Part shown: in pieces, positions 1 through 39,132 of the stretch
Layout of the letters: each line of letters opens with the position of its first letter
How positions within the stretch are numbered: position 1 is the stretch's first letter
Assembly (NCBI GenBank): GCA_026989015.1
Contig: JALSKD010000186.1
Coordinates: 1 to 39,132 of the forward strand
DNA: 39,132 bases
Source: Gammaproteobacteria bacterium
GTDB lineage: Bacteria > Pseudomonadota > Gammaproteobacteria > GCA-001735895
Direction of reading: 5' to 3'
Made by a program: the position numbers and the translations under genes
Notes under the pieces: generated by a model
Databases searched by the model: none
Told to the model about the DNA's origin: nothing
Seen by the model: only the letters and a program-made list of their open reading frames with translations

Positions 1-1187
1 TCGGCGTCGAGGTTGAACAGCGGCATTTCGGCCTCGTACCAGCAGCGCGCCTTCATGTTGTCCATGTCGTAGCCGAAGGCCCAGAGCCGGGGATGAAATT
101 CGAGGTCGTCGATCCACTCCTTGCGGGCATCGTAGGCGCTGACTACCGTTGCTGGTGCGCGGCTCAGCTTGCCCTGTTTGCCGGGCAACACCAGCCCGAT
201 CCAGTGGCGGTAGCCGATGCCGCCGGGCTGGGCCTTGATGGACAGCGGTTCCTTGTCATCTTCGAATACATAGGGCGTCAGCGGATGAATCCAGTGGCCG
301 GCATAATTGACGCCATAATTTTTGGTGATGAAGTGGCAAGCCAATTTGTTGGTTGGTGTTCCGGTCAAATCGCATTGGCCGGTTACATTTTCCCACTTGA
401 GGCGGATGCGCCGGGGCATGGACCAGTAGGCTTGCAGCGGATTGACCTGTTCCGGGAAGGTTTCCATGCCTTTCTTCTCGCTGGTGCGAGTCGAACCCAT
501 CCACGGCAGGATGGCCGCCTGTTCCCGTTTGTCGTGACCGCCCGGCAGGCGGTGAAACTCTTCCTGAGTCAGTACATTGAGCCACAGTCTGTGCCACAAG
601 CTGTCCCGGCTTCCGCCAGCGGGGGGTATCAGCAGGGTGGTCAATGGCCCGCCGCCACGCAGTGAAACGCGATGTCCTTGCCCACCGGAGGGTGCATTGA
701 TTTGCAGGGTGAACAATGCCAGTGCCGCGGTCAGCGGTGACAACTGATTGATTTGGCCCCGCTTGATGAAATGATCTTGGTTATTGCGGATGGTTTGGGC
801 GCCAGGCGCTTCGATGAAGAGGACGGCAATGTCTTTCTGCTCCCCCTCGTTCAGCTCCAGATCCTGCATGAAAGCCGGTTCACCTTCCCGCGCATCGATG
901 TTGAAGGCTTTTTCATAGGGTGAAAACGCTTGTGTCAGTTCATCGCTGGCGGGTGGTTGATTCCAGTATTGCGTCCATGCCTTGCGGTCTGCCGGCGCAA
1001 AAGCGGTTTGCAGCAAACCGATGAGCAATTGGTAGATGGCACCACGAAAATCGGCGCGGGGCGCTTCGATATCGACAATATCGTCGCGGCCCAGCTCGGC
1101 AAGCCGGATGGTCTCCCGCCCGCCGTCGCGCAAGCGCACAAGCGGCCAGGGGGATGTGAGGAGATTTAGAGCAGATTTTTCAGTCAT
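1..1187 (-). CDS. casA: CasA/Cse1 (Cas8e), type I-E Cascade large subunit, 3'-truncated by window edge
   Basis: Cse1 is the large subunit of the type I-E Cascade complex; it reads the PAM and recruits Cas3. The start at 1187 gives MTEKSALNLLTSPWPLVRL, which fits the NLL..PW..V opening of the family, and GGGPLTTLL near residue 180 is another Cse1 hallmark. The frame is open for 395 codons and leaves the window; relatives have about 500 residues, so roughly the last fifth is missing. The order cas3 then casA on one strand is that of type I-E operons, so the remaining Cascade genes and cas1-cas2 probably lie beyond the left edge. There is no strong Shine-Dalgarno sequence; the start overlaps the stop of a 54-codon ORF by 8 nt, so translation may be coupled. 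A predicted promoter lies at 1344-1379. Confidence 0.93.
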   Translation of the reverse strand, partial: MTEKSALNLLTSPWPLVRLRDGGRETIRLAELGRDDIVDIEAPRADFRGAIYQLLIGLLQTAFAPADRKAWTQYWNQPPASDELTQAFSPYEKAFNIDAREGEPAFMQDLELNEGEQKDIAVLFIEAPGAQTIRNNQDHFIKRGQINQLSPLTAALALFTLQINAPSGGQGHRVSLRGGGPLTTLLIPPAGGSRDSLWHRLWLNVLTQEEFHRLPGGHDKREQAAILPWMGSTRTSEKKGMETFPEQVNPLQAYWSMPRRIRLKWENVTGQCDLTGTPTNKLACHFITKNYGVNYAGHWIHPLTPYVFEDDKEPLSIKAQPGGIGYRHWIGLVLPGKQGKLSRAPATVVSAYDARKEWIDDLEFHPRLWAFGYDMDNMKARCWYEAEMPLFNLDA

Positions 1188-1344
1188 TTTCTGATTTCTC
1201 TAGTGATTTTGGCTGTTGAGCTTTCGGCTTGGCTCTCGATGACTCCAGCGTATTTCCCCAGATAACCTCAATATCTAGCCAGCGTGGAATCCGCACAGAT
1301 AACCGGACAAAAAGGCAATGAGATAACGCGTCAAGAATCTTCAT
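1180..1344 (-). CDS. Possible 54-aa leader protein overlapping casA start
   Basis: I do not recognise this ORF. It begins MKILDALSHCLFVRL and ends in a lysine- and serine-rich tail. The first half is hydrophobic to amphipathic with several arginines; the second half is charged. Its ATG at 1344-1342 coincides with the transcription start expected from the -10 box at 1351-1356, so if translated it would be from a leaderless or nearly leaderless mRNA. Its TGA overlaps the casA ATG by 8 nt, a layout that often couples translation. The frame stays open upstream to 1557, but that stretch crosses the repeat-like elements and terminator and is unlikely to be coding. It could be a genuine small Cas-operon protein, a leader peptide, a toxin-like partner of the crRNA-like RNA, or chance. 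Confidence 0.35.
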   Translation of the reverse strand: MKILDALSHCLFVRLSVRIPRWLDIEVIWGNTLESSRAKPKAQQPKSLEKSEND

Positions 1345-1379
1345 TCCTAAACTATAAAGGTTTAAGTTGGTTGTTGCAA
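1344..1379 (-). promoter_or_regulatory. Predicted sigma-70 promoter of the casA operon
   Basis: On the minus strand TTGCAA (1374-1379) is followed after exactly 17 bp by TATAGT (1351-1356, five of six consensus bases). Transcription would start near 1344, leaving about 157 nt before casA. The 17-bp spacer of this promoter is exactly the AAG PAM plus the 14-bp site matched by the crRNA-like RNA. Confidence 0.7.
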
Positions 1380-1391
1380 GATCGGAGAGTT
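1357..1391 (+). promoter_or_regulatory. Cascade self-target site (AAG PAM plus seed match) inside the casA promoter
   Basis: AAG at 1357-1359 is the canonical type I-E PAM. The next 14 bases, GTTTAAGTTGGTTG (1360-1373), match the first 14 bases of the pseudo-spacer at 1434-1447 except at position 6. Cascade flips out every sixth guide base, so position 6 should not count. Beyond position 14 the match falls to about chance (4 of 18). A short seed match of this kind favours binding without a full R-loop, which is how crRNA-like regulators are known to repress without Cas3 cleavage. The site covers the promoter spacer, and a full Cascade footprint would also cover the shared -35 box. Confidence 0.8.
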
Positions 1392-1402
1392 TCCGCGATA
1401 CT
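1374..1402 (+). promoter_or_regulatory. Predicted promoter of the crRNA-like RNA, sharing its -35 with the casA promoter
   Basis: TTGCAA (1374-1379) is its own reverse complement, so it can serve as a -35 in both directions. On the plus strand it is followed after exactly 17 bp by GATACT (1397-1402, four of six consensus bases). The expected start near 1406-1410 falls at the foot of the first repeat hairpin. The weak -10 makes this less certain than the casA promoter. Confidence 0.5.
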
Positions 1403-1404
1403 GA

Positions 1405-1494
1405 CACCTCCTCTATTCTTAGGGGATGACCCCGTTTACGTTGGTTGAGATATTTTTTGGCTGAAACGTTCCTCACACCTGTGGGGATAATGGT
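1405..1494 (+). CRISPR. Degenerate type I-E mini-array: repeat, 32-nt pseudo-spacer, repeat
   Basis: Repeat-like elements occupy 1405-1433 and 1466-1494, exactly 61 nt apart, which is the 29+32 period of type I-E arrays. From memory of a common I-E repeat form, about 16 and 20 of 29 positions agree. Both keep the Cas6e-type hairpin: CCTCTA/TAGGGG around TTCT (1410-1425) and CCTCAC/GTGGGG around ACCT (1471-1486). The inner two base pairs differ between copies but pairing is kept, and both have the same U-G wobble at pair three. The first repeat ends ATGACCCC, close to the usual 8-nt handle ATGAACCG. Only one spacer-length unit exists, so this is not an ordinary array. Confidence 0.85.
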
Positions 1495-1520
1495 AAAGGC
1501 CGCATTTCTGCGGCCTTTAC
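1406..1520 (+). ncRNA. crRNA-like regulatory RNA (CreR/CreA-type) predicted to guide Cascade to the casA promoter
   Basis: The RNA would start near the first hairpin, contain both degenerate repeats and the pseudo-spacer, and end at the hairpin at 1493-1520. Cas6e cutting at the 3' foot of each stem would give a product from 1426 to 1486: 8-nt handle, 32-nt guide and 21-nt 3' hairpin, or 61 nt, the normal I-E crRNA size. The guide's first 14 nt match the casA promoter beside an AAG PAM. CreR and CreA RNAs next to other cas operons are known to act this way, repressing cas genes or a toxin when Cascade and crRNAs are plentiful. That this one is expressed and works so is inference from sequence. 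Confidence 0.75.
1493..1520. terminator. Perfect 12-bp hairpin, probable bidirectional terminator between cas3 and the crRNA-like RNA
   Basis: The arms 1493-1504 and 1509-1520 pair perfectly around the loop TTTC. The stem has an AAAGGCCGC/GCGGCCTTT core, so either strand gives a GC-rich stem with a short 3' U run. The cas3 stop codon (1517-1519) is inside the stem and the second repeat abuts it. It could end cas3 mRNA leftward and the crRNA-like RNA rightward. The U tracts are only three bases, so efficiency is uncertain. Confidence 0.6.
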
Positions 1521-4189
1521 ACTTCAAATCCCAATCTGTCGGTATAGGTGATACCAATAAGCCTCCCTTTTTCGTTTATGCCTTGGGTCACCCAATGCTC
1601 CTTACTCCTTTTTAGCGGCAAGATCAGGCTGTGCTCGTCAAACAACGGCACATCCTCGCGCAGAATATCCAGCGCCTGTTGCAGCTCTGGCTCGTCAATA
1701 GGCGCGAGGCCGGCTAGCTGTTTGCGGTTGACGCGCAGGCTGCTCAGATCCCAGGGGTAGCGGCCCTCGTTACGCCAGGGTGTGAGTTTGCCGTCCTGCC
1801 AGCGGGCGAGATAGACGGTCTGGCTGTCGTCGCCGAGGCGTGTTGCGACAATGGCTTCCTCGTCCCAGCGTTCGTTGTCCTTGTAGCCGGATGTCAGTTT
1901 CAGCGAAGCGAACTCGCCGGCATCACGCTGGCTCATTTCTTCGCCTTCGACGGCGAGGCTGGTGTCATCCAGTCCGGGCGGACAGTAGGCGTCTTCGCCG
2001 TACACGCTTTCCAGCAAGTCGCGGGCGTCATCCGGCATGCGCCAGCCAGCGCGGGATTGCAGTTCGCGCGCGGTGCGCCACAGCACCGGGGTATTGGCAT
2101 AGACATGATGGGCCTTGGGAAAAAGCTGCTTGTACCAGTCGGCATCGGGTGCTTCGACCAGTGCCGGGGAAAATACATGCAGCCGCGGCGTGCCGCGTTC
2201 GCCGCGCTGGTGGCGGTGCAAACGCCCGGCGCGCTGGATCAGCAGGTCGATGGGGGCCAGGTCGGAGATCATGGCGTCGAAGTCGAGGTCGAGCGATTGT
2301 TCCACCACCTGGGTGGCGATGAGTACCTGACCGGCTCGCTGTTCCGGGGTGGAATCCTTGCCAAAACGCCCAAGCATGGCGTTTTCGATATCGATGCGGT
2401 CACCCATGGCGTAGCGGCTGTGGAACAGATGCAGCCTGTCCCGGTCCATCCACGGCGACTCAGCCAGTTGGCGCCAGGCTTCACGAGCGTCGGCCACGGT
2501 GTTGCGGATCCAGCAAACGCATTCGCCGTTACTCACGGCGCTTTGTATCACTGACAGGACGTCGGCTTCGTCATGCAGCAAGGTCACATCGACTTGCCTG
2601 GCCACCGAGGGGCGGGGGTCCAGTTTTTCCTGCTTGCATTGGCCCGAGATGGTGATGTGCGTGAGCAGCGGGTAATCATTTTTTTGCAGATCGACCGTTT
2701 TGCCACCGGTGAAGGCTTTGGCAAAAGCCTGTTTTTGGCGTTTGGTCAGCGTGGCCGAGAGCAGAATGACGCTGCCACCCAAGGCGGCGTGGAACTGGAG
2801 CAGGTGTTTCAGCGGTTGCGATGTATAGGCATCATAGGCATGCACCTCGTCGAGGATCAGCACCTTGTTGACCAGCCCCAGCAGACGAAGCGACTGGTGC
2901 CGTGCGGGCATCACGCCAAGTAAGGCCTGGTCGATGGTGCCGATGCCCACGTCGGCAAGCAGCGCCTTCTTGCGGTTGTCCGCCAGCCAGCGGTTGCACT
3001 GCGCACCAATGCTTTCCTCATGGCCGTAGCCGTTGGTGTCGGACTGGGCAATGAGCAGGGATTGCTGGAAGGCTTCGGAGAGATGCCGCGCGTTGTGGCT
3101 CAGGATCAGGCTGGGTCGGGCCTCGTCGGCATAGAAACGCCGGTACACCTGCGCCATTCGCTCGTACATGGCGTTGGCCGTGGCCATGGTGGGCAGGCCG
3201 ATGTACAGGCCTTCGGCCTGTCCGGCGCTGATCAGCCGGTGCGCCAGCATCAGCGCCGCTTCGGTTTTGCCCGCGCCGGTGACATCTTCGAGGATGAACA
3301 GTTGCGGCTCATCGGCCAGCGGCCAGTCGGCGCAGGTTTGTTGCAGTGGCGTGGGTTTTTCGATGTAACTGAACAAGTCTCTCAGCGGCTTGGCCTGAGC
3401 CGTCACCGGTGGCTTAAGATCCAGTGACTCGATGGCTTTCTCCGCCTGGGGCAAGGCGTATTGCTGCCAATATTCCCGTAGAGGCATATCGTCGGAGCGG
3501 TACGGAAAGAAATCGGTATTGGAGCCAATCCAGTCGGCGAGTACGGCAATACCGGCCAACAGCCAACTGGCTTCTTTCTGTTGCTCCACCCAATGTTCGT
3601 CACGCACTTTCTCGATGGCTTGGTCGAAATCAGGTTTGATCAGCGCTTGCCACTCGTTTGCGAATTGAAGCGCCGCCTCACGGTCGAAATCCCGAAAGTG
3701 GTTCTTGATGCGATCGTTGCCTTCCGGTGGCCAGCCGTGATGGCCGAATACCGGCGCCAGCCAATGCGGAAGCACATCCTTCAGGAAATCCTCGGTTGCC
3801 TGGTCCGGGCACGGAAACAGCGCTTTCTTCAGATACTGCCGCCACAGCAGCATGCCCAGGCTGTCGTGCCGCAGGCTGTAGTGCTTCTTGCGGATTTTCT
3901 CGTCCGGCCAGAACTGTTGCCGCAAAACGGGACGGAGCTGCTGAAAACTTTCGGCGAACTTGCCCAGGTCGTGCAGTCCCAGCAGCCAGGTCAGCCAGCG
4001 CTGTGCAAGGCTGATCTCTAGCCCCATGAGTTGGGCCAGGCGATCACGAAGAAGAGGGTGTCTCAGCATCAGGCATTGACCTACTGCCGCCACATCCAGC
4101 GAGTGGTATGCCAGCAGGTGGAGGACTGCGGCACTGGCAGTGCCGCCCCGTTGAGGCTGAGCTTTGCCCCAATAATGGTGGTATCGCAT
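1517..4189 (-). CDS. cas3: Cas3 HD nuclease-helicase, type I-E
   Basis: Cas3 is recruited by Cascade to a complete R-loop and then nicks and unwinds target DNA. The 890-residue product has the full two-part design. The N-terminal HD domain shows H29 and the H73-D74 pair in LHDLGKF, with a further GHHGW motif. The superfamily-2 helicase follows: Walker A GAGKTE near residue 303, DEVH near 447, SAT (motif III) in LLSATLT, and motif VI QRAGRLHRH near 653. No key motif is missing, so the enzyme looks active. It lies downstream of the DUF3108 gene on the same strand with an 81-bp gap and is separated from casA by the regulatory gap at 1188-1516. The start at 4189 has no strong ribosome-binding site. 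Confidence 0.95.
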   Translation of the reverse strand: MRYHHYWGKAQPQRGGTASAAVLHLLAYHSLDVAAVGQCLMLRHPLLRDRLAQLMGLEISLAQRWLTWLLGLHDLGKFAESFQQLRPVLRQQFWPDEKIRKKHYSLRHDSLGMLLWRQYLKKALFPCPDQATEDFLKDVLPHWLAPVFGHHGWPPEGNDRIKNHFRDFDREAALQFANEWQALIKPDFDQAIEKVRDEHWVEQQKEASWLLAGIAVLADWIGSNTDFFPYRSDDMPLREYWQQYALPQAEKAIESLDLKPPVTAQAKPLRDLFSYIEKPTPLQQTCADWPLADEPQLFILEDVTGAGKTEAALMLAHRLISAGQAEGLYIGLPTMATANAMYERMAQVYRRFYADEARPSLILSHNARHLSEAFQQSLLIAQSDTNGYGHEESIGAQCNRWLADNRKKALLADVGIGTIDQALLGVMPARHQSLRLLGLVNKVLILDEVHAYDAYTSQPLKHLLQFHAALGGSVILLSATLTKRQKQAFAKAFTGGKTVDLQKNDYPLLTHITISGQCKQEKLDPRPSVARQVDVTLLHDEADVLSVIQSAVSNGECVCWIRNTVADAREAWRQLAESPWMDRDRLHLFHSRYAMGDRIDIENAMLGRFGKDSTPEQRAGQVLIATQVVEQSLDLDFDAMISDLAPIDLLIQRAGRLHRHQRGERGTPRLHVFSPALVEAPDADWYKQLFPKAHHVYANTPVLWRTARELQSRAGWRMPDDARDLLESVYGEDAYCPPGLDDTSLAVEGEEMSQRDAGEFASLKLTSGYKDNERWDEEAIVATRLGDDSQTVYLARWQDGKLTPWRNEGRYPWDLSSLRVNRKQLAGLAPIDEPELQQALDILREDVPLFDEHSLILPLKRSKEHWVTQGINEKGRLIGITYTDRLGFEV

Positions 4190-4222
4190 AGGCCGTCTTT
4201 TGGATGCAGTCCTTTGCGTTGC

Positions 4223-4258
4223 ATAATATCCGTTTACTGGCTCACCAGACGAACCAGT
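4223..4258 (-). promoter_or_regulatory. Candidate cas3 promoter region with hairpin
   Basis: On the minus strand TATTAT (4223-4228) is a good -10 box that would start transcription near 4216, about 27 nt before cas3. No clear -35 lies 16-18 bp upstream. The expected -35 area is occupied by an 8-bp inverted repeat, ACTGGCTC (4236-4243) with GAACCAGT (4251-4258), with one G-U pair as RNA. That repeat could be a weak terminator for the upstream DUF3108 gene or a regulator site. Confidence 0.35.
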
Positions 4259-4270
4259 GAACCGGTTTTT

Positions 4271-4966
4271 TCAATCCATCCGCCACATCACGCTTTTTTC
4301 GGTTTTTCCCTTGTATTGCTCGATCTTGATCGGGGCGATATCGCCGCGGCGGTAGTAATAGACCATGTGTTTGTCGGAGCCTTCCAGGGTCTGGGTGACG
4401 CGGTCGAGGATGAGGGTGTCGTCGCCGGAGCGGAGCGGAACATCGCGCTCCAGCCGGAGGGTGGTGCGGCGGATCTTGCCTTTCTTGTAGAAGTCGGTTT
4501 CCAGTGTTCCGTCCGGGCTTTCGAGCAGTCTGGGGTAGAGCAGGTGGATGCTGAGGATGTCGTGCAGCGGCAGGCGGTAGTCGAGCTGGCGGGTGCCTTT
4601 CCTGTTGGCGTAGTAGAGGCGTTGCTTGCGGTCTTCGAACCAGGTGCTGCGGTCGGCGGGCTTGTCGTCGTAATCACCGCTGCGGGTAAGCATCAGGGCC
4701 GGTTCGCCATCGCGCAGGCGCAGCCAGGTTTCGCTGAAGGGTTTCTTTCGGGTGAGGAACCGCAGCCAGCCGACCGGTTCGGTGCGCATCTCCCAGATCC
4801 AGTAGTCGTACTGGGGGTAGAGGCGCATGGTGACCTTGCCGACGCGGGTTTCTCCGCGGTAGATCATGTAGTCGTGGCTGAAGGGTTCGAGCGGGGCAGC
4901 GAGGAGGTGGGCGGGCAGCAGTGCAAGCAGAAGCAGCAGCAGGTAGCGTTCAGTCCTTGGATTCAT
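4271..4966 (-). CDS. DUF3108 domain periplasmic protein
   Basis: A 231-residue protein of the DUF3108 family, whose biochemical role is not established. The N-terminus MNPRTERYLLLLLLALLPAH is a signal peptide, probably cut after LLAA, so the protein is likely periplasmic. The body is rich in short beta-strand segments with aromatic residues, as in FSHDYMIYRGETRVG and MVYYYRRGDIAPI. The start chosen at 4966 overlaps the end of purN by 17 nt; longer readings of the frame lack the signal peptide at their start. Genes of this family often follow purN in gammaproteobacteria, so it is probably the last gene of the purM-purN operon. Confidence 0.82.
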   Translation of the reverse strand: MNPRTERYLLLLLLALLPAHLLAAPLEPFSHDYMIYRGETRVGKVTMRLYPQYDYWIWEMRTEPVGWLRFLTRKKPFSETWLRLRDGEPALMLTRSGDYDDKPADRSTWFEDRKQRLYYANRKGTRQLDYRLPLHDILSIHLLYPRLLESPDGTLETDFYKKGKIRRTTLRLERDVPLRSGDDTLILDRVTQTLEGSDKHMVYYYRRGDIAPIKIEQYKGKTEKSVMWRMD

Positions 4967-5609
4967 CGTCGATCTGCCTCGGTCGGGTGAGCGGTTTGCC
5001 GTCGAACAGCGGTTGCTCGGCATCGGGTACCAGTCTGCCTTCGGCGATCCATTGAAGCAACCGGGGGTAGAGCCGGTGTTCCAGCCGGTGGGCTTTCTGT
5101 TGCAGGGACTCGGCATCGTCCTGAGGCTCGATCGGGAAACGGCCTTGCAGCAGCACCGGGCCGGCATCCAGTTCCGGGGTCACCACATGGATGCTGATGC
5201 CGTGTTCGCGGTCGCCGGCGTCCAGAGCGCGCTGATGGGTGTGCAATCCGGGGTATCGGGGCAGCAGCGAGGGGTGGATGTTGATCATGCGGCCGCGGAA
5301 GTGCTCAATCAGGTCGGGACTGAGGATGCGCATGTAGCCGGCCAGCACGATCAGGTCCGGCGCATGGCGGTCGATTTCCTGTTGCAGGCGGTGGTCGAAG
5401 CTCTCACGGTCGGGAAAGGCGCGGTGATCGAGCGCGATGGCTTCGATGCCATGGCGGCGGGCGCGTTCGAGACCGTAAGCGTCCGGGCGGTTGGAGATGA
5501 CCGTGCGTATGCGGCCGTTCAGGTCACCGGCCTCGATGCGGTCGATGATGGCTTGCAGGTTGCTGCCCTTGCCCGAGATGAGGACAACCAGGTCGAGCGG
5601 TGGCTTCAT
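4950..5609 (-). CDS. purN: Phosphoribosylglycinamide formyltransferase
   Basis: PurN transfers a formyl group from 10-formyl-tetrahydrofolate to GAR, the third step of purine synthesis. The 219-residue product has the typical length. It starts LDLVVLISGKGSNLQAI, where GKGSNLQ binds the phosphate of GAR, and contains LAGYMRIL and INIHPSLLP, which carries the family's catalytic Asn-His pair. The start at 5609 lies 4 nt after the purM stop, so the two are surely co-transcribed. The last 17 nt overlap the DUF3108 gene. Confidence 0.96.
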   Translation of the reverse strand: MKPPLDLVVLISGKGSNLQAIIDRIEAGDLNGRIRTVISNRPDAYGLERARRHGIEAIALDHRAFPDRESFDHRLQQEIDRHAPDLIVLAGYMRILSPDLIEHFRGRMINIHPSLLPRYPGLHTHQRALDAGDREHGISIHVVTPELDAGPVLLQGRFPIEPQDDAESLQQKAHRLEHRLYPRLLQWIAEGRLVPDAEQPLFDGKPLTRPRQIDDESKD

Positions 5610-5613
5610 CCGT

Positions 5614-6657
5614 TCAGTCGAAGACCACGGCGTCGCCGTAGCGGGCAACGATGTCGCCGATAATCCAGGCGGTCTCACCGGCATCGCGCAGTGCCCACAG
5701 GGTGGTGTCGGCCAGATCGGCGTCCACCGCCAGTACCATGCCGACGCCACAGTTGAAGGTGCGGCGCATCTCGCTGTCGCTGATGCCGCCGGCCTGTTGC
5801 AGCCACTGGAAGACCGGTGGAAGCGCCCAGCTGGAGCTGTCGATGCGCGCGGCGCAGTGTTCGGGCAGGACGCGGGGGATGTTTTCGGTCAATCCGCCGC
5901 CGGTGATGTGGGCGATGGCGTGGGGGGTGTTGGCCCGATCCAGTTCCAGCAGGGTCTTGCAGTAGATTCGGGTCGGTTCCAGCAGGGCATCACCGAGCGG
6001 GCGGCCACCGCAATCCTGGGCAAGATCGGCGCCGCTGATCTCGATGATCTTGCGGATCAGCGAATAGCCGTTGGAGTGGGGGCCGGATGAGCCGAGCGCC
6101 AGCAGCGCATCGCCGGGGCGGACCTCGCTGCCGTCGATGATCGCGTCCTTGTCCACGATGCCGACGCAGAAACCGGCGAGGTCGAAATCGTCTTGTGCGT
6201 ACATGCCGGGCATTTCGGCGGTCTCGCCGCCGATCAGCGCACAGCCGGCCTGTACGCAGCCCTCGGCGATGCCGGTGATGACCTGCTCGGCGACTTCCAG
6301 CTCCAGTCGGCCGGTGGCGTAGTAGTCGAGGAAGAACAGGGGTTCGGCGCCCAGCACGGCAATGTCGTTGGCGCACATGGCGACCAGATCGATGCCGATG
6401 CCGTCATAGCGCTGGAGGTCGATGGCCAGCCGCAGCTTGGTGCCGACGCCGTCGGTGCCGGAGACCAGATAGGGGTTCGGGTAGCGGTCCAGCGGCAGAT
6501 CGAACAATCCGCCAAAACCGCCGATGCCACCGACCACGCCGCTGCGCCGGGTGCGCCGGATGGCCGGCTTGATGCGTTCCACCAAGGCGTTTCCGGCATC
6601 GATGTCGACACCGGCGTCACGGTAACTCAGTGAGGGCTTGGGATCGGCGGAATTCAT
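5614..6657 (-). CDS. purM: Phosphoribosylformylglycinamidine cyclo-ligase (AIR synthetase)
   Basis: PurM closes the imidazole ring in an ATP-dependent step to give AIR, the fifth step of purine synthesis. The 347-residue length is typical. Hallmarks include the opening [46 protein letters not shown] and [16 protein letters not shown]. It is the first gene of a minus-strand operon with purN. It is divergent from the DUF2066-hda pair across a 75-bp gap. Confidence 0.97.
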
Positions 6658-6690
6658 GGCCGCGGGTTCTCCGATGTTGGGGGCTGTGCT

Positions 6691-6696
6691 ATTTTA
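6691..6696 (-). promoter_or_regulatory. Candidate -10 box for purM
   Basis: In the 75-bp gap between purM and the divergent DUF2066 gene, the minus strand reads TAAAAT at 6691-6696, five of six consensus bases. The hexamer 17 bp upstream (CGGGCA) agrees with the -35 consensus at only three positions. I see no convincing promoter for the plus-strand gene here. Confidence 0.35.
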
Positions 6697-6732
6697 CACG
6701 CCCTGAAAATTATTGCCCGGTTTCACCCGCCC

Positions 6733-7845
6733 ATGCGCCGATCCGATTCCCGCCGAGCCCGCCTGCTGCTGCCGGCCCTGTCGCTGCTGCTGATGCTGTT
6801 GCCCGCGGCGGCCTGGGCGGTGCGTGTCAACAACCTCTATACGGTCGAGCTGCCGGCCGCGGATCAGAGTACGGCCGAACGGCTCAAGCTGTTTGGCGAG
6901 GCGATGAAGCGGGTGCTGGTCAAGATCACCGGCGATGAACGGGTGCTTGAACACCCCGGTCTGCAGGGGGCGATCAAGCGCGCCGCGCGTTTTGTCGCCG
7001 AATACCGTTATCGCGCCAATGAAGCGGCCACAGGCACTGACGGCGCCAAGGCGTCACCCAGGTTGTGGCTCAAGGTGCGTTTCGACGCGACAGCGCTGGA
7101 ACGCCTGTTGCGTGACCAGCAGCTCAAATTGTGGGGTGCCGAGCGCCCAAGCAGCCTGCTGTTGCTGGCCGTGCAGCAGGGCGGACGGCTGAAGCTGGTC
7201 GCTGATGACACCACTCCGGGACTGGCTGCGCAGATCAGCCGCCTGGCCGATGCGCGCGGTCTGCCCGTGTTGCTGCCGCTCAATGATCTGGAAGACAGCC
7301 GTGTGCTGGGTCCCAGGCAGATCCGTGACCGCGATGAACGGGCCATTGCCGCGGTCAGCGCCCGTTACGCGCCCGACGCGGTGCTGGTGGGCACCCTGTC
7401 CGGAAACGGTGGCAAGGGCTGGCGCGGCAACTGGCAGTTGCGTTTCTCCGGCCGTTCCTTCGACTGGAGCTTCGAAGCGCCGACCCGTCAGGCCGTGCTC
7501 GATCAGGCCCTCTCCCGGCTGGGGAGGACCCTGGCCAGCGAATATGCGCTGGATACTTCGATGGCCGGTGGGCAGGATCTGTTGCTGATGGTCGACGGCG
7601 TCACCACCCTCGACGCACTGTTGCGGGTGACCCGTTACCTCAAGTCGCTGGACGCCATCGAATCGGTGCGCCCGCAGCGGGTCGAGCCGGAGCGCGTCAG
7701 TTTCCGGCTGCGCCTGCGCAACGCCGCACAGGATCTGTCGCGGTTGATCGCGCTTGGCGATGTGCTGGAACAGCAGGAGCTGCCACAGGTGCAGGCGGGC
7801 GCGGTCAACGCGCTGGTGCGCCTGCACTACCGCCTGCTGCGCTGA
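6733..7845 (+). CDS. DUF2066 domain protein
   Basis: A 370-residue member of the DUF2066 family, of unknown function, common in gammaproteobacteria beside purM and hda. After an arginine-rich start comes a hydrophobic stretch, LLLPALSLLLMLLPAAAWA, that looks like a signal peptide ending at AWA, so the protein is probably secreted to the periplasm. The mature part begins VRVNNLYTVELPAADQS, typical of the family. A 30-nt gap separates it from hda, so they are probably co-transcribed. Confidence 0.85.
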   Translation: MRRSDSRRARLLLPALSLLLMLLPAAAWAVRVNNLYTVELPAADQSTAERLKLFGEAMKRVLVKITGDERVLEHPGLQGAIKRAARFVAEYRYRANEAATGTDGAKASPRLWLKVRFDATALERLLRDQQLKLWGAERPSSLLLLAVQQGGRLKLVADDTTPGLAAQISRLADARGLPVLLPLNDLEDSRVLGPRQIRDRDERAIAAVSARYAPDAVLVGTLSGNGGKGWRGNWQLRFSGRSFDWSFEAPTRQAVLDQALSRLGRTLASEYALDTSMAGGQDLLLMVDGVTTLDALLRVTRYLKSLDAIESVRPQRVEPERVSFRLRLRNAAQDLSRLIALGDVLEQQELPQVQAGAVNALVRLHYRLLR

Positions 7846-7875
7846 CACGCGTTCGACTGTTCGAGATACGGCCGC

Positions 7876-8589
7876 ATGGCGCAACTTCCCCTGCCGCTGG
7901 AGTTCGACTCCCGCTTCAGCCTCGACAACTACATTGCCGACCCGGCGCCCTACATCCGCCATCAGCTGACCGCCCTGTTCGACGAAACCGGAGAGTCACT
8001 GATCGGACTGTGGGGCGGCACCGACAGTGGCAAGACCCATCTACTCAATGCCTGCGCGCTCTATGCCCGGGATGCCGATATCCGTTACCACCTGTTCGAT
8101 GCCGCGCAACTGATCGAAGCCAGTGCTGATGGGTTCAGCGAGTTTGCCGCGGGTTCGGTGCTGGCCGTGGACAACATCGACCTGCTGGCCGGCAACCGGG
8201 ACTGGGAAGCTGCCTGCTATCAGGTGGTCAACCGGGTCAAGAACGGTGAGTTGCGGTTTCTGTTCAGCCTGTCGCGACAGCCCCGCGATACCGGCTTCCG
8301 TCTGCCGGACCTCAAATCCCGTCTCGGTTGGGGATTGCTGATCGCGTTGCCTCAGCCGGACGACGCGGCGGTGGAGCGCATCCTGCGTGAACGCGCGCGT
8401 CTGCTGGGGCTGGAGCTGGGCGACGAGGCGCTGCATTTTCTTCTCAGCCGCTATTCGCGGCGCCTGAAGGATCAGATGGATGCGCTACAGCTGTTGGATG
8501 CGGCAGCCCTGTCGATGCAGCGGCGCATCACCGTGCCGCTGATCCGCGAAGTACTGCCGTTTCAGCTGGAGCCGGACAGCGCCAGATAG
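7876..8589 (+). CDS. hda: DnaA regulatory inactivator Hda
   Basis: Hda binds the replication sliding clamp and stimulates hydrolysis of DnaA-bound ATP, preventing re-initiation. The 237-residue product has the expected clamp-binding motif QLPLPL at residues 3-8, then a single AAA+ module: Walker A GGTDSGKTH near residue 46 and Walker B VLAVDNIDLL near residue 95. It lacks the DnaA DNA-binding domain, which separates it from DnaA. The last 28 nt overlap the convergent DUF2069 gene. Confidence 0.94.
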   Translation: MAQLPLPLEFDSRFSLDNYIADPAPYIRHQLTALFDETGESLIGLWGGTDSGKTHLLNACALYARDADIRYHLFDAAQLIEASADGFSEFAAGSVLAVDNIDLLAGNRDWEAACYQVVNRVKNGELRFLFSLSRQPRDTGFRLPDLKSRLGWGLLIALPQPDDAAVERILRERARLLGLELGDEALHFLLSRYSRRLKDQMDALQLLDAAALSMQRRITVPLIREVLPFQLEPDSAR

Positions 8590-8903
8590 CGACTGTGATA
8601 GACCGCAGCCAGAAACAGACCGGTGCTGAATAGCAGGTTCAGGATACCGTACAGCCGCAGGCTGCCGCCGGCAAAGGCTTCGCTGACCCCGATGGCGAAA
8701 TAGAACAATACCGGGAAACCGACCCACTTGAAGGTATAGCGCCGGTTGCGCCACAGGCCGGGCAGCGGGAACAGCAGTGGCAGGGACAGCAAAAGTGGAA
8801 TCCACCACGCGCCGTCGAGCCACAGCAGAAGACCCAGCTGGGTCAGGATGAGACCGGACAGGCACAGCAATGCCAGGACCTGCAGCGGACGAAAGCGGGT
8901 CAT
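8562..8903 (-). CDS. DUF2069 integral membrane protein
   Basis: A 113-residue protein with about four hydrophobic segments (for example VLALLCLSGLILTQL and WWIPLLLSLPLLFPLPGL), matching the small DUF2069 inner-membrane family of unknown function. The start at 8903 overlaps the wrbA-like gene by 4 nt (ATGA), so translation is probably coupled. Its 3' end overlaps hda tail to tail by 28 nt. In gammaproteobacteria this family is regularly found next to a WrbA-type gene. Confidence 0.85.
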   Translation of the reverse strand: MTRFRPLQVLALLCLSGLILTQLGLLLWLDGAWWIPLLLSLPLLFPLPGLWRNRRYTFKWVGFPVLFYFAIGVSEAFAGGSLRLYGILNLLFSTGLFLAAVYHSRYLALSGSS

Positions 8904-9505
8904 GACGAGGACTTCAGTCGCAGGGCCAGCTTCGCCACCCGGCGCCCCAGCGCCCTGGCGCAGCGGACCTCGTCTTCGGACAGGGGGGCGCCCTGGGGGT
9001 GATCGTGGTGGCTGGCGCCATAGGGCGTGCAGCCGCTGCGGGTGTTCACCACGGCGGGCTCCGAGTAGGGCAGGCCGGCGATCAGCATGCCGTGGTGCAG
9101 CAGCGGCTTGATCATGCCCAGCAGCACCGATTCGTGCCCGCCGTGCAGGCTGGAGGCCGAGGTGAACACCGCGGCCGGTTTGTCGATCAGTGCGCCGGAG
9201 AGCCACAATGGCGAGGTCTGCTCGAGGAAATGCTTCAGCGGTGACGCCATGCTGCCAAAATAGGCTGGCGAGCCCAGAATCAGGCCGTCGCAGGCCGAGA
9301 GTTCATCCGGCTCTGCATAGGGCGGGCCGCTTATGGGCAGAGGGTCGTCGCTCTGTTCGGTGCGTGGAGAGACCTCGGGCACCCGGCGCAGCAGTGCCAG
9401 AGCGCCGCTGACCGACTCCACCCCTTCGGCGATTCGTTCCGCCAGCGCCGCCACCGATCCGTGACGGCTGTAGTAGAGCAACAGTATCCGGGCTTCGTCA
9501 GCCAA
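8900..9505 (-). CDS. WrbA-type NAD(P)H:quinone oxidoreductase (flavodoxin fold)
   Basis: WrbA proteins are FMN enzymes that reduce quinones by two electrons and limit redox cycling. The 201-residue product has the FMN phosphate loop near the start (LLLYYSRHGSVAALAERI), the family motif GSPAYFGSMASPLKHFLEQT near residue 79, and GGHESVLLGM. It lies 5 nt before the ArsC-like gene's stop position on the same strand and overlaps the DUF2069 gene by 4 nt, forming a three-gene minus-strand operon. Confidence 0.9.
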   Translation of the reverse strand: MADEARILLLYYSRHGSVAALAERIAEGVESVSGALALLRRVPEVSPRTEQSDDPLPISGPPYAEPDELSACDGLILGSPAYFGSMASPLKHFLEQTSPLWLSGALIDKPAAVFTSASSLHGGHESVLLGMIKPLLHHGMLIAGLPYSEPAVVNTRSGCTPYGASHHDHPQGAPLSEDEVRCARALGRRVAKLALRLKSSS

Positions 9506-9510
9506 GGGGA

Positions 9511-9870
9511 TCAGAGGATCTCCAGCACCGATTCGGGCGGGCGGCCGATGGCGGCGCGCTCATCGTCCACCACCACGATCGGCCGCTGCAGGATGGTCGG
9601 GCACTGGGCCAGGGCGTCGAGAATGTCTTCGTCGCTGAGGTCGTTTTCGTCCAGCCCCGCATCCTTGTAGACCTGCTCGTTGGTACGCAGCAACTCGCGT
9701 GGCGAAACGCCGAGCAGCTCGACCAGATGCGCCAGCGTCTGCTGGTCGGGCGGGTCTTTCATGTATTCGACGATTTCGGGTTCGATGCCCTGCTCCTGCA
9801 GCAGTTCCAGTGTCGCGCGGGACTTGCTGCAACGGGGGTTGTGATAGATAACGACGGAAGAACGGCTCAT
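9511..9870 (-). CDS. arsC: ArsC-family (glutaredoxin-type) reductase
   Basis: ArsC-type enzymes reduce arsenate with glutathione and glutaredoxin; Spx/YfgD-type members share the fold with other roles. The 119-residue product begins MSRSSVVIYHNPRCSKSRAT, with the nucleophilic cysteine at residue 14 in the family's NPRCSKSR loop, and ends near CPTILQRPIVV, the arginine region that binds oxyanion in this family. The start at 9870 was chosen because the 19 residues upstream have no family resemblance. No other arsenic gene is nearby, so the true substrate is open. Confidence 0.88.
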   Translation of the reverse strand: MSRSSVVIYHNPRCSKSRATLELLQEQGIEPEIVEYMKDPPDQQTLAHLVELLGVSPRELLRTNEQVYKDAGLDENDLSDEDILDALAQCPTILQRPIVVVDDERAAIGRPPESVLEIL

Positions 9871-9998
9871 CGTGTGACCTCGGATAGACAGCGTGTTGGC
9901 GATGTCGGGCGCTCCGCGAACGGGCAAACCCTTGTTGGCGATATGCGGATCAATTCTGGAGCAAGGGCCGGATCAAGGCAATGCTTTTGTCGGGCGGG

Positions 9999-10027
9999 TT
10001 GACACTGCCCCCGGCATTCGGTACTTT
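9999..10027 (+). promoter_or_regulatory. Candidate promoter in the 345-bp gap before the LysM lipoprotein gene
   Basis: TTGACA (9999-10004) is a perfect -35 box, followed after 17 bp by TACTTT (10022-10027), a weak -10. It would leave a leader of about 180 nt. The gap also holds an AT-rich stretch at 10035-10060 and a small CCCC-GCA-GGGG stem. I recognise no riboswitch in it. Confidence 0.4.
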
Positions 10028-10215
10028 CGGCGGAATAACAATGATAAACAAATTTGATGGCCATTCTTGACCGGGCATTGTGGAGCCGAGTACGGGCTTG
10101 CCCGAAAACCCCGCAGGGGGTAAGGTTCGCCACACTGGATTCATGAACAACCCAGTCCAGCGCTCAAGCTTGACCTGAACTGACAAACCAAAACCGTTCC
10201 CGGAGAACGCTACCC

Positions 10216-10869
10216 ATGAAAAAAACCGAGTTACTGAAGTTCGCCGCCATTGCCCTTCTCTCCACCGGCCTGATTGCAGGCTGCGCCAGCGAGACCCAGC
10301 CTGCGCCGGCTACCGAAACCGAACAGGCAGGACCCAGCGCCGCCGCCAAGAACGCCATCTACTCCGCCAAGCTGAAGCTGGCACGCGCCCAGAAGCTGGG
10401 TTACGAGTGGCGTGACACCGCCAAGATCATCAAGGAAGCCGAGAAGGCCGCCGCTGCGGGCGACAACGACAAGGCCATCGCTCTGGCCAACAAGGCTGCC
10501 AAGCAGTCCGATGACGCGATTGCCCAGTACCACTCCGAGACCAAGCGCTTCAACGAACGCTTCGGCACAGTGAGCGGAACCGGTTCGATGATGACTTCCG
10601 CCGGCGAATACACGGTGGTGCGTGGCGACAACCTGTGGGATATCTCCGGCAAGGATTCCATCTACGGCAACCCCTATCAGTGGCCGCTGATCTACAAGGC
10701 CAATGCCGACCAGATCAAGGATGCCGACCTGATCTACCCCGGCCAGGTCTTCGAGATCCCCAACGCTTCCGCCAGCGAGATCGATGCCGCCATCCAGCAT
10801 GCCAAGACCCGCGGCGCCTGGTCCATCGGCGTGGTCGAGGAATCCGACAAGCAATACCTGGCCCAGTAA
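10216..10869 (+). CDS. LysM-domain lipoprotein
   Basis: A 217-residue predicted lipoprotein. The signal peptide ends in the lipobox LIAGC at about residues 19-23, giving a lipidated cysteine. The Ala/Lys-rich middle (about 45-105) is predicted helical. A LysM domain starts at about residue 133 (YTVVRGDNLWDISGK) and runs to LIYPGQVFEIP; LysM binds peptidoglycan sugars. The gene probably tethers the outer membrane to the wall or helps place a wall enzyme; no catalytic domain is visible. A strong Shine-Dalgarno GGAGA lies before the ATG and a clear terminator follows. Confidence 0.88.
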   Translation: MKKTELLKFAAIALLSTGLIAGCASETQPAPATETEQAGPSAAAKNAIYSAKLKLARAQKLGYEWRDTAKIIKEAEKAAAAGDNDKAIALANKAAKQSDDAIAQYHSETKRFNERFGTVSGTGSMMTSAGEYTVVRGDNLWDISGKDSIYGNPYQWPLIYKANADQIKDADLIYPGQVFEIPNASASEIDAAIQHAKTRGAWSIGVVEESDKQYLAQ

Positions 10870-10905
10870 TACCGGGCTGAATTCCGGCTCCGGGGCCGGA
10901 ACGGG

Positions 10906-10932
10906 AAAGGGCTCGCTTCGGCGGGCCTTTTT
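10906..10932 (+). terminator. Rho-independent terminator after the LysM lipoprotein gene
   Basis: GCTCGC and GCGGGC pair around a TTCG tetraloop (10911-10926), with flanking G-C and A-T pairs, and run into five T residues. A second perfect hairpin without a T run, TTCCGGC/GCCGGAA at 10882-10901, precedes it. Confidence 0.85.
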
Positions 10933-11011
10933 CTTGCCCGTTCTCTGCCGTGGAAACCATTTGCGCCGGAGCGAATCCAAAGCAGCGAACTCCCTTATTC
11001 CGGTATCCGCC

Positions 11012-11497
11012 ATGAAACCTGCTCTTGCCCTGATTCTGTTCCTGTTTTCCACTCAGCTGTTCGCCGAACCGGTAGACATGACGCTGACCGATCTCGACGG
11101 CAAGCAGGTGCGCCTGTCGGACTACCGCGGCAAATGGGTGATCGTCAACTACTGGGCCACCTGGTGCCCGCCCTGTCGCGAGGAGATGCCGGAGCTGGAA
11201 TCCTTCCATGCCGCCTACGAGAAGGACAAGGCCGTCGTGCTGGGCCTGAATACCGAGGTCATCGACAAGCAGCGCATTCTCGATTTTCTCGACGAATACT
11301 TCATCTCCTACCCCAACTTCATCGTGGGGCCGGTTGCGGAATCGCCGCTGGGCCGCATTCCGGGGTTGCCGACCACCTTCGTCATCACACCCCAGGGGGA
11401 ACTGGTCGCTCGCCAGGTGGGCGGCGTCACGCGTGAAATGATTGAAAATTTCATCGAGAAGTGGGAAGCTAAAAATCCGGCGGAAGGCGGCAGCTGA
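11012..11497 (+). CDS. TlpA/ResA-like periplasmic thiol-disulfide oxidoreductase
   Basis: A 161-residue exported thioredoxin-fold protein. The signal peptide covers about residues 1-18 (ending QLFA). The active site WCPPC gives C52 and C55, typical of TlpA/ResA-type reductants. The IPGLPTTFVI segment holds the cis-proline of the fold. Relatives reduce cysteines in apo-cytochrome c, copper sites or other periplasmic proteins; the actual partner is not visible here. The start at 11012 was chosen because the signal peptide begins there. It stands 69 bp before another thioredoxin-fold gene on the same strand. Confidence 0.9.
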   Translation: MKPALALILFLFSTQLFAEPVDMTLTDLDGKQVRLSDYRGKWVIVNYWATWCPPCREEMPELESFHAAYEKDKAVVLGLNTEVIDKQRILDFLDEYFISYPNFIVGPVAESPLGRIPGLPTTFVITPQGELVARQVGGVTREMIENFIEKWEAKNPAEGGS

Positions 11498-11566
11498 TCC
11501 GCCCCGACCAAGGCGCCCGCAGAGGCGTCCACGAAGCGCAGCTTCGACCACCGACAGAGGAACGAG

Positions 11567-12148
11567 ATGAACGCTTACGGTCACTTTCTTGCCCGGCTTT
11601 TGCTGTTGACCGGACTGCTTGCCGGTCTGTCATCGGTGGTGCTTGCAGCCGAGCCGCGCGACCCCTACCAGTACTTCTTCGAACAGAGCCTTGGCGACAT
11701 GGCGGAAGAGCTTGAAGTCGCCCGCGAGGAAGGCAAGCAAGGCCTGTTCGTGTTCTTCGAGCTGGATGAATGCCCTTTCTGCCACCGCATGAAACGCACC
11801 GTGCTCAACCAGCCCGAGGTGCAGGAGTTCTTCCGCAAGCACTTTCACAGCCTCGCTGTCGATATCGAGGGCGACATCGAGGTAACCGACTTCAAAGGCA
11901 CTGAAACCACCCTCAAGGGCTTCGCCAGTCAATACCGGGTGCGTGCCACACCGGTGCTCGCCTTCTTCGATCTCGACGGCAACCTGCTGGTGCGCTATAC
12001 CGGTGCTACTTCGGGAGTCGAGGAGTTCATGTGGCTGGCGGACTACTACCTGCAGGGCGTCTACAAACTCAAGGACAAGAACGGCAGGCCCATCCGCTTC
12101 AGCCGTTACAAGCGCATGCGTAAGAAAGAGAAAGCCAGCCGTTCATGA
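11567..12148 (+). CDS. Exported thioredoxin-fold protein with CPFC motif
   Basis: A 193-residue protein with a signal peptide ending near LAA (residue 28) and a redox motif ECPFC, C69 and C72. FVFFELDECPFCHRMK and YRVRATPVLAFFDLDG (cis-Pro) mark the thioredoxin fold; it resembles SoxW-like and thioredoxin_2-type proteins. A good Shine-Dalgarno (GAGGAACGAG) precedes the ATG. Its end overlaps the TolC-like start by 4 nt (ATGA). A basic tail, KRMRKKEKASRS, is unusual for the fold. It may keep a periplasmic cysteine of the neighbouring transport proteins reduced, but that is inference from position only. Confidence 0.85.
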   Translation: MNAYGHFLARLLLLTGLLAGLSSVVLAAEPRDPYQYFFEQSLGDMAEELEVAREEGKQGLFVFFELDECPFCHRMKRTVLNQPEVQEFFRKHFHSLAVDIEGDIEVTDFKGTETTLKGFASQYRVRATPVLAFFDLDGNLLVRYTGATSGVEEFMWLADYYLQGVYKLKDKNGRPIRFSRYKRMRKKEKASRS

Positions 12149-13455
12149 TGCGCGCGCTGCTGTTCTGCCTGCTGTTCGCCGTCCCCCCGATTCAGGCTGC
12201 CGAAACCCTGCCCGAGCCGCTGACCCTGGAAGCCGCACTGGAGCGGGCGGCCTATCCCGACCATTTTGCCGTGCAGCTGGCCGAGGCGGAGCGCGAGAAA
12301 CGCGAAGCCGAAGCCGATGCGGTGGCCGCCGAGCGCGGCGTCACCCTCGATCTCGAAGGCCGCTGGCGCAAGGTGGGGTTGTCTGACAACAGCCCGCTGA
12401 CCGATGACGACGACAGCCTGGCTGGCCTGTATTTGCGCAAACCCCTCTACGATTTTGGACGCAGCGCCGCCGCCGATGCGCTGGCCGCCCACAAACTGCG
12501 CCTTGCCGAACTGCAAAAACGCTGGCGCCTGCAGCAGCGCGAACTGGAGATCGTCGAGCTGTATTACCAGGTACTCGATGCCGACAATGAATACCTGCGG
12601 CACAACGAGGAATTGGCCATCGGTTTCATCCGCTATGACCGCATGCGCGAGAACCGCGAGTTGGGCTTGGCTTCCGACATCGATGTGGAAGAAAAGCTGG
12701 CGGCCTACGAGACCATACGCCAGAACCGTTACCGCAGCGAGAACCGACAGCGCCTGACGCGGCAGATGCTCGCCGAGGCGCTGGGTGTTCCGGATTCACC
12801 GCCCGATGAGTTGGTGGTGCCCGACATCGATACCGAGCGCCCGGTGCCGGAGGTGGATCGCCTGCTTGAAAAGGCGCTGAGCAACAGCCTGCGGGTGGCC
12901 ATCGGCCAGCAGAAGGTCGAGATCGCCCGTCAGGCGATCCGTGCCGCGGAAAAGGCGGACGCACCGAGCCTCGATGCGGAGCTGGAAGTGGCCAAGCATT
13001 TCCGTGACAATTCACCGAGGGACGACTGGCGGGCCTCCATCTACTTCGATGTGCCCCTCTACCGCGGACGCTCCGGCGATGCGCGCCTGCGTCAGGCACG
13101 GGCCGAGCACCGCCGCGCACTGGCCGAGCTGCAGCGGACGCGCAGCCAGCTGCGCCTCGATGTCCTCAAACTGTGGCAGGACTTGCGCCAGAGCCGGTTG
13201 CGTTTGCAGGGTGCCCTGGCGGCGCAGGAGTACCGCGACCTCTATCTGGACCGCAGCCGTGCCGATTATGAACTGGAATTCAAGAGTGACCTCGGAGACG
13301 CGATGGTGCAGTTCTCCGACGCCCGCTGGAAGGTCTGGCGCGCCCGCTTCGATTTCGATCTCGCCTGGCGCAAGCTCGAGCAGCTCGTGGGCCAGCCGCT
13401 GGAAACCCTGGCCGGCGATGCCGGCACCCAACCGCCCGGAGATGCGAATGGCTAG
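12145..13455 (+). CDS. TolC-family outer membrane channel protein
   Basis: A 436-residue outer-membrane-efflux family protein with signal peptide (cut after IQAA) and long charged coiled-coil helices, as expected for the two repeated coiled-coil domains of the TolC tunnel. LYLRKPLYDFGRS and FDVPLYRGRSGDA are the paired strand-turn motifs seen in each half. It opens a block of three overlapping genes: 8 nt shared with the HlyD-like gene and 4 nt with the thioredoxin-fold gene before it. No inner-membrane pump follows, which is unusual. Confidence 0.88.
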   Translation: MMRALLFCLLFAVPPIQAAETLPEPLTLEAALERAAYPDHFAVQLAEAEREKREAEADAVAAERGVTLDLEGRWRKVGLSDNSPLTDDDDSLAGLYLRKPLYDFGRSAAADALAAHKLRLAELQKRWRLQQRELEIVELYYQVLDADNEYLRHNEELAIGFIRYDRMRENRELGLASDIDVEEKLAAYETIRQNRYRSENRQRLTRQMLAEALGVPDSPPDELVVPDIDTERPVPEVDRLLEKALSNSLRVAIGQQKVEIARQAIRAAEKADAPSLDAELEVAKHFRDNSPRDDWRASIYFDVPLYRGRSGDARLRQARAEHRRALAELQRTRSQLRLDVLKLWQDLRQSRLRLQGALAAQEYRDLYLDRSRADYELEFKSDLGDAMVQFSDARWKVWRARFDFDLAWRKLEQLVGQPLETLAGDAGTQPPGDANG

Positions 13456-14212
13456 CTTTCGGTACACATGCCTGATCCTGTTGCTGATCACTGCGCCGCT
13501 GCAGGCACTGACGCTCAATGGCTTCACCCGTTTTGGCGACTCGGTGGCCGTCAATGCCGGCACCGATGGCGTCATCCAGCGCGTTGCGGTCAGGCCCGGG
13601 CAACGGGTTGCGCGCGGAGATCTGCTGCTGCAGCTGGACGACCGCCCGCACAAGGCCCGGCTGGCACAGGCCAGGGCCCGCGCCGAACGCCTCAAGCCGC
13701 CGTTGCAGACCGCGGAACTCGAATTCGAACGCGCCCAGGAACTCTACGACCGGGATTCCCTGTCGACGGTGGCGTTGCAGAAGGCCGAGAGCCGCCTGGC
13801 CGAGGCACGCGGCGCTTACGAGGCGGCGCTGGCCGAGCAGCAACTGGCCGAATACCTCCTGCAGCTGACGCGCATTCGCGCACCGATGGAGGGGCGTGTT
13901 TTGTCGATCGAAGCCCGGGTTGGGCAATATGTGAACCCCGAAGTCGAGCTGACTCCTCTGCTAGTGCTGGTGCGCACGCGCAGCATGCAGGCGGTGGGTT
14001 CACTCGGTTCCGAACAATGGGATCATGACCTGGTCGGCCGCAGCGCGTCGGTGACCTATCGCGGACAGCGCTATACGGGACGGGTCGAGGAAGTCGGTCT
14101 GAAGCGGGTCAGCACCGGCGCAGGGCTCAGCGGTTATCCGCTGCGGGTCCGTTTCGAGACCGAACAACTGATCCCGGCCGACATGCCGGTCAGCATCGAG
14201 ATCGGGGAATGA
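13448..14212 (+). CDS. HlyD/RND-type periplasmic adaptor subunit
   Basis: A 254-residue membrane-fusion-type adaptor. The signal peptide (LILLLITAPLQA) is followed by a split lipoyl domain (VAVNAGTDGVIQRVAVRPGQ and RIRAPMEGRVLSIEARVGQ) flanking a helical hairpin, then a short beta-barrel. The start at 13448 is preferred over 13442 because GGAG at 13438-13441 is well spaced from it. It overlaps the TolC-like gene by 8 nt and the ATPase gene by 4 nt. It is shorter than most adaptors, with little of the membrane-proximal domain. Confidence 0.85.
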   Translation: MASFRYTCLILLLITAPLQALTLNGFTRFGDSVAVNAGTDGVIQRVAVRPGQRVARGDLLLQLDDRPHKARLAQARARAERLKPPLQTAELEFERAQELYDRDSLSTVALQKAESRLAEARGAYEAALAEQQLAEYLLQLTRIRAPMEGRVLSIEARVGQYVNPEVELTPLLVLVRTRSMQAVGSLGSEQWDHDLVGRSASVTYRGQRYTGRVEEVGLKRVSTGAGLSGYPLRVRFETEQLIPADMPVSIEIGE

Positions 14213-15969
14213 TTCGAAACTGCAGCCTGGAGGGCATCCTCGACGCGCTGGTCGATGACGGGCTGGTCGAGGAGGAGCGGGCACGGATGGTGTCTTCGCT
14301 GATTTCGCGCAAGGACCGTGACGGCCTGCATCCCTTGGAAATCGTCGCCAGCCGCAACTGGCGTCACGCCGCCGACCCCAATACCCTGTTGACGCTCGAT
14401 CTGCTCACCGACTGGCTGGCCGACAAATCGGGCCTCGAACGCTTCCACTTCGACCCGCTTAAAATGGATGTGGCGGCCTGTACCGGGCTGATGTCCTATG
14501 CCTATGCCTCGCGCTTCAGCATTCTTCCGGTCGAGGTGCAGCCGGGCCAGGTGACGATCGCGGTCAGCGACCCCTGCAACATGGAATGGCAGGACGAGAT
14601 TGCGCGCATCGTACAACAGCCAATCCGCTGCGTGCTCGCCAATCCGCAGCAGCTGAAAAGCTATCTGCTCGAGTTCTACAGCATCAGCAAGGCCATGGAC
14701 AAGGCCGGTGGCGCGCAGGGTGAGCAGGTCGGCAACATTCAGAACCTGGAGCAGCTCATCGAACTGGGACGGACCGGTTCGGTGGAAGCCGATGATCAGC
14801 ACATCGTCAGCATCGTTGACTGGCTGCTGCAGTATGCCTTCACCGAGCGCGCCAGCGACATTCACATCGAGCCGCGCCGTGAACAGGGCAAGGTGCGTTT
14901 CCGTATCGACGGGGTAATGCACCAGGTGTATGAAATTCCCGCCAACATCACCGCGGCGGTGATCAGCCGCATCAAGATTATGGGGCGGTTGGATGTGGCC
15001 GAAAAGCGCAAGCCCCAGGACGGACGCATCAAGACCCGCTCGCCGGATGGCAAGGAGATCGAGATGCGCCTGTCGAGCATGCCCACCGCCTTTGGCGAGA
15101 AACTGGTATTGCGCATCTTCGATCCGGAGGTGCTGGTGCGCGATTTCTCCGATCTCGGGTTCGAGAAAAGGGAATCCGAAATCTGGGAAGGCATGATCCG
15201 CCAACCCCATGGCATCATCCTGGTGACCGGTCCCACCGGATCGGGCAAGACCACCACCCTGTACACCAGCCTCAAGCAGCTGGCCACGCCACAGGTCAAT
15301 GTCTGCACCATCGAAGACCCGATCGAGCTGGTCGAGCCGAGTTTCAATCAGATGCAGGTGCACCCGAAGATCGGCCTCGATTTCGCCAGCGGTGTGCGCA
15401 CATTGTTGCGCCAGGACCCGGACATCATCATGATCGGCGAGATCCGCGATCGGGAAACCGCCGAGATGGCCGTGCAAGCGGCGCTGACCGGTCATCTGGT
15501 GCTGTCCACGCTGCACACCAACGATGCGCCCTCGGCGGTGGCCCGGCTCAGTGAGATCGGGGTGCCCCCCTACCTGATCAGCGCCACCCTGCTGGGCGTC
15601 GTGGCCCAGCGTCTGGTGCGCACCCTGTGCCCGCACTGCAAGCAGCCGAAGGCGCTGGATGCACTGGAATGGGAAGCGATGATCCGCCCCTGGAACGCGC
15701 CGCCGCCGAAACAGGTGTACGAGGCCGAAGGCTGTCTGGAATGCCGCAACACCGGCTACCTGGGCCGCAAGGGTATCTACGAGATGATGCCCCTGTCGGA
15801 CACATTGAAGAAGCGCATCCGCGCCGACTTCGATCTGCTGGAGTTCCGCCGTCAGGCCCTGAAGGAAGGCATGCGCCCGCTTAATCTCGCCGGCGCGCAA
15901 AAGGTGGCGCGGGGCCTGACCACGGTGCAGGAGGTGCTGAAGGTCGCGCCGCCACGCTACGACGGTTGA
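14209..15969 (+). CDS. PilB/GspE-family secretion ATPase
   Basis: A 586-residue hexameric-type ATPase that powers type IV pilus assembly or type II secretion in its relatives. The N-terminal 150 residues form a GspE/MshE-N-like domain. The core has Walker A GPTGSGKTTTLYTS near residue 341, an Asp-box region TIEDPIE, Walker B LLRQDPDIIMIGEIRD and the His box STLHTNDAPSA. CPHC (about 474) and CLEC (about 509) form the tetracysteine zinc site. All motifs are intact. It overlaps the adaptor gene by 4 nt. No platform protein, pilin or secretin is nearby, so its partner is unknown. Confidence 0.92.
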   Translation: MIRNCSLEGILDALVDDGLVEEERARMVSSLISRKDRDGLHPLEIVASRNWRHAADPNTLLTLDLLTDWLADKSGLERFHFDPLKMDVAACTGLMSYAYASRFSILPVEVQPGQVTIAVSDPCNMEWQDEIARIVQQPIRCVLANPQQLKSYLLEFYSISKAMDKAGGAQGEQVGNIQNLEQLIELGRTGSVEADDQHIVSIVDWLLQYAFTERASDIHIEPRREQGKVRFRIDGVMHQVYEIPANITAAVISRIKIMGRLDVAEKRKPQDGRIKTRSPDGKEIEMRLSSMPTAFGEKLVLRIFDPEVLVRDFSDLGFEKRESEIWEGMIRQPHGIILVTGPTGSGKTTTLYTSLKQLATPQVNVCTIEDPIELVEPSFNQMQVHPKIGLDFASGVRTLLRQDPDIIMIGEIRDRETAEMAVQAALTGHLVLSTLHTNDAPSAVARLSEIGVPPYLISATLLGVVAQRLVRTLCPHCKQPKALDALEWEAMIRPWNAPPPKQVYEAEGCLECRNTGYLGRKGIYEMMPLSDTLKKRIRADFDLLEFRRQALKEGMRPLNLAGAQKVARGLTTVQEVLKVAPPRYDG

Positions 15970-15972
15970 TGC

Positions 15973-16608
15973 CTATTGCTTGAACCAGTGCCGCTGCAGG
16001 GCACGCACGACCTTTGCGGCGTAGCCGTTGTAATGGCGGTAGCTGCCGTTGTAGCGGGCCAGCGCCGGTCCCAGATCCCCCTTTTCCATGTCCAGGTAGT
16101 AGCGCAGGATGGTGGTGCCCATGCGCAGGTTGGTGCGGATCCTGAACAGGTTCTTGTCGGAGAGCTGGATCTCGTCGAGCCAGAAGGGCATCACCTGCAT
16201 CAGCCCGCGCGCACCGGATACCGAGATCGCGAAGCGGTCGAAGGCGCTTTCCACCTCGATCACCGCCAGCACCAGTTCCGGCTCCAGCCCGGCCCTTCGG
16301 GCTTCGTAGTGGACGGTCTTGAGGATTTCGATGCGCTCGCGCGGGTCCTTCACCCAGCGTTCCAGCCGCCGGCTCATGTCGTGCAGCCAGACCTCCGCGT
16401 CATAGCGGTCCTCGAAGCCGTCGGTTTCGCGCACCGCCTCCTGCAGCAGACGCTTGAGCTCCGGGTCCACCGCCGGCGGCTCGGTGGCCACTGCCGGTTG
16501 ACCGATCAGCAGCAGACCGAGCAGGGCGGCGCCCAGCGCCCGCTCAGTCCAGCTTTTCGCGAACGAACGCCTTGAGCCGCTCGAGCGCGACATTCTCGGA
16601 AGCCTCAT
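15973..16608 (-). CDS. Lytic transglycosylase (SLT domain)
   Basis: A 211-residue exported murein hydrolase. After a basic N-terminus a hydrophobic signal stretch ([17 protein letters not shown]) follows. The SLT fold begins about residue 100: [16 protein letters not shown] holds the catalytic glutamate, then [12 protein letters not shown] and ARYNGS complete the typical lysozyme-like motifs. The start at 16608, with GGGA 8 nt upstream, makes it overlap the end of proS by 65 nt; 16593 is a possible alternative. There is no closer ATG. It converges with the ATPase gene, leaving 3 bp between them. Confidence 0.87.
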
Positions 16609-18265
16609 CGCTGCGTCCCTTGTATTCGAAGTTTCCGGCCTGAAGGCCGCGATCGCTGAACACCACCCGGTGTGGCACGCCGATCAGTTCCATGTCGGCA
16701 AACATGGCGCCGGGGCGCAGCGGGCGGTCGTCGAGCAGGGCATCGATGCCCTGTTCCAGGCACCAGGCATGGAAGGCATCGGCCTCGTTCCGGACGGCCT
16801 CGGACTTGTGGTAGTTGATCGGGCAGATGGCCAGCGTGAACGGTGCCAGCGCCATCGGCCAGATGATGCCCCTGTCGTCGTGGTTCTGCTCGATGGCCGC
16901 GGCCACCACGCGCGATACGCCAATGCCGTAGCAGCCCATGGTGACGGTTCGGGCCTTGCCGTTTTCGTCCAGCACCTCGGCCTTCATCGCCCGCGAATAC
17001 TTGTCGCCGAGCTGGAAGATGTGGCCCACCTCGATGCCGCGCAGGATACCGAGGCGTCCCTTGCCGTCGGGGCTGGGGTCGCCCTCGACCACATTGCGGA
17101 TGTCGGCGACCTCCGGTTCAGGCAGATCCCGGCCCCAGTTGACGCCGGTGAGGTGTTTGCCGTTTTCGTTGGCCCCGCAGACGAAGTCGGCGAGCGCGGC
17201 GGCGCAGCGGTCGGCAATGACCGGAAGGTTCAACCCCACAGGGCCGATGGAGCCGATGTCGCAGCCGATCACGCTGCGGATGTGTTCGGCGTCGGCCATC
17301 TGCAGCGGCGCGGCCACCTGGGGCAGTTTCTCCGCCTTGACGGCGTTGAGTTCGTGGTCGCCGCGCAGGCACAGGGCGACCAGTTCGGGGCCGTTGCCGT
17401 CCTCACCGGGATCGCCGCGGACGATCAGGGTTTTCAGCGTCTGTTCGGCGGGCAGGCCGAGCAGGGCGCAGACTTCCTCGATGGTGTGGGCGTTCGGGGT
17501 GTCCACAGTGTGCATGTCCTGCGTGGGTTCACCGCGCTTTTGTTCGCAGATGGCTTCGGCCATTTCGACGTTGGCGGCATAGTCGCTGCCGTCGGAGAAG
17601 GCAATGGCGTCCTCGCCGGAATCGGCCAACACATGGAATTCATGGGAAGTATTGCCGCCGATGGCGCCGGAATCGGCGGCCACCGGGCGGTAGTCCAGTC
17701 CGAAGCGGTCGAAGATTCGGCTGTAGGCCGTGAACATGTCGTCGTAGGTGCGTTGCAGCGATTCCGCATCGAGGTGAAAGGAATAGGCATCCTTCATGAC
17801 GAATTCACGGGCGCGCATCACACCGAAACGCGGGCGGATCTCGTCGCGGAACTTGGTCTGGATCTGGTAGAAGTTGAGCGGCAGCTGCTTGTAGCTCTTG
17901 ACCTCGCGGCGGAACAGGTCGGTGATGACCTCCTCGTGGGTCGGGCCGATGCAGAATTCACGACCATGGCGGTCCTTCAGGCGCAGCAGTTCGGGACCGT
18001 ACTGCTCCCAGCGGCCGGATTCCTGCCACAGTTCGGCCGGCTGGACGGCCGGCATCAGCAGTTCCAGCGCGCCGGCGCGGTTCATTTCCTCGCGTACGAT
18101 GGCCTCGACCTTGCGCAGTACGCGCAGGCCCAGCGGCAGCCAGGTATAGAGTCCGGAAGCCAGGCGGCGGATCATGCCGGCGCGCAGCATCAGCTGATGG
18201 CTGACGATCTCGGCGTCGGCCGGGGTTTCCTTCATCGTCGACAGATGAAAGCGGCTGGTTTTCAT
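16544..18265 (-). CDS. proS: Prolyl-tRNA synthetase, bacterial type with editing domain
   Basis: ProS charges tRNA-Pro. The 573-residue product starts [19 protein letters not shown], nearly the family consensus, and includes class II motif 2 around [17 protein letters not shown] and motif 3 at [10 protein letters not shown]. The long insertion between motifs 2 and 3 (about 220-380) is the YbaK-like domain that clears mischarged alanine. Length is standard. The 3' end overlaps the lytic transglycosylase gene by 65 nt. Confidence 0.97.
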
Positions 18266-18308
18266 GGGCGGGGTTCTCGACTGCGGTGAACGGGAAGTGA
18301 AGAGTACT

Positions 18309-18647
18309 TCAGAAGGTGCGGCGATCCCAGCCCCACATGGCCCGCGCCGGGGAGGAAAACTCGATGTAGATGCGCTTCGGATCCAGTCCCCAGAGTTTCT
18401 GCAGGTTGTCGCAGATGCGTTGCGACAGCTCGGCGGTGCGGGATTCCTGCAGGCCGAGGCTCTTCAGTTCGCAATAGGCCAGTGGCTCCGCGCTGCCGGC
18501 GAACAGCATGTCCGGGTTGTGGCTGAGCGCAACCATCACATAGGATTCGGGTTTGCCCAGACCTTCGGCGATGCTGCGGCTGAGGATGCGCAGCTGATCG
18601 GAATCGGTATCCAGCGGCCGGTTGCTGACGACGGAGAGATAGGGCAT
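18309..18647 (-). CDS. MIF-like tautomerase
   Basis: A 112-residue homologue of macrophage migration inhibitory factor. The proline after the initiator Met, catalytic in MIF tautomerase activity, is present ([12 protein letters not shown]). Further family signs are [17 protein letters not shown], near the active site, and [16 protein letters not shown] towards the end. The protein should be a trimer that tautomerises phenylpyruvate-like compounds in vitro; its bacterial role is not settled. The MIF CxxC oxidoreductase motif is not present. It starts 4 nt after the DUF4124 stop, so the two are an operon, with proS about 43 bp downstream. Confidence 0.87.
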
Positions 18648-18651
18648 GGGA

Positions 18652-19095
18652 CTATTTGCAGTATTGCTCGATCAGTGTGCGGGATTTCTCGCGGCGTTTG
18701 TCGATTTCCTCGGCCGTCATGTAGCGCTCGGTGCCGTCGGCCTGCTTGAGCTTGATCCGGGTACTGCGGTTGATGACCTGCAGGTCCTTGCGCGCCCGTT
18801 CGCAGATGCGGTCGGCATCCTTCTTCGGATTGAAGCGTTTTTTGGGTGTGGGTTCGGTGGGGGTTTCGGTACCGGCTTCTGCGGTGGTCCCCGCTTTGCC
18901 GTTCCGTGCATTGAGGCGCGGCAGAGGCTTGCCCGGATTGCTCGGCGGGCGGATCACGGATACCGGCTCGGCCCTGACCCGCAGGGGCGGGTTGTCGCCG
19001 TAGTGAACCACGCCGTCTTCGTCGATCCATTTCTGGATGCCGGCTGCCTGTACCAGACCGCTGGCGAGCAGCAGCAGGAGCAATGGGTATTTCAT
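18652..19095 (-). CDS. DUF4124 domain exported protein
   Basis: A 147-residue protein with a clear signal peptide (MKYPLLLLLLASGLVQA) followed by the DUF4124 segment IQKWIDEDGVVHYGDNPP at about 20-37. The rest is a proline/threonine-rich linker and a basic, helical C-terminus with two cysteines. The function is unknown. The start at 19095 has GAGG nearby and directly yields the signal peptide; the longer open frame to 19203 does not. It is first in a probable operon with the MIF-like gene. Confidence 0.85.
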   Translation of the reverse strand: MKYPLLLLLLASGLVQAAGIQKWIDEDGVVHYGDNPPLRVRAEPVSVIRPPSNPGKPLPRLNARNGKAGTTAEAGTETPTEPTPKKRFNPKKDADRICERARKDLQVINRSTRIKLKQADGTERYMTAEEIDKRREKSRTLIEQYCK

Positions 19096-19217
19096 CGGTG
19101 TGTCCTCGAGCACGGAATGGATTACACTGCTTCGGGGGATTATAGACGCTGCCGACTGCGTCGGAAACTTTTGCCGACCTGCGGGCGATTTCGGCGTTTT
19201 CACGGTTGCCCCTTTAA

Positions 19218-19240
19218 ATATTAGAAAAAGCTAATATAAT
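19218..19240 (+). promoter_or_regulatory. Efflux-operon promoter with dyad operator over the -10
   Basis: TATAAT (19235-19240) is a perfect -10; TTTAAA 16 bp upstream is a weak -35. ATATTAG (19218-19224) and CTAATAT (19231-19237) form a perfect 7-bp inverted repeat with a 6-bp spacer that overlaps the -10, a position typical of repressor sites. AT-rich dyads of this type are common for ArsR- and TetR-family regulators, but no such regulator gene lies in this window. Confidence 0.65.
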
Positions 19241-19282
19241 GCCCTGCATCAAAATCGCTTATCCATCCATCAGGGAACCATC

Positions 19283-20320
19283 ATGAAGATTGCAAACCCG
19301 CTGTACACCTTCGTTCTCGCGTTGCTGTTCAGCCTGCCGGGGCAGGCCGCAATCAACGGCGTGGAAACCGGTGCCGCCCAGCTCAAGGAAGTGCCGACCA
19401 CCTACCTGCTCGAGGGCGTCGTCGAGGCCACCCAGAAGAGCACGATTTCGGCGCAGACCTCCGGCGTGATCAAGGAAGTCCATTTCGATGTCAACGATTT
19501 CGTGCGCAAGGGGCAGCTGGTGGTGCTGATCGACGATACCCAGCAGCGCGCGGACTTGCGGCAGGCGGAGGCGGCGCTCAACGAGGCGCACGCGCGGCAG
19601 CAGGAGGCCAAGCTGGAATACGAGCGGGTGCTTAAGGTGTATCAGCGCAAGGTGGTGCCCAAGTCGTCTCTGGACAAGGCCAGCGCGGCGCTGAAATCGG
19701 CCCAGGCACGGGTACAGTCGGCCCGTGCGGCGGTGGCCAAGGCCAGGGAGCAGCTGGCCTACACCCGGGTGCGCGCGCCCTACAGCGGCATCCTCGTCGA
19801 GCGTCATGTGGAACCGGGCGAGGCGGTCAGCATCGGGTCGCCGCTGGTGGCCGGCATTTCGCTGGAGAAGCTGCGCGTGGTCACCCATGTGCCGCAGAGC
19901 TTGATCCGCGAGGTGCGTGACCAGAAACGGGCGATCGTGGTCACCGAGGACAGCGAGATCGTGTCCGACAAGATGACCTTCTTCCCCTTTGCCGATGTGC
20001 GCAGCCACAGCTTCGTGCTGCGTGTCGAACTGCCGGAAGGTGATCATGACCTGCTGCCGGGCATGTTCGTCAAGGTGGCGATGGAAGTGGGCCGCCAGAA
20101 CAAGGTGGTGATTCCGTTCAGTGCCGTTGCCTTCCGTGGCGAGGTTACCGGCGTCTATGTGCTGGAGGACCAGAAGCTGCATTTCCGTCATGTCCGTCTC
20201 GGACGGCGCCTGCCGGACAACGAGGTGGTGGTGGTCTCCGGATTGCGCGCCGGCGAGCTGGTGGTGACCGATCCGGTAGCCGCCGCGATCATCATCAAGC
20301 AGGAACAGGCAGAGGAGTGA
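19283..20320 (+). CDS. RND efflux periplasmic adaptor subunit
   Basis: A 345-residue adaptor that bridges an inner-membrane RND pump to an outer-membrane channel. It has a signal peptide (ending GQAA), the split lipoyl domain (STISAQTSGVIKEVHFDVND and RVRAPYSGILVERHVEPGE) around a long alpha-hairpin (about 95-165), then beta-barrel and membrane-proximal domains. Seven nucleotides separate it from the pump gene. The dyad over its promoter suggests repression that is lifted by an inducer. The outer-membrane partner is not adjacent. Confidence 0.93.
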   Translation: MKIANPLYTFVLALLFSLPGQAAINGVETGAAQLKEVPTTYLLEGVVEATQKSTISAQTSGVIKEVHFDVNDFVRKGQLVVLIDDTQQRADLRQAEAALNEAHARQQEAKLEYERVLKVYQRKVVPKSSLDKASAALKSAQARVQSARAAVAKAREQLAYTRVRAPYSGILVERHVEPGEAVSIGSPLVAGISLEKLRVVTHVPQSLIREVRDQKRAIVVTEDSEIVSDKMTFFPFADVRSHSFVLRVELPEGDHDLLPGMFVKVAMEVGRQNKVVIPFSAVAFRGEVTGVYVLEDQKLHFRHVRLGRRLPDNEVVVVSGLRAGELVVTDPVAAAIIIKQEQAEE

Positions 20321-20327
20321 TGCGGCC

Positions 20328-23300
20328 ATGGCAGAGCTGACGCCCGATCATCCGGATCATCCGGACTACGAGCCGCCGCTGGGCTTTTCCGGCGCGCTGG
20401 CGAAGAAGTTCCTGTTCTCCGAGATCACGCCCCTGCTGGCGCTGGTCGGCGTGCTGATGGGTCTGTTCGCGATCCTGGTGACGCCGAAGGAAGAAGAGCC
20501 GCAGATCAATGTGACCTTCGCCAATATCTTCATTCCCTTCCCCGGTGCCTCGGTGTCCGAGGTGGAACAGCTGGTGAGTTCGCCGGCGGAGCAGGTGCTG
20601 TCGGAGATTTCCGGCATCAAGCATGTGTATTCGGTATCGCGCCAGGGCATGTCGATCCTCACCGTGCAGTTCAAGGTGGGCGAGGACCGTACCGATGCCA
20701 TCGTGCGCCTGTATTCGAAGATCTTCTCCAACCTCGACTGGCTGCCGATGAACCTGGGCGTGGGGCAGCCGATCATCAAGCCCAAGGGCATCGACGATGT
20801 GCCCATCGTGGCCTTGACGCTGTGGTCGGACGACGAAAACCGCGGTGCCTGGGAACTGTTGCAGGTGGCTCATGCCATCGAGGCGGAATTGAAGCGGGTG
20901 CCGGGCACCCGTGACATCTACACCCTGGGCGGAGCCCAGCGCGTGGTGCGGGTAGAGCTGGATCCGCAAAAGATCGCCGGTTACCAGCTGGACCTGGATG
21001 CGATACGCCGCGCGCTGACCCAGGCCAACGCCTCGCAGGAGGCCGGCAAGCTGGTGCGCGACAATCAGGAGATTTCGGTTCAGGCCGGCGTGTTCATGAC
21101 CAGCAGCGACGAGGTCGGCGATCTGGTGGTCGGCGTGTTCGAGGGCCGTCCGGTATACCTGCGCGACATCGCCACCATCAAGGACGGACCGCAGCAACCG
21201 GACCAGTATGTCTGGTACGGTACCGGCGCCGGCGCCGAGACCGACGGCATTGCCACCATCGAGGGTATCCGCCCGGCGGTGACCATTGCCGTGGCCAAGA
21301 AGCCGGGCACCAATGCGGTGGTCATTGCCCAGCGCGTGATCGACCGCATGGAGCAACTCAAGGGCACTTTCATACCGGACGGGGTCCATATTTCGATCAC
21401 CCGCAACTATGGCGAAACCGCCAGCAACAAGGCCAATACGCTGATCTTCAAGCTGATCTTCGCCACCGCGGTGGTGATCCTGCTGGTGGCGGTGGCGCTG
21501 GGCCTGCGCGAGGCCTTCATCGTCGGCCTGGCGATCGGCATCACCCTGCTGATCACTCTGTTCGCTTCCTGGGCCTGGGGCTTCACCCTCAACCGGGTGT
21601 CGCTGTTCGCGCTGATCTTCTCGATCGGTATCCTGGTCGATGACGCCATAGTGGTGGTGGAGAACATCCACCGCCACATGACCCTGGGCGGCAAGTCGCT
21701 GAGCCAGGCGATACCGCGTGCGGTCGACGAGGTGGGCGGCCCGACCATACTGGCCACCTTCACCGTCATTGCCGCATTGCTGCCGATGGCCTTCGTCACC
21801 GGCCTGATGGGTCCCTACATGAGCCCGATCCCGATCAATGCCAGCATGGGCATGGTGATCTCGCTGCTGGTGGCCTTCATCTTCACGCCCTGGCTCAGCT
21901 ACAAGGTGCTGCGCTCCAGGGAGGAGCACATGAAGGCCGAGCACCACTCGATCGATGAGATGAAGACCGGCTGGATCTACCGCCTGTTCGACCGGCTGAT
22001 GACGCCCTTCGTCCGTGGGCGCCACCAGGGACGCAACTTCCTGTTGCTGAACCTGGGTGTGGCGCTGCTGCTGGTGGCCTCGGTGGGGCTGGTGGTCGTC
22101 AACAGCGTGGTGTTGAAGATGCTGCCCTTCGACAACAAGTCGGAATTCCAGGTCATTGTCGACATGCCTGAGGGCACGGCGCTGGAGCAGACGGCCCGCG
22201 TGGTCAATACCCTGGCCGAGTATCTGGCCACGGTGCCGGAAGTGTCCAACTACCAGGCCTATGTGGGTACCGCGGCGCCGATCAACTTCAACGGTCTGGT
22301 GCGCCAGTATTACCTGCGCGAAGGCGGTGCTGTCGGCGATATCCAGGTCAATCTGGTGGACAAGCACCACCGCGAGCGCAAGAGTCACGAGATTGCGCTG
22401 TCGGTGCGTGACGCGCTGCAACGCATCGCCAAACCCTTCGGCGCCAATGTGAAGCTGGCGGAAGTGCCCCCCGGTCCGCCGGTGTTGGCGCCGCTGGTGG
22501 CCGAGATCTACGGGCTGGACTATGCCGGTCAGATCCGCGAGGCAAAGAAGATCCGCTCGGTGTTCGAGAACACGCCGGACATCGTCGACATCGACGATTC
22601 GGTGGAATACTCCGCGCGCCGTTATGTGCTCAAGGTGGACCGCCAGAAGGCCGCGATCTTCGGCGTCAGCCAGCAGCAGATCGCTGCCGCGATAAAGACC
22701 GTGCTGGAAGGCGAGGACATCAGCTACATCCATGGCAACAATGTAAAGTTCGCGACGCCGATCCGGCTGATCCTGCCCTCGGACAAACGCGAGGATCTCT
22801 ACGACAGCCTGTCGCTGAAACTGCGTACCTCCAGCGGTGGCCAGATCGCGCTGTCGGAACTGGTGGAACTGGTCGAAACCGAGATCGACAAGGTGATCTA
22901 CCACAAGGATCTGCTGCCGGTGGTGTTCGTCATGGGCGACATGGCCGGCGAGCTCGACAGCCCGCTGTACGGCATGTTCGAGATGGTGGATGCACTGGAG
23001 CAGAGCCACCCCGAACTGCAGCAGTACTTCATCCAGCAGCCGGAGAATCCCTACCAGTACAGCATGAAGTGGGACGGCGAATGGCAGGTGACCTACGAAA
23101 CCTTCCGTGACATGGGTATTGCCTATTCCATCGGGCTGATCCTGATCTATCTGCTGGTGGTGGCGCAGTTCCGCTCCTATCTGGTGCCGCTGGTGATCAT
23201 GGCGCCGATACCACTGACCATCATCGGCGTGATGCCGGGGCATGCGCTGCTCGACGCCAAGTTCACTGCCACCTCGATGATCGGCATGATCGCGCTGGCG

Positions 23301-23612
23301 GGCATCATCGTGCGCAACTCGATCCTGCTGGTGGATTTCATCAATGAGCAGCTGATCGCCGGCGTCTCCTTCGCCGAAGCGGTGATCACTTCGGCCGCGG
23401 TGCGCGCCAAGCCGATCGTGCTGACCGGCCTGGCGGCCATGCTCGGTGCTTTCTTCATCGTCGATGATCCGATCTTCCGCGGTCTGGCGATTTCGCTGAT
23501 CTTCGGCATCTTCGTATCGACGCTGCTGACCCTGGTGATCATTCCGGTGCTCTACTACATGCTCAACAAGCACAAGCTGGAAGTCCTCGAGGAGCAGGAG
23601 GCCGGTGCCTGA
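20328..23612 (+). CDS. RND-family efflux pump, AcrB-like permease
   Basis: A 1094-residue resistance-nodulation-division transporter driven by the proton gradient, in the inner membrane with large periplasmic loops. The first transmembrane helix is near residue 40 and the central cluster spans about 360-540. The proton-relay Asp pair is present in GILVDDAIVVVENIHRH near residue 437. The second half repeats the plan, ending ILLVDFINEQ and further helices. The N-terminal cytoplasmic extension rich in His, Pro and Asp (DHPDHPDYEPP) is longer than in AcrB. The substrate cannot be told from sequence; the group resembles poorly characterised pumps of environmental proteobacteria. Confidence 0.94.
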   Translation: MAELTPDHPDHPDYEPPLGFSGALAKKFLFSEITPLLALVGVLMGLFAILVTPKEEEPQINVTFANIFIPFPGASVSEVEQLVSSPAEQVLSEISGIKHVYSVSRQGMSILTVQFKVGEDRTDAIVRLYSKIFSNLDWLPMNLGVGQPIIKPKGIDDVPIVALTLWSDDENRGAWELLQVAHAIEAELKRVPGTRDIYTLGGAQRVVRVELDPQKIAGYQLDLDAIRRALTQANASQEAGKLVRDNQEISVQAGVFMTSSDEVGDLVVGVFEGRPVYLRDIATIKDGPQQPDQYVWYGTGAGAETDGIATIEGIRPAVTIAVAKKPGTNAVVIAQRVIDRMEQLKGTFIPDGVHISITRNYGETASNKANTLIFKLIFATAVVILLVAVALGLREAFIVGLAIGITLLITLFASWAWGFTLNRVSLFALIFSIGILVDDAIVVVENIHRHMTLGGKSLSQAIPRAVDEVGGPTILATFTVIAALLPMAFVTGLMGPYMSPIPINASMGMVISLLVAFIFTPWLSYKVLRSREEHMKAEHHSIDEMKTGWIYRLFDRLMTPFVRGRHQGRNFLLLNLGVALLLVASVGLVVVNSVVLKMLPFDNKSEFQVIVDMPEGTALEQTARVVNTLAEYLATVPEVSNYQAYVGTAAPINFNGLVRQYYLREGGAVGDIQVNLVDKHHRERKSHEIALSVRDALQRIAKPFGANVKLAEVPPGPPVLAPLVAEIYGLDYAGQIREAKKIRSVFENTPDIVDIDDSVEYSARRYVLKVDRQKAAIFGVSQQQIAAAIKTVLEGEDISYIHGNNVKFATPIRLILPSDKREDLYDSLSLKLRTSSGGQIALSELVELVETEIDKVIYHKDLLPVVFVMGDMAGELDSPLYGMFEMVDALEQSHPELQQYFIQQPENPYQYSMKWDGEWQVTYETFRDMGIAYSIGLILIYLLVVAQFRSYLVPLVIMAPIPLTIIGVMPGHALLDAKFTATSMIGMIALAGIIVRNSILLVDFINEQLIAGVSFAEAVITSAAVRAKPIVLTGLAAMLGAFFIVDDPIFRGLAISLIFGIFVSTLLTLVIIPVLYYMLNKHKLEVLEEQEAGA

Positions 23613-23654
23613 AGCGAAGAACGCCCGCCGCGCCTTGCCCGCCGGGGCAGGGTG

Positions 23655-23674
23655 TGGCGGTACTGATACCGCCA
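23655..23674 (+). terminator. Hairpin after the RND pump gene
   Basis: TGGCGGTA and TACCGCCA form a perfect 8-bp stem around CTGA. No T run follows on the plus strand, so it may be a weak or factor-dependent terminator or an mRNA 3'-end stabiliser. Confidence 0.45.
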
Positions 23675-23710
23675 TAAGCCGGGTCTATCCCATTCGGAGG
23701 ATTCGTGCGG

Positions 23711-23750
23711 CCATAAATTCGATGTATACTCGCGTATCCCGAATTTATGG
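23711..23750. promoter_or_regulatory. Perfect 11-bp inverted repeat around the LysR gene promoter
   Basis: CCATAAATTCG (23711-23721) and CGAATTTATGG (23740-23750) are exact reverse complements 18 bp apart. A -10-like TATACT lies between them at 23725-23730, and the right arm meets the GGAG Shine-Dalgarno of the LysR gene. LysR-family regulators often bind such sites before their own gene, so autoregulation is likely. It could also form an mRNA hairpin if transcription begins upstream of it. Confidence 0.6.
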
Positions 23751-23762
23751 AGTGGCGCTGTC

Positions 23763-24665
23763 ATGAGCGACCGACGACTGAAGGTGTTTCATGCCGTGGC
23801 CAAGCTGCTGAGTTTCACCAAGGCGGCGGAAGCCCTGCACATGACCCAGCCGGCGGTCACTTTCCAGGTGCGTCAGCTCGAGGAGTACTTCAACACCCGG
23901 CTGTTCGACCGCACCCACAACAAGGTCAACCTGACCCCCGCCGGGCAGAAGGTCTATGAGTTCGCCGACCGCATTTTCGACCTCTATGACGAGATGGAGA
24001 ACTCGGTGCGCGAGCTCACCGGGGAGATCTCCGGCGCGTTGACCATCGGCGCCAGTACCACCATTGCCGAATACATGCTGCCGACGCTGCTGGGGCAGTT
24101 CAAGGCCAACTTCCCCGACATCAACATCCGCCTCAAGGTGTCCAACACCGAGGGTATCGTGTCGATGGTCGAGCACAATGTCATCGATCTGGGCGTGGTC
24201 GAGGCCACCGTCGCCAACAAGAATCTGATTGTCGAGGTCTGCCACGACGACCAGCTGGTTGTGGTGACGCCTCCCGATCACGAGCTGACCCGGCGCAAGG
24301 GGCCGGTCAAGCCGAAGGACATCAAGCCCTTCCCGTTCATCTGCCGCGAGGAGGGCTCGGGCACCCGGGAGGTCATCACCGATTACTTCAAGGAGAACGG
24401 CATCACCCCGACGGAGATGGATTTCTGCCTCGAGCTGGGCAGCCCCGAGGCGCTCAAGGGCGCGGTGGAAGCGGGCATGGGCATCTCCATCCTGTCGCGT
24501 TCCACCATCGCCAAGGAACTGAAACTGGGCACGCTGGCCGAGATCCAGCTCGACCCGCCGCTGTCGCGACCCTTCTCTTTCGTTCGCCAGCGTCAGAAAT
24601 TCCGTGTACGGGTGATGGAGGAACTGCTCGAGTTCGCCAAGTCCTACTGCAAATCCAACCCCTGA
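23763..24665 (+). CDS. LysR-family regulator (YeiE/CbbR-like)
   Basis: A 300-residue LysR-type transcription factor. The winged helix-turn-helix is at residues 1-62 (LKVFHAVAKLLSFTKAAEAL, TQPAVTFQVRQLE, NTRLFDRTH), followed by the linker helix and a periplasmic-binding-like effector domain from about 90. The effector part (GASTTIAEYMLPTLLGQF, REEGSGTREVI, AGMGISILSRS) is typical of the CbbR, YeiE and selenium-associated groups. The inducer cannot be read from sequence. The dyad at 23711-23750 sits just before it. A 115-aa unknown protein and a PerM-type permease follow on the same strand. Confidence 0.92.
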   Translation: MSDRRLKVFHAVAKLLSFTKAAEALHMTQPAVTFQVRQLEEYFNTRLFDRTHNKVNLTPAGQKVYEFADRIFDLYDEMENSVRELTGEISGALTIGASTTIAEYMLPTLLGQFKANFPDINIRLKVSNTEGIVSMVEHNVIDLGVVEATVANKNLIVEVCHDDQLVVVTPPDHELTRRKGPVKPKDIKPFPFICREEGSGTREVITDYFKENGITPTEMDFCLELGSPEALKGAVEAGMGISILSRSTIAKELKLGTLAEIQLDPPLSRPFSFVRQRQKFRVRVMEELLEFAKSYCKSNP

Positions 24666-24680
24666 GAAATCCACCACCGC

Positions 24681-25028
24681 ATGTCCGGCAACAAACAGCG
24701 ATTGATGCGCCTCTACGAGCGCCTGAACGATGCCGGGCGTGACAGCCTGCTGGACTATGCCGAATTCCTGGTTGCGCGGCATGTGCAGGACAGGACGGAA
24801 ACGATTCCGGCAGAGCCGAACCCGGCACCAAGGCCTGCCGGCGAAACCGTCATCGCCGCCATTCGCCGGCTGCGTGCGGGCTACCCGATGCTCAATACCG
24901 AGGCCCTGCTCAATGATGTGTCGGCGCTGATGGCCCAGCACACGATGCAGGGACGGCCCGCAGATGAGATCATCGACGATCTCGAAACCCTGTTTGATCA
25001 ACACTACCAACAGCACAGCGGCTCATGA
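24681..25028 (+). CDS. Small conserved-looking protein of unknown function
   Basis: A 115-residue soluble protein that I cannot place in a named family. Residues 1-35 (KQRLMRLYERLNDAGRDSLLDY) form an amphipathic helical segment like those of short DUF2281-type or toxin-antitoxin proteins. A proline-rich linker (about 42-55) follows, then a helical second half (VIAAIRRLRAGYPML). It lies 15 nt after the LysR gene and overlaps the permease gene by 4 nt (ATGA), so it is translated with the permease. No signal peptide or metal motif is visible. Confidence 0.75.
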   Translation: MSGNKQRLMRLYERLNDAGRDSLLDYAEFLVARHVQDRTETIPAEPNPAPRPAGETVIAAIRRLRAGYPMLNTEALLNDVSALMAQHTMQGRPADEIIDDLETLFDQHYQQHSGS

Positions 25029-26125
25029 TCGATGTCCTCAGGCGCTGGTACGAGCGCAATTTCGCCAACCCGCAGACCGTCATCCTGGCGCTGATCCTGA
25101 TCGTCAGCGGCGCGCTGATCTTCTTCTTCAGCGAGCACCTGGCGCCGATCCTGGTCAGTGTGGTGATCGCCTATCTGTTCGAAGGCTGGGTGCAAAAACT
25201 GGAGCGCATCGGTGTCAGCCGCAGCATAGCCGCCAGTCTGATGACCGCGCTGTTCATTACCGGCATTCTGCTGCTGTTTCTGGTCCTGTTGCCCTTGCTG
25301 ACTACCCAGCTGACCGAGCTGTTCCGTGAGTTGCCACGCATGCTCGCTCGCGGTCAGCAACTGCTGTCACAGCTGCCCCAGCGTTATCCGGACTATGTGT
25401 CGGAGCAGCAGGTGCAGGAAATCCTGGGCATGGTACGCGGCGAACTGTCTCAACTGGGACAGAAAATCGTCACCCTGTCGCTGTCGTCGGTGGTCAATGT
25501 CATCACCTTCTTCGTTTATCTGATCGTCATGCCCCTGCTGGTGTTTTTCTTCCTCAAGGACAAACACCTGATCCTCTACTGGCTGAGCCGCTTCCTGCCC
25601 GAGGACCGCGAACTGGTGCAGGATGTCTGGCGCGAGCTGAACATCAAGATCGCCAGCTATGTGCGCGGCAAGTTCATGGAAATTGCCGTGGTGTGGGTAT
25701 CGTCCTACATCGGTTTTGCGCTGATGGGCCTCAACTACGCGATGCTGCTCAGCCTGCTGGTCGGGCTGTCGGTGATCATTCCCTATGTGGGCGCCACGGT
25801 GGTGACCATTCCGGTGATGTTGATTGCCTTCTTCCAGTTCGGCTGGAGCGAGACCTTCGGCTATGTGATGCTCATCTATGGCATCATCCAGTTTCTCGAT
25901 GGCAACCTGCTGGTGCCGCTCCTGTTCTCCGAAGTGGTCAATCTGCACCCGGTGGCGATCATCATCGCGGTGGTGTTCTTCGGCAGCCTGTGGGGGGTAT
26001 GGGGCGTGTTTTTCGCGATTCCGCTGGCCACGCTGATCCAGTCGGTGATCAATGTCTGGCCGTCGCAGCAACGGCAATTGCCGAAGCAGCCACCGGCGGC
26101 CGCACCGCCGCCGGCGGAGGGCTGA
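25025..26125 (+). CDS. AI-2E/PerM-family permease
   Basis: A 366-residue inner-membrane protein of the AI-2E transporter (PerM/TqsA) family. Hydrophobic segments include TVILALILIVSGALIFFF, SLMTALFITGILLLFLVL, VINVITFFVYLIVMPLLVFFFL-like helix about 155-180, and several towards the end (VNLHPVAIIIAVVFFGSLWG). Relatives export autoinducer-2 or exchange ions; most have no known substrate. It overlaps the 115-aa gene by 4 nt. Its stop codon directly abuts that of convergent bcp (TGATCA at 26123-26128). Confidence 0.9.
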   Translation: MIDVLRRWYERNFANPQTVILALILIVSGALIFFFSEHLAPILVSVVIAYLFEGWVQKLERIGVSRSIAASLMTALFITGILLLFLVLLPLLTTQLTELFRELPRMLARGQQLLSQLPQRYPDYVSEQQVQEILGMVRGELSQLGQKIVTLSLSSVVNVITFFVYLIVMPLLVFFFLKDKHLILYWLSRFLPEDRELVQDVWRELNIKIASYVRGKFMEIAVVWVSSYIGFALMGLNYAMLLSLLVGLSVIIPYVGATVVTIPVMLIAFFQFGWSETFGYVMLIYGIIQFLDGNLLVPLLFSEVVNLHPVAIIIAVVFFGSLWGVWGVFFAIPLATLIQSVINVWPSQQRQLPKQPPAAAPPPAEG

Positions 26126-26602
26126 TCAGCCGCCGGCCAGCTCGCGAACGGCTTCCAGCACTTCCTCGACATGGCCCGGCACCTTGACTTTGCGCCATTC
26201 GCGGCGCAGCACGCCGTTGCCGTCGATGAGGAAGGTGCTGCGTTCTATGCCCATGAATTCCTTGCCGTAGAGCTTTTTCTTGCGGATCACATCGAAGGCG
26301 CGGCACAGGCTCTCGTCCTCGTCCGACAGCAGGTCGAAGGGGAACTCCTGCTTGGCCTTGAAGTTTTCGTGGCGGCGCAGGCTGTCGCGGGAGACGCCGA
26401 GGATATCCGTGTTCAATGCCTGGAACTCGGCATAGTGGTCGCGGAAGTCCTTGCCTTCCTGGGTGCAGCCGGGCGTGCTGTCCTTGGGGTAGAAATACAG
26501 CACCAGGTTGCGGCCTGCAAAGTCCTTCAGGCAGAGGGTTTTGTCGCCGGTGGCGGGGCGGCAGAAGTCGGGAACGGTATCGCCGATCCGGGGTGCGCTC
26601 AT
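26126..26602 (-). CDS. bcp: Thioredoxin-dependent peroxiredoxin (Bcp/PrxQ)
   Basis: Bcp reduces hydrogen peroxide and organic hydroperoxides using thioredoxin. The 158-residue length is typical. The peroxidatic cysteine is in YPKDSTPGCTQEGKDF near residue 46; the resolving cysteine found five residues later in many PrxQ proteins is absent (the position is Asp/Phe), so this looks like a one-cysteine-type or distal-resolving form, possibly using the Cys in SLCRAFDV. A GAGGAG Shine-Dalgarno precedes the ATG. It is divergent from dapA, as in many gammaproteobacteria where bcp and dapA are neighbours. Confidence 0.94.
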   Translation of the reverse strand: MSAPRIGDTVPDFCRPATGDKTLCLKDFAGRNLVLYFYPKDSTPGCTQEGKDFRDHYAEFQALNTDILGVSRDSLRRHENFKAKQEFPFDLLSDEDESLCRAFDVIRKKKLYGKEFMGIERSTFLIDGNGVLRREWRKVKVPGHVEEVLEAVRELAGG

Positions 26603-26645
26603 GGGGTCTCCTCGCTGGGGTTTTTCTTGTGAACAACGGGCAGTC

Positions 26646-26654
26646 TTTATACCA
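26646..26654 (-). promoter_or_regulatory. Candidate extended -10 promoter for bcp
   Basis: In the 95-bp gap between bcp and dapA the minus strand reads TGGTATAAA (26646-26654), an extended -10 element. On the plus strand the same bases give TATACC preceded 16 bp upstream by TTGTGA, a weaker candidate for dapA, so the two promoters may overlap. Confidence 0.45.
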
Positions 26655-26697
26655 TACGCCCCTTGCGAATTTTACTCACTGTTACGGGGTGCATGAC

Positions 26698-27573
26698 ATG
26701 TTCAAGGGCTCACTGGTCGCCTTGGTGACACCGATGCGCGACAACGGCGACATCGATTATGATGCCTTGCAGACGCTGATCGACTTCCATGTCGGTCAGG
26801 GCAGTCATGGCCTGGTCATCGCCGGCACCACCGGCGAGTCGGCAACGCTGGATTTCGACGAGCACTGCGAGCTGCTGGCGCGTTCGAGGGAGATGATCGG
26901 CGGCCGCATTCCGATGATCGCCGGCACCGGCGCCAATTCCACCCGCGAGGCGATCCACCTTACCGGATGCGCCCAGAAGGCCGGCGCCGATGCGGCCCTG
27001 CTGGTGACCCCCTATTACAACAAGCCGACCCAGGAAGGGCTGTACCGGCACCACAAGGCCATTGCCGAAGCCGTGGACATTCCGCAGATTCTCTACAATG
27101 TGCCGGGCCGCACCGCCTGCGACATGTTGCCGGAGACGGTCGAGCGCCTGTCGCGTATCGGCAACATCATCGGCATCAAGGAAGCCACCGGCGATCTGGA
27201 GCGCCTGCGCCAGATTCAGCAACGGGTCGATGACGATTTCCTGCTGCTCAGTGGCGATGACGCCACCACCCGCGAGTTCCTGCTGCAGGGGGGGCACGGC
27301 TCGATTTCGGTCACCGCGAATGTGGCGCCCGCGGCGATGGCGCAGATGGAAGAGGCCGCACTGGCCGGGCGCGCCGACGAGGCCGCAGCCATCGACGCCC
27401 GCCTGCAGGAACTGCACTCGGCGCTGTTTGTCGAATCGAACCCGATCCCGGTCAAATGGGCGGTCAGCCAGATGGGTCTTTGCGGCGGCCACATGCGCCT
27501 GCCGATGACGCCCCTGTCCGAAACCTTTCACTCAACCGTCCGTCAGGCCATGACGGCAGCAGGTATTGCTTGA
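26698..27573 (+). CDS. dapA: 4-hydroxy-tetrahydrodipicolinate synthase
   Basis: DapA condenses pyruvate with aspartate semialdehyde, the first committed step to diaminopimelate and lysine. The 291-residue product begins FKGSLVALVTPM and has AGTTGESATL, LLVTPYYNKPTQEGL and LYNVPGRT, with the Schiff-base lysine in IGIKEATGDLERL near residue 161. The start at 26698 gives the standard length. The stop shares one base with the bamC start (TGATG), so translation is coupled. Confidence 0.97.
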   Translation: MFKGSLVALVTPMRDNGDIDYDALQTLIDFHVGQGSHGLVIAGTTGESATLDFDEHCELLARSREMIGGRIPMIAGTGANSTREAIHLTGCAQKAGADAALLVTPYYNKPTQEGLYRHHKAIAEAVDIPQILYNVPGRTACDMLPETVERLSRIGNIIGIKEATGDLERLRQIQQRVDDDFLLLSGDDATTREFLLQGGHGSISVTANVAPAAMAQMEEAALAGRADEAAAIDARLQELHSALFVESNPIPVKWAVSQMGLCGGHMRLPMTPLSETFHSTVRQAMTAAGIA

Positions 27574-28640
27574 TGCGTCCTTTCTCTCTTGTCTTCACCT
27601 TCGCGGCCGCTGCGCTGCTTTCCGCCTGCGCCAGTACCGACGACGCCGGCCTCAACTACCGGGAAGCAGTGGTCACGCCGACCCTGGAAACCCCGCCCGA
27701 CCTGATCGCCCGCGACCTCGAACGCAACCTGGATGTACCGGGCAGCGCCATAGGCAAACCGGAGAACACAGGGCGTTTCGTCGAAACCGGCAACCTCAAT
27801 ATCGAACCGCGCACGCTGCCTAAATTCGAGGGCATGAAACTGGTCGGTGAATGCGGTGTCAACTGGCTGGAAGTGGATGCCCCTGCCGAGCGGATCTGGC
27901 CGCAGCTGCGCGAGTTCTGGGCGGAGCAGGGCTTCCGTCTGCAGAAGGACGAGCCTGCGATCGGTGTCATGGAGACCGAATGGCTGTCGATGAAGACCGG
28001 TGGGGATTCCTTTTTTGCCAATCTGCTGGCCAGCCTGCGCGCCGCGGAATACCGCGATCAATACCTGACCCGCGTCGAGCGCAGTGCGGAGGGCAAGACC
28101 CGCATCAAGGTTGCCCATCGCGGGCAGGAGCTGGTGGTCGACGAGACCAATCCGCACACCGGCGCCGGTACCCAGGGCTGGCAGTTGATGCCGCCGGATC
28201 CCGACAAGGAGCGCGAAATGCTGTCGCGGATGATGATTTTCCTTGGCATGCAGGACCCGCGGCGACGGGCCGAACTGCAGAAGCTCGGACTGTTTCAGCC
28301 GCTGGCGAAGCTGACCCGCGACGAGGAAGACGCCAGCCCTTACCTGCTGGTCCGGCAGGGCTTTGAACAGAGCTGGAACCGGCTGGTCCACGCACTGGAC
28401 CGGCTGGCGGTTCCGGTGCGTTCGCTGCAGCTGGACGAGAACAGTGGCCGGCTGGAACTCGACAGTGCCGCGCTGTCCGCGTTGCTCGAACAGAAGGTCC
28501 CGGAACCGCTGCTGATCCGGGTTCAGGGCAGTCCCAATGCGAATGTCACGCGCGTTGAGCTGCGCCGTCCCAACGATACGGTGGACAGCTCCGACGAGGC
28601 GATGGCGGTACTGCAATTCCTCTACAAGCAGTTGAGGTAA
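27573..28640 (+). CDS. bamC: Outer membrane assembly lipoprotein BamC
   Basis: BamC is a lipoprotein of the BAM complex that folds outer-membrane beta-barrels. The 355-residue product has a lipobox LLSACAS with the lipidated cysteine at about residue 19, an extended N-terminal stretch that in E. coli wraps round BamD, and two helix-grip domains. NlpB/DapX-family identity is supported by its fixed position after dapA. It overlaps dapA by 1 nt; the hydrolase gene follows 8 nt after its stop. Confidence 0.9.
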   Translation: MRPFSLVFTFAAAALLSACASTDDAGLNYREAVVTPTLETPPDLIARDLERNLDVPGSAIGKPENTGRFVETGNLNIEPRTLPKFEGMKLVGECGVNWLEVDAPAERIWPQLREFWAEQGFRLQKDEPAIGVMETEWLSMKTGGDSFFANLLASLRAAEYRDQYLTRVERSAEGKTRIKVAHRGQELVVDETNPHTGAGTQGWQLMPPDPDKEREMLSRMMIFLGMQDPRRRAELQKLGLFQPLAKLTRDEEDASPYLLVRQGFEQSWNRLVHALDRLAVPVRSLQLDENSGRLELDSAALSALLEQKVPEPLLIRVQGSPNANVTRVELRRPNDTVDSSDEAMAVLQFLYKQLR

Positions 28641-28648
28641 GCCGTCGC

Positions 28649-29407
28649 ATGCGGCTGGCTTCTCTGGGCAGCGGGAGCAAGGGCAACGCCACCCTGGTGG
28701 AAGGTGCCGAAGGCTGTGTGCTGATCGACTGCGGCTTCTCGCTCAGGCAGTTCGAGCAACGGCTGGAGCGGTTGCAGCTGGCCCCCGAGGCGATCCGTGC
28801 GTTGCTGGTCACCCACGAGCACTCCGATCACGGCTCCGGCGTGGCCAAGGTGGCCGCGCGCTACGGCATTCCGGTGGTCACCACCGTGGGCACCGCCCGA
28901 TGCCTGCAGCTGGAGCAGTATGAGGCGATCCGCGGCGGTGACGAGTTCTGCTTCGCCGGCTTGTCGGTACGCGCGGTCACCGTGCCCCATGATGCGGCCG
29001 AGCCGGTGCAGTTCGTGTTCGAGGAACCGGCCAGCGGGCTCCGGCTCGGTGTGCTGACCGACAGCGGGCATGTCAGCGATCACATGATCGATGCCTATTG
29101 CGAGCTGGACGCCCTGTTGCTCGAATTCAATTATGACGACGCCATGCTGGAGAACGGCCCCTATCCGCCCCGGCTCAAGCAGCGCATCGCCGGTCGCCAC
29201 GGTCACCTGTCCAATACACAGTCGCTGGGACTGTTGCAGCGCATCGACCGGCAACGGCTGAAACGGCTGATCGCCGGCCACCTGTCGGAGAAGAACAACC
29301 GTCCCGACATCGTGGCCGGGCTGTTGCGGGACTGGCAGGGCAGTGGGAATCCCTGCGATACCCGCATTGCCTGCCAGCAACAGGGCTTTCACTGGGTGGA
29401 CATCTGA
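28649..29407 (+). CDS. Metallo-beta-lactamase-fold hydrolase (WalJ/YycJ-like)
   Basis: A 252-residue cytoplasmic hydrolase of the metallo-beta-lactamase superfamily. The metal motif THEHSDHGSG is at about residue 53, with VPHDAAEP and LTDSGHVSDHM supplying further ligands. The opening RLASLGSGSKGNATLV is typical of the YycJ/WalJ group, which is linked to DNA or RNA processing, though its substrate is uncertain. Position between bamC and later genes is conserved in pseudomonads, where purC follows; purC is not present here. Confidence 0.9.
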   Translation: MRLASLGSGSKGNATLVEGAEGCVLIDCGFSLRQFEQRLERLQLAPEAIRALLVTHEHSDHGSGVAKVAARYGIPVVTTVGTARCLQLEQYEAIRGGDEFCFAGLSVRAVTVPHDAAEPVQFVFEEPASGLRLGVLTDSGHVSDHMIDAYCELDALLLEFNYDDAMLENGPYPPRLKQRIAGRHGHLSNTQSLGLLQRIDRQRLKRLIAGHLSEKNNRPDIVAGLLRDWQGSGNPCDTRIACQQQGFHWVDI

Positions 29408-29426
29408 GAAGGAGCACAGAACGACT

Positions 29427-30092
29427 ATGGACGGTGTACTGATTCTGGCGGGGTTGCTGGCCCTGCTGATGCTGTTGGCGCTGTGGCGGTCCGGTCGCCA
29501 GCTGCGGCGCCGGCGACTGCTTTCCGGCGGGTTGTGGGGGCTGCACTCGTTGGCTCTGCTGCTCGCCTTTTTCCTGCTGTTGATGATCTATTCCAATCTG
29601 CAGACCTACCGCCGGCTGACCCATGAACAGCCAGTGGCCGATGTCTACCTGCGCCAGCTGGCGCCGCGCCGCTATCAACTGTCCCTGGCCCTTCCCGGCA
29701 GGGAGAAGGACGATTACTACCTGCTCGAGGGGGATCAGTGGCAGCTGGATGCACGGGTGCTCAAGTGGAAGCCTTGGGCCAACCTGCTGGGGCTGGACAG
29801 CCATTACCGGCTGGAACGGCTGAGCAGCCGCTATGCCTCGGTGGATGAGGCGCGCCGGCGCAGACCCAGTGTCCATGACCTGTCGCCGCCGCCCCGCGGG
29901 CTGGATGTGTGGCGCCTGCAGGCCCTGCTGCGCGAGCGCATCCGCTTCGTCGACACCCTGTTCGGGCAGAGCGTGTACATGCCGATGGCAGACGGTGCCC
30001 ACTACCGGGTGAGCATGGGGCAGAGCGGGCTGCTGGTGCGCGCGCAAAACGAAGCCGCCCGTGAGGCGGCTGCGCGGCTGGCGTCGAACTGA
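29427..30092 (+). CDS. Membrane-anchored protein of unknown function
   Basis: A 221-residue protein with two hydrophobic segments (VLILAGLLALLMLLALW at 4-20 and LHSLALLLAFFLLLMIY at about 40-58) separated by an arginine-rich loop, then a soluble domain of about 160 residues. The region YYLLEGDQWQLDARVLKWK to LGLDSHYRLERLSSRY is family-like and occurs in proteins annotated as cation/multidrug efflux; I see no transport features. The start at 29427 has AAGGAG about 12 nt upstream. It is last in the dapA-bamC unit and converges with folE2 over a 19-bp gap. Confidence 0.75.
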   Translation: MDGVLILAGLLALLMLLALWRSGRQLRRRRLLSGGLWGLHSLALLLAFFLLLMIYSNLQTYRRLTHEQPVADVYLRQLAPRRYQLSLALPGREKDDYYLLEGDQWQLDARVLKWKPWANLLGLDSHYRLERLSSRYASVDEARRRRPSVHDLSPPPRGLDVWRLQALLRERIRFVDTLFGQSVYMPMADGAHYRVSMGQSGLLVRAQNEAAREAAARLASN

Positions 30093-30111
30093 TATGGGAC
30101 AGGTCTGCGGG

Positions 30112-30930
30112 TCAGACCGCGTCCTTGTCGTGTTCGATCAGTGCGTAGGCCGAATGGTTGTGGATGGACTCGAAATTCTCCGACTCCAGCACATAGGCGC
30201 GGATGCGGTCGTCCTCGTTGAGCCGGACTGCGACATCGCGCACCATGTCCTCGACGAACTTGGGATTGTCATAGGCGCGTTCGGTGACGTATTTCTCGTC
30301 CGGCCGCTTGAGCAGGCCGTAGAGCTCGCAGGAGGCCTGGCTTTCCACCATCTCGATGATCTCCTCGATCCACACGAAGCCGCGGGTTTTCACATTCACC
30401 GTGACATGGGAGCGCTGGTTGTGCGCGCCGCGGTCTGAAATCGACTTGGAGCAGGGGCACAGGCTGGTCACCGGCACCACCACCTTGATACGGGTTTCGG
30501 TCTTGCCGTTGCGGATCTCGCCGATCAGGCTGACATCGTAGTCAAGCAGGGATTCCACGCCGGTGACGGGCGCCTTCTTGTTGATGAAGTAGGGAAAGCT
30601 CATCTCGATGTAACCGGCCTCGGCTTCCAGCAGCTCGACCATCTCCTTGAGCATGTCCTTGAACGAGTCGACCGAAATTTCCTTTTCGTGGTCGTTGAGA
30701 ATCTTGACGAAACGCGACATGTGCGTGCCCTTGAAGTGGTGCGGCAGGTACACGTACATGTTGAAGTTGGCAACGGTATGCTGGATGCCGTCGGAGCGGT
30801 CGCGCATCACGACCGGATGGCGAATGTCCTTGATGCCGACCTTGTTGATGGCGATGTTGCGCACATCGGCACTGCCCTGAACATCAGGGATGTCGGTGAC
30901 GCAATCGTCGGTGGTACAGGTTGTGCTCAT
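30112..30930 (-). CDS. folE2: GTP cyclohydrolase IB (FolE2)
   Basis: FolE2 converts GTP to dihydroneopterin triphosphate, first step of folate synthesis and of queuosine-type deazapurines. The 272-residue product matches the family: [19 protein letters not shown] near residue 42, and the metal/catalytic cysteine motif TSLCPCSK near residue 157 followed by [10 protein letters not shown]. Unlike zinc-dependent FolE it works with several metals and often serves in zinc-poor cells. It has its own promoter at 30989-31017. I see no obvious Zur-like dyad there. Confidence 0.96.
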
Positions 30931-30988
30931 GTCAGATCCTCGATCCGGGCCGGGTCAGCGGAACCCGGACTCGCGAAAAAAGGCGGCC

Positions 30989-31017
30989 ATTATACTCGGC
31001 GCGGGCGGGCTTGTCCC
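30989..31017 (-). promoter_or_regulatory. Predicted folE2 promoter
   Basis: On the minus strand GGGACA (31012-31017, four of six) is followed after exactly 17 bp by a perfect TATAAT (30989-30994). Transcription would start near 30982, about 50 nt before folE2. Confidence 0.7.
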
Positions 31018-31056
31018 AGCCGGGATGCCCCCTATGCCGGGCATCGGCCGGCCGGA

Positions 31057-31392
31057 TCAGCTGCAGCCCTTCGGGCGCGGCAGGCCGGCGATCTTGTTGG
31101 CGCACTTGATCAGGCCGGTGGGGAACAGTGAGTAGATGTATTTCTGGTCGCTGCGTTCCTTGCCGTACTTCTTCTTCATCAGCTTGGAGAAGGCGCGGGG
31201 TTCACAGACCGTGCCGTTCTCCTGGAAATACTCGCGGGCCAGGTTGATGATGTCCCAGTGCTCTTCGGTGAGTTCCGGGATTTTTTCGTTCTTGGCGATG
31301 ACCTCGGCCAGTTCCGGGCTCCACTCGTCCAGGTTCTCCAGCCATCCGGCCTCGCTCAGTTGAATGGTCTTGCCATTGACTACAGCTTCCAT
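31057..31392 (-). CDS. DsrC/TusE-family sulfur carrier protein
   Basis: A 111-residue member of the DsrC/TusE family, which carries sulfur on a C-terminal cysteine for sulfite reductase or for tRNA 2-thiolation. The C-terminal arm ends IAGLPRPKGCS, so the universal penultimate cysteine is present (C110). The second cysteine of true DsrC, 11 residues earlier, is replaced by Asn; instead Cys97 is 13 residues before C110. This argues against a canonical DsrC and for a TusE-like or variant carrier. A good Shine-Dalgarno (AGAGG) precedes the ATG, and it has its own -10 box at 31434-31439. Confidence 0.9.
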   Translation of the reverse strand: MEAVVNGKTIQLSEAGWLENLDEWSPELAEVIAKNEKIPELTEEHWDIINLAREYFQENGTVCEPRAFSKLMKKKYGKERSDQKYIYSLFPTGLIKCANKIAGLPRPKGCS

Positions 31393-31433
31393 AATTACCT
31401 CTGTTGTTGAATACCTTAGTGATTTACTCGGTT

Positions 31434-31439
31434 ATTCTA
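31434..31439 (-). promoter_or_regulatory. Candidate -10 box for the DsrC/TusE-like gene
   Basis: The minus strand reads TAGAAT at 31434-31439, five of six consensus bases, about 42 bp before the ATG. The upstream -35 region has a T-rich run but no clear hexamer. Confidence 0.45.
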
Positions 31440-31514
31440 GCGAAAAAACGGAAAACATGGCCCCATAAACCGCACGGGTATAGCGCCGCGCACCAGCAGG
31501 GAAGGAGCAGCAAG

Positions 31515-31541
31515 GAAGAAAGGGGCGGCGCTGGCCGCCCC
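31515..31541 (-). terminator. Terminator after the cold-shock gene
   Basis: On the minus strand GGGGCGGC and GCCGCCCC pair perfectly around CAGC (31522-31541) and are followed by TTTCTT. It lies about 11 bp after the csp stop codon and is a clear intrinsic terminator. Confidence 0.8.
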
Positions 31542-31552
31542 GGAGGAAGGGT

Positions 31553-31762
31553 TTATTCGGGGGTTACATTCTCGGCCTGAAGGCCCTTGGCGCCTTCGGT
31601 GACCTGCATCGTGACCTTCTGGCCTTCATGCAGGGTCTTGTGTCCCTCGGCATTGATGGCGCTGTAATGAACGAAAACATCCTGCCCACTGTCCTGGGAG
31701 ATGAAGCCGAATCCCTTGGTATCGTTGAACCATTTGACGGTGCCCGCTACTAATTCAGACAT
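31553..31762 (-). CDS. CspA-family cold-shock protein
   Basis: A 69-residue single OB-fold RNA chaperone that melts mRNA secondary structure. RNP1 (KGFGFI) and RNP2 (VFVHY) are both present, in [15 protein letters not shown] and DVFVHYSAI. The frame is open further upstream to 31909, but the family start is at 31762. A promoter lies at 31822-31851, so the mRNA has a leader of about 53 nt containing a stable hairpin. Confidence 0.96.
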
Positions 31763-31796
31763 AACGCTACTCTTTCTCTCTGCTGGTTGATCAAAT

Positions 31797-31851
31797 ACCG
31801 CCGACGAACGGCGGTGAAACCATTGTATGCAGACCGAGAAAAAATAGGCAA
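31797..31851 (-). promoter_or_regulatory. Cold-shock gene promoter and 5'-terminal leader hairpin
   Basis: On the minus strand TTGCCT (31846-31851) is followed after 18 bp by TACAAT (31822-31827). The predicted start near 31815 is exactly where a perfect 7-bp stem begins: ACCGCCG/CGGCGGT, arms 31809-31815 and 31797-31803 with a 5-nt loop. A hairpin at the very 5' end typically protects mRNA from RNase E. The rest of the gap up to 31996 is AT-rich, with further -10-like sequences at 31895-31915 but no gene. Confidence 0.55.
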
Positions 31852-31996
31852 TGAAATTTTGTCGATGCCTGAAACGCTCCTTCACAGTCCTTGTATTTAT
31901 AAAAATCACTCTATAAACAACAGGTTGTATTCCTGGATTGCCGGCTATTCATGGACTTGGCCTGCGGGGTTTACAAGACTAAACCATAAAAAAAGT

Positions 31997-33865
31997 TTAT
32001 TGGCCGAGCGATTGAAGGCGTGAAGAGAGGCTGTCGAAATCAAGGCCGTACCAGCGCAGTACCTGCTCGCGGCTGCCCTGCGGCGGGAAGGCATCGCCAT
32101 GCCCATTGATATGGCAGCGGATGTCCAGGCCTTCCGCAGACAGCCATTCACTGACCGCGCTGCCGGCCCCGCCTAGGGCGCTTCCGTCCTCGATGCAGAA
32201 GAAGTGCCGGTGGCCGCTTTCGGCGAGCTGACGCAGTTGGCGGGTGTCCAGCGGCTTGACGAAACGCATGTCGACCAGGGTGGCATCGTGGGTCTCGGCG
32301 AGGGCGCGGGCGGTCTCCAGCAGCGGCCCGAAATTGAGGATGGCGACGCTGGACCCTTCGCGCAGCAGGCGCGATTGCCCCAGCGGCAGGCATGCGTCGG
32401 TGTCCACCCGTGGCGGGCTGGCGCTGTTGTCGCGGGGGTAGCGCACCAGGGCCGGGCCGTCATGGGCATAGCCGGTGTTGAGCAGCCGTTGCAGCTCCTC
32501 GAGGTCGGAGGGGGTCATGATCACCAGTTCCGGGATGCAGCGGCAGTAGGCGATATCGAAATTGCCGGTATGGGTGGCGCCATCGGCACCCACCACCCCG
32601 GCGCGGTCCACCGCGAACAGGACATCCAGCTTCTGGATGGCCACATCGTGGATCAGCTGGTCATAACCTCGCTGCAGGAAGGTCGAATAGATGGCGACAA
32701 CGGGTTTGAGGCCGTCGATGGCCATGCCGGCGGCCAGCGTCACCGCGTGCTGTTCGGCGATGGCCACATCGTGGAAGCGGTCGGGGTAGGCGTCGGAGAA
32801 GGCGACCAGACCCGAGCCCTCGCGCATCGCCGGGGTGATCGCCTGCAGCAGCGGCTCCTCCGCCGCCTTGGCGACGATCCAGTCGGAGAAGGCTCGGGTA
32901 TAGCTCTGTACCTCTGTATTGCCGCTGCTGCCGCTGGCCTGGCCGGAACCGATGTGGAAGGGGCCGGTGCCGTGGAACTTGCAGGCATCGTTTTCGGCCG
33001 GTTCATATCCCTTGCCTTTCTGGGTGATGATGTGCAGCAGGCGCGGACCGGACTGTTTCCTGAGGTTGGAGAGAATCTTCAGCAGTGAGGGCAGGTCGTG
33101 GCCGTCGATGGGGCCGTAATAGGAGAAGCCGAGTTCCTCGAACAGGGTGCCGGGCACGATCATGCCCTTGATGTGTTCCTCGGCACGGCGCGCCAGTTCC
33201 CAGGCGCTGGGAATGCTCGACAGCACCTTCTTGCTGCCCTCGCGCATCTGCTGGTAGATGCTGCCGGACCAGATGCGCGACAGGTACTTGGAGAGGGCGC
33301 CGACATTGGGCGAGATCGACATCTCGTTGTCGTTGAGGATGACCAGCAGGTCCACATCATCGAGGCTGCCGGCGTGGTTCAGGGCCTCGAAGGCCATGCC
33401 GGCGGACATGCCGCCATCGCCGATGATCGCAATGGCCTGGCGGTCGATGCCCTGCGCCCTGGCGGCCAGGGCCATGCCCAGCGCGGCGCTGATCGAGGTG
33501 CTGGAATGGCCGACGCCGAAGCAGTCGTATTCCGATTCGGCCGGCTTGGGGAAGCCGGACAGCCCTTCCCACTGGCGCAGGCTGGACATGCGTTCGCGGC
33601 GGCCGGTGAGGATCTTGTGCGGGTAGCACTGGTGGCCGACATCCCACACCAGACGGTCATTGGGGGTGTCGAAGAGGTAGTGCAGGGCGATGGTCAGCTC
33701 CACCGCGCCGAGGCCGGAAGCGAGGTGTCCGCCGGTCCGGGAGACGGTTTCGATGATCTCCTGGCGCAGTTCCTCGGCCAACCGGGGCAATTCCTCGGGC
33801 GGCAGCAGGCGAAGGTCATCGGGATCTCGGATGCGGTCCAGCAGCGGTGTCGGGGAATCGCTCAT
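31997..33865 (-). CDS. dxs: 1-deoxy-D-xylulose-5-phosphate synthase
   Basis: Dxs makes deoxyxylulose phosphate from pyruvate and glyceraldehyde-3-phosphate with thiamine diphosphate, the first step of the MEP isoprenoid pathway. The 622-residue product is of standard length. WDVGHQCYPHKILTGRR and GVGHSSTSIS are typical of the N-terminus; the thiamine-binding GDGGMSAGMAFEALNHAG is near residue 152, and the transketolase-like centre follows with AIAEQHAVTLAAGMA. The start at 33865 follows the ispA stop after 1 nt; the longer open frame is not coding. It is the last gene of xseB-ispA-dxs. Confidence 0.97.
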   Translation of the reverse strand: MSDSPTPLLDRIRDPDDLRLLPPEELPRLAEELRQEIIETVSRTGGHLASGLGAVELTIALHYLFDTPNDRLVWDVGHQCYPHKILTGRRERMSSLRQWEGLSGFPKPAESEYDCFGVGHSSTSISAALGMALAARAQGIDRQAIAIIGDGGMSAGMAFEALNHAGSLDDVDLLVILNDNEMSISPNVGALSKYLSRIWSGSIYQQMREGSKKVLSSIPSAWELARRAEEHIKGMIVPGTLFEELGFSYYGPIDGHDLPSLLKILSNLRKQSGPRLLHIITQKGKGYEPAENDACKFHGTGPFHIGSGQASGSSGNTEVQSYTRAFSDWIVAKAAEEPLLQAITPAMREGSGLVAFSDAYPDRFHDVAIAEQHAVTLAAGMAIDGLKPVVAIYSTFLQRGYDQLIHDVAIQKLDVLFAVDRAGVVGADGATHTGNFDIAYCRCIPELVIMTPSDLEELQRLLNTGYAHDGPALVRYPRDNSASPPRVDTDACLPLGQSRLLREGSSVAILNFGPLLETARALAETHDATLVDMRFVKPLDTRQLRQLAESGHRHFFCIEDGSALGGAGSAVSEWLSAEGLDIRCHINGHGDAFPPQGSREQVLRWYGLDFDSLSSRLQSLGQ

Positions 33866-33866
33866 C

Positions 33867-34766
33867 TCAGTGCCCGCGGTGTACGAACCAGTATGATATG
33901 GCGCGCAGGATGTCGGCATCGGGGCCGAAGTCCTGCAAGGCTTCCACGGCCTGCCGGTGCAGCAGTTGCGCCTTTTCCCGGGATTCCTCGAGCCCGATGA
34001 TGGACGGGAAGGTCGGCTTGCCCAGCGCGGCGTCGGAGCCCTGGGGCTTGCCGAGGGTCTCGGTATCGCCGATGACATCGAGGATGTCATCCTGTACCTG
34101 GAACGACAGTCCGATTTTCTTGGCGTAGCGGTCCAGCGCCTGCAGACGTTGCGGGTCGATGCGGTCGGCCGACAGCGCCGCCATGCGGATGCAGGTGCGG
34201 ATCAGCGCGCCGGTCTTGTGGATGTGCATGGTCTCCAGTTCCGCCAGGGTCAGGTCCTTGCCCACCGATTCCAGGTCGATGGCCTGGCCGCCGGCCATGC
34301 CGCGCGAGCCGGAGTGCAGGGCCAGCAACTCGATCATCTGCAGCCGCCGCGCCGCGTCGTCGATCATCTGCGGATCATGGGCCAGTATGTGAAAGGCCAG
34401 CGCCTGCAGGGCGTCGCCGGCGAGTATGGCCGTGGCCTCGTCGAACTGGCGGTGGCAGGTGGGGCGGCCGCGGCGCAGATCATCGTCGTCCATCGCCGGC
34501 AGATCGTCGTGGATCAGCGAGTAGGCATGGATGATCTCTACCGCGGCGGCAATGCCGTCGACCCGCTGCAGCGGGATGCCCAGTGCCTCGGCCGTCGCAT
34601 AGACCAGGGTTGGGCGTACCCGCTTGCCGTCGCCGAGCACCGAGTAGCGCATCGCCTGATGCAGGCGCTGCGGGTTCAGATCGGCCGGCGGCAGCCACCG
34701 GTCCAGCGCGGCATTGACCCGCTCGCGGTGGGTCTGCAGCCGCGCCCTGAAGGCGTCGTCATTCAT
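33867..34766 (-). CDS. ispA: Farnesyl diphosphate synthase (IspA)
   Basis: IspA condenses dimethylallyl and isopentenyl diphosphates to farnesyl diphosphate. The 299-residue product shows the first aspartate-rich motif in [15 protein letters not shown] near residue 92 and the second in [13 protein letters not shown] near residue 230, with [10 protein letters not shown] towards the start. It overlaps xseB by 8 nt at its start and leads directly into dxs, a standard arrangement in gammaproteobacteria. Confidence 0.96.
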
Positions 34767-35022
34767 CCGTTTCGTCGAATCCGAGGGTCTGCTGCAGGCC
34801 GTTCTGCTCGATCAGTTGTTCCACCTTGAGCTCGGCGGCATTGAGGGCGCCCTGGCAGGCCTGGGCCAGCTGCACGCCCTGTTCGAACTGCTTGAGCGAC
34901 TCTTCGAGACCCAGTTCGCCCTGTTCCAGGCGCTGTACGATCGCTTCGAGACGAGCGAGGGATTGCTCGAAGTCGCGGATCTGCGCGTCGCTGTCGGTTG
35001 GGGAAGGAGTGGCGTCGGGCAT
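34759..35022 (-). CDS. xseB: Exodeoxyribonuclease VII small subunit
   Basis: XseB is the small subunit of exonuclease VII, which degrades single-stranded DNA. The protein is helical with the family core [20 protein letters not shown] and [15 protein letters not shown] prefer the start at 35022 (87 residues, close to the usual 80) over 35049: the latter ATG lies within the predicted -10 box of the operon and so would not be transcribed. The 3' end overlaps ispA by 8 nt. Confidence 0.9.
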
Positions 35023-35047
35023 GGCGGGATACAAATGCAAAGAATCC

Positions 35048-35075
35048 ATTATAAGGCATTCAGGGCATCAGCCAA
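35048..35075 (-). promoter_or_regulatory. Predicted promoter of xseB-ispA-dxs inside the end of radA
   Basis: On the minus strand TTGGCT (35070-35075) is followed after 16 bp by a perfect TATAAT (35048-35053). The -10 overlaps the radA stop codon (35049-35051). The start near 35041 gives a short leader before the xseB start at 35022. Confidence 0.6.
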
Positions 35076-36410
35076 GTGATTCACGGTGATCAGTTTCATC
35101 TCCGGGAACCCGCGCGCGGGCGCATTGGCGCTGGGAATGATGGCGGTTTCGAATCCGTGCTTGGCGGCTTCCTTGAGCCGCTCCTCGCCATTGGGCACCG
35201 GACGGATCTCGCCCGACAGGCCGACTTCTCCGAACACCAGCAGGCGGTTGCCGAACGGCTTGTCACGAAAGCTGGAAAGCAGTGCCAGGATCACCGCCAG
35301 ATCCGCGCCGGTTTCGGCGATGCGCACGCCGCCGACGGCATTGATGAACACATCCTGGTCGTACAGCGGAATGCCGCCATGGCGCTGCAACACCGCCAGC
35401 AGCATCGCCAGGCGGTTGGCCTCGAGGCCGACGCTGATGCGGCGGGGGTTGCCGAGGTGACTTTCCGTGACCAGCGCCTGGATCTCCACCAGAAACGGCC
35501 GGGTGCCCTCGCGCGAGACCATGATCACGCTGCCGGACACCGGCTGGTCGTGCTGGGCAAGGAAGATGGCCGAAGGGTTGCTGACGGGCTTCAGGCCCTG
35601 GTCGGTCATCGCGAACACGCCGATTTCGTTGACCGCACCGAAGCGGTTCTTGACCGCGCGGATCACCCGGAAACGGGTCGAGCTGTCGCCCTCGAAGTAG
35701 AGCACGGTGTCCACCATGTGTTCCAGCACCCGCGGCCCGGCGAGCTGGCCTTCCTTGGTGACATGGCCGACCAGAAAGATGGCGATGTTGTGCTGCTTGG
35801 CCAGGCGTACCAGCATGGCGGTGGATTCCCGGATCTGGCTGACCGAGCCGGGAGCGGACTGCAGGCTGTCGGTGTAGATGGTCTGGATCGAATCGATCAC
35901 CATCACCGTCGGCCGCAGCTGGGTGGCGTGGGCGATGATTTCCTCGACGCAGGTGGAGCTGAGCAGTTCCAGGTGCCTGCGCGGCAGGTCCAGCCGTCGG
36001 GCGCGCAGGCTGACCTGCTGCAGGGATTCCTCGCCGGTGACATAGAGCGCGCTGGACTGTTCGCTGATGCGGGTCAGGCACTGCAGCAGGATGGTCGACT
36101 TGCCGATGCCCGGATCACCGCCGAGCAGGGCCACCGAGCCGTGTACCATGCCGCCGCCCAGCACCCGGTCCAGCTCCCCCAGGTGAGTGGTGAAACGGGC
36201 CGTCTCCACATCCGGCACGCTGTCCAGCGTCACCCGCTCGGTACTGGCCTTGTGACTGACCCAGTTGCCGCGGTTGGCGTGGCTGCCACTGTTCACCGGG
36301 CGGATCTCCTCGATACAGTTCCAGCCCTTGCATTCGGGGCACTGACCGGCCCATTTGCTGAGGATCACCGCGCACTCGCTGCACTGGTATTGGGTGCTGG
36401 AGCGGGCCAT
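35049..36410 (-). CDS. radA: DNA repair protein RadA (Sms)
   Basis: RadA is a RecA-related branch-migration helicase acting in recombinational repair. The 453-residue product has the N-terminal zinc finger (C-x2-C at 9-12 and QCPECKGW near 25-32), Walker [11 protein letters not shown] near residue 97, the RadA-specific KNRFG motif near residue 257, and a C-terminal Lon-like domain ([20 protein letters not shown]). The length is standard. It starts 2 nt after the corB-like stop, so the two share an operon. Confidence 0.97.
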
Positions 36411-36412
36411 TG

Positions 36413-37687
36413 TCAGTCGGCTCCGGGCGGGTCGAGGTCCAGCTTCAGACGCACGGTCTTGACCATGTTGTTCTTCACCTGCATGACCTCCAGCGGATAA
36501 CCGGCGATCTTGAGGCTGGTGCCGGCCTCGGGAATCATCTCCAGGTGTTCGATGATCAGGCCGTTGAGGGTACGCGGCCCCGTGTCCGGCAGCCGGGTGC
36601 CCAGTTGCCGGTTGATGTCCCTGACCGGGGTCGCGCCATCGATCAGGTAGCTGCCGTCGATGTCGCGGAAGAAGCTGCTGCCACGTGCATTGGGGTCACT
36701 GGTGAATTCACCGACGATCTCCTCGAGGATGTCTTCCAGCGTCACCAGGCCCTGGATGTCGCCATACTCGTCGACCACGAAGCCCATGCGGCGGCGGTTC
36801 TTCTGGAAGTTCAGCAGCTGGGTGGTCAGCGGCGTGCCCTCGGGAATGAAATAGGGCTCGCGCAGGATGCCGCGCAGGCTGTCACGGTCGAAACTGTCCG
36901 ACATCAGCAAAGGCAGGATCTTGCGCATCAGTGCCACACCGACCAGGTTGTCCATGCTTTCCTCGTAGACGGGAATGCGGGTGAAGGGCAGACGCGGGAT
37001 CTGTTCCAGCGTGTCTTCCCAGTCGGCGGCCAGATCAATGCCGGCGATGTCGCTGCGCGGCACCATGATGTCGTTGACGCGAATCTTCTCCAGGTCGAGG
37101 ATGCCGAGCAGCATGTCGCGATGCGCATCGGGGATCAGTCCCGCCGTTTCGCTGACCGCGATGCGCAGTTCGTCGGAGGTGAGGGCATCGTCAGCGCCGC
37201 CGCGCTCGCGCAGCCCCATCAGCCGCATCGAGCCGTGCACCAGCGCATTGATCGCCAGAATCAGCGGATAGAGCAGCTTCAGCAGCGGCTTGTACACATA
37301 GGAGGCGGCAAAGGCGATGGGTTCCGGGCGGCGGGCGGCGATGGTCTTGGGCATGACCTCGGCAAACAGCAGCAGCATTACGGTCAGTACGCCGGTGGCG
37401 ATGGCAATGCCGGCATCGCCATAGAGCCGGAACCCGATGTAGGTGGCCAGCTGGGTGATCAGGATGTTGATGAAATTGTTGCCGAGCAGGATCAGGCTGA
37501 TCAGCTGCTCCGGTTTTTGCAGCAGCTCCCAGGCGCGGCGAGCGCCGCCGTGCCGGCGTTCCGCCAGGTGGCGCAGCTTGTAGCGGTTGATGCTCATCAG
37601 GCCGGTTTCGGAACCGGAGAAGAAGCCCGACATCAGGATCAGCAGGGCCAGCGCGCCAAACAGGAAGCTCAGGGGAATCTCGTTCAC
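36413..37687 (-). CDS. CorB/CNNM-type membrane protein with CBS pair and CorC domain
   Basis: A 424-residue protein of the HlyC/CorC (CNNM) family, linked to magnesium and cobalt efflux. The N-terminal DUF21 region (1-190) has about four membrane segments, for example FLFGALALLILMSGFFSGSE and LISLILLGNNFINILI. A CBS pair (about 205-330; VNDIMVPRSDIAGID, PYFIPEGTPLTTQLLNFQ) and the CorC-HlyC domain (TSDPNARGSSF to the end) follow. EVMPKTIAARRPE is the family signature. It lies between ypjD-like and radA genes. Confidence 0.92.
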   Translation of the reverse strand: MNEIPLSFLFGALALLILMSGFFSGSETGLMSINRYKLRHLAERRHGGARRAWELLQKPEQLISLILLGNNFINILITQLATYIGFRLYGDAGIAIATGVLTVMLLLFAEVMPKTIAARRPEPIAFAASYVYKPLLKLLYPLILAINALVHGSMRLMGLRERGGADDALTSDELRIAVSETAGLIPDAHRDMLLGILDLEKIRVNDIMVPRSDIAGIDLAADWEDTLEQIPRLPFTRIPVYEESMDNLVGVALMRKILPLLMSDSFDRDSLRGILREPYFIPEGTPLTTQLLNFQKNRRRMGFVVDEYGDIQGLVTLEDILEEIVGEFTSDPNARGSSFFRDIDGSYLIDGATPVRDINRQLGTRLPDTGPRTLNGLIIEHLEMIPEAGTSLKIAGYPLEVMQVKNNMVKTVRLKLDLDPPGAD

Positions 37688-37715
37688 GATCGGGGTATCG
37701 GCAGGGCGGGGCGGT

Positions 37716-38507
37716 TCAGAGCAGGAATTCCAGCACCAGCTTGCTGCCGAAATAGGCCAGCATGATGAAGACGAAGGCGGTCAGGGTCAGCTTGATCGCC
37801 TTCTTGCCGCGCCAGCCAAAACGGAAGCGGCCGAACAGCAGCACGGCAAGGATCAGCCAGCCGATCAGCGATAGCAGGGTCTTGTGTACCAGGTGCTGGG
37901 CGAACAGATCCTCAAAGAACAGAAAACCGGTGATCAGCGAGCTGGTCAGAAAGATGAAGCCGAAGCCAATCATCTGGAACAGCAGGGTTTCCATGTCGTG
38001 CAGCGGCGGCAGGCGGCGGATCAGTCCGCCCGGATGATGGCTGCGGATGGCATGATCCTGCCAGGCCAGCACCAGTGCCTGCAGCGCACTGAGCATGATC
38101 AGGCTGTAGGCGATGATCGACAGCATGATGTGCCCCTGGATGGCCGGACTCGGCGTCAGCACGAAAACATGGCCCGCGGGCAGCACTGCGGCTGCCAGCG
38201 CGGCGAGACCGGCCAGCGGAAACATCGGGATGCCAAGGCCGTGCAACGGCCGGTACAGGCTGGCGATCAGGATCTGGATGCTCACCAGCCAGCTGACCAG
38301 GGCGAAGGCATTGAAGAAGTCCAGATCCAGCCGTCCGTCCGCAAGGTAGATGGCCTGGCGCAGCTGCAGTGCCTCGACCAGCACGGCAAACAGGGCCGGG
38401 CTCAGCGCCAGCCAGCGGCGGGACGGTTGCCAGTCGGACAGGTTGCGGAAGATCAGAAACGCGGACAGGCTGTAGCCGGCAAGACTGAGAAGGCTGAGTA
38501 AGGTCAC
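37716..38507 (-). CDS. CcsA/YpjD-family cytochrome c assembly-like membrane protein
   Basis: A 263-residue inner-membrane protein of the CcsA superfamily, related to haem-handling cytochrome c biogenesis proteins. About eight hydrophobic segments are seen. Histidines typical of the haem-handling core occur in SPAIQGHIMLSIIAYSLI and LVHKTLLSLIGWLILAV. YpjD itself has no firm function in gammaproteobacteria, where it commonly lies between ffh and a corB-like gene, as it appears to do here on one side. It is 28 bp upstream of the corB-like gene. Confidence 0.87.
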   Translation of the reverse strand: MTLLSLLSLAGYSLSAFLIFRNLSDWQPSRRWLALSPALFAVLVEALQLRQAIYLADGRLDLDFFNAFALVSWLVSIQILIASLYRPLHGLGIPMFPLAGLAALAAAVLPAGHVFVLTPSPAIQGHIMLSIIAYSLIMLSALQALVLAWQDHAIRSHHPGGLIRRLPPLHDMETLLFQMIGFGFIFLTSSLITGFLFFEDLFAQHLVHKTLLSLIGWLILAVLLFGRFRFGWRGKKAIKLTLTAFVFIMLAYFGSKLVLEFLL

Positions 38508-38726
38508 AGGCGCGAAGCGGTCAGGATGAATGGCGTTAACGGTCCGTCATTCTAGCACCAAACCCGCGGGGCAATGAAGGCGATGGGTGGTACGGTGGAT
38601 GATTGTGCAACGGTCGGAGTGAAGCCGTTCGCAAAATGAAGCCCCGGTAATGGACAGTGTGACGCCGTATTCAGAACGCGGTGCAGGCTGTGATAGAGTC
38701 AGGAACCGTGCAATCGATGCAGCGCT

Positions 38727-38735
38727 TGCTATAAA
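38727..38735 (+). promoter_or_regulatory. Candidate extended -10 promoter in the 286-bp gap before the last gene
   Basis: TGCTATAAA (38727-38735) is an extended -10 element about 59 bp before the ATG. The remaining gap (38508-38793) holds an imperfect repeat around AACGG/CCGTT near 38609-38629 and an ACCGG-TTTACT-CCGGT dyad near 38762-38777. No gene or recognised RNA is seen in it. Confidence 0.4.
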
Positions 38736-38793
38736 TGGGGGCAACCGGGGGCTTGCGGGCGACCGGTTTACTCCGGTTCAATCATGAGGTTTT

Positions 38794-39132
38794 ATGCACA
38801 TCAAGGTATTGGGATGGTCCGGCGGCATCGGTGGCGAATTGCGCACCACCTGCTTCCAGATCGATGACGATCTGCTGATCGATGCCGGCACCGGCCTCGG
38901 GGATCTCCCGCTGCCGCGGATGACCGGTATCCGTCATATTTTTCTCACCCACTCGCACATGGACCACATTGCCGGCCTGCCCTTGCTCGCAGACAGCATG
39001 TTCGGCGTGCACGAGGAGCCGATCGTCGTGCACGCGCTGGAGAAAACCATCAAGGCGCTGAAGGCGCATGTCTTCAACTGGGTGATCTGGCCGGATTTTT
39101 CCGAGCTGCCCAACAAGGACAAGCCCTGCATC
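38794..39132 (+). CDS. Metallo-beta-lactamase-fold protein, class II cyclic phosphodiesterase-like, 3'-truncated
   Basis: The first 113 residues of a metallo-beta-lactamase-fold protein that leaves the right edge. It opens HIKVLGWSGGIGGELRTT and has the metal motif THSHMDHIAGLPLLAD at about residue 50. These features resemble class II 3',5'-cyclic nucleotide phosphodiesterase-like proteins. An AGGT Shine-Dalgarno element precedes the ATG. The later metal ligands are outside the window, so activity cannot be judged. It faces away from the ypjD-like gene across the 286-bp gap. Confidence 0.82.
   Translation, partial: MHIKVLGWSGGIGGELRTTCFQIDDDLLIDAGTGLGDLPLPRMTGIRHIFLTHSHMDHIAGLPLLADSMFGVHEEPIVVHALEKTIKALKAHVFNWVIWPDFSELPNKDKPCI

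Follow-up and report, generated by a model that had tools for sequence, protein, structure and literature searches.

The overlapping genes at positions 11012–15969 of the window, the 39,132-nt stretch of a gammaproteobacterial contig analysed here, form two independent modules lying side by side rather than one device. One module is the pilus-type ATPase TfpB and the other is a thioredoxin–TolC–adaptor cassette linked to sulfur oxidation, a reading that we hold to be likely. Conservation of the cassette, the absence of any conserved pump linked to it beyond the family to which the window's genome belongs, and the association of the cassette with sulfur genes are directly supported by the data. 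An earlier note on this DNA had proposed either an unusual export device or two half-systems kept together, and the latter comes close to the truth.

The unit follows a LysM-domain gene (10216–10869, + strand; Pfam LysM), an upstream flank that is kept at tfpB loci of the family. It consists, entirely on the + strand, of a TlpA/ResA-like thioredoxin with a WCPPC motif (11012–11497; Pfam AhpC-TSA/Redoxin), a thioredoxin-fold protein with a CPFC motif, Trx, which is the first cassette gene (11567–12148; Pfam Thioredoxin_2), a TolC-type outer membrane channel (12145–13455; Pfam OEP in two stretches and PDB sequence matches to TolC), a short periplasmic adaptor (13448–14212; Pfam HlyD_3/HlyD_D23) and the ATPase (14209–15969; Pfam T2SSE and MshEN), and these domain matches uphold the TolC-, HlyD- and PilB/GspE-type identities assigned earlier. 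A gap of 69 nt separates the TlpA-like gene from the trx start. As previously noted and confirmed by the coordinates, the remaining genes overlap by 4 nt (Trx/TolC, ATGA), 8 nt (TolC/adaptor, or 14 nt if the adaptor starts at the in-frame ATG at 13442) and 4 nt (adaptor/ATPase, ATGA). Both thioredoxin-like proteins have an N-terminal stretch that, read by eye, is signal-like, and are thus predicted to be periplasmic; in Trx, residues D67, E68, C69, P70, F71, C72 and H73 are invariant across 24 aligned family rows. The AlphaFold2 model of the adaptor (pLDDT 89.8) contains a lipoyl domain, an alpha-hairpin and a beta-barrel, and stops after the barrel without a membrane-proximal domain, with Foldseek ranking MacA as the best fold match, followed by EmrA and AcrA. 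The convergent 3′ neighbour on the − strand is an SLT lytic transglycosylase gene (15973–16608; Pfam SLT), kept in most family loci, and is followed by proS, encoding prolyl-tRNA synthetase (16544–18265, − strand; Pfam), whose position as a flank is likewise conserved in family loci. Scanning for promoters and terminators gave nothing above chance.

By its sequence, the ATPase is TfpB, a second extension motor of type IV pili that is already known from the literature. It scored 899.6 bits against the TfpB model NF053534 of NCBIfam, passing the curated cut-off of 850, while it failed the PilB model TIGR02538 (532.3 bits, cut-off 675.65) and the GspE model TIGR02533 (532.9 bits, cut-off 630.25) and fell below the cut-off of the ComGA model. 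Five further ATPases of PilB/GspE type in the genome reach 309–462 bits on NF053534; the genome's PilB, on contig C179, scores 864 bits on TIGR02538 and 451 on the TfpB model. A PilC-like gene, whose best models are below their cut-offs, adjoins this pilB, and GspE/GspF and PilT are encoded elsewhere in the same genome. The absence of a GspF/PilC platform gene, remarked on before, holds for the whole window, as all eight PF00482 matches of the genome lie on contigs C179, C53, C49 and C96. No PilC/GspF homologue was seen, within contig reach, among the seven ORFs before and six after tfpB in 20 other genomes of the class, of which 14 have no cassette beside tfpB and six were chosen for being adjacent. 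Of the 92 genomes with TfpB, called at a threshold of 1e-200 and with 69 passing the curated cut-off, 76 also have PilB (63.1 expected, p 7e-4). According to the text excerpts of work on Acinetobacter baylyi (PMC8213720), TfpB drives pilus extension there and lacks synteny with pilB, and by analogy the window's TfpB may have the same activity. It would then be a cytoplasmic motor that helps to extend type IV pili via a machine whose genes lie at other sites of the genome. In this family it is coupled to the operon, yet it stands outside the TolC device.

How closely TfpB and the cassette are joined depends on the lineage. The sole other member of the genus (G040, locus L039) shares all three overlaps, and the distance between adaptor and ATPase genes is 0 to 10 nt in 11 other adjacent family members, while outside the family it is 189 to 389 nt in seven of eight adjacent loci, the seven in which the adaptor was recognised (L161 and L293 are one contig, counted once among the eight, though both are in the cassette tree). 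Since spacing is near zero across the family and wide outside of it, tight coupling is a family trait and not chance. The near-zero spacing in 13 family genomes suggests co-transcription there, and there may be some functional link between TfpB and the cassette. This spacing, together with the recurrence of the adjacency outside the family (at least three cassette-tree clades and four families show it), is what speaks for a hybrid device in which the ATPase drives export via the TolC/adaptor tunnel and the redox proteins tend disulfides. Against such a device, the two parts often occur separately. In 31 of the 40 family genomes with tfpB, the surroundings of the gene were inspected: the cassette precedes tfpB in 13, and 18 are without a TolC cassette, with tfpB directly after tlpA (15) or lysM (3). 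Among adaptor-bearing family genomes, 11 of 24 have the cassette away from tfpB. Most TolC cassettes outside the family are without TfpB: hlyD is followed by tfpB in 3 of the 59 named loci, or in 3 of 38 when the count is limited to non-family loci that have both channel and adaptor and whose downstream sequence spans at least 4.5 kb (L161 was added to the non-family count by eye). Across 369 genomes of the class, 26 of 86 cassette genomes share both (21.4 expected, p 0.20), and the cassette and TfpB are thus distributed independently. Moreover, adaptor and ATPase belong to different compartments, the periplasm and the cytoplasm respectively, and no conserved membrane protein was seen joining the two. 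On the grounds of the ATPase's membership of the TfpB family and its independent distribution, we reject the hybrid device, which we regard as highly improbable.

The earlier note had also named what would show this gene order to be accidental, namely relatives in which the ATPase sits with its own pilus genes and the TolC/adaptor pair with a pump. The second half of that expectation was borne out in part, since relatives do exist with the TolC/adaptor set elsewhere, 7 of 11 sharing its contig with an RND adaptor or permease. The first half was not: the ATPase stays put with no pilus genes next to it, which agrees with the orphan location of TfpB in other organisms.

Apart from TfpB, trx-tolC-hlyD, often with tlpA in front, is a widespread conserved envelope cassette. 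The trx marker was found in 97 of 369 class genomes, at a cut-off of 1e-25 that admits weaker homologues, with tolC directly downstream in 86 of the 97, and hlyD was seen in 49 of the 50 trx-tolC genomes with at least 2.8 kb of room; in the 30 best trx loci, taken with ∼1.5 kb of flank each, hlyD was mostly out of view. TlpA lies ahead of Trx in 37 of the 59 named loci, and in many relatives tlpA is directly before the cassette or tfpB. These counts strongly support the suggestion that the redox proteins belong with the TolC/adaptor pair. The 59 named loci were taken as non-family because they share no sequence with the fetched family loci, as all of the other 21 of 80 do. Eleven of the 97 trx genomes were excluded from cassette tests since tolC was not seen downstream, two being cut by a contig end and nine lacking tolC despite room; the same absence is seen in six of the 59 named loci, all of which we take to be Chromatiaceae. 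No published description of the unit was recognised in the portions of open-access literature searched.

A complete tripartite pump or type I system would need a third component. The channel and adaptor are present, and a conserved linked inner-membrane transporter was not found. No ABC ATPase lies within ∼5 kb of any of 53 non-family cassettes, as far as contigs reach (the range is fully on contig for 25 and incomplete for 28), and no AcrB-type permease was matched in the 59 named non-family loci. MFS pumps were assessed by hydrophobicity only: 43 of the 53 cassettes are without any polytopic ORF of at least 300 aa in range. The polytopic ORFs near the other 10 were scanned in nine loci, L159 being left unscanned with an ORF that has the length and place of L158's. 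As candidate pumps we rejected AI-2E family proteins (L157, L192, L206 and L212), MurJ and PntB (L158), BrkB (L190), an acyltransferase (L211) and DsbD (L163), the last encoded directly after hlyD. DsbD is the usual electron supplier for periplasmic thioredoxins. At locus L179, an RND-superfamily permease of the MMPL type lies on the opposite strand, ∼7 kb from trx at the edge of the range. A possible ABC pump before tlpA in L182 was discarded, as its ORFs of 449, 350, 242 and 239 aa are a TPR protein, an APH-type kinase, a nucleotidyltransferase and a response regulator; L204 also carries an APH-type kinase upstream and L165 a response regulator. After hlyD come a HipA-like gene in L198, a DUF123 gene in L182 and an unrecognised gene in L189.

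Within the family, the picture includes an RND pair near the cassette in part of the genomes, which was not found in non-family loci. The claim that no pump is present overlooked this pair, which in the window lies 3.3 kb downstream of the TfpB gene on the same (+) strand, beyond the coordinates that the earlier note covered: an RND-type periplasmic adaptor (19283–20320; TIGR01730, 212.4 bits, cut-off 94.9) and an RND efflux permease (20328–23612), both possible partners. RND permease models match the permease product over its full length, below their cut-offs, its PDB sequence matches are MexK, MdtB and TriC, and no outer-membrane channel gene is directly beside it. One could therefore propose that the cassette gives a channel and a second adaptor to this pump in a TriABC-OpmH-like assembly, with the thioredoxins as accessories. 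Besides the linkage within the window, this would account for the RND adaptor or permease on the cassette's contig in 7 of the 11 family genomes whose cassette is away from tfpB, and for the permease being present in 19 of 24 cassette genomes of the family versus 8 of 17 others (p 0.048, at a cut of ∼60% identity with fragments counted). Both adaptors also have the same best PDB sequence match, 6vej_P, a TriA-TriB fusion chain of P. aeruginosa, and the text seen of PMC8277102 describes triABC as having two adaptor genes and working with OpmH. We nonetheless judge such a partnership unlikely, as no AcrB-type RND gene was matched in any of the 59 named non-family loci, 5 of the 24 family cassette genomes have no permease at the ∼60% cut, and by fold the short adaptor is closer to MacA than to RND adaptors. 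In addition, the linkage may be positional, because G167 keeps the RND pair in the same slot after duf4124, with tfpB present, while its cassette is on another contig. In G005, one of the five permease-less genomes, the cassette has an RND adaptor next to it where the contig ends.

Unexpectedly, the cassette is associated with sulfur oxidation genes. Of 86 cassette genomes, 82 carry soxB (35.0 expected, p 9e-35, n = 369) and 84 carry soxB or dsrA (37.8 expected), including all 44 cassette families; the window's own genome has both. As a control, TfpB with soxB was found in 44 of 92 genomes (37.4 expected, p 0.11), while PilB associates with soxB at an odds ratio of 2.4 (p 2e-4), which shows the background level in this sample. 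The genomes are related and unweighted by phylogeny, so these Fisher p-values overstate the significance. Most marker hits pass their curated cut-offs (148 of 150 for soxB and 112 of 117 for dsrA), and dsrA counts pool oxidative and reductive types. Genome lists for co-occurrence were compiled by hand, with set sizes of 92, 97, 253, 150 and 117 that match the tallies, and family labels were also assigned by hand, family totals of 160 and 182 having been tried. The cassette is not required for sulfur oxidation, since only 82 of 150 soxB genomes carry it. Of 18 hand-picked same-contig pairs of cassette and soxB, 17 are at least 28 kb apart, and the remaining pair, at 7 kb in G206, is without tolC. 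The missing phylogenetic weights and the weaker PilB–soxB association leave room for shared ancestry and habitat, in which case this would be an ordinary TolC/adaptor set in lineages that happen to oxidise sulfur. That explanation seems improbable to us when soxB or dsrA is present in 84 of 86 genomes and every cassette family, yet TfpB shows no association in the same sample, and two thioredoxin-like proteins are unusual company for a plain efflux set.

Because it is found almost only in soxB or dsrA genomes, we propose that the cassette serves sulfur oxidation; it probably acts in the envelope of sulfur oxidisers, in a manner that we infer as follows. The TolC channel and short adaptor would be the outer-membrane half of a duct between the periplasm and the outside, and the pair of thioredoxin-like proteins would act on its cargo or keep the cargo reduced. 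In the simplest form of this idea, the cassette would pass sulfur species, thiol-bound or zero-valent, through the outer membrane or detoxify them, the duct being either filled from the periplasm or joined to a pump, of RND or another type, whose genes lie elsewhere. We put this specific mechanism forward tentatively, with cargo, direction and energy source as conjectured parts of it. More speculative, and to us doubtful, is the idea that tlpA-trx-tolC-hlyD is a dedicated gammaproteobacterial outer-membrane sulfur gate, open without a dedicated pump and passing persulfide, polysulfide or other activated zero-valent sulfur, with the two thioredoxins loading or unloading sulfur for the Sox and Dsr systems. 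To our knowledge, no route for elemental or polymeric sulfur through the outer membrane, inward or outward, has been established, and the gate, if real, would provide a missing step from extracellular sulfur to periplasmic oxidation. In either case, a false hybrid of pilus motor and export tunnel gives way to a sharply defined, testable cassette of TolC, adaptor and thioredoxins, whose distribution is known and which can be tested directly in a named strain that carries it, Sedimenticola hydrogenitrophicus.

Published work offers partial parallels, each known here from part of its text. The Thiohalobacter thiocyanate-dehydrogenase cluster was considered as a counterpart and set aside, since it has CusA and two CusB-like genes and, as far as its description in PMC6504805 goes, no clear TolC. 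In the excerpts consulted, TolC/HlyD genes of Sulfurovum are induced by sulfur, which the authors read as biofilm secretion (PMC10045233), TolC proteins of Acidithiobacillus are interpreted as small-molecule and metal transporters (PMC12053936), and TolC of the Riftia symbiont is most abundant in small cells, with no sulfur link drawn (PMC7787665).

Compared with known systems, the ATPase is like the TfpB of Acinetobacter baylyi in passing the equivalog model, in being an orphan gene without pilC synteny and in having a canonical pilB elsewhere; it differs in the place of its gene, which overlaps the adaptor gene at the end of a TolC/thioredoxin cassette, and its pilus role is predicted here. 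With tripartite efflux and type I secretion systems, among them pumps served by a TolC from a distant locus, the cassette shares a TolC-type channel and an adaptor of lipoyl, hairpin and barrel domains. Unlike them, it has no conserved linked pump (53 non-family cassettes, 28 with incomplete range), its adaptor is without a membrane-proximal domain, and two thioredoxin-like genes are part of the unit. TriABC-OpmH of Pseudomonas aeruginosa would be matched in its two adaptors per RND permease should the RND pair of the window prove to be the partner, whereas the cassette's adaptor and channel are separate from the pump and present without it outside the family. Sulfur oxidisers also have envelope thioredoxins of their own, SoxW being the periplasmic thioredoxin of sulfur oxidation. 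In Hyphomicrobium denitrificans, a DsbA-like protein beside SoxT1A is considered for sulfane sulfur release in the text available of PMC11582611. Although the window's thioredoxins are joined to TolC and an adaptor and are not near soxB, they resemble both of these proteins in being thioredoxin-fold proteins, predicted to be in the envelope, of a sulfur oxidiser.

The four genes for a CPFC thioredoxin (Trx, 11567-12148), a TolC channel (12145-13455), a short adaptor (13448-14212) and an ATPase (14209-15969) are present in the window, with the overlaps that the earlier note had stated. The gene for a TlpA-like thioredoxin (11012-11497) lies upstream of these four, the upstream flank encodes a LysM protein, and an SLT transglycosylase gene and proS follow downstream on the opposite strand. 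The earlier note had counted neither a pump nor a platform here. No T2SSF platform gene was found in the window, such genes of the same genome being on contigs C179, C53, C49 and C96, but pump-type genes had been overlooked, as an RND adaptor and an RND permease are encoded at 19283-23612. Near the window edge, a Cas3 helicase-nuclease of type I CRISPR (1517-4189, minus strand) scores above the cut-offs of TIGR01587 and TIGR01596.

The window ATPase scores 899.6 bits with NF053534, the model for the type IV pilus assembly ATPase TfpB (cut-off 850), which is the only matching NCBIfam model whose cut-off it passes; it falls below the cut-off with each of the PilB, GspE and ComGA models. With this TfpB model, five other PilB/GspE-type ATPases of its own genome score between 309 and 462 bits. 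The canonical PilB of this genome (864 bits) adjoins a PilC-like protein on C179, while GspE and GspF are encoded on C53 and a PilT-type ATPase on C181. Beyond the sets for the canonical pilus and for type II secretion, further PilB/GspE-type ATPases are found on C96, C49 and C182, those of C96 and C49 adjoined by platform genes. TfpB of Acinetobacter baylyi is described as a second type IV pilus extension motor, without pilB gene synteny (PMC8213720; also PMC11656802). Across 369 genomes sampled from the class, TfpB occurs in 92, in 69 of them above the curated cut-off, and canonical PilB accompanies it in 76 of the 92 versus 63.1 expected (p = 7e-4). Around 20 class TfpB genes, no PilC/GspF homologue was detected in the seven preceding or the six following ORFs, where contigs extend that far. 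Judged from sequence, the simplest reading is that the window ATPase would be an orphan pilus motor working with a type IV pilus machine encoded elsewhere.

The remaining genes form a cassette, trx-tolC-hlyD, that recurs across the class. The Trx profile matches 97 of the 369 genomes, a TolC gene directly follows trx on its 3′ side in 86 of these 97, and among the 50 tolC-bearing genomes whose downstream sequence extends 2.8 kb or more, 49 have the adaptor. Cassette and TfpB occur together in 26 genomes, versus 21.4 expected (p = 0.20), and by coordinates are neighbours in nine of these. A separate scan of named genomes yielded 80 loci, 21 of which share sequence with the family loci. In the other 59, a script finds tolC after trx in 52 (53 once L161, inspected by eye, is added), trx has tlpA upstream in 37, and hlyD is followed by tfpB in three, or in three of 38 when only loci with channel, adaptor and a downstream stretch of 4.5 kb or more are counted. 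In three symbiont loci (L199, L200 and L205, two titled Candidatus Thiodiazotropha), ∼1.9 kb containing an opposite-strand ORF of ∼360 aa separates tolC from hlyD. Trx genes without tolC and hlyD are seen in Thiocapsa, Thiohalocapsa and Lamprobacter (L174, L184, L188, L193, L202, L208), and in the four Thiocapsa loci the lone Trx adjoins wrbA and hda-like genes.

Within the family of the window's genome, 24 of 41 genomes have a closely related adaptor orthologue (E at or below 4e-35), and 40 have a TfpB orthologue of at least 73% identity, in some cases fragmentary. The cassette lies directly 5′ of tfpB in 13 genomes (both members of the window's genus, all eight of g3 and three of g2) and away from it in the 11 other adaptor-bearing genomes. 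The surroundings of tfpB were inspected in all but nine of the 40 genomes; in 18 further loci, partly from the same 11 genomes with a relocated cassette, tfpB is directly preceded by tlpA (15) or lysM (3). Its remaining surroundings are largely constant, with purM, hda, wrbA, arsC and lysM, then slt and proS. In part of g2 (L056, L129, L131, L133, L134 and others), two additional genes stand between tfpB and slt, directly after tfpB, encoding a ∼155 aa protein without known function and a ∼216 aa protein with a VTT domain in L056. At L133 (G001, ∼7772-9537) tfpB spans two overlapping frames, possibly broken or a sequencing frameshift, and at L050 (G003, 3545-4051) the C-terminal part of the Trx gene looks frameshifted in the alignment. 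The gap between the adaptor stop codon and the tfpB start measures −4 to 10 nt at the 13 family loci, against 189 to 389 nt in seven of eight adjacent loci outside the family (one listed twice, L161 = L293; adaptor recognised in seven). For this reason, the overlapping unit is read as an older gene neighbourhood that has become more compact at the level of the family. A tree of concatenated Trx and TolC sequences (FastTree, 83 rows) places tfpB adjacency in several separate clades, and one within-family clade has the cassette elsewhere. TfpB is a neighbour of the cassette. The observation in the earlier note is largely borne out, its main interpretation of channel, adaptor and ATPase as a possible export device is not, and the cassette, rather than the ATPase, becomes the focus of interest.

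As an envelope unit the cassette is conserved, and outside the family it has no linked pump that is conserved with it. Within ∼5 kb of 53 extra-family cassettes, a range that lies wholly on the contig for only 25 of them, there is no ABC ATPase, and for 43 of them no polytopic ORF of at least 300 aa; nor does any of the 59 named extra-family loci match an AcrB-type RND gene. Polytopic genes near the other 10 are mostly of housekeeping or AI-2E type, with two standouts: an MMPL-type permease encoded on the opposite strand (L179), and, in a MAG (L163, 9827-15288), a DsbD of 785 aa directly after trx-tolC-hlyD on the same strand, which would fit an electron supply to the thioredoxins. Inside the family, an RND adaptor or permease shares the contig with the cassette in seven of the 11 genomes where it lies away from tfpB. 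In one of these arrangements (L106, G016, 1303-15021), the relocated cassette is separated from the RND pair by genes for a DsbH/DUF255 protein (598 aa) and a MotA/TolQ/ExbB-type protein, and a universal stress protein gene lies 3′ of hlyD.

Most of the genus names among cassette hosts belong to sulfur oxidisers (Sedimenticola, Thiodiazotropha, Thiolapillus, alongside tubeworm symbionts), and one culturable carrier is Sedimenticola hydrogenitrophicus; because of these names, soxB and dsrA were tested in the same 369 genomes. The cassette is confined almost entirely to genomes with sulfur-oxidation genes: 82 of 86 cassette genomes carry soxB versus 35.0 expected (odds ratio 65), 84 carry soxB or dsrA versus 37.8 expected, and all 44 cassette families include a genome with one or the other. 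Only G230 (97% complete) and G375 (75% complete) carry neither gene; in the window's genome both are present. Background kinship is gauged by PilB, whose association with soxB is weak (odds ratio 2.4), and TfpB shows no link to soxB in these genomes (44 of 92 versus 37.4 expected, p = 0.11). Since only 82 of 150 soxB genomes carry the cassette, it is not required in them. Cassette and soxB lie at least 28 kb apart in 17 of 18 hand-picked same-contig pairs, and the eighteenth is without tolC.

An AlphaFold2 model of the adaptor (pLDDT 89.8) contains a lipoyl domain, an alpha-hairpin of two helices of 36-37 residues each and a beta-barrel, after which the chain stops. Foldseek ranks MacA first, then EmrA, a MexC-like protein, AcrA and MexA, and the closest solved structure by sequence is the P. 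aeruginosa TriA-TriB fusion. At the hairpin tip, R95, L99 and S106 are spaced like the RLS motif for TolC docking; the corresponding alignment columns contain predominantly R/K, L and S/A. The adaptor has the look of a functional TolC partner that lacks a membrane anchor of its own. TolC and adaptor could form the outer half of a duct, and the TlpA-like and CPFC thioredoxins would act on periplasmic cargo of thiol or sulfane-sulfur type. Such a cassette might export waste or excess sulfur, or alternatively aid the entry of extracellular sulfur, possibly borrowing the RND pump found nearby in the family. A comparable sulfane-sulfur role is under consideration for a DsbA-like thioredoxin beside SoxT1A (PMC11582611).
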